DNA of 54,559 bases from Methanothermococcus sp. (lineage in GTDB: Archaea > AGJL01 > Methanococci > Methanococcales > Methanococcaceae): contig NZ_WAKW01000049.1 of assembly GCF_015523155.1 (NCBI RefSeq), forward strand, positions 1 through 54,559, in the 5' to 3' direction. The notes below the pieces were generated by a model, which was not told the DNA's origin, ran no database searches, and saw only the letters and a list, made by a program, of their open reading frames with translations. The position numbers and the translations under genes were made by a program. Within the stretch, counting starts at the first letter, position 1; every line of letters starts with the position of its first letter. Of this stretch, positions 1-54,559 are shown one piece after another.

Positions 1-151
1 GTTCTGCAAGTACAACATCATGTCCAGCTTCTGCAAACTCCATGGCAATTCTACTTCCACCATAAGGTGCCTCCCCACCATAATTTTTAGGAAGATTTAA
101 TTGATTTACATACAGGTTTTGGTTTCCTGCACCATATACTGAGATTTTCAT
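1..151 (-). CDS. Hmd paralogue (HmdII/III-like, H2-forming methylene-H4MPT dehydrogenase-related protein), N-terminal part, truncated by window edge
   Basis: Reverse-strand translation from ATG at 151: MKISVYGAGNQNLYVNQLNLPKNYGGEAPYGGSRMAMEFAEAGHDVVLAE; N-terminal dinucleotide-fold pattern recalled from methanogen Hmd paralogues. Confidence 0.75.
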   Translation of the reverse strand, partial: MKISVYGAGNQNLYVNQLNLPKNYGGEAPYGGSRIAMEFAEAGHDVVLAE

Positions 152-336
152 AATATCACCATTATTATTAATGAGGTAATATATAAATAAATCTCCATAT
201 TATATAAAGTTTTAAACCTATGTTTATGTCAGTATAAATTATTATTTTTTTATAAAAATATATTTTTATATAATTATTTAATTAAAATATATATATGTAT
301 AAATGTTATAGGGGATAAAATTTTTAAATTTATATA

Positions 337-410
337 TGGACTGGGCGGGATTTGAACCCGCGGCCTCCGCATAGCCAATGCGGCGATCTCCCAGTCTGAT
401 CTACCAGCCC
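337..410 (-). tRNA. tRNA-Ala(GGC)
   Basis: Reverse complement GGGCTGGTAGATCAGACTGGGAGATCGCCGCATTGGCTATGCGGAGGCCGCGGGTTCAAATCCCGCCCAGTCC folds as cloverleaf; anticodon loop TTGGCTA. Confidence 0.93.
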
Positions 411-483
411 TATTGATAAAAATTCTAAGTTATTACTAATATATAAAATTTTTGGTTTTATAAAATAAAAAAATAAATTAAAT

Positions 484-1536
484 TCATTCCATCATAATTT
501 TTTTGTTTTTATATTCAACAACTACCTTATTATTTATTTTTTTTCCATTTACTTCAATTTCATCCTCTATTTTCCCAATAATATAAGCGGGGATATTGTG
601 GTGATTTGCGATTTCAATGACCTTTTCAGCATCTTCTTTATCAACCACTATACAAAATCCTATGCCCATGTTGAATGTTTTAAACATTTCCTCGTCTGAA
701 ACATTTCCGATTCTCTGTATTTCTTTAAATATTGGAAGAGGCTCTGGAAGATTGTTAATTAAATAAACTACATTTTTATTTAACCTTATTAGCTTCCTAA
801 ATCCTCCTCCTGTGATATGTGCTAACCCTTTAACATCTATTTTTTTAATCATCTCTAAAACTGGTTTAACATAGATTCTTGTTGGAGTAAGAAGCTCCTC
901 TGCAATAGTTTTTCCATGAGATAGTTCATCGTTAATATCCATTTTTCCAATGTCGAAAAATACCTTTCTTGCAAGGGACAAACCGTTGCTGTGTATCCCA
1001 CTACTTCTAAGACCTATAATTACATCTCCTTTTTTTACATCATTTCCAGATATTACCTCATCCTTTTTTACAATGGCAAGCACAGTTCCGGCAATATCTA
1101 TTCCCTTCACCATATCTGGAAGTGTAGCAGTTTCTCCACCGATTAAGTTTATATTGGATTCCTTTAATCCTTTGTTTAATCCTTTACCAATTTGTCTCGC
1201 TATGTCTTCATTTATATCCTCAACTGCCATATAATCCACAAGTGCCACAGGTTCTGCCCCTATACATATAGCATCATTTACATTCATAGCTATCATATCT
1301 ATGGGAACAGTATCAAATTTATTTGCCATTTCTGCAACAATCATTTTACTGCCTACACCGTCGGTGCATAAAACTAAATAATAATCGCCGAATTCTATGG
1401 CTCCTGCATAGTGCCCTTTTAATTCCTCCGCTGGTTTTATGCTGTCAGTTCTTTTAAATGTTATTTGAGATACCAATGCCTTTATTATTTTGTCCTCTTT
1501 GTAGATATCTACTCCTGCGTCTTTGTACGATACCAT
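484..1536 (-). CDS. purM: Phosphoribosylformylglycinamidine cyclo-ligase
   Basis: YKDAGVDI N-terminus, CTDGVGSK, HITGGGF motifs of AIR synthase. Confidence 0.95.
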   Translation of the reverse strand: MVSYKDAGVDIYKEDKIIKALVSQITFKRTDSIKPAEELKGHYAGAIEFGDYYLVLCTDGVGSKMIVAEMANKFDTVPIDMIAMNVNDAICIGAEPVALVDYMAVEDINEDIARQIGKGLNKGLKESNINLIGGETATLPDMVKGIDIAGTVLAIVKKDEVISGNDVKKGDVIIGLRSSGIHSNGLSLARKVFFDIGKMDINDELSHGKTIAEELLTPTRIYVKPVLEMIKKIDVKGLAHITGGGFRKLIRLNKNVVYLINNLPEPLPIFKEIQRIGNVSDEEMFKTFNMGIGFCIVVDKEDAEKVIEIANHHNIPAYIIGKIEDEIEVNGKKINNKVVVEYKNKKIMME

Positions 1537-1571
1537 TTTTTCACCATAACTAATTAATTTTATTATTATTT

Positions 1572-2465
1572 TTAATTTTTTATTTTTAATTTTTTATTTT
1601 TTAACAGTATATTATCCCCCACCTCAACTCCGACCATTTCGGCGATAGGGAGACATTTTGCTTTAAATATATAATATATTGGCTGTTCGATGTCATATTC
1701 AGTTAAACTTTCGAAGTTGCCCATGCCTTTTGCTATAATTATGTCCGCTTCTCTAAATTCTTTCAAGAATTCCTCTGATGATTCTTCTAATCTAACACCT
1801 ATGGCGTCATTTCCGCTTGTAATTACTTTTGCAATCTTATCAATTCCTGCAATTCTTGCATCATCAAGTGTGGCATCATTTAGTATAGGGGCCCCTTTAA
1901 CAGAAACTACAACATCGCAGTAGTTTTTTAACTCTTCAATTAGTATTTTATCAAATACCACTTCACCGGCATTATCGCAGATATACAATATTTTATTTGC
2001 ATCTTTTAAATCATTCAATAACTCTTTACTATGGTCTATTTTTAGTTTCCCACTTAGTGTTTCTTCTATTTTTTTATTAATATCTATATCTGTGCTATAT
2101 GGTCCAAAATCTATAACATTGCCTGCTATGGTTAATTTAACTTTACATATTATCCTGTTTAATGGATTATAGTCATTACATAGTTTTAACTCATCTTTCA
2201 ATTTTTCCAAATAATTTAATGCTATTTCGTTTGCAGTATCTTTTAATCTTTTATAAGGGTCAGGATTTCCGCTTATTTTTTTTAGATATCTATGAACAGT
2301 AGTTCCCATCCATGCTGCAACTGCATCTTCTCCATAAATTTTCTCTATAACTCCCAAACAGGCTTTTATTAGATTAAACTGTTCTTTCTCATTGTTTGAT
2401 ATTTCTTTTGAGGCATCTACGACCTGTCTTACAATACATGTTGCACATTCTGGTTTAATCTTCAA
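1572..2465 (-). CDS. DUF89 / ARMT1-like damage-control phosphatase family protein
   Basis: MKIKPECATCIVRQ N-terminus, CDNAGEVVFD and IIAKGMGNFESL motifs typical of archaeal DUF89. Confidence 0.85.
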   Translation of the reverse strand: MKIKPECATCIVRQVVDASKEISNNEKEQFNLIKACLGVIEKIYGEDAVAAWMGTTVHRYLKKISGNPDPYKRLKDTANEIALNYLEKLKDELKLCNDYNPLNRIICKVKLTIAGNVIDFGPYSTDIDINKKIEETLSGKLKIDHSKELLNDLKDANKILYICDNAGEVVFDKILIEELKNYCDVVVSVKGAPILNDATLDDARIAGIDKIAKVITSGNDAIGVRLEESSEEFLKEFREADIIIAKGMGNFESLTEYDIEQPIYYIFKAKCLPIAEMVGVEVGDNILLKNKKLKIKN

Positions 2466-2516
2466 GAAATCACCTTTTTATATTTATTACTTTTCTATAA
2501 TGTAATTATATATAAC

Positions 2517-2888
2517 CTATTTAAATAGTATCAATGAAATCAGCTTCCCAAGATAAACCATGCCAATACATCCAAAAACATTTAAAAGTATATTTATTAT
2601 AAATTTTAAGATATATCCTTCGTCCAGTAGTGAAAAGGTTTCATAACTAAATGTTGAAAATGTAGTTAATGCCCCACAAAATCCAGTAATGATTAAAAGC
2701 CGGCATTCTGGTGAAATGTCCAATGTTAATGAAGAATACATAATAAAACCAATTATAAAACTCCCTATTAAATTAACAATGAGCGTACCTGTGGGTAATC
2801 CAAATTTAACTGGAATAATACCACTTATTATATATCGTAATATTGCTCCAATAAATCCTCCAACACCTATTATTAAGAGTTCTCTCAC
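2517..2888 (-). CDS. crcB: Fluoride ion transporter CrcB/Fluc
   Basis: GGFIGAILRY, GTLIVNLIGSFIIGF, GFCGALTTFSTFSYE signatures. Confidence 0.95.
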   Translation of the reverse strand: MRELLIIGVGGFIGAILRYIISGIIPVKFGLPTGTLIVNLIGSFIIGFIMYSSLTLDISPECRLLIITGFCGALTTFSTFSYETFSLLDEGYILKFIINILLNVFGCIGMVYLGKLISLILFK

Positions 2889-2968
2889 ATTTTCACCAAT
2901 AAATATTTATATACCATGAGGACAATGTATAACAAGGATGTAAAATAAATATATATTACCTATGATAA

Positions 2969-3043
2969 GGGCCCGTAGTTTAGCCTGGATAGAATACGGG
3001 GCTTCGGACCCCGTGATCGAGGGTTCAAATCCCTCCGGGCTCG
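2969..3043 (+). tRNA. tRNA-Arg(TCG)
   Basis: GGGCCCGTAGTTTAGCC...CGGGGCTTCGGACCCCG...GGTTCAAATCCCTCCGGGCTCG; anticodon loop CTTCGGA. Confidence 0.93.
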
Positions 3044-3114
3044 TATTTTTATAATACATTTTTATAACTTATTTTAGGTTCCAACCGAAGCGAGGTTGGG
3101 CTTTTATAAAATAA

Positions 3115-3669
3115 TTAATTATCATTTTCCATAGCCATTTTTAATATTTTTTCTAAATTATTTAAATAGGTAGCATAATCTCCCTCATTAATAACAACAT
3201 AATCAGCCAAAGATATTACCCTTCCAATGGAAAACTCCAATTCTCTTAAATCCCTTTCAACAAATTTAGCCCATTCTGATGCATCATCTTCTCTTTTTCT
3301 TGATTTTAACCTGTTAAATCGGGTTTTCGGTGAAGAATGTATTGCAATAATTGTTAATGGATGGAATTTTCTAAAATATTTAACCTCATACATACTTCGT
3401 ATGCCCTCTATGATAACTATTTCTTCGTTATTATAATTTTCCTCTATATATTGAAGACATGGAACTGCTACTGCCTCGTTTCCATATTTTTTCCTTAATT
3501 CTACTGCTGTATTTCCTACATTTTCGGGATTTAATTCCAATCCCTTTTTCATAGTTTCATGACGAACTACGTCCCCCATAGAAATTACTGGTATATTGTA
3601 TTTTCTTGCTATTTCTATTATTGCACTTTTTCCAGAACCTGGCATTCCTGTAATACCTATCAATTTCAT
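3115..3669 (-). CDS. Archaeal UPF0200-type P-loop nucleotide kinase-like protein (dephospho-CoA-kinase-like fold)
   Basis: [15 protein letters not shown] Walker [12 protein letters not shown]; typical UPF0200 length and sequence. Confidence 0.8.
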
Positions 3670-3677
3670 AATATCCC

Positions 3678-3872
3678 TTAATTTACAGTTTTTAATGCAT
3701 TCATTGTGGCATCAGATGTTTTATTTATAATTTCTATGTTTGTATTTTTAACATTTATTGCAGATTTTAGCATATAATACCCAAGCAATGCTGCTGCGGT
3801 TATGCCTGCAAACATGAGAATAGAAAATTCTAAGCTAATCTGCCCTCTACAAGAGCATATTTTTTTTATCAT
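3678..3872 (-). CDS. Class III signal-peptide (QxSxExxxL) type IV pilin-like small protein
   Basis: [35 protein letters not shown]: class III prepilin cleavage motif followed by a hydrophobic segment. Confidence 0.85.
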
Positions 3873-3961
3873 AAAACCACCAAAGTTATGATAAAGTATA
3901 TTTTAATTAAATATGATATATGTTATTCTTTTTATATAAATAATTTAATTTTGGTGATATC

Positions 3962-6475
3962 TTGATTATAATAAGAAAACTAAAAAAGAAAAAACAAAAA
4001 CAAGAGCTCGAAATAATTGACCTTATATATAACATAAAATATTACGGCACTTTAAGAGGGACGAACACTAAATTAAGTATATATAAATGTAAGGAGGAAA
4101 AAGATGGGAACATAAAACCAATTCAGCCTTCAAAAGTGATGAATGTCCTAAAAACTAGTAAAAAGGTTTATTTAAATAATGACGAAGAATCATTAAAATT
4201 AGAAGATTTTTTAAAACAGAATAATATCAAATATGATTACATAGAGCTCTGCCCATTCTGTCTAATAAAAGGGAGATACAACGAAATAGATAAAAGCAAC
4301 AGATACAGATTTTATAACCAATATATATGTTTTGACTGTGCAGTAGAGGAAGTTAAACATGAAGTGAATATTAACGAGGAATTTATAGAAAAACTTTTAC
4401 GAAGATTTAAAGATGTAAATAAAGTAATAGATTTATTTGTTATGAAAAATCCCCTGGATAACCCTGATTTAACAAAATATGATGTTTTAACGGGTAGTGA
4501 AGAGGATAAAATAGAAAACTATAAAATAGACCAGTTGAATATTCCCTATGAATTAAAAGAAATTATAAAAAACAGAGGCATAAAGGAGCTCCTACCAGTT
4601 CAAACACTTGCCGTTAAAGGAGGCTTATTGGATGGAAAGGATTTGATAATTACCTCTGCAACATCCTCTGGAAAAACCCTTATTGGGGAATTGGCAGGTA
4701 TAAAAAATTTAAAGGAAGGTAGGGGGAAATTATTATTTTTGGTTCCGCTTGTAGCATTGGCAAATCAGAAATATATTGAATTTAAAGAACGTTATGAAAA
4801 AATGGGGCTAACTGTTAGTTTAAGAGTAGGTATGGGGAGATTGTCAGAGGATAAATCAGAATTCATAAACACGGATATAAATGCCGATATTGTTGTTGGA
4901 ACCTATGAGGGTATTGATTTTTTGGTTAGGTCTGGAAAATTAAGGGAGGTAGGAACTGTTGTAATTGATGAAGTTCATTCATTGAATATGGAAGAGAGGG
5001 GAGCTCGCCTTGACGGACTTATAAGCAGGTTGAGGTATTTAAAAAACATCTTAAAAAGTAATATCCAAATGATATATTTGTCCGCCACGGTGGGAAATCC
5101 AGAGGAGCTCGCAAAGAATCTCAATGCAAATGTGGTTATATATAATGGAAGACCTGTTCCCCTTGAAAGACATATTATTTTTGCTAAAAACGATTATAAT
5201 AAATTAAATTTAATAAAAGAAATCGTTAAAAAAGAGTTTAACACAAAATCAAAATATGGATTTAGAGGTCAGAGCTTAATATTTACCTATTCAAGAAAAA
5301 GGGCGGAATATATTTCGAATTTCTTAAATACAAAGGGAATAAAATCGGATTACTACCATGGGGGTATGGAGTATAAAAGAAGGAGAATGGTGGAGGATAA
5401 TTTTTTAAATCAAAAAATTATGTGCGTAGTTACAACAGCAGCACTTGCAGCAGGTGTGGATTTTCCAGCATCCACAGTAGTTCTTGAAAGTTTAGCCATG
5501 GGCGGAGATTGGCTTAATCCATCAGAATTCCAGCAAATGTGCGGTAGAGCAGGTAGAAAAGGCATGCATGATAGGGGAAAGGTCTATATGCTTGTGGAAA
5601 TTGGTAAAAAATACCATGCTAAAATGGGAAACACCGAGGACGAAGTGGCATTTAAACTACTGAGCTCAGAAGCTGAGGATGTTGTGGTGGAATATACTGA
5701 GGATGAAGAACTGGAACAGATACTTGCCAGTGTGGGCTCTATTGAAAGATATTTAAAATCGTTTAATAGCAATACATCAGTTAATAAAAATGAATTAAAT
5801 AAGGTTCCATTAATGGGGAGAAATCACGATTTAGATTATATTATTGGTAAATTAAACGACTATCATATGATAAAATCCTATAACAACAAAATAGACATTA
5901 CAAAATATGGCTATACTACGGCAATATCATTCTTATATCCTAAGGATGCCGAGCTCATTCGAACTAATTTAAATAAACCAATTATGGATTTAACTGCTCT
6001 AATAAACCCCTTTGAGAATTTATACGTCCCAAATAATATAAAAAATAAGATTTCAAAAATAATTCATACCAATATTCCAACAAGGTTTATAGATGCCTTT
6101 GAGATTGTAAAGGAAAATATTTCAAAAATAACCGATAGGGATTTAAGAGATAGGATTCTACCGTGGATGATAGAATTTGAAGGTATGATTGAAGAGGATA
6201 TAATAAAATATTTCTCAAAATATATATTAAATCTAAGGATAAACAAAAAAACTCCATCGCAGATTTCAAAGATTATCTATGAAAATTTCAATCTACAAAC
6301 CTATTCGGGGGATATATATTCATACCTTGAAAATACAATAAAAATTCTGGATGCAGTTGAAAGGATAGGAACTATTTATAACAAAAATATATCAAACGAA
6401 GCAAGAGAGTTTAAAGAGAATATTTCGAATCCTTATAGACATAAATATATACATAAAAATGAAAAAATAAAATAA
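3962..6475 (+). CDS. Ski2-like DEAD/DEAH-box helicase with N-terminal zinc-ribbon-like Cys motifs
   Basis: TSATSSGKTLIGE (Walker A), DEVHSL (box II), YLSATVGNP, QMCGRAGRKG; N-terminal CPFC...CFDC. Initiation apparently at TTG. Confidence 0.9.
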   Translation: MIIIRKLKKKKQKQELEIIDLIYNIKYYGTLRGTNTKLSIYKCKEEKDGNIKPIQPSKVMNVLKTSKKVYLNNDEESLKLEDFLKQNNIKYDYIELCPFCLIKGRYNEIDKSNRYRFYNQYICFDCAVEEVKHEVNINEEFIEKLLRRFKDVNKVIDLFVMKNPLDNPDLTKYDVLTGSEEDKIENYKIDQLNIPYELKEIIKNRGIKELLPVQTLAVKGGLLDGKDLIITSATSSGKTLIGELAGIKNLKEGRGKLLFLVPLVALANQKYIEFKERYEKMGLTVSLRVGMGRLSEDKSEFINTDINADIVVGTYEGIDFLVRSGKLREVGTVVIDEVHSLNMEERGARLDGLISRLRYLKNILKSNIQMIYLSATVGNPEELAKNLNANVVIYNGRPVPLERHIIFAKNDYNKLNLIKEIVKKEFNTKSKYGFRGQSLIFTYSRKRAEYISNFLNTKGIKSDYYHGGMEYKRRRMVEDNFLNQKIMCVVTTAALAAGVDFPASTVVLESLAMGGDWLNPSEFQQMCGRAGRKGMHDRGKVYMLVEIGKKYHAKMGNTEDEVAFKLLSSEAEDVVVEYTEDEELEQILASVGSIERYLKSFNSNTSVNKNELNKVPLMGRNHDLDYIIGKLNDYHMIKSYNNKIDITKYGYTTAISFLYPKDAELIRTNLNKPIMDLTALINPFENLYVPNNIKNKISKIIHTNIPTRFIDAFEIVKENISKITDRDLRDRILPWMIEFEGMIEEDIIKYFSKYILNLRINKKTPSQISKIIYENFNLQTYSGDIYSYLENTIKILDAVERIGTIYNKNISNEAREFKENISNPYRHKYIHKNEKIK

Positions 6476-6611
6476 AAATTAAACACCACATAATATGCAT
6501 TTTTATGTAATGTGAATTATCTTCTCTCTTATGAACGGGGTTAAACGAAACCTTTCGGTAATTTGAAAATTTAACGCTCACTTACTTCGTAAGCGAAATG
6601 AAGGAATTATA

Positions 6612-6645
6612 ACGGTAGAGGACTTCTTACCAAAATAAGTTAAAA
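6612..6645 (-). mobile_element. Possible decayed IS200/IS605-type right-end (omega-RNA scaffold) relic
   Basis: Reverse complement TTTTAACTTATTTTGGTAAGAAGTCCTCTACCG shares the TTTAACT...GG.(G)AGAAGTC block with 16706-16757 and 32206-32259. Confidence 0.35.
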
Positions 6646-6738
6646 TAGATATTTGAAGTATGCAATAAATTACTTTATTTCATTTTTTAGTATTTTTATA
6701 ATTAAATTTATAAATATACTTACTTAAAATAAAAAAAA

Positions 6739-6811
6739 TGCGCCAGTCGGGATTTGAACCCGAGTTACTGGCTTGGAAGGCCAGAGTGATACCAGGCTAC
6801 ACCACTGGCGC
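6739..6811 (-). tRNA. tRNA-Gly(TCC)
   Basis: Reverse complement GCGCCAGTGGTGTAGCCTGGTATCACTCTGGCCTTCCAAGCCAGTAACTCGGGTTCAAATCCCGACTGGCGC(A); anticodon loop CTTCCAA. Confidence 0.93.
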
Positions 6812-6822
6812 ACATATGATAT

Positions 6823-6847
6823 TTGTAAGAATGCGGCCTCCGGGATT
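6823..6847. repeat. Direct repeat copy 1: partial duplicate of tRNA-Gly(GCC) 3' end
   Basis: ttgtaagaatgcggcctccgggatt, identical to 6923-6947. Confidence 0.9.
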
Positions 6848-6922
6848 CAAACGCAACTTTTAGAAAAAGTTGCATCAAAAATCCAACCTCGCTTCGCTCG
6901 TTTTGGAACCTAAGACCATAAG

Positions 6923-6947
6923 TTGTAAGAATGCGGCCTCCGGGATT
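6923..6947. repeat. Direct repeat copy 2: 3' end of functional tRNA-Gly(GCC)
   Basis: ttgtaagaatgcggcctccgggatt, identical to 6823-6847, offset exactly 100 bp. Confidence 0.9.
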
Positions 6948-7004
6948 TGAACCCGGGTATCGGCCGTGGCAGGGCCGTATGATACCAGGCTACATCAAGG
7001 CCGC
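6932..7004 (-). tRNA. tRNA-Gly(GCC)
   Basis: Reverse complement GCGGCCTTGATGTAGCCTGGTATCATACGGCCCTGCCACGGCCGATACCCGGGTTCAAATCCCGGAGGCCGC(A); anticodon loop CTGCCAC. Confidence 0.93.
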
Positions 7005-7043
7005 TTTTTCATTATACGAGCAAACTATACAAAGGGAGTTATA

Positions 7044-7060
7044 CTATATAAATATTTCGG
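7044..7060 (-). promoter_or_regulatory. Archaeal BRE/TATA promoter of tRNA-Gly(GCC)
   Basis: Minus strand CCGAAATATTTATATAG about 40 nt upstream of the tRNA 5' end. Confidence 0.6.
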
Positions 7061-7092
7061 TTGTGATATATTTTGCACATATATAAATATAA

Positions 7093-7884
7093 TTAATATT
7101 TAATATTTAAATCATATATCCATTTAATATTTCCCTTCAAAACACATCTTGCCACAGATATAAAATCAGCGTATTTCAACATTTCCTCTGCATCTTTGAT
7201 TGAATTTATGGAATTATTCCCAATGATAATTTTATCTTCAAAATTATATGTTATTTCTTTTAAATAATCTAAATCAGGATAATTTTTACCTGGATTGAAG
7301 CAATCAACATGTAATCCATTAAAATAATGCCTTACATTATTTAAATTATCAATTAATTCCTCAACAGGTATAAAGTTTGCCCTTATCTTTAAAAAAACAG
7401 GAATATTTAAGTTTAAATCGTTTATTTTTTCTAAAAAATTTTTTAGAATAATATTATTTTCTTTTTTTAGGAGATTTTGTCCAATGCCTAATTCTGTAAT
7501 TTCCGGCTGTCGGCAATGGCAGTTTAATTCGATTATATCGGCGTATTTTCCAATAGTTTTTATATTACTTATAGATTTTTCAATGTCTTTGAATCTAATA
7601 TTTACAGAAACCAATGCGTTGCTTTTTTTTGCCTCATTTATTTCCTTTTTTATTAAATCATCGAATTTATCTAAATTGTATATGAATTCTTTCCTTCCCC
7701 TTTTTACAATTTTTTCACTGGCAATTTGAGTGGCTTCGTCTAAATCATAGGCACCAATACTAACAATACCAAACAAATTTTTATATTTTTTGCAGAAACT
7801 TCCATCTGTAATCCCGGCCATTGGTGCAAGGGTAACTTTTTTATTTTCACATAATTTTAGTATGTTGTGATTATTAGGGGACAT
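7093..7884 (-). CDS. Archaeal NifR3/dihydrouridine-synthase-related TIM-barrel protein
   Basis: VTLAPMAGITDGSF N-terminus; IELNCHCRQPEITELGIGQNLL; FISVARCVL. Confidence 0.75.
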   Translation of the reverse strand: MSPNNHNILKLCENKKVTLAPMAGITDGSFCKKYKNLFGIVSIGAYDLDEATQIASEKIVKRGRKEFIYNLDKFDDLIKKEINEAKKSNALVSVNIRFKDIEKSISNIKTIGKYADIIELNCHCRQPEITELGIGQNLLKKENNIILKNFLEKINDLNLNIPVFLKIRANFIPVEELIDNLNNVRHYFNGLHVDCFNPGKNYPDLDYLKEITYNFEDKIIIGNNSINSIKDAEEMLKYADFISVARCVLKGNIKWIYDLNIKY

Positions 7885-7954
7885 GTTATCAATTTTTTAT
7901 TATTATTATTTCGATTATTCTAATTATTACTTTGTTAATAAAATGCCTTTTTCC

Positions 7955-8773
7955 TTAAATTGGACATAAGAAATTTCTTGCAGATTTTTTCTTTATATCA
8001 TAGTTTTCATGGTTCAATGTGCATACTTGATATTCTGTTTTTCCATCCCTTATAAGTTCTAATCCAATATCTGCCATATTTGAAGCATATTCTGCTGTTT
8101 TTCCAATTCCAATACCTGCTTTTAATTCAACTCCTGTGGATTTTTTTATATCGTTAAATATATTTATAAAATCACCTTCGCTCATTCCATTGCATGGACA
8201 CATGAAATTATCCCCTCCAATAAAAAAACACATTGCACCATATTTTTTAAGTTCCCGCATGAGTTTTAAATGAACTTCCTTAACATTTATATAAGTGTCA
8301 TAGGCATTTTCTAAATCCGTCAATGTTTTTGTAATATTATTTATATCAACATGAGCTAATTGGACATAGCCATTATCAAAGACAAAATCATTTGCAACAT
8401 CTAATATTTCCTTTCTATATTCATCTTGGGCACTTCCATGCTCTTGAATCTTTTTCGTTGCAAGTTTTTGGGCTTCGTATGGTGTTTTCGCAGATGCCAC
8501 AGCCATACTTACTGTGAAGGGGTATCTGTTTTTAATACTGTTTTGAATTCTTTCATGAGTGGTTATATCTATACCATTTGTAATCGCTATAAGATTATCA
8601 AATCTAGTATAAAATACAAGACCTTTATGAGCTCCGAATTGTAGGTTCAAATCGCAGTAAAGTCTTGACTGCAAAGCTTGTAAATCACTTTCTCTTCGTG
8701 GATTTGGAGTAACTGTCCATGGTCCGTAATTATCAATCTGTATAACTGTAATTTGAATCATAACTATCATCAT
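7955..8773 (-). CDS. arfA: GTP cyclohydrolase III (archaeal, ArfA type); true start probably at the internal Met of MIQITVIQ
   Basis: [52 protein letters not shown]. Confidence 0.93.
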
Positions 8774-8958
8774 CTTTTATTATATTTTATAATCTTTTCT
8801 TTATTTTGAATATGTTTTAAACATTTCACATTAATAAATTTATTTTTTAATTTTTTTAATTTATGATTTAAATATTTTTATTATCCTAATTCGTTTTTAT
8901 ATATTCTCCTCATAAAGCATATATTTTTATAGAAATATATATTATTTATAAAAATTTA

Positions 8959-9921
8959 TTATTTCTTATCTAATGACTTATAGCCCACAATTATATCCTT
9001 TGCCAATTTTATCTTATCGGTTAAACTGTTCATTATGATATTTGTGACTACAACATTGCACTTTATACCATCTATTTTATCTTTATCTGCATTGTCTATT
9101 ACAAGTGTGTTGATTATGTCCTTGTAGAATTTATAAACTCCTACGGCATCCACAGAATACCCTTTTGCTCTCATCAATACGCCTGCTGGACCACTTACTG
9201 CACTATTCCCAACTATTGGAGATACTGCAAAGACCCTCTTATCCTTAATGGCTTTTTTAATGTCTTTTATACTTAATATTGGAGCTATTGATGTTATAGG
9301 ATTTGAAGGTCCTATTATTACAAAATCACAATTTTCAATGGCATCCAATGCACCATCTACTGCACTTGCATAGTTGGAATTTTCATAAAATACATCCAAT
9401 ACATCTGCATTTCCCTTTCTATTAATCCAAAAATCATGGAATTTTAAAAGAATCTTATTTTTATGTCCCCCTTCATCATCTTCTTTTATCAATATTTTTG
9501 TTTCTACATTATCATCAGTCATGGGAAATATATTTGCCTTTATATTAAATATTTCCCTTTCCATATCTACAATTTTTGACAGTGGATAACCTTTGTTAAT
9601 ATAGTGGGTTTTGTGCATCTTCAGAGCTCTGTCTTTATCACCTATTCGTAAGAACTCTTTGAAATCATTGGATTCAAATTTTTTCAATGTTTCATGAGTT
9701 GTAAATGTATCTCCCTTTACACCATACCATGTTTCTTCATTTATAAGGTCTGAAAATGTATATAGAACGGTGTCTATATCTGGAGAAAGATATAAATCCC
9801 CTAACCATGTATCCTCTGCGGTATTAACAATTACAGTAATATCTTTTTCCGGCATGACTTTTTTTAGCCCTTGTATAAGTTTTGGAGTACCAGTTCCTCC
9901 TGATAAAACACATACTTTCAT
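8959..9921 (-). CDS. cofD: 2-phospho-L-lactate transferase (F420 biosynthesis)
   Basis: SGGTGTPKLIQGL, NTAEDTWLGDLYLSPDIDTVLYTFS, GPSNPITSI. Confidence 0.95.
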   Translation of the reverse strand: MKVCVLSGGTGTPKLIQGLKKVMPEKDITVIVNTAEDTWLGDLYLSPDIDTVLYTFSDLINEETWYGVKGDTFTTHETLKKFESNDFKEFLRIGDKDRALKMHKTHYINKGYPLSKIVDMEREIFNIKANIFPMTDDNVETKILIKEDDEGGHKNKILLKFHDFWINRKGNADVLDVFYENSNYASAVDGALDAIENCDFVIIGPSNPITSIAPILSIKDIKKAIKDKRVFAVSPIVGNSAVSGPAGVLMRAKGYSVDAVGVYKFYKDIINTLVIDNADKDKIDGIKCNVVVTNIIMNSLTDKIKLAKDIIVGYKSLDKK

Positions 9922-10085
9922 TACAACACCTTTTTATTTAAATTATAATGTATGTATTTTATATATTTATTTTTTTATATAATACTATAATAATACCATA
10001 ATAACTATATTTTATAAAATGCATTTCTCCTTTTTTATATATTTAAATATCCAAATTAATAACTGAATAAAAATAAAGATATTAA

Positions 10086-11216
10086 TTAAATTTTAAAATT
10101 AGAGACTGGTTTATTAAATACGCCCTTAACTGGTTTGTAGTTGTCGATTATTCTTTTTATATTGTCTCTTCCGTTATAATTTCTACATATGTTGCTTAAT
10201 TTTTCAGCATTTTTAAAATAAATATCATTATCATTTATCTCGTCAATGGCATTACTTAAATCATGCTCCAACGTTTTGTGAGATAATGCTATTCCACATT
10301 TTAGGTCGTTTATCTTTCTTGCATTATTTTCCTGCTCTGGATGGTCTAAGTCAGGAATTGTAATTACAGGCTTTCCAAAACTCATAGCCTCCATGAGTGT
10401 AGAATGTCCGCCATGACAAACAATAAATGAGCAATTCTTTATCAAATTTCCCATGTTGGTAGTTAGGGGTATGACCTCAACATTTGATGATTTTATTTTG
10501 TTGAGTTTTTTTGCAACCTCATAACTGCCACAAACCATTTTCACCTTTATGTTTTTTTCTTCTGCCACATCATTTAATAATTTTAAAATCCTAAATCTGT
10601 ATTCAAATCCCCCAATTACACTTAATATATAATCTCCCCTCTCATTTTCATAGTCGTCCAATTTGTATCTAATTATTGGTCCAACAAATGACAAATTGTC
10701 CAATTTTGTTAAGTTATATTCGCATATGGTATAAGGCATAGGCAAATCTGGAATAATAACTTTTTCAGCAGATTTATTTATTACATTTAACAGTTTCATA
10801 ACGGGATAAACAATGAATTTCTCCCTATTGTGTATTCTTGTATAATTTTGATTTGTAATAATATAGTAAGGTTTTCTTAGAAATCTCGATGCTACCACCG
10901 TGCTGTATTTGCAATCGGATATAATTAAATCAGGGTCATATTTTCTTATTATTTCCATCTCTCTTTTTATGGCCTTTGCAGGATTGTATTTATTATTAAA
11001 TATGCTTTTTTTAATGTCAAATTTGCCGTTATTTCCAGATAGTTTTATTTCAGGATAGGTTTCAAAAACATCGCAACTGTATCTTTTTATAAAATCCATG
11101 CTTTTACCGTATGCTATAAACTTTACATCATGCTCTTTTGAGAGCTCTTCTCCAATTGCCAAACACCTTGTAGTATGTCCAAATCCTTCACCACATACGG
11201 AAATTAGTATCTTCAT
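10086..11216 (-). CDS. GT28/UGT-like glycosyltransferase family protein
   Basis: [51 protein letters not shown]. Confidence 0.85.
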
Positions 11217-11280
11217 AGTTTTCCCTTTTTCTTTTATATATTTTATTATTATATATTTTATTAGTATATTTTATTTAGGT

Positions 11281-12321
11281 TCAGATTTTTTTAATGTAGT
11301 TTTTCAAGTAGTCATAAGGTATATTGTATTTATCCACAGGAATATTTTTAGACCAGAGCTGTGTTTTTGCCTCATTTAATGATTGACCTAAATTTCCATT
11401 TTGTCTGTATATTTCCAATGTTTTTTTAATTACAAGAATATCAACTGCAACTGTAATACTGTTATTTACGGCATTGGAATCAAACTGAAACATAGAATTT
11501 TTGCTGTATTGGTTTGTTATATTTATTGAATTTATAGATATATTTAAGTATTTTGACAGTAACAATAAAGAAACATCGTTTTTTTTCATCAATATATAAT
11601 TATAATTATCGGAGTTAATATTTATCATAGGATATCCGTATGCTTGTATATCTTTATTATAGCAATATTTTACATCAATATTTGGTTTATTTAAAACAAT
11701 TATTTTATGGGGAATTTCCAATACCTCGGATTTATTGTATTCTCCAATAAATCTCTTGTTATGAATATCGTATATTTTTACAGTATTGTTTTCATAAACC
11801 CTAATAACATCATTTGGATTATAAACATTTACGGCGGTATAAACAGGAATATATTCATTAGATGCTATACCAACTACCTCGCTAAAATTATAGCCATTAA
11901 CAAGAACTTTTGTATTGTTGCTATTCAGCAGTTTCAATATCTTTTCATCAGTTTCTACCCTTGTAGGTCCCCAAATTCTAATCACTTTGCCGTATTTTTT
12001 TAGTTTATTTTCAATATTCTTAGAAACCACCAATGGTCCTCCAACAATGATTATTTTTTTTGGATTTATAGATCTTATTATATTCTCCACATTAGGATTC
12101 AATTTATTTCCCTCAGTTTGGAGTATAATCCCATTTAATTTATAGGCATATTCCGTAGCGGCTATATAATCTGCCCAATTTTCATTTGTGATTATTATAT
12201 TATTAACAAGGGAAGGTTTTTCTTCACCAATTTTTAAGGCATTAACACATCCAAAAAATAAAAACATAATCAAAAAAGAAAGAAATAATATATTATGGTT
12301 TTTCGTCGTCATTTTAACCAC
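11281..12321 (-). CDS. Secreted cell-wall-binding-repeat-2-like protein
   Basis: N-terminal signal peptide (ILFLSFLIMFLFFGCVNA), NPKKIIIVGGPLVVSKNIENKL...VIRIWGPTRVETDEKI typical CWB2-like pattern. Confidence 0.65.
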   Translation of the reverse strand: MVKMTTKNHNILFLSFLIMFLFFGCVNALKIGEEKPSLVNNIIITNENWADYIAATEYAYKLNGIILQTEGNKLNPNVENIIRSINPKKIIIVGGPLVVSKNIENKLKKYGKVIRIWGPTRVETDEKILKLLNSNNTKVLVNGYNFSEVVGIASNEYIPVYTAVNVYNPNDVIRVYENNTVKIYDIHNKRFIGEYNKSEVLEIPHKIIVLNKPNIDVKYCYNKDIQAYGYPMININSDNYNYILMKKNDVSLLLLSKYLNISINSINITNQYSKNSMFQFDSNAVNNSITVAVDILVIKKTLEIYRQNGNLGQSLNEAKTQLWSKNIPVDKYNIPYDYLKNYIKKI

Positions 12322-13775
12322 CCATTTAGTTTATCTGAAAGAGTTAATTTATTTATCCTACCAATTTTAATCTTTTTAATTATGCCTCGTCCCTCTAAAT
12401 CAGACACTATTCTTGAAACCTTAGGTTTTGTTAATCCAGTGAGCTCTACAATTTCCTTTTGAGTAATCTCTTTATATTCCCTTATTAGTTTTATTATCAT
12501 TTTTTCTTCTTCCGTTAATATATTCATTAATATTTCGCCTTTGGTTTTTTCATATTCATTTATAGTGTTTTTTAAATTAGATATGATTTGTTCATATTCA
12601 TTTATTGTACTTTTTAGTTTAACTATGGTTTCTTCTTTTTCAGTTATTACACTTTTAGTATATTTATTCAATTCATCGATTTTTTCCATTTCTTTATTGT
12701 ATAATTCATTTAATTCATTTATTTTTGAATTTAGGGAAGTTATTTCACTTTTATAATATTTTACCTTATTCAATAATTCGTCGTTCATATCCTTGAGTTT
12801 TTTAATAGTATTATCTTTATCATTTATTTCCATTTCCAATTTATTTATTTTCGAAGTTAATTCATTTATTTCATTATTTAATTCTTTATTTTTTTCCCTT
12901 AGTTTTCGAATATTTTCATCTTTAATATTTATTTCAGATTCTAAGATGTTGACTTTGTTTTTTAAATCATTTAATTTATTGTTTAATTCTTCTTTTTTAA
13001 GGCTTAATTCTTCAATGTATTTAGTTTTTGATATATTTTTTCTTTTTTCATATATAATCCCATATATGGAACCTATTGCTAATAATATGAGAATTACAAT
13101 TAGTATATTGTAATACTTATCATTGGATATGGTGGTGGTTTGATTTTGATATGTGCTCGTTAATATCGTATAGGATACTGTTGCTGTAAAATATCCCTCA
13201 CTTGCATTTAATTTTTTCTTCCATTTCACATATATATGTTTTCCATCAGTATCTATTACATAGTTTTGAGGCGTTATACTCAAAAGTCCCTCAGCAGGCG
13301 ATACCACAGCAGCCCCCAACGGCAATACCACAGTCATACTAAAATTTGAATCCACCGCTGGAACGCTCACAGATAATAATTTTTTATACCCTTTATCCCA
13401 AACTATATCGCTGTCAAATGATATTTTTAAATAACCTTTTTCTCCTTTTTTTATCGGGTTTTTTAATTTAATAACAATTTCCGTAGAGCCCTCCTTTTGA
13501 TTTTTTGAGAATGATTCTATGCCCCTGTTAGAATCTACTTTTAAATTATAGACATTTTGTGGAATTATATAAGTTATATTTTTAACATCTTCGGAGTTAT
13601 TGTTATAAATATCCAAAAATACAGTTTCATGAACTTTATTGCTTTGGTCAATATTACAGGTAATGTTATAGCTTTCAAATTTGATGGCGTTAGCTGTGTT
13701 AAAAACCCCAAATAAAAGTAAAAATAATATTACGACCCCTTTAAGTCTATTGTGAATCATTTTTTCACATTTCAA
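12309..13775 (-). CDS. Membrane-anchored winged-helix regulator: signal peptide, ectodomain, TM helix, long coiled coil, C-terminal MarR/wHTH domain
   Basis: VVILFLLLFGVFNTANA signal; TM ILIVILILLAIGSIYGII; about 160 aa heptad-rich K/E/N coiled coil; C-term LTEEEKMIIKLIREYKEITQKEIVELTGLTKPKVSRIVSDLEGRGIIKKIKIGRINKLTLS. Confidence 0.75.
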   Translation of the reverse strand: MKCEKMIHNRLKGVVILFLLLFGVFNTANAIKFESYNITCNIDQSNKVHETVFLDIYNNNSEDVKNITYIIPQNVYNLKVDSNRGIESFSKNQKEGSTEIVIKLKNPIKKGEKGYLKISFDSDIVWDKGYKKLLSVSVPAVDSNFSMTVVLPLGAAVVSPAEGLLSITPQNYVIDTDGKHIYVKWKKKLNASEGYFTATVSYTILTSTYQNQTTTISNDKYYNILIVILILLAIGSIYGIIYEKRKNISKTKYIEELSLKKEELNNKLNDLKNKVNILESEINIKDENIRKLREKNKELNNEINELTSKINKLEMEINDKDNTIKKLKDMNDELLNKVKYYKSEITSLNSKINELNELYNKEMEKIDELNKYTKSVITEKEETIVKLKSTINEYEQIISNLKNTINEYEKTKGEILMNILTEEEKMIIKLIREYKEITQKEIVELTGLTKPKVSRIVSDLEGRGIIKKIKIGRINKLTLSDKLNGWLK

Positions 13776-13846
13776 ATAATAATATATTAACTAATATTTT
13801 TTAGTTATATATTTTATAACTATTTCACATATATATTATTCTTTCT

Positions 13847-14857
13847 TTATTTTACTTCATTTTCAAACTCCTCAGATGCAATCACCATATTTTTTAATTT
13901 ATTGTATGCAACATCCAGTGGAAGCAACCTCATCCCGCAGTCAGGGTCTATTATCACATGACTATTTAATTTGTTAATTATATCCCCATTTAATCCCATA
14001 AATGAATTATTATTTTTCAATATTTCCAAACCTTCATTAAGCAAATCCTTTATCCCATCAACTGATTCAACTGATTTTAATTTCGTGTTTATACATCCAA
14101 AACCAACTTTTTTATCAATGAATTCAAGAATGTCTAAATTTTTTCTATTTGAAGCGAATTCATGGTCTAAAATATCTACATTAAAGGTATTCAACTCTTC
14201 AAATATATTTGCCACATTTCCACATACATGCATGGCAACAGGAACCTTTAAATTTTCCGTGATTCTTTTAATGGCCCTTCTTGCAGTATCCAATTCATAC
14301 ATTCCTGTGGATAATATTGGTTCATCTATTTGTATCATAGATACATAATCTTGAATTGCTTCTGCCTCCTTTTTTAAGGCATTTGCTAAATCATATATTA
14401 ATGATTCATCCTTATTATCTGAATAATAGCTTTCTACTCTTATGGATGATGCAATTGTGCATGGTCCTGTTAATATTCCTTTAATGCTTTTATAGGAATT
14501 GCTTTTATTTATTCTATTATTTTTAATTGTATTATTCTTATTATTCTTATTGTTTTTATTTAAAATGGCATTTGCAAATTTTATATCCTTTAATGTAATG
14601 GGTTTAGTATGTTCAATTTTATTCACCACTCTTTTTCCCTCAAATCCGTATAGGTTGCTTACAAATATCTCAACCATGTCTCCTCGCACCTGTCCATCAC
14701 TTAATACATCTATTCCAGCATTTAATTGGTCTATCACTGCCTTTTCTATGGCATATTTGTATCTATCAAACATTCCAAGTTTGTCTTTAATTTTTTCTAA
14801 AAAGTTTTCTGGCTCTTTAATTACCACAGGGTAGCTCCCAACAACTGTTTTTATCAT
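13847..14857 (-). CDS. metE: Archaeal core methionine synthase (MetE C-terminal domain-like)
   Basis: VGSYPV, LSDGQVRGDMVE, QIDEPILSTG, MHVCGNV, DPDCGMRLLP zinc/homocysteine motifs; internal Asn-rich insert. Confidence 0.88.
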   Translation of the reverse strand: MIKTVVGSYPVVIKEPENFLEKIKDKLGMFDRYKYAIEKAVIDQLNAGIDVLSDGQVRGDMVEIFVSNLYGFEGKRVVNKIEHTKPITLKDIKFANAILNKNNKNNKNNTIKNNRINKSNSYKSIKGILTGPCTIASSIRVESYYSDNKDESLIYDLANALKKEAEAIQDYVSMIQIDEPILSTGMYELDTARRAIKRITENLKVPVAMHVCGNVANIFEELNTFNVDILDHEFASNRKNLDILEFIDKKVGFGCINTKLKSVESVDGIKDLLNEGLEILKNNNSFMGLNGDIINKLNSHVIIDPDCGMRLLPLDVAYNKLKNMVIASEEFENEVK

Positions 14858-14872
14858 ATTATCACCAAAATA

Positions 14873-16615
14873 TTAAAACACTAAATCAACAACCTTGCTG
14901 TTTTTTACAAGTCCAAAATCTGTTATTTTTAATTCTGGAATTACAGAAAGGGTTAAAAATGACAGGGTTAAAAATAAATTGGTATCATACAGCACATAAT
15001 TTTCTGTTTTTCTCTCAATAGATTCAATTTTTTTATAAATATACTCTCCATCACACCCCATAAGCCCAGCAATATTTAATTGAACAGATTCTAAGATTTT
15101 TCCATTTTCAACAACAACAAACCCTCCATTAATATCCTTCAAATGATTGACTGCAATGGCAATATCCTTTAAATTATTCCCAACAACTACTACATTATGA
15201 CTATCATGGGCATAAGATGATGCAATTACTCCTTTTTTTAAGAAATGGATTAATCCCTTTCCTATCCTATTGGTTCCTTTATGTCTTTCTATAACATATA
15301 TTCTATTTAATTCATTTTTATTTAACTTATCTATTGTTTCGGAAACATCCAATATGATTTCGTTGGTAATAATGGAGTCCTTTATTGGTTCTATTACCCT
15401 TGCCGATTTTTTTGGTTCTATATTTATATCAATCCCTTTAATTAAAAAATCCTCTTCTGATTTGTATGAGTAATTCATTGAATTATATTTAATATAATTA
15501 TTATATTTAGTATATTTATTATGATTGGTATAATTGGTATGTTGTAGAGCTCCTTTTTTAAATAAATTATTTTTAAATAAATTATATTCTTCTAAAAATT
15601 TCCCTTTTATCATTACATTATTTATTTTAAAATCAGTTAAATCTTCAAAAATAATCAAATCTGCGTTATTTGATGGTTTTATTCCAATATCAAATCCAAA
15701 ATAATTTGCTGGATTAATGGTTATCATCTGAATAGCTTCAACTGGTGAAACATATTTTGTGGCTTTTTTTAAGGTATTTATTAAATAACCATCTTTTAAA
15801 TCCTTAATTGATATGTCATCACTTACAAGGGTCATATTTCTAATATCGTTTATATTGTTCCGTATTTTTAGTATATCTATATTTTTTGATGCAGTTCCTT
15901 CCCTTATCATTAGTTTAAGTCCCAATCGTATTTTTTCAAGGGCCTCTTCTTCGGTGGTGCATTCGTGGTCCGACATTATGCCTGTTCCAATATATTTATT
16001 TAAATCCAATCCTGTTAATTGTGGGGCATGTCCATCTATTAATTTTCCATATTTTTTGGCAATGTTTATTTTTTTTAATACTTCTTCATCCCTGTTTATG
16101 ACTCCAATATAATTCATTACCTCCCCAAGTCCGAGAATCTTATTTTTATATGTTTCATTTTTAAATAAATCTTCAATATCTTTTGGTGTAATCTTTGCTC
16201 CACTGGTTTCGAGCTCTGTTGCAGGCACACAGGAAGGAACCATGCAATAAACATCAAGAATACGAGCATCATTTAACATGAATTCAATGCCTTTAATACC
16301 AAGAACATTAACTATTTCATGTGGGTCAATAACTACCTTTGACACGCCGTTTAAAAGGGCATATTTCTCAAACTCCGAAGGAATTACATGGGATGATTCT
16401 ATATGTATATGAGCATCTATAAATGTTGGAGATACAAATTTTCCATTTAAATTTATTATTTTAGCATTTTTAAATTTATTTAAATCAATATCATTGTAAT
16501 AATCGACAAAAACTATTTTATCATCTTTTATGCCGATATTTCCCTCTAAAATTTCCCCAGTATATACATTTATAATATTGGCGTTCTTTAATATTAAAGC
16601 CATAACTACACCCAA
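14873..16615 (-). CDS. ade: Adenine deaminase
   Basis: [76 protein letters not shown]. Confidence 0.95.
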
Positions 16616-16705
16616 CTAAAATATAAAAACTACACATATATTATAGCTAAAATTATATTTAAATGTATTTAAACCATTTTATAGAGGATATATAAATTTT
16701 AAATT

Positions 16706-16757
16706 ATTTAACTTATTTCGGCGAGAAGTCCCCCCTTACGGAAGGGATGAAAGCTGA
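16706..16757 (+). mobile_element. IS200/IS605-type right-end-like hairpin relic
   Basis: ATTTAACTTATTTCGGCGAGAAGTCCCCCCTTACGGAAGGGATGAAAGC: GAGAAGTC + C-rich/G-rich stem typical of IS605-family right ends. Confidence 0.5.
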
Positions 16758-16785
16758 AAATTATTTATATAAATTTTCACAATAT

Positions 16786-16890
16786 TTGTTGCTACCAAAA
16801 AGAAAAGGTAGCCTAGGGCTGGGAAGTGCAGTGACGCCTGTGGAGACTACGGGACAGGAAGGAAGCTCCGTCCGTAAGGACAGTAAATCA
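16786..16890 (+). pseudogene. Decayed TnpB C-terminal fragment with IS200/IS605 right-end hairpin
   Basis: Frame from 16786: LLPKRKGSLGLGSAVTPVETTGQEGSSVRKDSKSL resembles the TnpB 'VTPVETT' C-terminus; nucleotide end GGAAGCTCCGTCCGTAAGGACAGTAAATCAC resembles IS605 right ends. Confidence 0.6.
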
Positions 16891-17631
16891 CTCCTCTTCG
16901 CTGTTAAATATTTCATTTAATTTATTTTTCAATGCATCCTTTCCCTCTTTTTTTCGTATTTCATATATCTTTAAAGGAGTGAATAGGGAATATATTTCAT
17001 TTTCGTCAATACCCATATCCCTTGCCCTTGCTTGACATATTCTAATGGCTATATCGTTTAAAGAAGCATCTATATTATCTGCATAATGCAACAACCATCC
17101 TTCTATTGAATCTGGCCTCATTGCCCCATATTCTCCATGGTGGGATGCAACTATTTTTATAAGTTCCATTGGAAATCCTTGTTTGTAGAGCTCTGCAACT
17201 GCCAAGGTGAGATGCTCCAAATGGAAGTTTTGAATATGGTCGTATTTTTTTGTTTCTTTATCTTCAATATAATTCTGCGGCTTCATAATATCATGGAGTA
17301 ATCCTCCCGCTATTATCAAATCTTTGTCAATGTTCAAATCGTATATCTCTTCAAGTGCCTCAGCCATTTTTAATGCCATCTTTGTGGTAGCCAAAGTATG
17401 TTCAATCAATCCTCCCCTGTATTTATGATGCCATTTTATACTCGCCGGTGAGTCTTCAAGGGTTATTTTTGTATCTTCAATGTCCTCATGGGTTGGAAGG
17501 GGATTTTTTATAAAGTTTATTACCTTATCTCTTAAATCTTTATTTTCTATTTTTTCTGCCAAATTTATTAAATCTTTCATAGTATATAGCTTTCTTTTTA
17601 GCTTTTTCTCTGTTTTTGATTTATTTTCCAT
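16888..17631 (-). CDS. HD-domain phosphohydrolase; candidate MptB (dihydroneopterin 2',3'-cyclic phosphate phosphodiesterase)
   Basis: HKYRGGLIEHTLAT, GGLLHDIMKP, ASHHGEYG, HYADNIDA HD-domain motifs. Confidence 0.75.
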   Translation of the reverse strand: MENKSKTEKKLKRKLYTMKDLINLAEKIENKDLRDKVINFIKNPLPTHEDIEDTKITLEDSPASIKWHHKYRGGLIEHTLATTKMALKMAEALEEIYDLNIDKDLIIAGGLLHDIMKPQNYIEDKETKKYDHIQNFHLEHLTLAVAELYKQGFPMELIKIVASHHGEYGAMRPDSIEGWLLHYADNIDASLNDIAIRICQARARDMGIDENEIYSLFTPLKIYEIRKKEGKDALKNKLNEIFNSEEE

Positions 17632-17733
17632 TTATCCACCTTTTATTTATTATAAACTTGTAAAATAAATTGTAAATCATACAATATATTAATATACATA
17701 CTTTTATAAAATATATAAATATAAAACGCACTG

Positions 17734-18114
17734 GTGAGATTAATGATAGAGCTTGCAAAAAAACATCTTAAAAAAGTCCTTCGAGTTTGCGGGGCAAATA
17801 GAAACTGCCAATATTATCCATGCCATTTTGATGGGCAGGTATGTTTATGGTGTTATTGTCCATTTTATCCATGTGGGGATGAAGAACTTGGAGAAATGAT
17901 TAAAAGGAAAGATGGAACAGAGATTTGGAGTTGTATGAATTGTGTATGGGTTCATAAGCCAGATGTTGCATGTGAGATATTGAAGGAAATTTTAGAGCTC
18001 ACCAAAGATAAGGAAATTGAGGAAGCTATAGAGGTGCTAAATAATAGGGATATACTAATGAAAATTAAAGAAAATGTTGAAAAGAAAGTTGGAAAGAATA
18101 ATAATTTAGAATAA
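17734..18114 (+). CDS. Cysteine-rich small-domain protein (methanogen conserved)
   Basis: CGANRNCQYYPCHFDGQVCLWCYCPFYPCGDEELGEMIKRKDGTEIWSCMNC. Confidence 0.8.
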   Translation: MRLMIELAKKHLKKVLRVCGANRNCQYYPCHFDGQVCLWCYCPFYPCGDEELGEMIKRKDGTEIWSCMNCVWVHKPDVACEILKEILELTKDKEIEEAIEVLNNRDILMKIKENVEKKVGKNNNLE

Positions 18115-18162
18115 ACTAAAATATATTTTTTTATGATTTAATAACTATATTGTAGTGATAAC

Positions 18163-19197
18163 ATGATGAGTTTTGATTATTTGGCTATTGCATACATTCT
18201 TAATTTTATCCTTTTATGTATTGCAACATATACCGATATTAAAAAAAGAGAAATTCCTCATACTATAGTTATTTTGATGATTTTGATAAATTTACCTATT
18301 GGATATTATCTATTTGGTATGGAATCCATTTGGGCATTTTTTGCAACATTGGTTTTATGTTTAATACTTGGAATAGGTATGGGTGGTGGAGATATAAAAC
18401 TTTTTACGGCATTAGCTCCGCTGTTTGCCTATGGTGAAAATATATTCCATATTCCAAAACCTATATTGCTATTAATTGGTATGAGTGCAGTATTTGCTGC
18501 ATTATATCCAATGACCAATATATTAAGAACCTATTGGAAAGATATTATTCCGTCATCAACGGGTTTGGCTGTGGTATTTGGGTTTTTAATATATCTATTG
18601 AATTATTATAACATTCCCTATGCTTCGCTGTTTCTTTGGGGGTATATAATACTTTCGATATTTATATCTCGAAAAATACCACAATATAAAGATATTATAA
18701 AAAAAGCTGGTTATTTAGCACCGATTTATTTAATTGGAATCTATTTAATTGACAGCAGTTATTTTATAAACAACAATATTCTTCTATCATTTATCATATA
18801 TGTGGGGGAGCTCACCCTTATATCCATAGTGATTTATGCTTTAACTGGTGCTGAAATATTTTCAAAAAAACCCGTCTCTGAGTTAAAAGAAGGAGATATA
18901 TTAAGAGATATTATTTATATAAAAGATAAAGATGTTAAGGTAGAAAGTGCAAACATTATGAAAAGATTTAAGCAGATGGTAAATGCAGAACTGAGGAAAA
19001 ATGATAGATACGATAAAATAATTATGACCGATGGGGAAGGTCTTTGTAAGGAAGATGTAGAGCTCCTACAAAAATTACATAAGGAGGGAAAAATACCTAA
19101 TGAATTAAATTTAATTACAACATACCCATTTGTTCCATTTGTGCTAGTTGGATATGTGGTGGTTTTGATTCTCCATTATGTATGTAATTTATTTTAA
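18163..19197 (+). CDS. A24-family prepilin peptidase (EppA/FlaK-like)
   Basis: TDIKKREIP and GMGGGDIKL aspartyl protease motifs; multiple TM helices. Confidence 0.88.
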   Translation: MMSFDYLAIAYILNFILLCIATYTDIKKREIPHTIVILMILINLPIGYYLFGMESIWAFFATLVLCLILGIGMGGGDIKLFTALAPLFAYGENIFHIPKPILLLIGMSAVFAALYPMTNILRTYWKDIIPSSTGLAVVFGFLIYLLNYYNIPYASLFLWGYIILSIFISRKIPQYKDIIKKAGYLAPIYLIGIYLIDSSYFINNNILLSFIIYVGELTLISIVIYALTGAEIFSKKPVSELKEGDILRDIIYIKDKDVKVESANIMKRFKQMVNAELRKNDRYDKIIMTDGEGLCKEDVELLQKLHKEGKIPNELNLITTYPFVPFVLVGYVVVLILHYVCNLF

Positions 19198-19273
19198 ATT
19201 TAATTTTAAAATAAGGTGAAGGTGAAAATATATTTTACTAAAATTTACCATACCATAATATTATTATACTCCA

Positions 19274-20014
19274 TTATTTAAAAAATTTTACAAATGCATA
19301 TAGATTTGTAAATGGGTGTGGAGGGCATCCTGGGATATATAAATCCACAGGTAATATTTTATCAACCCCGCCAACCACTTCCTCGTTTTCCCTAAATATT
19401 CCTCCCGATATTGCACATGTGCCAACTGCAACAACAAATTTTGGAGAAGGAGTTGCATCGTATGTTTTCATAAGTGCAAGCTCCATATTTTTTGTGATAG
19501 GTCCTGTAACTACAAGACCATCCGCATGTCTTGGTGATGCCACAAATTTAATACCAAACCTGGACAAGTCATAAACTGGTGTATTTAAAACATTTATATC
19601 GGCATCACAGGCATTACAGCCACCAGCACAAACTTCCCTCATATACACGGATTTTCCAAATAATTTTTTTATAGTTTTTAAACTGCTTGTATCTGGTTCT
19701 TTTAAGGTATCTTTTATAATCAAATCTTCCCTTTTTAAGACAAACATCCTATAATCTCTTGTAAATCTTATAAAATTCTGTTTTATGGACTGACATTTAC
19801 CACAAAATAGGCATTTTCCCATATCCAAAGTTCTTTCATCTGGGTTTATTGCATCTGCTGGACATAAAGATGCCACCTTTTGCACATCTTCATCAGATGC
19901 ATTAGGATTTAAAATTGGTCTTCCCCTATATGCCTCAGGGAGCTGTATATTATCGCTGGGAAATTCAACCGTTCTATACCCTTGCCTTATCCTATTGCTA
20001 AGTATGTTGTTCAT
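19274..20014 (-). CDS. Group-4 [NiFe]-hydrogenase-like small subunit (HyfI/NuoB-like) fused to a ferredoxin-type domain
   Basis: CAGGCNACDADI, VGTCAISGG, PGCPPHP (proximal cluster ligands); N-term LCPADAI...CLFCGKC. Confidence 0.9.
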   Translation of the reverse strand: MNNILSNRIRQGYRTVEFPSDNIQLPEAYRGRPILNPNASDEDVQKVASLCPADAINPDERTLDMGKCLFCGKCQSIKQNFIRFTRDYRMFVLKREDLIIKDTLKEPDTSSLKTIKKLFGKSVYMREVCAGGCNACDADINVLNTPVYDLSRFGIKFVASPRHADGLVVTGPITKNMELALMKTYDATPSPKFVVAVGTCAISGGIFRENEEVVGGVDKILPVDLYIPGCPPHPFTNLYAFVKFFK

Positions 20015-20026
20015 ATATACACCTCA

Positions 20027-21637
20027 TTAAAGGTCAAAACCACAGTATGATAGATTAAAACTTTTGTTGCACAGTGGAAAGTCATATATCCCTTCATTTC
20101 TAACCGCTAATTCAAGTGCTGTCCAATTGTGGAATGATGGGTCTTTTATTTTATATCTTATTATATTTCCATTTTCATCGGTAATTATGCAGTGGGAGAG
20201 CTCACCCCTCCAAGCCTCCTCCATAGTTATTATAAAGCTGTTAGGTTTTAATGTAATTTCTTCTAATTTTTTACTATTGCCATTATTATTACTGCTGTTA
20301 TTATTACTGTTAATTTTTAAATCTGAGACTTTAAGAAGACCCATACAAAACTCTATGGAATCGAGTGTTTCATAAAAGTATGTTTTTGCTCTGGAACTAA
20401 CAGCCCCGTCTTTTCTAACCACAAGTTCTATACCGCGGTCGTAAATATTTTTAGCCTTTGAAAAACTCTTCCTTACATCATATTCGATTCCTGAAGCCCT
20501 GCCTGCTGGACCTACAAGACCTATTAACTTGGCTGTTTCTGTATCTACCATACCTGTGTAGTCAAATCTTCCAAGAACTTCTGGGTTATCGAGCATTAGG
20601 TTTCCAACATCAATAACCTCTTTTTTAAGTTTTTCAAACCTTCTAATGAGTTCTACAATATGACTATCACTGAGTTTAAACGGGACTCCAAATGGTTGAA
20701 CTGAGCTCCTGCCAAATCTATTTCCACATATAAATACAAACATATTGAGGAAGTCCCCTCTGATTCTACCATAGTATGATGCAGTCGGTAGATACCCAAC
20801 ATCCCCTGCAAGACCTCCTAAGGTTCCAATATGGTTTGCGATTCTTTCTATTTCTAACAATAACCTTCTATAATTTAATAAAGGTTCATTCGCCACATAA
20901 TCACATAACCCTTCAATAGCTTCTGAAAAACAAATACTGTTTCCTATTACAGTATCTCCTGCCACTGATTCAATTAAAGGAGGTAATATCTTTTTTTTAC
21001 AGGTTATAAGCTGTTTTTCAATGCCCCTGTGCTGATATCCATGCTGTATTTCAAGATTTAAAATAGTTTCACCAATACAGTTAAATCTAAAATGTCCTGG
21101 CTCAATAATTCCAGCATGAACAGGCCCAACTGCAACCTGATGTATTTCTTCTCCTTCGACTTCATAGAATGGGTAATTTCCAGGAATTGGCATAGTGTAA
21201 TCGTTTCCAAATACATCAGGATTTCCAGTATAATTTTTATGATATCTAACAGGTTTAAGCCAAGGGTGATTTTTTGGCACAATTCCAAATTGTTCTGCAA
21301 TTTCTCTTTCAAACATGTGGAATTTAATATCATACTGTGAAAGGGATTCATAAGAATTACCAACTATGGTGCTTATCACATACAATCCGCCGTCATTTCT
21401 TAAAACTGTATATATTTTATAGCTAGTTTTATTTTTATTGTTATTTTCATTATTATTTTTATTGTTGGTTGTATCACCTTTAATTCCATAGCAAGGGACT
21501 GCAAAATGCTGAACAACATATCCTGTTTTTGTAAATTTCAAAATTTTATCTTTAAACTCATCAAAAGTTAATAATGGTATATCTTCAATATTTACAGCAA
21601 CTCCGTTCTCAATTTTTAATAATCCCATTCTATTCAC
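20027..21637 (-). CDS. Hydrogenase-like large subunit (NuoC+NuoD/HyfG-like) lacking Ni-Fe cysteine motifs (Ehr-type)
   Basis: GPVHAGIIEPGHFRF, HGYQHRGIEK, then LIESVAGDTVIGNS where RxCGxC is expected; C-term DFPLCNKSFNLSYCGFDL where DPCxxC is expected. Confidence 0.88.
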   Translation of the reverse strand: MNRMGLLKIENGVAVNIEDIPLLTFDEFKDKILKFTKTGYVVQHFAVPCYGIKGDTTNNKNNNENNNKNKTSYKIYTVLRNDGGLYVISTIVGNSYESLSQYDIKFHMFEREIAEQFGIVPKNHPWLKPVRYHKNYTGNPDVFGNDYTMPIPGNYPFYEVEGEEIHQVAVGPVHAGIIEPGHFRFNCIGETILNLEIQHGYQHRGIEKQLITCKKKILPPLIESVAGDTVIGNSICFSEAIEGLCDYVANEPLLNYRRLLLEIERIANHIGTLGGLAGDVGYLPTASYYGRIRGDFLNMFVFICGNRFGRSSVQPFGVPFKLSDSHIVELIRRFEKLKKEVIDVGNLMLDNPEVLGRFDYTGMVDTETAKLIGLVGPAGRASGIEYDVRKSFSKAKNIYDRGIELVVRKDGAVSSRAKTYFYETLDSIEFCMGLLKVSDLKINSNNNSSNNNGNSKKLEEITLKPNSFIITMEEAWRGELSHCIITDENGNIIRYKIKDPSFHNWTALELAVRNEGIYDFPLCNKSFNLSYCGFDL

Positions 21638-21638
21638 C

Positions 21639-23057
21639 TCAATGCAGTAAAAAATTCAAAACATATTCTTGATAGGGACTAAACATAAGGATAGTTATTA
21701 TAAATGAAAGAAACAATAATATCAAACTTGGACCATATAATCCAAAGCTTTCTTTAAGGGGTTTAACAACCTTATACTCTTTAGATTTGCTATAACATAT
21801 AGATATAATCTTTTTAGAAAATCCTGCAATTACCAATATTAATCCAATTATTAATAACAACCCGACTATATAATGATGTCCTGCAAATGCCCCAAATATT
21901 ATCAACAACTCGCTTAGGAACAGTCCAAGGGGCGGAAATCCTGTGATACCTATGGCACCAAGTGTAAATGCAAATGCAGTTTTTGGCAATATTTTAAAGA
22001 AGTTTGTTATATTTGATATCTCCTTTGTGCCATATTGAAGGAGCATATTTCCAGTAGCTAAGAATAGGGCACATTTGATAAGTGAGTGATTTATCATGTG
22101 AAAAATTGACCCTAAAAACGCAATTCCGCCAATTCCTGCCCCCAATGTGATAATGCCCATATTCTCAATACTTGAATATGCAAGCAATCTTTTATAATCT
22201 TTCTGGACTGGCATAAATGCGGCTGCAACAAATACTGAAAATAAACCAAGAGTTATCATCATACTGTTTGTGATTTCACCCAATCCAAAATGTCCGGCAA
22301 CAGTATCAAATTTGTATATTGGTAAAAATGCACAGTTCAGCAGTGCCCCCGAGAGTAGAGCCGATGCTGGACTTGGAGCCTCACCATGAGCATCTGATAA
22401 CCATATATGCATTGGAGCCAGACCTACCTTTGTTCCATATCCTATAAGTATAAATACAAATCCAATTAAAAACCACATTGGATTTATGGCTCCAGTATAT
22501 GCCATTAGATTAGAGAATAAAAGCCCCGAAATTTGTTCAGGTTGGCTAATTGATTGTAATATAATGAAAGAACCTAACAATGCGAGTGATATTCCAACGG
22601 AGCATGTAATTAGATATTTCCATGTAGCTACAATTGAATCTTTGGTTTTGTGTAGAAATATTAAGGGGGCACTTGAAATTGTTGTGGCTTCAATAGCTAT
22701 CCATGTAAGTATTATATGGTCAGATATTGCTGTTAAACTCATTGCAGATACAAAGAACAACAACATGGAGCTGTAAATATGTTCTGATTCATAGTGAGAG
22801 TTTTTAAGATAATCTATGGAGTAATAGGATACCATTAAAAACAACAATGAAATTAAAGCTAGCACTATTTTTCCAAGGGGTGTAATAAATATATAATTTT
22901 TTAACAAAATCATCTGATTGGGTTCAATGCATATGTATGCCGTAATAATACTTTGGATTATTGCCGTTAAAAAGGGGATATATCTTGTGAAATTTCCCCT
23001 TATAAAGTATGCAATAATGCCTGCCAATGCTGGTATTATAACTACTAATTCATCCAT
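21639..23057 (-). CDS. HyfF/NuoN-like proton-translocating antiporter-like subunit
   Basis: IALEATT-like AIEATTISSAPLIFL, GTKVGLAPMHIWLSDAHGEAPSPASALLSG, RLLAYSSIENMG. Confidence 0.92.
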   Translation of the reverse strand: MDELVVIIPALAGIIAYFIRGNFTRYIPFLTAIIQSIITAYICIEPNQMILLKNYIFITPLGKIVLALISLLFLMVSYYSIDYLKNSHYESEHIYSSMLLFFVSAMSLTAISDHIILTWIAIEATTISSAPLIFLHKTKDSIVATWKYLITCSVGISLALLGSFIILQSISQPEQISGLLFSNLMAYTGAINPMWFLIGFVFILIGYGTKVGLAPMHIWLSDAHGEAPSPASALLSGALLNCAFLPIYKFDTVAGHFGLGEITNSMMITLGLFSVFVAAAFMPVQKDYKRLLAYSSIENMGIITLGAGIGGIAFLGSIFHMINHSLIKCALFLATGNMLLQYGTKEISNITNFFKILPKTAFAFTLGAIGITGFPPLGLFLSELLIIFGAFAGHHYIVGLLLIIGLILVIAGFSKKIISICYSKSKEYKVVKPLKESFGLYGPSLILLFLSFIITILMFSPYQEYVLNFLLH

Positions 23058-23115
23058 ATTATACGCCTCTATTATTTAGCCTCTATTTATTTAATATAAT
23101 ATATATAGCCATTTT

Positions 23116-23745
23116 TTATTTTCGATACTCATTTGGACTATATAGTTTGTTAATTTGGTTAATTAATATTGTCATAAGCATTACACAGATGAGAACATCC
23201 AGAAGTATTCCAAATTCAACAACATACTGCATGTTTTTCCCAATCATTAAGCCCACAATAGATATTCCATTTTCAAGCATTAAGTACGATGATACCTGAG
23301 TGATTGCCTTTTTTCTAGCCATTAAAAGGAACAGTGCGGGAATTATTAATGCCATCCCTCCAATAAACAGTAGTTTTTTTGATATATCGAAATCTAAATA
23401 TCCCGACCATATATATAGTATCGAGATAACTATTAATCCGAAGAATAGAGACGCTTTATATCCTATCAATGGATTGAGTTCTCGTTTTAAATTTCCCCTT
23501 CTTGTGGTATATATAAGAAAACTTGGTATAAAGAAAGACCTTATAACTAAAGTACTTATGGCTATTATTAAACCATATGTTGTTATTTCTCCACCTCCAA
23601 GAACTATTGTTAGAGTTGATACTAAAAAACTTTGAAGGGCTATAATTTTAACCAGGGAGAATAATCTATGGGTATATAATGCAAATAATACCGTTCCAAT
23701 TATAAGTGCAATAATTAATTTTTGATAATATAATATTTCAATCAT
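23116..23745 (-). CDS. HyfE/HyfE-like membrane subunit (MrpC/NuoK-related)
   Basis: Position between HyfF- and HyfC-like genes; multi-TM; VSSYLMLENGISIVGLMI, LLDVLICVMLMTILINQI. Confidence 0.85.
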   Translation of the reverse strand: MIEILYYQKLIIALIIGTVLFALYTHRLFSLVKIIALQSFLVSTLTIVLGGGEITTYGLIIAISTLVIRSFFIPSFLIYTTRRGNLKRELNPLIGYKASLFFGLIVISILYIWSGYLDFDISKKLLFIGGMALIIPALFLLMARKKAITQVSSYLMLENGISIVGLMIGKNMQYVVEFGILLDVLICVMLMTILINQINKLYSPNEYRK

Positions 23746-24659
23746 TATTTCACCCCTATGGAGAATATTAAAGCAAGTGTGGCAATGGCAAATGATGATA
23801 TTAGAAATGTTGTATTTCTTGGAAGTTTATATCTAACACTAATTGATTCAAGAAGTCCTAATGCAGATGCTACTATAAACAATCCAACTATGAATATTAA
23901 ATAATTCAGAGCTCCTATATTGTAGTCTACTGGAAATATTAATCTTGAAAGTACCCCTCCAAAAAACAGGAATTTTAGAAATGATCCAAATTCCATCAAC
24001 CCTAAATCAGGACCACTGTTATCGAGAATCATTACTTCGTGAATCATGGTTAATTCAAGGTGTGTATCTGGGTCATCTATTGGTTTTCTTGCGTTTTCCA
24101 CAATTAATATCATAAATATAACGATTATGGACATTATAGCAAATATTCCTGCCTGATGCCATAAAATCTGAGCTCCAATATTTCCTAAAAATCCCATTAA
24201 ACTCGGAACTCCTGTAAGTTTTACCGCCAATATAAATGTCATAAATAAAGAACCCTCTGCCAAGAATGACATAAATGCCTCTCTACTGGCACCCATTCCT
24301 TCAAATGATGAGGCTGTGTTTAGTGAGCTTAGTAATAAAAAAAACCTACTTAATGCAAATAGATATACCACTACAATAAAGTCATAGTTAAATGAAATTA
24401 CTGGTTTTTCTCCTGCAATTGGAAAGAATAAAAGTGCCAGTAAGTAGGTAATTATTATAATTAGTGGTGCAAATCTGAATATCCATGTGGTGCTTTTGCT
24501 ATACACCAACTCCTTTTTTAAGAATCTTATCAAGTCGTAGTATTTGATAAATAATGAAGGTCCTTTTTTACCCACAGATACTGCCTTTATTTTATCAATT
24601 ACAGCTGGAAACAGCGGAGCAAGTGAAACGGTGAGAATATAGTATATTATAGATTCCAT
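23745..24659 (-). CDS. HyfC/NuoH-like membrane subunit
   Basis: GKKGPSLFIKYYDLIRFLKKE, ENARKPIDDPDTHLELTMIHEVMILDNSGPDLG. Confidence 0.92.
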   Translation of the reverse strand: MESIIYYILTVSLAPLFPAVIDKIKAVSVGKKGPSLFIKYYDLIRFLKKELVYSKSTTWIFRFAPLIIIITYLLALLFFPIAGEKPVISFNYDFIVVVYLFALSRFFLLLSSLNTASSFEGMGASREAFMSFLAEGSLFMTFILAVKLTGVPSLMGFLGNIGAQILWHQAGIFAIMSIIVIFMILIVENARKPIDDPDTHLELTMIHEVMILDNSGPDLGLMEFGSFLKFLFFGGVLSRLIFPVDYNIGALNYLIFIVGLFIVASALGLLESISVRYKLPRNTTFLISSFAIATLALIFSIGVK

Positions 24660-24660
24660 C

Positions 24661-26778
24661 CTACCACCTTATCAAATAAATGTATGCTAAAAGGACCGAT
24701 ATTAATACTATTACATAACCCATATAGTAGTTAAAGTTTCCATCTTTAAGGTATCTTAGCAACAACAATCCATATGAAATCGGTTTCACAAGTAATAATT
24801 CAAACACTGCTTCAGCCAAGTCTTTACTCTCTGAGTGATATTTGGCTTTACTTGGAAATATTCCCTCAACAGGTTTTTCATGGAGTTTTATAATTACAAA
24901 TGGTTTGAAGAATTCCACTATGGGACTGGCGTAGGATGATGCAGTATATTGCATTTTTGCAGTTGGAGCACTATAACCACAATCCCATGTATATCCATCA
25001 ACAGTTTTAGTTCTATATATTAAAGCTCTTATTACTACCAATATTGAAATAAGTGCTATTAATATTAAGTAAATTTCCGTTAGCTTTGGAAATACCGATA
25101 GTTGAGAACATGTTATTTCTACAAGATTTAAATTCTGTGCTATTTTTGTAATTGAATATACAAAGAATGTTGGAAGAATACCTATAATCACACAGATTAA
25201 AGCCAATATTATTTGAGGAATTCTCATGGAATATGGGGATTCTTTGGCATTGGCAGATGCCTTAGTTTTAGGTTCTCCCAAGAAAGATATTCCCAATACC
25301 TTGGTAAAACATGCCGTCGCAAGACCTCCTATAAGTGCCAGTGCAATGATGCCAAATGTGGATGCCGTTAATAGTCCAATCGAACTGTTAAGTCCGTTGA
25401 AACCACCCATATATATTAAGAGCTCACTTACAAACCCATTAAATGGAGGTATTCCAGATATTGCAAGAGAACCTATAAGGAAAGCCAAGCTTGTTGTAGG
25501 CATTCTTTTCATTAAACCTCCCATCTCTTCCAAAGAGTGTGTTCCTGTGGATTTTATCACAGCGCCAGCGCCCATAAATAGCAATGATTTAAATAGGGCG
25601 TGATTTAGAACGTGGAGGAGAGCTCCTGCAAATCCCAATAAGGCTATGGTTTCATTGTTATAATATTTTCCAATTAATCCAATACCCAATCCTATTAATA
25701 TAATTCCTATGTTTTCGACACTATGGTATGCAAGTAGTCTTTTAATGTCGTGTTGGGCAAGGGCATAAACCACTCCAAGAATTCCAGATAATATGCCCAA
25801 TATTAATATCAAATATCCAATGTAAATATTATTTATTCCAAGAAGCAATAAAAGCATGATAATTCCATAAATACCCATTTTAATCATGACACCAGACATT
25901 ACTGCTGAAACATGACTTGGTGCCACAGGATGTGCATACGGTAACCATGAGTGAAATGGAAATACCCCAGCTTTTGATGCAAAACCTATAAATCCAAGGA
26001 GAAATACTGCCATTTTTACGATATCAGGCATACTGGAAAAATGGTCAAAACTAATAGAGCCTGTGCTCATATATGCCAAGGCAAATGATGCGAATATGAA
26101 CATTCCTCCTGCATGAGTATATATCAAATAAATATAACCTGATTTTTTAACTTCCTCTTTGAATCCGTCAAACATAACTAGTAAGAATGATGAAATGGAC
26201 ATTAATTCCCAAAATAATAAGAAAATAATACTGTTGTTTGATATTGTAACTCCAACCATTGAAGCTACAAGAACTGCAAAGTTTAAATACTGAAATCCTA
26301 TTGCCAATTTTCTTTTTTTGTCATCCATATATCCATAGCTGTAAATTGCAGCCATTATTGAAACCAATAGCACGACAGCTGAAAAAAACATTGAGATTGG
26401 ATCTATTTTAAAACTCAATGGAATTAAATACCCCATTAGATATGTAAGTTCATAGGTTTTGTTATTTAATATAATAGTTATGGCGTATATACACCCCAAT
26501 AGAGAACCTACTGAGATGGTTAATATAGATATTATTCTTGATAAATTAAACCATTTCGAAAATAAAACACCCAATAAACCGCCCAACATAATAATAGCCA
26601 TACTTAGAATTATGGTGCTATGTGGTAGTATATCTCCATATTCAACTCCACTTGTCATGCCTATACCTGAGTTTGCCATTGCAGGAGATATAAAAATTAA
26701 TACCACAGATAAACACAAAAAATACATTAATTTTTTCTTTATATCTAATTTTGCTCTATTATATATCATAACAATCAC
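24661..26778 (-). CDS. HyfB/NuoL-like proton-translocating antiporter-like subunit, first gene of the operon
   Basis: WELMSISSFLLVMFDG, SKAGVFPFHSWLPYAHPVAPSHVSAVMSGVMIKMGIYG, RLLAYHSVENIGII. Confidence 0.92.
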   Translation of the reverse strand: MIVMIYNRAKLDIKKKLMYFLCLSVVLIFISPAMANSGIGMTSGVEYGDILPHSTIILSMAIIMLGGLLGVLFSKWFNLSRIISILTISVGSLLGCIYAITIILNNKTYELTYLMGYLIPLSFKIDPISMFFSAVVLLVSIMAAIYSYGYMDDKKRKLAIGFQYLNFAVLVASMVGVTISNNSIIFLLFWELMSISSFLLVMFDGFKEEVKKSGYIYLIYTHAGGMFIFASFALAYMSTGSISFDHFSSMPDIVKMAVFLLGFIGFASKAGVFPFHSWLPYAHPVAPSHVSAVMSGVMIKMGIYGIIMLLLLLGINNIYIGYLILILGILSGILGVVYALAQHDIKRLLAYHSVENIGIILIGLGIGLIGKYYNNETIALLGFAGALLHVLNHALFKSLLFMGAGAVIKSTGTHSLEEMGGLMKRMPTTSLAFLIGSLAISGIPPFNGFVSELLIYMGGFNGLNSSIGLLTASTFGIIALALIGGLATACFTKVLGISFLGEPKTKASANAKESPYSMRIPQIILALICVIIGILPTFFVYSITKIAQNLNLVEITCSQLSVFPKLTEIYLILIALISILVVIRALIYRTKTVDGYTWDCGYSAPTAKMQYTASSYASPIVEFFKPFVIIKLHEKPVEGIFPSKAKYHSESKDLAEAVFELLLVKPISYGLLLLRYLKDGNFNYYMGYVIVLISVLLAYIYLIRW

Positions 26779-26923
26779 TTTTTTTAGTTATAAGTTTGAA
26801 TGGATTAGATATCGTTATATTATGTAATATATAAGTGTTTTGGAAGTTAAAATATGTTTATAATATTTAAACAAAAGTTTATACGTTTAACTAAATTCAA
26901 ATAATAAATAAAAATTAAAAATA

Positions 26924-29647
26924 TTATTTGATTATGGCGATTCCATCAACTAATCCATCTATATCCATAGTTTCTACAATTTTCCCTTTATTTAACAGGG
27001 CTCTCTTAACGCTCTTAATATGTTCCTTTGTCAATAACCCAAATTCTGTTTCAAGTCCCTCATTTAGTATTTTTTCAATGGTTTCTTCATCTGCATCTTT
27101 TATGAAGTCCATGACTTTTTTGGAGTCCTTTTTGAACTCTGGACCTATTTTTGATTTGTTTGGAATAACTTCAACAATTTTCTGCTCCAATTCTGGCTTT
27201 CCGTTTATTATATTCAATTCCTTTATATTCAGAGCTCCCTTTATATCACCAACTACCTTCAATATTCCTTCGTATTCATTTTCATCTAAAACATAGATTT
27301 CAACATTTTTGAGCTCAGCATTTAAAGGCATACCTTTATTGGATTTGTATCTTCTTATGGAAGCTACGGTGTTTTTGGCAATTTCTCCAATGTATTCATT
27401 TTCTTCATTTATTAAGTTTTCATCAATTACACACCACGATGTGTGGAGATTATCTACTTTATAAATATCTCCAACAATATCTGCGAAATGTGGTGCAAAT
27501 GGAGCCATAAGTTTTAGTGTATTTGTAATTACAGTGTATAGTGTATATTGTGCGTTGAATTTGCTTATTTTTGCCTCTCCTGTGTCTTCTTTATTATACA
27601 ATCTATATTTTACCATTTCAATATAGTTGTCGCAGAATTCATGCCATACAAATTTTTGAATATCCGCTATTGTGTTGAATTTGTAGTTTTCCAAATCTTC
27701 GCTCACTTTTTTGATTAATTTGTTTAATTTACTTAATATCCACAAATCCACAGGGTTGTTTAGATTTACGCAGTTGCATGAATTAGGAACATCACCTTCT
27801 TCGCCACCTAAATTTAATTTCACCTTTGAATCATTTATAATATTTTTAATGGCATCAATTGTTTCATCGTCTAAATTCATCTTTGCGAATCTTGAAGCAT
27901 TCCAGAACTTTCTTAAAAACCTGTATCCATAATCAACTTCCTTCCATGCAAATGGAACATCGTTTCCAAGGGTGCTGTTAGCCGCCCACAACCTTAAAGC
28001 ATCTGAACCGTAGTTTTTTGTTATCTCAAATGGTTCTACAATGTTTCCCCTACTTTTACTCATTTTATATCCATCTTCACCAAACACCATTCCGTTTATA
28101 ACTATTTCATCCCATGGCTTTTTATCAGTCAATGCTATGGATTTTATAATTGTGTAGAATGCCCATGTTCTTATAATATCGTGCCCCTGCGGTCTGAGTT
28201 GAACTGGGTAGTGGGATTTGAAAAACTCCTCATCATCCATCCATCCTGCTATTACCATTGGAGTGATAGATGAATCCATCCAGGTATCCAATACATCTGT
28301 TTCAGGAATTAAATTTTTATTTCCGCATTTGCAAGTGTATGGACATTCTTTTGTTGGGTCAATTGGAAGGTCTTCCTCCTTAGCCACGATTATTTCTCCA
28401 CAATCTGGACAATACCATACTGGAATAGGTGTGGCAAATAACCTCTGCCTACTTATGCACCAATCCCAATCCATGTCGTCAATCCACTGCAATAATCTTG
28501 TTTTCATATGTTCAGGTATCCATTTAATTTCATTTGTTGCCTGCTTAACTTTTGGCAATAGTTTTTTAACATTTACAAACCACTGGTCGCCAACAATGAT
28601 TTCAATAGGTGTTTTACATCTCCAACATACCCCTACATTCTGCTTCAATGGTTCTTGTTTTATTAAATATCCTTCGTTTTTAAGGTCTTCAATTATCTGC
28701 TTTCTTGCATCTTCTGTTTTCATACCTGCATATTTTCCACAAATTTCGGAGAGCTCACCCTTTTCATTAATGGCCTTTTTAACTTCAAGACCATGTCTAT
28801 TTACCCAGACAACATCTGTCTTATCTCCGAAGGTACATACCATTACAACCCCAGTTCCAAATTCCTTTTCAACATCCTTATCAGGATATACCTTAACCTC
28901 CTGATTAAATAACGGAACTTTTACAGTTTTTCCAACAACATCCTTATACCTCTCATCCTCTGGATGCACCACAATACCAACACATGCTGCTAATAATTCT
29001 GGTCTTGATGTTGCTATTTCCAAATATTTGTTTTCATCTTCACTGTATGGGAATTTTATGTAGTTCAGTTTGGAAGTTCTTTCCTTATAATCTACCTCTG
29101 CAAAGGCAATTGCAGTTTGACATCTTGGACACCAATTTACGGGGTGTTTTCCTCTATATATTAAACCCTTTTTATACATTCTTACAAATGCAGTTTGAGA
29201 TTTTTTAACATAATCTGGGTTCATTGTTATATACTCCCTATCCCAATCTATTGAAATACCAAGGGATTTAACCTGCTCTCTCATTTTTTTTATATTTTCC
29301 TCTGTGAGTTCTATACATAGTTTTCTAAATTCATGTCTATCAATGTCTGATTTTGTAATGCCGTAGATTTCTTCAACCTTAACTTCTGTTGGGAGCCCGT
29401 GGCAATCCCATCCCTGCGGAAATAACACATCGTAGTTGTTCATTCTTTTGAATCTTGCTATAATATCCATATATGTCCAGTTTAAAGCATGTCCCAAATG
29501 CATCCTTCCAGTTGGATATGGCGGTGGCGTATCTATAATGTATGGCGGTCGTTTTTCATCGTTTTTGAATTTATAAATTTTGTTTTTTTCCCATTTCTTT
29601 TGAATCTCTTTTTCTAATTCGATAGAATATTCCTTAGGCATTTCCAT
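26924..29647 (-). CDS. valS: Valyl-tRNA synthetase
   Basis: [16 protein letters not shown] (HIGH), [23 protein letters not shown] (KMSKS). Confidence 0.97.
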
Positions 29648-29777
29648 TTTTTCCCTCTTATATCCATACGGTGCTATAAAATAAAATATTTCAAAAAGAT
29701 TATATTTTCTATATTATATAAAAATAAAATATATTTTTAACTTTATTGCTATATACTATACTAAATAATAATAATAA

Positions 29778-29796
29778 CCGAAAAGTATATATATAT
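29778..29796 (+). promoter_or_regulatory. BRE/TATA promoter of tRNA-Leu
   Basis: CCGAAAAGTATATATATG 32-50 nt upstream of tRNA-Leu 5' end. Confidence 0.6.
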
Positions 29797-29827
29797 GTTT
29801 TTAATATGTAATGATGCAAGTAATTGA

Positions 29828-29915
29828 GCAGGGGTTGCCAAGCCTGGCCAACGGCGCTGGACTTAAGATCCAGTCCCATAGGGGTTCGGGGGTTCAAATC
29901 CCCTCCCCTGCACCA
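29828..29915 (+). tRNA. tRNA-Leu(TAA), CCA end encoded
   Basis: GCAGGGGTTGCC...CTGGACTTAAGATCCAG...long variable arm...GGGTTCAAATCCCCTCCCCTGCACCA. Confidence 0.95.
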
Positions 29916-30085
29916 TTTTTATATTAGGCAATTATATTTATTAATTTATATATTATTTTTAGGTTCAAAACGGATTTTTTATTTAAGTTAATATTTATTA
30001 ATTAAAATATATTAATTAATATTTTTATTAACAGAAAATTTTTAAATACAATATCTATAATATTTATTATCAATAAGGGGATATT

Positions 30086-30880
30086 ATGAAAATAGCTTTG
30101 GTGTTTGACTGTTCGGGAACACTTGTGCGTGTTAAACGAATTATTAAGGAGGTGGATTCTCAGAAATTTTTATGCGATAATCAAACAGTGGATATTGTAG
30201 ATGAAAAAAAGGGGAGAGCATTAATTATTATAAAGGAAAATATTAATTTAATGGAATTAAATCCTGAAATTCCCATAGCAGATTTACTTAGTAGAACAGA
30301 ATGGGGAATATCATACTGTAATCCTCCAATAATTAAAGAAAATATTTTAAAAGACAGAAAAACTAAACTAAAAGAACTACAAGACCCAGTAAGCATATTG
30401 GATAGATTTGAGATAGGGACGGACTACGGGTATGCAGTAATTGTTGATACTATAAAAGGTAAAATAGAATATACCATAACCACGGGGGGCTGTATCTTTC
30501 CAGAAGTGCCTGAAACTATTAAAAAATTAAAGGAAATGAAAATAAAGGTTTTTGTAGCATCTGGGGATAGCAAGCATGCCGTTGAAAAGTTAAGTGAATT
30601 GATTGGAGTAAATAAAAAATATATTATGCCTGAGGCACACCAAAATCTCAAAAAGGAATTGATAGTGAATTTAAAAAAAGAAGGTTATAAAGTAATTATG
30701 GTAGGTGATGCCTCCAACGATGTTCCGGCAATGCTTGAAAGTGATTTATCTGTGATTACCCTTCAAAATGGAAATGTTTCAAAAAAGGCATTGGATGTTG
30801 CGGATATAAAGATAGAAAACATTAGGGAAATTATAAATGTAGTTGAAGAGTTCAAAAAAATAGAACAGAATAAAAAATAA
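30086..30880 (+). CDS. HAD-superfamily phosphatase (soluble P-type ATPase-like)
   Basis: ALVFDCSGTLV, VFVASGDSKHA, MVGDASNDVPAM. Confidence 0.85.
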   Translation: MKIALVFDCSGTLVRVKRIIKEVDSQKFLCDNQTVDIVDEKKGRALIIIKENINLMELNPEIPIADLLSRTEWGISYCNPPIIKENILKDRKTKLKELQDPVSILDRFEIGTDYGYAVIVDTIKGKIEYTITTGGCIFPEVPETIKKLKEMKIKVFVASGDSKHAVEKLSELIGVNKKYIMPEAHQNLKKELIVNLKKEGYKVIMVGDASNDVPAMLESDLSVITLQNGNVSKKALDVADIKIENIREIINVVEEFKKIEQNKK

Positions 30881-30908
30881 AAAATAATAAAATAGAATAG
30901 TATATTAA

Positions 30909-32123
30909 TTAGAATGTTTTTATTTCTCCTTCTATTATTTTGTCTCTAACCTCTGTAATGTTGTTCAACCATTTTTCTGCTATTTCTTTTGCTTTTGGTT
31001 CGATATCTTTTAAATCGTAGCCATCTTCTATAATAATTTCAATATCTAGAATTTTTGGCTCGTTTATTGGTTTTCCTATCTGGCTAAGTATTCTTACATA
31101 GCACTCTTTTACCCCATCGAGCTCAGCAACATCATTTGCAATTAAGTTTGCTAATATGTTGTATATCTTCCCAATATGGTTTATGGGATTCTTACCACTT
31201 GTAGCTTCCATACTCATAGGTCTAAATGGCGTAATTAATCCATTTGCCCTGTTTCCTCTTCCAACGGAACCATCATCTCCCATTTCTGCTGATGTTCCTG
31301 TTACTGTTAAGAATATACAGTCATCGGTGTCTGCTGTATTTATGCATACTTCAACTTCATAGCCATTGGCAAGTTTTTTTGCCAGTTCTTCAACTTTTGC
31401 CTTTGCCTTTTCTTTTACTTCATTGTATTCTTCAACTGAATTTACATATTTATCCACAACTGCCATGGCAATTGTTAATGTAATTTTTTTACCTTCTCTC
31501 AACCCCATAACTTTTATATCCTCTCCAACAGCAGGAAGCTCCTTCTTCAACTCATCACTGTTCAAAAGTTTTTCAGTTTCAAAAACGAGTTTTTCCGTAA
31601 TACTGAATGGAGCATGACCTACCCCAAATGATGTATCGTTTGCCAGTGGGATGTCTGTTTTTTGTCTTTCAAACACCTCCACTAAATCCACGGAGCCCTG
31701 CCCGATTCTGCAATCTACAACAACATCCTTTTCTAAATTAACATTTCTCAAAACTTTTTTCAAATAATCCCTTGCTGCATTTACTGCAACGGTTCCAACT
31801 GGAAGTTTTACTGTTTCGCCTTTCTCCCTGTCAAATACTTCCATGGTAGCCCTACCTGACAAAAGAATATATATTGGGCTCACCATATGACCTCCTCCTA
31901 ATTTCGGGTAGGCATAACCACCAACGAGCTCTACCTGGTCTGTATTGTGGTGAAGTATTGTTCCCATCTTTTCCTTGTACATTTTACATAATGCCGCACT
32001 TACACTTTCTGCTATACCATCACAGATACTATCTGGATGTCCCAATCCTTTTCTTTCTACAATTTCTGTTGGTCTTTCTTCTATTGGTGTAATATCCAAT
32101 TTTTTAACTACTATATTTGCCAA
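30909..32123 (-). CDS. mat: Archaeal S-adenosylmethionine synthetase
   Basis: [65 protein letters not shown]. Confidence 0.97.
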
Positions 32124-32205
32124 TTACATCACCTAAAATATTAATAAATTAAATTTTATATACACTACCTTAAAATTAAGCCATAAAATATAATAAAAAA
32201 TATAT

Positions 32206-32259
32206 TATTTAACTCTTGCGGGCGAGAAGTCTCCTTCCGAAAAGGAGGAGTAATTCACT
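32206..32259 (+). mobile_element. IS200/IS605-type right-end-like hairpin relic
   Basis: TTTAACTCTTGCGGGCGAGAAGTCTCCTTCCGAAAAGGAGGAGTAATTCAC; CTCCTTCC/GGAAGGAG-like stem. Confidence 0.5.
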
Positions 32260-32347
32260 AATTTCTATTATTCTATTATCCTATTAGTATATTCCTCTTT
32301 TTCTACCTTTTTTATCCTACCTATGCTTTATGTGCTCTTTATATCTG

Positions 32348-33649
32348 TTATATGTTTTTATTATATATTTTTATAAGCATTTCTACCTTTTTGATTACAT
32401 CCACTGAATCATGACCAAGCACTCGTATCATCGGCTCCTTTCCATCTCCGCCTCTATCGTATATTATATCCGGAGCTCCTCCAAACTTTTCACATGCAAA
32501 TTTTGTCCCCCATTCCATTGAAGATACATTTTCTGGTTCGTCTTTTCTGTTGAAGGATGACACGGTGAAACCGCAATCTTCATTTTCAAGGATATTGACA
32601 AGTTTTTTAGAATATCTTATATTCATACAGCTTCTTATTTTAGGGTCAAAAGAGTTTGCCGCAAGTATTATTTTTGATATATGCTCCGAAGCTCCAAACT
32701 CTATATCTCCAACAACATAAAATCTTTCAGAGCTCATGCCATTATTTGCAATTCCTCCAAGTTTGTTTTTTATAATCCTCCCGGTTAATGCCGCAATATC
32801 TTTATAGCTCTTTGGAAGAACAAGCCCTTCTGCAATATTTGAGCCAACTTCTGGGATAAAATCTTCAAAATCCATCTTTTTTAACAAATAAATGGCATAA
32901 TTAAGGTTTTTTATAACTCTTTCTTTATTTATATAGGTTGGATTTGAGTTATAGCCGTATTTTGTTTTATTGGCATAAATTACAGAAGACAATACCACAT
33001 TCTTTGCCTCCTTAATGGCATGGACAATATCATATCCCTTTGCCATAAAGGAAGCAATTGCGGAAGAAAAAACACATCCTGTCCCATGAACCTCTTTATT
33101 TATCTTTTTTCCTTTAAATATTCTTAATTCTTTGTTGTTATATAAAAGCCTGTCATCTGTTCCAGTGATTAATATATAACTATTGTTATTTTTTAGTTTT
33201 TCATACTCATCAAAATTCTTTATTATGCTATATTCTTCATTATTTGGTGTAATTATATGGGATTTTTCAAATAATTTGAAATATTTTGCAATTAATTCGT
33301 TATCTATAAAATCGTATCCTGTGGTAGATTTTAGAACTGGGTCACAAATAATTTTAAAATCGTATTCTTTTTGGTATTTTAGTATTAAATTTAGGGCATC
33401 ATTATTCAATACGCCAGTTTTTACAATAGATACTTCAAAATCTTCAAAAATAGCATTTAGCTGATTTTCTATTTCTTCCTTTGGCAAATCAATTTTATTA
33501 TATAATTTTAAATTGTTCTGTGGGATTATGGCAGTAATTGCCGTTAATGGATTACAACCTAGCACTTTAATTGTTTTTGCATCTGCAACAATGCCTGCTC
33601 CTCCTGTTGGGTCATATCCGCCTATTGATAGCACATTAAACTGTTTCAA
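32348..33649 (-). CDS. thiDN: Bifunctional hydroxymethylpyrimidine kinase / thiamine-phosphate synthase (ThiD-ThiN)
   Basis: SIGGYDPTGGAGIVADAKTI, GTGCVFSSAIASF; C-terminal ThiN EWGTKFACEKFGGAPDIIYDRGGDGKEPMIRVLG. Confidence 0.93.
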   Translation of the reverse strand: MKQFNVLSIGGYDPTGGAGIVADAKTIKVLGCNPLTAITAIIPQNNLKLYNKIDLPKEEIENQLNAIFEDFEVSIVKTGVLNNDALNLILKYQKEYDFKIICDPVLKSTTGYDFIDNELIAKYFKLFEKSHIITPNNEEYSIIKNFDEYEKLKNNNSYILITGTDDRLLYNNKELRIFKGKKINKEVHGTGCVFSSAIASFMAKGYDIVHAIKEAKNVVLSSVIYANKTKYGYNSNPTYINKERVIKNLNYAIYLLKKMDFEDFIPEVGSNIAEGLVLPKSYKDIAALTGRIIKNKLGGIANNGMSSERFYVVGDIEFGASEHISKIILAANSFDPKIRSCMNIRYSKKLVNILENEDCGFTVSSFNRKDEPENVSSMEWGTKFACEKFGGAPDIIYDRGGDGKEPMIRVLGHDSVDVIKKVEMLIKIYNKNI

Positions 33650-33744
33650 AAAATCACCGTATTATGTCATATTATTATATCATATTGTATTTATGTCATA
33701 TTTCCTACTGTATTCAAGTAATAGTTAGTATAAATGTTGTATTA

Positions 33745-34533
33745 TTATAATTCATCAATAAAAACTATTTCACTATTCCCATTTTCTTTAAGCCAATTGA
33801 TTAATTTTTCAGCATACTGCAACTTTTTTATTTTAATATCATCTGCCTTTTCAATATCATTTTTTAAATAAGGTCTGGAATATTTGGTAGTGTATTCTCC
33901 AAAGTCCATGCCACATAATATTATCCTTTTAGCTCCAAAATGCTCTGCAAAAAAACAGCATCTATCCCCGTCTGTGAATCCACCATAATTTATAAGATAG
34001 GGAATATCCTTTGGAACCTGGGAGCTCCCAATAATATTTTTTAATCTACATACATGGTTTTTTATATTGTCCATGTTATCGCCATGGGCATGAACCACAA
34101 CAACAGAACCTCTTTCGTTGCTTTCAAATATTGAGTTTAAATCACCATCTAAATCTGAAACGATTATATCTGGAACAATATTTTCTTCCAATAGTGCCTT
34201 TGTAGCACCATCTGCTGATATTATTATGTAATTTTTGTTTTTGTATTTATTGCCATTTTCTTTATTATTATTTTTTTTATCGTTTTCATTAATATAATTA
34301 CTTTCAATTAATTCCTTTACAATTTTAGCATGCTTTTTTAAAGATGGTCCAGCTCCAAAAACATAAACATCTTTGTTTTTTATCAATTCATCCATATTAT
34401 TTAATGGAATATTATTTTTTATATCTCTTATTATATCACTTAGCATTAAGGCACTTTTTAAATCATCCTCTTTACTAAATCCAAAATCCTCCATAATTTC
34501 ATTGTATAATGGCTCCCATTCTCTTAATTCCAT
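33745..34533 (-). CDS. mptE: 6-hydroxymethyl-7,8-dihydropterin pyrophosphokinase, archaeal MptE/DUF115
   Basis: VFGAGPSLKKH, IVSDLDGD, VVVHAHGDNMD, NYGGFTDGDRCCFFAEHFGAKRIILCGMDFGE. Confidence 0.93.
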   Translation of the reverse strand: MELREWEPLYNEIMEDFGFSKEDDLKSALMLSDIIRDIKNNIPLNNMDELIKNKDVYVFGAGPSLKKHAKIVKELIESNYINENDKKNNNKENGNKYKNKNYIIISADGATKALLEENIVPDIIVSDLDGDLNSIFESNERGSVVVVHAHGDNMDNIKNHVCRLKNIIGSSQVPKDIPYLINYGGFTDGDRCCFFAEHFGAKRIILCGMDFGEYTTKYSRPYLKNDIEKADDIKIKKLQYAEKLINWLKENGNSEIVFIDEL

Positions 34534-34566
34534 AGTATCATCTTTTTTTATTTGATTATTAAGTTA

Positions 34567-35283
34567 TTATTTGATTATATGAATTATCTCGTCCTTTGAT
34601 TTTACAACAACATTTTTAACATATTCTTTTGCAATCTTCCCGAGCTCTACAAGTTCATTTGTTGTGGGTTCTCTCATCTTTTTATATTCCTCTTTCCAAG
34701 CATGTTCTCTGTCAAACTGCTGAATTGTGTATAAATCACAGTCCTTTACAGTTTTGGCTATTTCTGTTATATCCCTCTCATCCATTATATCAGGTATAAA
34801 TGTTGTTCTACATTCAATAAAAACATTATTTTTTTTACAGTAGTTTAGGAGCTCCGGTGTATTTTTTTTTATCTCTTCCCCGTCATAGTCTGTAATACTT
34901 TTGTATTTTTCAAAGGCACATTTTACATCAAGGGCAATATAGTCTATTAGTTTATTATCTATTAAATCCTTTACAACTTCAATATTTGTCCCATTTGTGT
35001 CCAGTTTTACTGAGAAACCTTCTTTTTTTGCAATAATGCAGAGTTCTTTTAAATCATTGGGTTGAAGTGTTGGCTCCCCTCCGCTTATTACTATTGCCTC
35101 TGCAAACATTAAATCTATATTTTTAAATACCTCCTCGGGAGTCATCTCATAGATGTTTTCCATCATATGTTTATAGTTATGACAGTACCCACATTTCATA
35201 TTACAACCACTCATAAAAACAACAGCAGAGCATTTTTTTGGATAATCTATTGTTGATACATCTATAATTCCAAAAAGTTTCAT
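34567..35283 (-). CDS. Anaerobic ribonucleoside-triphosphate reductase activating protein-like radical SAM enzyme
   Basis: DYPKKCSAVVFMSGCNMKCGYCHN (CxxxCxxC), SGGEPTLQP. Confidence 0.9.
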   Translation of the reverse strand: MKLFGIIDVSTIDYPKKCSAVVFMSGCNMKCGYCHNYKHMMENIYEMTPEEVFKNIDLMFAEAIVISGGEPTLQPNDLKELCIIAKKEGFSVKLDTNGTNIEVVKDLIDNKLIDYIALDVKCAFEKYKSITDYDGEEIKKNTPELLNYCKKNNVFIECRTTFIPDIMDERDITEIAKTVKDCDLYTIQQFDREHAWKEEYKKMREPTTNELVELGKIAKEYVKNVVVKSKDEIIHIIK

Positions 35284-35465
35284 ATTATCACATTTATTTT
35301 TTTGTTTATTCCTTTTAATTTTTTTAATTTATTTATCTCATCTTAATAATTATCTTCAAATTTTTTATTATAAAATATACACTTGCTTATTTATTTTGCA
35401 CCTATGGGATAAATATATATTGTAGATTAAAGTTATTATATTTACAATATATAAGCGGTGGTTAA

Positions 35466-36299
35466 ATGGAGATAAAAATTCTTGTTGATGATATAGCATA
35501 CAAAAGATACTTTGCTCAGCATGGATTGTCAATAATCGTAAAAACAGAGGATAAAAAAATACTATTTGATGTAGGTCAAAATCCCTATGTTTTAAATAAG
35601 AACTTAGAGCTCATGGGTGAAGATGATAATTTTGACTGTATAGTTATAAGTCATGGACATTACGACCATACCGATGGATTGACATATTTTATGGATAAAT
35701 ATAAAAACAAAAAGTCTGACATGGACATTCCTATATATATTCATCCAGACGCTTTTCTTGATAGATATTCTAAAAATAAAAGATACATAGGAATCGATAA
35801 GAATATAAAAGAATTTTTAAAGAATTATGGACATTTGAAATTGGTAAATGAACCGTATTTTGAAGATAATATGATAATATCTGGAAAGGTTGAAAGAAAT
35901 AATCCATACGAACCAGAAATATTTTATAAATTAATGAATAACTGTAATGAATATAATAACAGTAATAACAGCAATAGCAATTTTAAAATCGACAGTGTAA
36001 ATGATGACATGTTTATAATAGTTGATGATGTGGTAATTACCGGATGCTCTCACAGTGGAATTATAAATGTAATAGAATATGCCAAAAAGATAAACAAAAA
36101 TAAAATCAGGGGAGTTATTGGGGGTTTCCATTTGGTTGTGTCTTCAAGTGAATATATAAACACAGTTTATGAATACCTAAATAACAGCGATTTAGAATTT
36201 ATAATGCCCATACACTGCACAGGGTTCAATGCCATGAAGGTTTTAAGTGAGCTCGACAATTTTATTTATGGTCATGTTGGAAAAGTAATGGAATTATAA
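35466..36299 (+). CDS. MBL-fold metallo-hydrolase, dihydropterin/RFA-P synthase-like family
   Basis: ISHGHYDHTDGL, VITGCSHSGIINVIEYA, IMPIHCTGFNAM. Confidence 0.88.
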   Translation: MEIKILVDDIAYKRYFAQHGLSIIVKTEDKKILFDVGQNPYVLNKNLELMGEDDNFDCIVISHGHYDHTDGLTYFMDKYKNKKSDMDIPIYIHPDAFLDRYSKNKRYIGIDKNIKEFLKNYGHLKLVNEPYFEDNMIISGKVERNNPYEPEIFYKLMNNCNEYNNSNNSNSNFKIDSVNDDMFIIVDDVVITGCSHSGIINVIEYAKKINKNKIRGVIGGFHLVVSSSEYINTVYEYLNNSDLEFIMPIHCTGFNAMKVLSELDNFIYGHVGKVMEL

Positions 36300-36334
36300 T
36301 TGAAAATAATTAGACTTGTAGAATATGTGAAATT

Positions 36335-37576
36335 ATGGCATTTAAATCAAGAATATGTTCCATATGCAAGGGAAGGAAATTATTATGTGGTAAATCAAAA
36401 TGTCCCACACTTGAAAAACTTAGGGCATTTAATGATATTAAACAAAAATTCGATAAAAAATTAAATAAAAACGAAATATTTGGAGCTTCACCACCCTCAA
36501 TATTCGTAGGGGAATTCAACTACCCAAATGTAAGAATGGCTCCCCTTGTTCCACCAATAGGTGGAGATACATCATTCTTAGACAGCCCATTGAAATGGGA
36601 AAATAAATCCATAAAGGCAATTATAAAATACCGCTCCATGCTTGTAATGGGTGAAACCAAACATATCAATGTGGATATATGCAAAAATAGCAAACTATCC
36701 AAGATATTGGAGTTAATACAAGAGCTCGCCATGGCAGTAAAACCGGTTGATAGCGAAATTACATTAAAACGCAAACCATCATTTGATATTGTCCCAAGCG
36801 GGTTTGCCCCTCCAATATCTCCAAAAGGTGATTTATTAAAATTTAGCATAGCAGAAAATCCTAAAATACCTTCAAAAAGTGATTATATTGTAAATGATGA
36901 ATTAAAGGCAGTAGATTCGATAATATCTTTATACAATTATGGATTTGATGAATACTACATAGTAAAGCTTCTGTCAGCAGGTCTTTTGGGCATAAATAAA
37001 AAACTGGTTCCTACTCGGTGGAGCATTACAGGAGTTCAGGACACCATTGGGAGATATTTAACAAAAAAGATAATTGATTATCCTCCAATAAATGACTATG
37101 AGGTTTATTACAATGAATTTCTTGGAAATAGATATGCAATATTGTTGATACCTGATTATTATGCATATGAGCTCATGGAAGTTTGGGAAAAGGGAGCTCT
37201 CTTTGGATGCGATAATCCACCAGTTTTGGGAGATTATGAAGATTTAAAAACAAATGGATATGCAAAAGAAACCACTGGTGCATTTTATGCCTCTCGTTTA
37301 AGTGTTCTCGAATATTTAAATGAAAGGAAGAGACAAAGTAAAATTGTTGTATTTAGAGAAATTACCTCAGATTATTATGCACCGGTGGGTGTGTGGCAGG
37401 TAAGGACAGGTATCAAAAAAAGTTTTGATAAAGGAGTCTTTAAATTTAACACATTGGAAGAAGCTCTAAGTAAAATTGATGAGTTATTAAATAATCCTCT
37501 TGAAAGATATAGGTTAAAAAGTAGGATATTAACAAAAGACAGGCAAATGCGTATTGATGAGTTTATATATTTATAA
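36335..37576 (+). CDS. Nre-family DNA repair protein with C-terminal PIP-like motif
   Basis: CSICKGRKLLCGKSKC zinc motif, GASPPSIFVGEFNYPNVRMAPLVPP, C-term RQMRIDEFIYL. Confidence 0.9.
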   Translation: MAFKSRICSICKGRKLLCGKSKCPTLEKLRAFNDIKQKFDKKLNKNEIFGASPPSIFVGEFNYPNVRMAPLVPPIGGDTSFLDSPLKWENKSIKAIIKYRSMLVMGETKHINVDICKNSKLSKILELIQELAMAVKPVDSEITLKRKPSFDIVPSGFAPPISPKGDLLKFSIAENPKIPSKSDYIVNDELKAVDSIISLYNYGFDEYYIVKLLSAGLLGINKKLVPTRWSITGVQDTIGRYLTKKIIDYPPINDYEVYYNEFLGNRYAILLIPDYYAYELMEVWEKGALFGCDNPPVLGDYEDLKTNGYAKETTGAFYASRLSVLEYLNERKRQSKIVVFREITSDYYAPVGVWQVRTGIKKSFDKGVFKFNTLEEALSKIDELLNNPLERYRLKSRILTKDRQMRIDEFIYL

Positions 37577-37804
37577 GATTTTAAATTAAATTTTCGTTAT
37601 TTTTAAATGAGCTCACATATAGGAGCTCCTATTTTATATCTATTAAAAATTTTACAAGGGTATAAAAATGTTATAAAAATATAATCCCATTTGGCATCAA
37701 CCACTTTTAGTAGTCCTTTAAATTTTCCATAGGTATTTTATATAAAAGAGCCATAATTTAAATTAGGACTTAAAAATAACGCTAAATAAAACATTAAAGC
37801 ATGA

Positions 37805-37889
37805 CGCGGAGGCCGAGATTTGAACTCGGGTTGGGCAAAGCCCAACGGGATTAGCAGTCCCGCGCCGTACCAGGCTGGGCCACCTCCGC
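37805..37889 (-). tRNA. tRNA-Ser(GCT)
   Basis: Reverse complement GCGGAGGTGGCCCAGCCTGGTACGGCGCGGGACTGCTAATCCCG...GAGTTCAAATCTCGGCCTCCGC(G); anticodon loop CTGCTAA, long variable arm. Confidence 0.94.
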
Positions 37890-37986
37890 ATATTAACATA
37901 AATCCTAAAAGTGTATTATAATATATATACTTTTCTATTTTTCATATTATTAAATCTCTACTATTAAATCTAAAAATAGAATATAA

Positions 37987-38511
<525 letters not shown>

Positions 38512-38532
38512 TATTTAAAATAATAAAATATT

Positions 38533-39063
38533 TTATTTTCTTTGATTTTTGGTGTATTTGATTATTTCTTTTAATTTTTTGTAGGCAGTTTCAAGGTCGT
38601 TATTATTCACATATACCTTTAATTCCATAAATTGAGTTTCAATATATGGATGATATAAATCGTTTTTAATAAGGTATTCTTTATATTCATACATTAATGA
38701 GGTGAGCTCCTCCTTTTTCATTTCAATTTTTATTTTATTTATTTCATCCTTTACATTAGTAAATATTGTGCTCTTTGGTAAATTTAACATACTTGCTATT
38801 TTGTTTATCGAATACCCTTCTCTATACAATTCCAGTATTTCTTTTTTTATATCTTCATCTATCTTTTTACTCCTGCCCCTTTTGTCGTTTTCCACCTCTA
38901 CAATTATGTGGTTCTTTCTCATAAATTCAATTTTATATGTCATCTTCGGGCTGTTGTATATGCTGTTCGGCAGTTTAACTACGACCATGCCATTTTTTGC
39001 CTTTTCCACAAGTTCATTTATTTCATCCCATCTTAAAAAATGGTGAAATTTTAATTCAATCAT
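38533..39063 (-). CDS. Helix-turn-helix (resolvase-like HTH) protein of unknown function
   Basis: KKEILELYREGYSINKIASMLNLPKSTIFTNV HTH. Confidence 0.7.
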   Translation of the reverse strand: MIELKFHHFLRWDEINELVEKAKNGMVVVKLPNSIYNSPKMTYKIEFMRKNHIIVEVENDKRGRSKKIDEDIKKEILELYREGYSINKIASMLNLPKSTIFTNVKDEINKIKIEMKKEELTSLMYEYKEYLIKNDLYHPYIETQFMELKVYVNNNDLETAYKKLKEIIKYTKNQRK

Positions 39064-39286
39064 TAAAATTACCTTTGATTATTATTTTTATGTTTATTAT
39101 CCATTGTTTATTTTTACTATTATCACTTTTAACATCTTCTAAAATTTAAACATACGTTTATTATTATAAATAAATTTATAGTTATCATATTATTATATAT
39201 TTAACTATAACTATATTTTTTAATGTTTATATATTAATACAATTTCTAAAAAAATAACTGTTTTGGTTCAGAAATTTTTTACCAAT

Positions 39287-39313
39287 TGTTGCCTTATGTA
39301 TCGTAAGGCAACA
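39287..39313. repeat. Perfect 10-bp inverted repeat, 7-nt spacer, upstream of the tyrosine recombinase
   Basis: TGTTGCCTTA tgtatcg TAAGGCAACA. Confidence 0.85.
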
Positions 39314-39355
39314 TTTTATATATGAGCTCCATAATATACCTATACTGGTGATAAT

Positions 39356-39970
39356 ATGGTGGAATTTAAATTAAATAAAAGAAATGATAGGTCGTGGGAT
39401 AAAGGTCTGGATTTTGATAACACATATCGTCTATTTGAAAGAGACATTGCGAAAATAAGGGAAAAACTAAACAATGGAATAGTTTATAAAAAAGACATTA
39501 AACGCCTTGCTTATTTAACCATTGCCCTATTTCAACTTAGAAACGGATGCAGGATTGGAGAGGCAATTGAGGGCATGATTTTAATATGTAAAAATAACAA
39601 TTTAAATTGGGACAAGCCCATTGAAGTTAGAGTTAAGGTGGAGAAAACAAAAAAAACAGTATCATATAGGGACATGGTTCTTCCATCTATAATTAAAAGG
39701 GAAGATATTGAATTAATAAGGGATGTAGTTTTAAATTTGGAAAATGCCAAAAGACCAAGAATGAGAATATACACTTGGTTAAAAAATCACTATGGAATAA
39801 ATACACATTCTTTAAGGTATGCATTTATTACTAAATATGCAGTAATGAACACATCACCACAGTTAATAGCAAAAATGACTGGTCATGTGAATTTAAACCA
39901 TATTATTACATATACACAAGAGAAGGTGGCAAAACAAATGTTATATGATTTGGAAAAGCATATAAAATAA
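39356..39970 (+). CDS. Minimal tyrosine recombinase / integrase
   Basis: RNGCRIGEAIEG (box I Arg), THSLRYAFIT (HxxR), MTGHVNLNHIITYTQ (GH..Y). Confidence 0.9.
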   Translation: MVEFKLNKRNDRSWDKGLDFDNTYRLFERDIAKIREKLNNGIVYKKDIKRLAYLTIALFQLRNGCRIGEAIEGMILICKNNNLNWDKPIEVRVKVEKTKKTVSYRDMVLPSIIKREDIELIRDVVLNLENAKRPRMRIYTWLKNHYGINTHSLRYAFITKYAVMNTSPQLIAKMTGHVNLNHIITYTQEKVAKQMLYDLEKHIK

Positions 39971-39978
39971 ATTAAATA

Positions 39979-41136
39979 TTAAATATAATTCCAAGAACCG
40001 CTTACTAAACCCTTTTGAGATAACTGCCCAAGAGCTCTCAAAGTCTTCCTATCCAACACAGTAGGTTTTTGATTTTCAAAGTATGTGCCCGGTAATGGCA
40101 TAAAGTAATGGGCATGAGCTCTCCCATTCTTTTTTATAATGTAGTGTAGGAGCTCCATGCTATCTTTTCTATGAAACTCATTTTCATTTGGAAATCCAAA
40201 TATGAAATCAACCTTTGGTATTAGATTGTAATCCCTGCATAAATCAACGGCGTTTAACACATCATCCACAGTATGCCCTCGCCTTATGTATCTCAGCATC
40301 TCATCACTACCGCTCTGAGCTCCGAAATGTAAAAACTTATTATCGCAGTATTTCACAATTAATTCAACGGTTTCTTTTGTAATAAATTCTGGTCTGACTT
40401 CTGATGGAAATGTTCCAAAAAATAATTTTCCTTTCCCTTCACTTAATTTTTTTAATAATTTTTCTAATTTTTCAATATTTGGTTTTGTTCCAGTCTTTGA
40501 GCCGTAGCAAAGAGCATTTGGACTTATTACTCGGGTATCTGTGTTCGGATTTGTAAGTTTTAAAATGCTTTCAATGCTTCTATGCCTAACCTTACCGCCG
40601 AATATTTGAGGAGTTTGACAAAATCTGCATTTATATGGGCATCCTCTTGTTATTTCAACTGGTGTTAAAGGCTCGATTTTTTCGAATTTATCTAAATTAT
40701 CAACTGGTTCCCCCATGATGATTTTTTCGTTTAGTTCCTTATGATTTGGTTTATTTTCCTTTATTCCATTTGTCTCTATTCCTTCCCCCAGTTTGTTTAT
40801 CAATTTAGGTAGGGTAATTTCCCCCTCTCCAACAATCACATAATCAAATCCCATTTTTATAGTATCGTTGGGAGCTCCTGTTGGGTGAGCTCCCCCTGCA
40901 ATTAAAATAGGTTTATTTGATTTAGTTAATTTTTTTAGTTTATTTATTTCTTTTATTTCCTGTTCTACATTATCTCGATTAAGGGTCATAAATGAATATA
41001 TTAATATATCTAAATTATTATTTTTAATATTGTTAATTATTTCTTCAAAATTTTTAAATAATTTTCCACCAATCAGTGGATATAATCGTGATATGCTGTA
41101 TTTATTTTTTGAATTTAATCTAAATCCAATATTCAT
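39979..41136 (-). CDS. B12-binding-domain radical SAM protein (MJ1487 family type)
   Basis: VEITRGCPYKCRFCQTPQIFG, LIAGGAHPTG, VIVGEGE, FGAQSGSDEMLRYIRRGH. Confidence 0.9.
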   Translation of the reverse strand: MNIGFRLNSKNKYSISRLYPLIGGKLFKNFEEIINNIKNNNLDILIYSFMTLNRDNVEQEIKEINKLKKLTKSNKPILIAGGAHPTGAPNDTIKMGFDYVIVGEGEITLPKLINKLGEGIETNGIKENKPNHKELNEKIIMGEPVDNLDKFEKIEPLTPVEITRGCPYKCRFCQTPQIFGGKVRHRSIESILKLTNPNTDTRVISPNALCYGSKTGTKPNIEKLEKLLKKLSEGKGKLFFGTFPSEVRPEFITKETVELIVKYCDNKFLHFGAQSGSDEMLRYIRRGHTVDDVLNAVDLCRDYNLIPKVDFIFGFPNENEFHRKDSMELLHYIIKKNGRAHAHYFMPLPGTYFENQKPTVLDRKTLRALGQLSQKGLVSGSWNYI

Positions 41137-41220
41137 AAAAACACCATTTTATGCAAAAAATAAAAGAAAAAAGATTTTTATAATATTTTATATTATTATG
41201 TTAAAAAATAAAAATTTAAA

Positions 41221-42225
41221 TTAACAAACTCTCGGAATAGGGTCGCCAATAGGAGTATCTACAATCCTTTTACCAACTATTGTTTCCATGATTACCTTGT
41301 TGTGTTCAGATACAACCTCACCAATTATTTGGGCATTTTTACCCAGCGGGTGAGCTCTTAAAACTTCCAATGCTTTTTCGGCATCTTCTTTTTTAACTGC
41401 CATTACAACCTTGCCTTCATTTGCCACAGTCATGGGGTCAATACCAAGTGCATCAGCTATTGACTGAACTTCGTCGCTAATAGGGATTTTTTCCTCATAA
41501 ATGTTTATCCCCAAACCGCTTTTTTCAGCCATCTCATTTAATGAATCGGCAAGCCCTCCCCTAGTTGGGTCCTTCATAGCATGAACCTCTATACCTGCAT
41601 CGAGAACCTTTTTTATAAGTTTATTCAGCGGTGCAACATCGGATTTTAAATTAGTTTCAAATTCAAACCCTTCTCTTGATAGGAGTATAGCCATACCATG
41701 TTCCCCAATATTTCCAGAGACAATGATTACATCCCCTTCTTTCATTCCTGAGTCTCTAATTGCTTTTCCTTTATCCACAATACCAATTCCAGCGGAGGAT
41801 ATTATTATATCATCAACATTTGACACCTTCGTATCTCCTGTGATTATCGGAGCTCCGGCTTCTTTACAAGTTTCGTTTATTGACTTCATTATTTTATCCA
41901 ATTTTTCTATGTCAAAACCTTCTGGAAGCACTATTGATAAGGACAGTGCAAGGGGTTCTGCACCCATAACTGATAAATCGTTTATTGTTCCGCAGACAGA
42001 GAGTTTTCCTATATCTCCACCTGGAAAGAATATTGGATTAATAGTATGCCCATCTACTGTAAAGACAATCTCTTTATCACCCAGTGGAATTGTGGCACCA
42101 TCGTCTAAATCTTTTAATCCTATTCCGCCATTTACTGAGGTATTTTCTAAATTATTTAATATGGTATTCTTAATTAAATCCTGCATAACTTTTCCGCCAG
42201 CACCATGCATTCTTGTTATTTTCAT
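41221..42225 (-). CDS. hypE: [NiFe]-hydrogenase maturation protein HypE
   Basis: HGAGGKVMQDLI, DDGATIPLGD, KDPTRGGLADSLNEMA, C-terminal PRVC. Confidence 0.97.
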   Translation of the reverse strand: MKITRMHGAGGKVMQDLIKNTILNNLENTSVNGGIGLKDLDDGATIPLGDKEIVFTVDGHTINPIFFPGGDIGKLSVCGTINDLSVMGAEPLALSLSIVLPEGFDIEKLDKIMKSINETCKEAGAPIITGDTKVSNVDDIIISSAGIGIVDKGKAIRDSGMKEGDVIIVSGNIGEHGMAILLSREGFEFETNLKSDVAPLNKLIKKVLDAGIEVHAMKDPTRGGLADSLNEMAEKSGLGINIYEEKIPISDEVQSIADALGIDPMTVANEGKVVMAVKKEDAEKALEVLRAHPLGKNAQIIGEVVSEHNKVIMETIVGKRIVDTPIGDPIPRVC

Positions 42226-42364
42226 AAAAAACCATCTCCTTTTTGAAAATAAATCCTATATAACCTTTATTTAGAAAATAATAATTAAAAAAATAAAATT
42301 AAAATTTATATAACTGTATAATAATGTTTAATTTTATATTTAATAATTTAATAATCTGCTCCTA

Positions 42365-42874
42365 TTATGATTTTTTTGATTTTAATATTTTAGGACCTCT
42401 CATAAGTGCAGTTAATCCAGTTCTTGCCATTTCTTTAATACCCAATGGTTTAACCAAATCAATAAATGCATTAATCTTATCTACATCCCCAGTAATTTCT
42501 ACGGTTAATGATTCAGAGCTTAAATCTACAATTTTTCCCCTAAATATATTTGCATATTGTATTACTTGTGATTTACTGCTTTCAGTTGGTGCATAAACTT
42601 TAATAAGGCATAATTCTCTTTCTACACATTTTTTGTCATCTAAATCACTTACTTTAATGACTTCTACAAGTTTATTAAGCTGTTTTACAACCTGTTCAAG
42701 AACTTTGTCATCCCCCTTAACTACAATAGTCATCCTAGCTATATTTGGGGAGTCTGTGGCACCAACTGTGATGCTTGAAATATTATACCATCTTCTTGTA
42801 AAAAGTCCGGCAATTCTTTGAAGCACCCCGGGATTATTTAAAACTAAAACTGAAATGATGTGAGTATGTTCCAT
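42365..42874 (-). CDS. ilvH: Acetolactate synthase small subunit (start adjusted to [14 protein letters not shown])
   Basis: [29 protein letters not shown] domain. Confidence 0.95.
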
Positions 42875-42993
42875 AAAACCACCATTCTTTCTGTTAATAT
42901 TATGTGGAAAGGGATATTGTAATATTATCATATATAATAAAGAAATAGAAATAAGAATATGAATATATGAATGCGTATAATTTATATAGAGTA

Positions 42994-44823
42994 TTAATTA
43001 GATGTATCTGCTGTTTCAGGCTCTGCCTGTTCATTTAATTTTATATTTTTAGAGGTAGTTTCCTCCTTTTTAGCTAAAAATCTTCTCTTTATTTCATCGA
43101 AGCATATTACCTTTTCATTAGGGTGTTCCCTGACAGGTTCAATAATATTTGTTAATTTACCTCCTGGCGGAACCATGGATAATGCCTCAGCAGGGTCGAT
43201 AATGAAATCAAGCAAATAAGGCTCATCGCTAACTATTGCCTCCCTAAGTGCCTCTTTTATTTCACCAGGTTTTGATATTCTAAGGGCCTTTATGCCAAAG
43301 CTCTCTGCAAGTTTTACAAAGTCAGGCGTGTCTCCAAAATTAACACTGCACTGTCTTTTTCCGTAGTATAAGTTCTGCCACTGATAAACCATTCCAAGGG
43401 TTCTGTTATCAAACAAACATATAACAACAGGTATCTGATAATCTGCAATTGTTCCGAGCTCTTGGCAGTTCATCATGAATCCACCATCACCGCTAACACA
43501 GATTACCTTGGAATCTGGTTTCGCTATTTTAGCACCAATTGCCGCAGGGAATCCAAAGCCCATTGTCCCTAAGCCACCAGATGATAAAAATGACCTTGGA
43601 GCGCATGATTTAAAGTAGTGTGCCATCCACATCTGGTTTTGCCCAACATCTGTGGTTATAATTGAATTTTTATTGAGATTTAAATCGTTTATAACATCCA
43701 TTAGTTCTTTTACTATTCTTTGAGGTTTAATGGGTGTATCATCGTAATCCATCTTAGGAATACTTGATTTTTTTAGGGATGCTACATATTCTATCCATTT
43801 TTTATTTGGTAGAATATCCTTTTTAAGAAAATGAATCAATATATCTTTTAAAACGATTTTTGCATCTCCAACAATTGGGACTTCAACTTTAACATTTTTT
43901 CCAATTTCCGCAGGGTCTATATCAATGTGTATAATTTTTGCATGTGGTGCAAAGCTTTTTATGTCTCCAGTTATCCTATCTGAGAATCTACATCCTATTG
44001 CTATTAAAACATCGCTTTCGGATACGCAGTAATTTGCAGCTTTTGTTCCATGCATGCCAACCATTCCAAGTGCCAATGGATGCTCCTCTGGAAAACTACC
44101 CTTTCCCATTAATGTTGTGCATACTGGAATGTTTGTGAGCTCTGCAAATTTCATGAGTTCAACTGTGGCATTTGCAATATTTACTCCACCACCTGCAATT
44201 ATTACAGGTCTTTTAGCCATTAATATCAAATTAACAGCTTTTTTAATCTGTCTTGGATGACCTATTGTGGTAGGTTTATACCCTACTAAGTTTATTTTAG
44301 AAGGTATTGGATGTTTATCCAAATCCAACTCCATTTCCTGAATATCTTTTGGTAAATCGATATGCACAGGTCCAGGTCTTCCTGTTTTTGCTATTTCAAA
44401 CGCTGCCCTAAATGTTTCAGGGATTTCCTCAGTTTTGCGAATTTGGAAATTATGTTTTACTATTGGCATAAAAAGTCCAAGTGCGTCAATTTCTTGAAAT
44501 GCGTCATTTCCTATTAATTTTGTGGGAACCTGTCCTGTAAGAGCCACAATAGGGGAGGAATCTGCATATGCCGTAGCTACACCAGTTACAAGATTGGTTG
44601 CACCAGGTCCTGAGGTTCCAATACATACTCCAACCTCTCCACTAGCCCTTGCATATCCATCTGCTGCATGAGCTGCTGCCTGTTCATGTCTCGTTAGTAT
44701 GTGTATGAAATCGCTGTCATATAGTGCATCATAAAAAGGTAATAATGCTCCGCCAGGATACCCAAAGAGAATATTAACTTTTTCTGCTTCAAGTGCTTTT
44801 ATCATTGCTTCTGCTCCTTTCAT
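42994..44823 (-). CDS. ilvB: Acetolactate synthase large subunit
   Basis: [40 protein letters not shown] (ThDP motif). Confidence 0.97.
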
Positions 44824-45020
44824 AAAAAACCACCAAAAAATATTAACAAAATCTTTTAGATTTTGGTTTAATTCGTTTGAAAAGATAATTTTGAGTAGTA
44901 TAATAAATTAAATTAATATTATATAAATTTTTGTCTAATGAAATTTTAATAAAAAATAATAAAAAAGGAAAATTAAAGTTAATCCTTTATTTCGCAATTA
45001 AAAACTCATTTTTATATAAT

Positions 45021-46928
45021 TTATTTTATTCTAATGGCATCTAAATTCATAGGGGCTCTTGTTTCTTTCTTGAATAATTTATATGCTGTGCTTGCCAAAT
45101 CTACACATTTTGAAGCTTCACCATGAACAGTGAGTATTCTTTCAGGCGTAGGTTTGAGTTTTCTTAAATATTTTATAAGCTGTTTTCTGTCGCTATGTCC
45201 TGAGAATCCTTCCAGTGTATAGACGCTTAAATTTACCTTTATAGCTTTTGATTTTCCATTTCTGTTCATTATAGGGATTTCACGCCATCCCCTTTGAATC
45301 TTTCTTCCAAGGGTGCCTTCTGCCTGATAACCTACAAATACTATGGCATTTTTCTCGTCATCTGCAAGGGATTTGAAGTATTCTACACTTGGACCTCCGC
45401 TAAGCATACCTGATGTAGTTAATATTACACAAGGTTCATCACTATCAATTATATTTCTCCTGTTGTTTGTGTTTTTTACCTTTCTAAATACCTCCGATAA
45501 AAATGGATTGTCTCCTTCGTGGAAAATTCTGTTTCTTATGTTTTTTGAAAGATATTCGGGATATGCCGTATGAATTGCAGTAGCCTCCCAAATCATACCA
45601 TCCAAATAAACTGGGGCATTGAATATGCCTTGATTGTACCCTTCCTCCAAAACAAGCATGAGCTCCTGGGCCCTCCCTATACCAAACACTGGAATTATTA
45701 CCTTACCTTTTCTTTTTATGGTCTCTGCAACAACATTCAAAAACTCTTTTTCCGTTTCTGCCCTATCCGGAAGCACATCATCGTATCCACCGTATGTAGA
45801 TTCTATTATGATGGTTTCTAATCGTGGAAACTGGCATACTGCTGGCTCCAACAGTCTGGATGCCTCGAATTTTATATCTCCAGTATATGCAACATTATAT
45901 AATCCATCTCCTATATGGCAGTGAGCTATTGCAGAACCTAATATATGTCCTGCATTGTGCATTGTTAATTTTATGGCAGGTGCAATATCCGTAGTTACTC
46001 CATAATCTATTGGTATGGTGTGTTTCACACATTTTTTAATATCTTTTGATGAATAGGGTATCACCTTACCTTCTTTTTCTGCAATATCTAAATAATCCTT
46101 CTGCAATAGAGTCATCAAATCCCTCGTAGGTCTTGAACAATAAACAGGACCGTCATAGCCATACCTAAAAAGCCCCGGAACAAATCCACAATGGTCTAAA
46201 TGAGCATGAGTAATTACCACTGCGTCGATTTCCTCTATTGAAAATTCTGGGGCATCAAAATGTGGAAATGCCTTATCTCCTTCAACTGCAACATTTATTC
46301 CACAATCTATTAAAATCCTACTTTCAGGGGTTTGAAGATAATTACAGGTTCTTCCAACTTCACGAGCCCCCCCTAAAAAAGACATCCTTATCCAACAATC
46401 TTCTCTTAATTTAACATCTCGATGTATTCTTCGACCTATCTTTCTTAGAATTTCTTTTACATCAGTCCTTTCCCTATAAAGAGTAGCTCTTATTGCCTTA
46501 ATAGTTTCAGATGCTATTGGTGGAGTTCTTACAGGTTTAGGTGCCCATTTTATTGATTTTTTTATTTCTTCCAGTGTGCTACCTTCTTTTCCAATTACCA
46601 ATCCAGGTTTTTTTGATTCTATTATTACCTCGCCTGTATTTGCATCAAATATACAGTTGGTTATTTCAGCATCCTCTGGAACGATTTCTAAAATTTTATT
46701 CTTCGCAATATCCGGTTCCATTAAAACAGATGGGTCAGGTCTTATGGATATCCTTTTTCTGAAGATTCTTGCAAGTTCTTTAACAAAAGAATTGGAAAAT
46801 ATCTCGGGATTCTTTGCATATATTACTACCTCAGGACCTTCAAACTGCACATCTGTAATTGCTGCGTTTCCAGGTGAGTTTTTTATTACATACTGTTTTA
46901 TCTCGTTTAAAATGTCTTCTGCTGACAA
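45021..46928 (-). CDS. Beta-CASP ribonuclease aCPSF1 (archaeal transcription termination factor, KH domains)
   Basis: N-terminal KH region, VITHAHLDHCGF, YTGDIKFE, STYGG, TTSGMLSGGPSVEYF, HGEASK. Confidence 0.96.
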   Translation of the reverse strand: MSAEDILNEIKQYVIKNSPGNAAITDVQFEGPEVVIYAKNPEIFSNSFVKELARIFRKRISIRPDPSVLMEPDIAKNKILEIVPEDAEITNCIFDANTGEVIIESKKPGLVIGKEGSTLEEIKKSIKWAPKPVRTPPIASETIKAIRATLYRERTDVKEILRKIGRRIHRDVKLREDCWIRMSFLGGAREVGRTCNYLQTPESRILIDCGINVAVEGDKAFPHFDAPEFSIEEIDAVVITHAHLDHCGFVPGLFRYGYDGPVYCSRPTRDLMTLLQKDYLDIAEKEGKVIPYSSKDIKKCVKHTIPIDYGVTTDIAPAIKLTMHNAGHILGSAIAHCHIGDGLYNVAYTGDIKFEASRLLEPAVCQFPRLETIIIESTYGGYDDVLPDRAETEKEFLNVVAETIKRKGKVIIPVFGIGRAQELMLVLEEGYNQGIFNAPVYLDGMIWEATAIHTAYPEYLSKNIRNRIFHEGDNPFLSEVFRKVKNTNNRRNIIDSDEPCVILTTSGMLSGGPSVEYFKSLADDEKNAIVFVGYQAEGTLGRKIQRGWREIPIMNRNGKSKAIKVNLSVYTLEGFSGHSDRKQLIKYLRKLKPTPERILTVHGEASKCVDLASTAYKLFKKETRAPMNLDAIRIK

Positions 46929-47000
46929 AATAGACCCTCCTATTAAAATTATAAATTAAATTCTGTTAAATTAAAATTAATAAAAATATTTTAACACTTA

Positions 47001-47045
47001 AAACCAAGCTTTTACATTTTTATACGAATACTTAAAGCATGGTTT
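47001..47045. repeat. Imperfect inverted repeat in psmB-aCPSF1 intergenic region
   Basis: AAACCAAGCTTT ... AAAGCATGGTTT, 21-nt loop, one mismatch. Confidence 0.7.
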
Positions 47046-47249
47046 AAATATCTCATTTAAAAATCTTTCCGATTTACTCACTTCGTTCGTAAATAATAAT
47101 AAAAAAATAATAATTTCATAATGCCTATAAAATTATTTATATTTAGTTTTGGGTTATAAAAACCAAAAGGTTTTATAAAAAATTTAATTTTTATATATAG
47201 AAAATAATTAATTTAGAAATAAGTTTTTTTATTTATTTCTATCTCATAT

Positions 47250-47915
47250 TTATTTTCTTCTTTTACTTTTTATTTTTTCCACCATGTCTTCGATTTCTTC
47301 ATTCGGATAGATTTTTACTCCATTTTTATCAATTACTGCGAGAGAAACACCATTTCCAGAATATGCATCTCTCTCCATGGCGGATACGAGTGCTTTAACT
47401 GCAAGTTCTTTTCCTTTGTTTAATGTCATATCTTTTTTATACTCTGCCTCTAAAACACCGAGGGCAGTAGGAGACCCAGAACCGGTGGCAGTAAATGAAG
47501 TTTCTTCATTTAATCCTCCAACAGGGTCAAGTGAAAATAATTCTGGACCGTGGAGGTTATCGTATCCACCAATTACCAATTGAGTTAAAAAAGGAAAATG
47601 TCTATTTCCATGCAATATGTTACTCAGCAATGTTGCGCAGGAATGTGGAGGCATGTAGTTTCCAGTTCTCATCTTGTATATTTTGGTTTCTGCGGAGATT
47701 AGTCTAACAAGTGATTGGGCATCTCCAACACTTCCTGCTATGGTCATTGCTATGTAGTCATCTATCTTATATAACTTTTTCGCTTCTTTGTCTGCTATAA
47801 GATTCCCCATTGTAGCTCTTTTATCAGTTGCCAATACTACACCGTCTTTGCATATCATTCCTATTGTGGTAGTCCCCTTCATGTATTCTTTATAGTGGTC
47901 GTTGGTTGCTATCAT
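47250..47915 (-). CDS. psmB: Proteasome beta subunit
   Basis: [46 protein letters not shown]. Confidence 0.97.
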
Positions 47916-48062
47916 ATAAAATCCTCCTAAATTTAATAGTTATAAGATTATTAAAAAAGTAATTATTTATTATTTATTTTTATCTTTTATATACTTTTAA
48001 CATTTATTTTACTTATTATTTAAATTTTTATTTTAATTTTATTTTATTTTATCATTATATTA

Positions 48063-48446
48063 TTAATCATACTTATCTCCAACAATGTCTATTTTGTTAT
48101 TTTCTAAATCAATTTTATAGTGGAAACAGGTGTAATATCCCTCATGACATGCCCAGCCTGTCTGTTCAACAACAAACAATAAAGCATCTCCATCACAATC
48201 CTTATAAATTTCTTTAACTTTTTGCACATTTCCACTTTCTTCCCCTTTTTTCCAAAGTTTTTGCCTGCTGGTTGAGTAGTAGTGCATATATCCTGTTTCA
48301 AGGGTCTTTTTTAAAGATTCTTCATCCATAAATGCCGTCATTAAAACATTTTTTTCTTCATCTGTGGCTATGGCAATCAATAGTCTTTTTCCATCTATAT
48401 TTCTAAATTTTAGGTTTAAATTTTCAATTATTGGATCTATGTTCAT
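48063..48446 (-). CDS. hisI: Phosphoribosyl-AMP cyclohydrolase
   Basis: [66 protein letters not shown]. Confidence 0.97.
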
Positions 48447-48482
48447 AATAACACCTTAATGTATATTATTTTAATTATTTTT

Positions 48483-49655
48483 TTATTTTTTATATTTTTT
48501 CGATAATACATTAACTATTTTTTTAAGGGTTTCTTTATCGACACAATCGCCATGGACAAATTTAACGAAATCATGGATTATCCTTTTTGCAAAAACCTCT
48601 GAAAATTTTTCTAAAACTTTTTCCGGCTCTTTTCCGTTTTCCATCATTTTCAGTGCTTTTTCAACCTCCTTTTTCCTTATATGTTCAATATAATTATCGT
48701 AATCTTTTATGATGTCCTCAACATTAAGTTTCTTCAACTGCTTTAAAAGAATCCTGAGCTCATCCTCAATAATAGTTTCAACAATAGGTATTTCATTTTT
48801 TCTCTTTTTTAGGTTCTCATCAGATACTAATCTTAAATCGTCAATGGTGTATAATATAATATTTGGGAGCTCCCTAACATTATCATCTACATCCCTAGGG
48901 TTTGCAATATCTACAATTATCTTTTTTCCTTCAATGTCTTTAAGATTTGATTTATCCAATATGTGGTGTGGAGAAGCCGTGGCACAGATAATTATATCGC
49001 TGAAGTTCAATGCCTCTTTAAGTTTGTCGAAATGAACTGCCATTCCTTTTAACTCGTTTGCAAGTCGTTCTGCTCTTTCATAAGTCCTGTTTGCAACCAC
49101 TATTGCCTTTGTATTTTTTTCAATCAATGCCTTTGCCACAAGCGTTCCTATTTCACCTGCTCCTATAACCAGTATATTTTTATTTTTCAGACCCACGGTT
49201 TTTTCAACGAGCTCGACAGCAGCACTGCCTATGGACACCCCCCCTTTGTTTATTTTTGTTTCTCGTCTAGCTCTCTGACCCACATGTATAGCCTTTAAAA
49301 ATATGGTATCTAAGTATCTTGTAGTTTTTCCATGTTTTTTTGCATTGTAATGACTTTTTTTAATCTGGCCGATAATTTGGTCTTCACCAACAATCATGGA
49401 TTCAAGTCCTGATGCTGTTCTTAAAAGGTGAAGTATAGCATCGCCGTCTTTTAAAATATCAAATCCTTTAAAATCATCATTTAAATTATTCAAATCTATA
49501 TTGGAACAGGAGTTATCGAAATATATTTCGATTCTATTGCAGGTTTGAAGCAAAATACAGTTGTCATATTTTTTGTAGAATTCCTCTTCATCAAACCTTA
49601 ATTTTTCGAGCTCTGAAACAGGATACTTTTTATAATCTGCCATAAATAACAGCAT
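48483..49655 (-). CDS. hemA: Glutamyl-tRNA reductase
   Basis: [43 protein letters not shown]. Confidence 0.97.
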
Positions 49656-49669
49656 AATTACACCAATTT

Positions 49670-50305
49670 CTATTTGTATTTATCAATTAATTCTAAAAAT
49701 TCTCTTTTAAAATCTTCATTTTTAAACACTTCTTCAAGAATCTTTTTTCTATCCTTCTGTAAAGAAATATTGTTTTTCAAAAAATCCCTTAAATTGTTTT
49801 GAATAAGTATTTCATATTCGTGATTCTTTAAATAGTTTTCAACAAGTTTTCTTATATTTTTTGCTATCAATGGACTTTTTCCTTCTGTATATACTGTAAA
49901 ATATACTCCATCTACATTACAGTAGGCAGGTATTATTATATTAATATCCTTTTCAAAAGTAGACGAGCTGATGAATTTGTTTAATTTTTTTGAAATATTG
50001 ACTATTCGTTTATTGTTTTTCTCATCAATTGCAGTAATAATAAAATCATATTTTTGAATAGTATCTTTTAAATCATCATCCAACATATTGTTTATATCGC
50101 AAATTATAAATTCAACATTTCTATAATTATTTTCATATTTATTGATTTCCCCTCGACCAATATATTTTGTGTATATGGTTATTTTATCAGGATTTGCATG
50201 TAAAATTTTATTAAATCTTCTCTTCCCAACATCTCCAAATCCAAAAATACAGACTTTAAATCCTTTTAAATCAACGAATAGTGGTATCATATTATCTTTT
50301 TTCAT
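49670..50305 (-). CDS. Siroheme-synthase-like precorrin-2 dehydrogenase (Met8/CysG N-domain)
   Basis: [58 protein letters not shown]. Confidence 0.88.
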
Positions 50306-50405
50306 TAATTTTTATTATTATTTTTAATTATTTTTATTAATCTTTTAAATTACATATTTTTAATTATTTTTTTATTTTTTTATTCATGGTTATTTTACTT
50401 CATTG

Positions 50406-51488
50406 CTATTTATTCAGCAGTTCCTTATAAATTCCATCTATCCTTTTTGCAGTTTCTTTCCATGAAAATCTTTTTGAAAATTTTTTCCCGTTTTCACCCA
50501 TTTTTTTCCTTAAATCCTTATCATCAATTAAAATGTTTATTTTTTCCCTCAACATATTTGGATTTTTTGGTTCAACTAAAAAACCGTTGTAATTGTCCTT
50601 GATTAATTCAGAAATTCCTCCAACATTTGTTCCAATCGTGGCTTTTCCCGATGCCATGGCTTCAAGCAATACCATTCCAAGACCTTCTGAAATAGAAGGA
50701 AGCACTAAAAAACTGCATTTTTTAATATATTCAGAAACTTCTTTCTGGTTCTTTTTTCCAAGAAGTTCAATATTAGATATATTTTCTTTATCAATTCTGT
50801 TTTTAACAGCGTCGAATAAAACACCATCCCCAATGAGTTTAAAATTAAAGTCAATATCTTTAACTGCATCAATTAAAATATCAATGCCTTTTTGTGGAAC
50901 AAAGGAACCAACAAAAAGTCCATAATTTTCATCCTTATTGATGTCATAAAATAAATCAAAATCCACGCCGTTATAAACCACTTCTGTTTTATTTCGATAG
51001 GATTTTGGCAGTTGATTTTTTAAAAATTCGCTCACGCAGATGATTTTATCGCAGTTTTTAATGGCATAATTGAAAAATAGTTTTCCCACAGGATTTTTTG
51101 ATAGTTTTAATACATCGCTTCCGTGAAGTGTTAGTATGTGGGGGATGTTATATTTGTTTCTTAATAGAGCCCCTACAACACCCTGGGGAAATGCGTAATG
51201 GCTATGAATCATATCAATATCCATATCATTTAATAACTCTTTTCCAATTTCATATCCTCTGTGAGCATAACTTATTCCCCGAAGTTTTGGAATGTAAGGA
51301 ACCTCATGTATATGAATATTGGTAAAACTATTATAATTGTTATTATTATCATCCATCTCTTTTGATTTATAATTTAAAATATGAAATTCATAATCTCCAA
51401 GATTATTTAAGTTATTTATTATATTTTCAACATGAAAGGTGATTCCCCCTATATACGGATGAAATATTGTAGGCATAAGTATTTTCAT
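50406..51488 (-). CDS. GT4-family glycosyltransferase
   Basis: HPYIGGITFHVENII, HILTLHGSDV, LLPSISEGLGMVLLEAMASGKATIGTNVGGISEL. Confidence 0.9.
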   Translation of the reverse strand: MKILMPTIFHPYIGGITFHVENIINNLNNLGDYEFHILNYKSKEMDDNNNNYNSFTNIHIHEVPYIPKLRGISYAHRGYEIGKELLNDMDIDMIHSHYAFPQGVVGALLRNKYNIPHILTLHGSDVLKLSKNPVGKLFFNYAIKNCDKIICVSEFLKNQLPKSYRNKTEVVYNGVDFDLFYDINKDENYGLFVGSFVPQKGIDILIDAVKDIDFNFKLIGDGVLFDAVKNRIDKENISNIELLGKKNQKEVSEYIKKCSFLVLPSISEGLGMVLLEAMASGKATIGTNVGGISELIKDNYNGFLVEPKNPNMLREKINILIDDKDLRKKMGENGKKFSKRFSWKETAKRIDGIYKELLNK

Positions 51489-51571
51489 ATTATCCCCATT
51501 ATTGAAATAAAAAAATAAAAATAAAAATATGTCTTGACATAAAATATACTATAATACCATATTGATAAATA

Positions 51572-52174
51572 TTAGTGTTCTATATGTTGGTGTTCTTTCC
51601 ATTTAACAAATAAATAGTATTTTTGTGGTTCTTTTAACTCTTCTTCTATCCTTTTTGCAATGGCATCCAGTAAATTTCTATGCACTCTCTTTTCAACATC
51701 TTCAAAACTTTCAAATGGTTTTACCTCCCTTTCCTCAATTATTTTCCACATGGTAGTTTTACCAATACCTGGAAGGAGTTGAAGAGAATGCATTTTGTTT
51801 GTTATTGGTTCGCATTCATTTATAAATTGGATGAATCGTTTTTCATTCCTTTTAATTGCTTCTTTTATAACATAGAATAACTCTGTTTTTGCCGTAGGTG
51901 TTAATTCTTCATATTTTAACATTCTTGAAATATATTCTACCTTATCTCTCTTACCTTTTCCAATATAAACCCTCTCCGCCAATTCAACAGTTTTGCCATC
52001 TTTTAACACCAACTCCATTAATACAAATTGTTTTTCACCAAAAGCCTGTGCAATAGGCTTTCGTTGATGAAGTGGTCTTTTGTCCTTTGGATACCCATAT
52101 TCAAGAAAATCTAAAACATAGGCGTAGCTCTCAAACTTTCTCTTTTTAGATGTATGTCCTCTCATATTATGCAC
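51572..52174 (-). CDS. DUF655 family archaeal protein
   Basis: ESYAYVLDFLEYGYPKDKR, LQLLPGIGKTTMWKIIEEREVKPFESFEDV (HhH). Confidence 0.88.
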   Translation of the reverse strand: MHNMRGHTSKKRKFESYAYVLDFLEYGYPKDKRPLHQRKPIAQAFGEKQFVLMELVLKDGKTVELAERVYIGKGKRDKVEYISRMLKYEELTPTAKTELFYVIKEAIKRNEKRFIQFINECEPITNKMHSLQLLPGIGKTTMWKIIEEREVKPFESFEDVEKRVHRNLLDAIAKRIEEELKEPQKYYLFVKWKEHQHIEH

Positions 52175-52307
52175 CCTGTAAATTAAAAAAATTGTGGAAT
52201 TAAAAATTTAAATTGTCTTTAATTATATAATGTATATATTAATAGAATAAAAACATATTGATTTAAAACAGATATGAAAAAAGTTTTATTTAATAAAAAA
52301 AATTTTA

Positions 52308-52643
52308 TTATTTGTATTGGCTTACAACATCCAATATTTCTTCCGAATTCTTTGGAATATCGGATTTGTAGAATATTAACTTTAAATCTTCCGTATCTTC
52401 TGGAAGTATATCTGCTATTTTAATTGCTGTTTTTTCATCCAACCCGAGCTCTACCAAATCTTTAACGAGATTTTCTACATCTTCGACACTCAATCGTGCA
52501 AATTTTTCTAAATAATCCAATGCACAGCCGTGCTCATAGGATAACTCGTCAATATTTGCTTTATTCTTAATCATCTCTTTAGCATGAGATATTGAGGTAT
52601 ACCTCTCAGAGATTATTTCTTTTCCTATCATAATAATACCCAT
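52308..52643 (-). CDS. rpoF: DNA-directed RNA polymerase subunit F (Rpo4)
   Basis: MIGKEIISERYTSISHAKEM, HGCALDYLEKFARL; genomic context between DUF655 and L21e. Confidence 0.93.
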   Translation of the reverse strand: MGIIMIGKEIISERYTSISHAKEMIKNKANIDELSYEHGCALDYLEKFARLSVEDVENLVKDLVELGLDEKTAIKIADILPEDTEDLKLIFYKSDIPKNSEEILDVVSQYK

Positions 52644-52692
52644 CTTAAAAAAGTTTTATTTTAAAAATAATTAATAAATATTAATAAAATAA

Positions 52693-52989
<297 letters not shown>

Positions 52990-53185
52990 GTTTATTCCTC
53001 CTGTTATGTTTAATGTGTTTAGTATATAAGCCGTTTAGAGTATATAAATATAAGGTATAATGTATAAACATATTTTTTACATATAAATATGTAATATTCT
53101 ATAAATAATTTCACTATAATATTTATTTTAGCTATAAAAAGTTATTGTTTTTATGTTTATATTTTTATATATTTTATATGAGATA

Positions 53186-54559
53186 TTAGTTTTCTCCATT
53201 TTCCATATCATGAACATCCAATACATCCAGCGTTTTACAGATGCATTTTTTATTTAAAATCTCTGAAACCGATGGAGAGGTTCTTCCCTCATCTCCACTT
53301 ATAAGCTCCTTTATATATAACCCACCATCGCAGTATAATGTGAGCTCGAAAGTTTTGGAATCTATCCTATTGGCACGTGCTTTATATACCTTACGAACCC
53401 TTACCAAGTCTGCTCTTCTGTGGGATACTCTTATAGGCGTTCTCTGATTTATGGTTAAATTTTCAAGTTTCACCACCAATTTTGAAATTTCGTCATCATT
53501 TACATCTTCTTCACATTCTACAATAGCGAGATAGGTTTTTTTGTGGGGCTCATTTTTGAAGAAAACAACATCTTTTCTAACGCCGTAATCTAAATTAAGA
53601 ATTTCTACCTTTCCACTTTTATTTACTTCCTCTTTAAGTTTTTCTAAATCAGCCTTTCTTATTTTCGGTTCTTTTATTTGGAGAACAAAAGGTCTTCCGT
53701 TTCCGAGCATTCTAACATCTATATCTTCTCTTCCCGCACCGTGAAATGCCTCATCCCTTCCTTTAAATGCTTTCATAAAAGGTTCTGCTATTATCTCTTC
53801 AACAGAGGTGGGGTACTGTTTTCCCGTGTAATTACATTTTTCACACCCTTTTCCCCTACAATACCTACAAGGCCAGTGCGTTTGTGGAATGCCCCTCAAG
53901 AGTTTTCTATATCTTCCTTTTATAAATATGGGGTTTATTTGTAGTTTTATCTTCCTATTATATGGATTTATCATAATCACAATATCGGGGCTGTTTTTAT
54001 CCACAATCTTTCCAGTTTTTTCAACGAGCATTTTACCCATAACCCTATTAAATTCTTGCCTTATACTTTCCATATATGGTGTTTCAAGTTCTTTTTCAAG
54101 TTCTTTTATATTCTTTGGAAGCATGGTTCCAACTAAGAATGTTTCATATTCGTAATCCTTTAATAAATCTATTACTTTTTCTGAAATGATTTCTAAATTT
54201 TCCTTACTAAAGATATTTTTACACCAAGGGCATAAATCTACTTTTTTTTCTTCTTTATTTATCTCTTCTGGCATATCTATTAATTTTATTTCAGTTAATC
54301 CGCTTTTATATCTATATTTTAACTGTTCCTTTATTTTTTTTATTTCTGATTCTATTTTTAGTTTTATTTCCGAACATTCTTCTGTTTCTTCTCGGTCTTC
54401 TGATTCAGCTAATTCATTATATTTTTCCATTAGAGTTAGTAATTTTGATTCCAATTCAATTGCTTTTACAATTTTTAGCGATTTTCCTCTTTCATAATTT
54501 GATGTATGCAGTAGCTTTGCATAAAGTCTTCCAAAACATCTATGGCACAAGGGGTATTT
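53186..54559 (-). CDS. pus10: tRNA pseudouridine synthase Pus10, 5' end beyond the window
   Basis: CHRCFGRLYAKL, GRYRKLLRGIPQTHWPCRYCRGKGCEKC, FHGAGREDIDVRMLGNGRPFVLQI, LYIKELISGDEGRTSPSVSEIL. Confidence 0.95.
   Translation of the reverse strand, partial: KYPLCHRCFGRLYAKLLHTSNYERGKSLKIVKAIELESKLLTLMEKYNELAESEDREETEECSEIKLKIESEIKKIKEQLKYRYKSGLTEIKLIDMPEEINKEEKKVDLCPWCKNIFSKENLEIISEKVIDLLKDYEYETFLVGTMLPKNIKELEKELETPYMESIRQEFNRVMGKMLVEKTGKIVDKNSPDIVIMINPYNRKIKLQINPIFIKGRYRKLLRGIPQTHWPCRYCRGKGCEKCNYTGKQYPTSVEEIIAEPFMKAFKGRDEAFHGAGREDIDVRMLGNGRPFVLQIKEPKIRKADLEKLKEEVNKSGKVEILNLDYGVRKDVVFFKNEPHKKTYLAIVECEEDVNDDEISKLVVKLENLTINQRTPIRVSHRRADLVRVRKVYKARANRIDSKTFELTLYCDGGLYIKELISGDEGRTSPSVSEILNKKCICKTLDVLDVHDMENGEN

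Follow-up and report, generated by a model that had tools for sequence, protein, structure and literature searches.

The thermophilic methanogen Methanothermococcus sp. encodes a six-gene Ehr complex in which, as judged from sequence, the lost Ni-Fe site of the hydrogenase-like large subunit has been exchanged for another conserved site rather than decaying. We consider it about 60% probable that this is an intact, selectively maintained bacterial-type Ehr, acquired from a Desulfobacterota-related lineage and acting as a non-H2 redox ion pump. Ehr complexes, first named in Geobacter, occur widely, and what they do has been a question ever since; the methanogen complex is an added member of this already known, functionally unsolved family. 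Its bacterial affinity, its distribution within the order and the conserved replacement site, instead of mere loss, go beyond the initial annotation of this DNA.

The sequence examined was a 54,559-nt window, meaning the whole stretch of DNA that was analyzed, from contig NZ_WAKW01000049.1 (GCF_015523155.1), with the locus at 19274-26778 (Table 1). All six ORFs previously described as HyfB-HyfC-HyfE-HyfF-HyfG(+NuoC)-HyfI-like are present, adjacent and in that order on the minus strand, and all six proteins have family matches among Pfam or NCBIfam profiles. The Complex1_30kDa match of EhrL fell slightly below the Pfam cut-off, and residues 2-105 of EhrS gave a weak HycF/HyfH-like N-terminal match in NCBIfam. 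Bacterial relatives share the B-C-E-F-G-I gene order. Within the window, we found no donor or acceptor gene adjoining the operon and no gene for an NADH or F420H2 input module beside it.

Table 1. Features of the Ehr locus, with positions in the window.
Feature	Position	Strand	Basis
HyfB-like antiporter-type subunit, 705 aa, listed start GTG	24661..26778	-	NCBIfam hydrogenase 4 subunit B, 569 bits
HyfC/NuoH-like membrane subunit, 304 aa	23745..24659	-	PF00146
HyfE-like membrane subunit, 209 aa	23116..23745	-	NCBIfam hydrogenase 4 membrane subunit, 4e-14
HyfF-like antiporter-type subunit, 472 aa	21639..23057	-	NCBIfam hydrogenase 4 subunit F, 323 bits
EhrL: fused NuoC-like domain and HyfG/NuoD-like large subunit without Ni-Fe ligands, 536 aa	20027..21637	-	PF00346 (Complex1_49kDa), alignments, AF2 model
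EPGHFRF motif of EhrL, residues 179-185	21083..21103	-	Alignment; E179 at the position of the hydrogenase proton-transfer Glu
AGDT of EhrL, residues 226-229, in place of L1 CGIC	20951..20962	-	Alignment, column conservation
DFPLCNKSFNLSYCGFDL at the C-terminal end of EhrL, residues 519-536, in place of DPCxxC	20030..20083	-	Alignments, column conservation
EhrS: fused HyfH-like single-cluster ferredoxin domain and HyfI/NuoB-like small subunit, 246 aa	19274..20014	-	PF01058 (Oxidored_q6)
C51 (in CP motif) ... C68xxC71xxC74 of EhrS, single [4Fe-4S] site of the ferredoxin domain	19793..19864	-	Sequence conservation
C133-x-x-C136 of EhrS, proximal cluster, with C200 and C230	19607..19618	-	Sequence conservation

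We aligned the large subunit from the window with E. coli HycE, HyfG and NuoCD and with the genome's other two large subunits. These two, which are of the Eha/Ehb type, read C, C, C, C at the Ni-Fe ligand columns, and EhrL reads A, T, S, G, which bears out the initial annotation in its claim that all four ligands are absent and in its reading of the L1 site as IESVAGDTVIGNS. The same A/T/S/G replacement was found in the alignment of 89 homologues, where the former metal-site columns rank within the best conserved quarter of EhrL and E179 is invariant (E in 89/89). The replacement site is nearly invariant over many phyla, and EhrL carries the family-wide signature AGDT ... NKSFNLSYxGxDL. A displaced CxxC elsewhere in EhrL was ruled out, as the whole protein contains zero CxxC. 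Sequencing error was also ruled out as the cause of the lost ligands, since two congeneric genomes (83-85% identity) and other homologues show the same replacement. As had been claimed, there is no cleavable C-terminal extension, with EhrL ending at GFDL, and no maturation protease gene nearby; HycI-type proteases are encoded on three other contigs and none on the contig of the window. Of the features that define [NiFe] hydrogenase group 4, EhrL therefore has neither the two CxxC motifs nor the C-terminal extension nor a dedicated protease. Its AF2 model (pLDDT 88.5) matched the fold of HycE best (TM 0.81), with NuoCD second.

Gene order, family-wide signature and clade membership agree in identifying the complex as Ehr, as first proposed. 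In trees of the large and small subunits, which had been suggested as a check, the window genes fell among bacterial Ehr, including that of Geobacter, and separately from catalytic hydrogenases; Ehr was monophyletic (support 100/100), and HycE/HyfG was its sister group. EhrL did not cluster with the other two large subunits of the genome, which agrees with the proposed distinction from Eha/Ehb. The nearest relatives of methanogen Ehr are bacterial: both trees nested the methanogen genes in bacterial Ehr as sister to a Desulfobacterota-dominated clade, a position outside bacterial Ehr was rejected (AU p=0.0006), and the top 80 relatives from the genome collection were all bacterial, the closest being Desulfobacterota at 46-49%. 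Since both trees agree in this nesting and a one-cluster ferredoxin domain is common to methanogen Ehr and its sister clade, an old transfer of Ehr from bacteria to a methanogen is likely, which suggests that an energy-conserving complex crossed from bacteria to archaea. The donor and timing of the transfer are uncertain because a long stem branch leads to the methanogen clade; acquisition would most likely have been from a bacterial (Desulfobacterota-related) Ehr lineage and would predate the divergence of the carrier species of the genus.

Desulfobacterota Ehr (L049-L063) shares with methanogen Ehr 46-52% identity, six genes in the same order, the single-cluster ferredoxin domain and a sister position in two trees, but some of its loci have carbonic-anhydrase-like neighbors and its hosts are bacteria. 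Geobacter Ehr (GSU0739-45 in G. sulfurreducens; homologues L094 and L095) has the same subunit types, including a fused ferredoxin-type small subunit, and the same replacement signature in place of Ni-Fe ligands. However, its operons contain extra HyfB-like genes, it belongs to another Ehr clade, and its host has menaquinone and cytochromes. E. coli hydrogenases 3 and 4 / formate hydrogenlyase (HycE, HyfG) have homologous subunits with a NuoC-type large-subunit fusion and provide the best solved fold match, but they possess both Ni-Fe CxxC motifs, the C-terminal extension and the protease that methanogen Ehr lacks, as well as HycB/HyfA, a separate HycF/HyfH, and HyfD, which is missing from methanogen Ehr. 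Eha and Ehb, encoded in the same genome, are membrane complexes of the group-4 type that keep all four Ni-Fe cysteines; their large subunits lie elsewhere in the tree than EhrL, and the Eha-type operon comprises many small membrane proteins. MBS/Mbx of Thermococcales are likewise hydrogenase-derived, with a non-H2 substrate and altered Ni-Fe ligands. When Ehr profile scores alone are compared, MbsL is not the nearest relative, since it reaches 110 bits versus 235 for HycE. Complex I (NuoCD, NuoB, NuoH, NuoL/M/N) follows the same modular plan, with electron entry to the proximal cluster and ion-path residues, whereas the methanogen Ehr operon includes no NuoA/J/K set and has no NADH module beside it.

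The small subunit keeps the proximal-cluster cysteines noted initially (C133, C136, C200 and C230, all conserved). The extra CxxCxxC cluster of the initial annotation is present as C68, C71 and C74, but is better described as part of one [4Fe-4S] site that includes C51; the ferredoxin-domain cysteines are conserved among homologues. Ion-path residues are conserved in the HyfB-like (E191, K269, H276, K300 and K397) and HyfF-like (E123, K210 and K328) subunits and near-invariant in the HyfC/NuoH-like subunit (E127, E135, E188, D195, E202 and E208). Of the proposed additional ion-pumping module, the further group-4-like complex stands, while ion pumping is what we infer from the conserved channel residues of the membrane subunits.

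Since the Ni-Fe center is replaced by a different, strictly conserved site, the complex probably pumps ions with a non-H2 chemical partner. On this view, Ehr would be a pared-down ion pump of the complex I / formate-hydrogenlyase type, but one that is inert toward H2. The electrons would come from a soluble low-potential carrier, either ferredoxin or a partner linked to formate or F420, and be received by the [4Fe-4S] ferredoxin domain fused into EhrS; from there they would pass through the proximal cluster to the remodeled site in EhrL, where a non-H2 acceptor would replace protons. HyfC may link this redox step to the movement of H+ or Na+ by HyfB and HyfF. The direction given is the presumed one, and the complex could also run in reverse, with an ion gradient driving ferredoxin reduction during formate growth.

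A quinone-type oxidoreductase, with a quinone or lipophilic carrier occupying the new pocket as in complex I, is possible but unlikely. As a family, Ehr is intermediate between group-4 hydrogenases and complex I, NuoCD ranks second among the fold matches, and many bacterial hosts of Ehr have menaquinone. However, the site is nearly identical in bacteria and Methanococcales, and the NuoD column that we take to hold a quinone-ligand His holds Glu in EhrL, as in hydrogenases. These methanogens are not known to have quinones or methanophenazine, so their acceptor is probably not a quinone; an intact, conserved Ehr in such a host narrows the possible acceptor. A more specific version of the non-H2 pump, which we regard as doubtful, is that the new redox site (G-D-T, N-K-S-F-N-L-S-Y-x-G-x-D-L) acts on a small substrate other than H2 or a quinone, and that in thermophilic formate-using methanogens an ion gradient would yield low-potential ferredoxin from formate, replacing the H2-dependent Eha.

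An inorganic-carbon system, whose membrane module would power the hydration of CO2 or the accumulation of bicarbonate, like cyanobacterial NDH-1MS or DAB, seems quite improbable. An LCIB_C_CA-like gene adjoins the operon, on either side, in four loci of the closest bacterial clade (a bare count without a base rate), and a true beta-carbonic anhydrase is adjacent in a fifth. However, the LCIB_C_CA-like match is just below the Pfam cut-off and has no PDB profile match, its structure model failed, a search without a positive control found no such gene in any genome of the order, and no carbonic anhydrase adjoins the window operon.

We give slightly less credence still to a functionless, drifting relic of a dead hydrogenase. 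The Ni-Fe ligands are gone, HyfF and HyfG are frameshifted in one carrier genome (G034), and a 2026 paper assumes that Geobacter Ehr is non-functional (PMC13194489). On the other hand, the Ehr genes are under purifying selection (dN/dS about 0.1, with a range of 0.08-0.23 across all six), their synteny is retained in three genomes of the genus, and the near-invariance of the replacement site and the conserved cluster and channel residues also speak against decay. A working [NiFe] hydrogenase whose ligands are displaced or unusual, for all its hydrogenase-like fold and subunits and its HycE/HyfG sister group, is already refuted at the sequence level by the ligand columns and by the missing CxxC, C-terminal extension and protease, leaving it a negligible chance.

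Among the 36 Methanococcales genomes surveyed (a phylum-level search gave the same 36), the complex occurs in four. Carriers and non-carriers can thus be compared within one order, a natural contrast that opens the question of function to testing. Ehr was reportedly named and analyzed by Coppi and, in 2013, by Marreiros, and the methanogen complex may have been mentioned there. It seems to have been overlooked in a survey of thermophilic Methanococci, as the hydrogenase list there is confined to eha, ehb, frh, vhu and hmd (PMC10025317). Neither Pro_CA nor FdhA presence singles out the carriers among genomes of the order. Against a formate link, the Methanococcus-like genus g2 has a formate transporter and no Ehr complex. 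In favor of the proposed pump, a formate transporter is present in 4/4 carriers versus 10/32 non-carriers, a comparison with few independent contrasts, and Geobacter Ehr proteins reach higher levels on formate than when H2 is present (PMC7894505).

When the large subunit (EhrL, a NuoC-HyfG fusion) was aligned to E. coli HycE, HyfG and NuoCD and to the genome's two other large subunits, the four Ni-Fe ligand columns, which read C,C,C,C in the catalytic enzymes, were occupied by A226, T229, S530 and G533 in the window. The initial annotation, which had listed a six-gene minus-strand Hyf-like block with all four ligands apparently lost, was borne out on both points. Across 89 homologues, these columns held A80/S6/C2/V1, T79/S8/A1/E1, S88/N1 and G89, with an entropy of 0 to 0.6 bits compared to a median of 1.71, and dN/dS between species was 0.08-0.23. 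Together, these sequence comparisons indicate that the Ni-Fe site was exchanged, not eroded. G227, Y531, D535, N524, K525, S526, F520, P521 and E179 were invariant across the same homologues, and D228 was kept in 88/89. E179 occupies the position of the proton-transfer glutamate of group-4 hydrogenases; NuoD has a different residue in this column.

Features of the Ehr locus and of related loci
Locus	Feature	Position	Strand	Remark
Window	HyfB, HyfC, HyfE, HyfF, NuoC-HyfG fusion, ferredoxin-HyfI fusion	19274-26778	minus	six closely packed genes
Window	valyl-tRNA-synthetase-type gene			flank, one side of block; by eye
Window	prepilin peptidase EppA + zf-like protein			flank, other side of block
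L036	gene between Ehr operon and EppA	7924-8961		congener
L037	gene between Ehr operon and EppA	10893-11881		congener; two pieces
L038	HyfF, HyfG	1651-3074, 3071-4614		G034, contig C72; each frameshift-split
L043	Ehr small subunit	11266-12135		Allomeiothermus silvanus plasmid
L044	Ehr operon, NuoB-like gene first	4032-11320		Rhodococcus plasmid
L049	LCIB_C_CA-like gene	12648-13829		adjoins Ehr operon
L054	LCIB_C_CA-like gene	3527-4708		adjoins Ehr operon
L055	LCIB_C_CA-like gene	3697-4869		adjoins Ehr operon
L062	LCIB_C_CA-like gene	3-899		adjoins Ehr operon
L059	true Pro_CA gene	6940-7530		adjoins Ehr operon
L069	PTS EIIA-HTH_17 gene	4241-4951		

Ehr (hydrogenase-related) complexes are an established family of unknown function, known from Geobacter, comammox Nitrospira, ammonia-oxidising archaea, CPR bacteria and others, and the methanogen complex is a further member. 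In the literature searched, which did not take in the key Ehr papers, no Ehr of a methanogen was described. The Geobacter complex was treated as non-functional in a 2026 paper (PMC13194489), a view that the conservation found here argues against for the family.

An AF2 model of EhrL (mean pLDDT 88.5) was unsure at residues 172-180 and 532-536, which are loops at the site, though best conserved, a pattern that would be consistent with binding of a ligand or of partner subunits there. E. coli HycE, which keeps the four cysteines that EhrL lacks, was nearest both by solved fold (TM 0.81, with complex I NuoCD second) and by sequence-profile comparison, among whose matches no Ehr structure was recognised.

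The small subunit (EhrS, a ferredoxin-HyfI fusion) retains all four proximal-cluster cysteines, as anticipated, and the extra cluster proposed for it is present, now refined to one [4Fe-4S] site in the fused ferredoxin domain. Among the homologues compared, there is almost no variation in the Glu/Lys/His residues of the two antiporter-like subunits or in the acidic residues of HyfC. Since these elements and the clusters are conserved, a redox-driven ion pump is plausible. In L043, a bacterial locus, the small subunit is without all four proximal-cluster cysteines (AGNTGLDD, GNEA, PGSPA) and the six-gene operon is retained, possibly representing an Ehr without the proximal FeS cluster.

Four of the 36 Methanococcales genomes compared carry the complex, which is absent from the other 32. 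The block is syntenic with the window in two congeners (G023 and G024), and G034, from another genus, has the Ehr genes on a 5.4-kb contig of a draft genome, where the frameshifts reflect either sequencing error or beginning decay. The gene next to EppA in both congeners looks nuclease- or defence-like by eye and is absent from the corresponding place in the window.

The best 80 loci from a search of genome contigs, which may omit records close to the genome that holds the window, came exclusively from bacteria; Desulfobacterota made up most of the top ones, with 46-49% identity over the full length. In trees of the large (54 rows) and small (53 rows) subunits, with the methanogens as the only archaeal Ehr, the methanogens joined a clade dominated by Desulfobacterota (100/99 each) that lies within bacterial Ehr, and a tree grouping all bacterial rows without the methanogens was rejected (AU p=0.0006). 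Both groups have lost ferredoxin cluster I, a loss not typical of the wider family. The methanogen stem branch is long, so the probable transfer from bacteria would be old and its donor is uncertain. In a third tree, all Ehr were monophyletic (100/100), sister to HycE/HyfG and separate from Eha/Ehb. The window genome encodes two further large subunits of the superfamily. One, presumably that of Eha, belongs to a long operon that encodes small membrane proteins and polyferredoxin-like products; the other, presumably that of Ehb, stands alone, an arrangement shared with Ehb large subunits of related methanogens. Ehr is therefore additional to and distinct from Eha/Ehb, as initially proposed.

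The best functional lead, a weak one, is formate. The formate transporter PF01226 matched above cut-off in 4/4 carriers and 10/32 non-carriers (one-sided Fisher p ~0.017, calculated by hand and ignoring kinship), and within the two carrier-containing genera the match was perfect (4/4 versus 0/10). A published survey gives Methanotorris formicicus, Methanothermococcus okinawensis and M. thermolithotrophicus as the formate-growing thermophilic Methanococci (PMC10025317); at a guess, three of the carriers may be these species. In Geobacter, Ehr proteins reach higher levels on formate than when H2 is present (PMC7894505), and pairing of FDH with Ehr has been proposed for other bacteria (PMC6349859). 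On the other hand, genus g2 lacks Ehr but encodes the transporter, and the Ehr operon has no adjoining FDH gene.

Inorganic carbon is a second lead, without support in methanogens, that comes from carbonic-anhydrase-like genes beside the operon in the bacterial clade closest to the methanogens, some upstream and others downstream of it. In 35 loci, spread over much of the wider family (for example, L069, L084, L101 and L124), the gene for a joined PTS EIIA and HTH_17 protein (PF00359 + PF12728) lies immediately upstream of hyfB or in its vicinity, which suggests PTS-linked regulation of Ehr operons; this protein had no match in the Desulfobacterota clade. Two Ehr-type operons lie close together in each of L042 (Variovorax plasmid) and L107 (Verrucomicrobia). 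L044 has the actinobacterial arrangement, which probably resembles that of Mycobacterium tuberculosis Rv0082-Rv0087.
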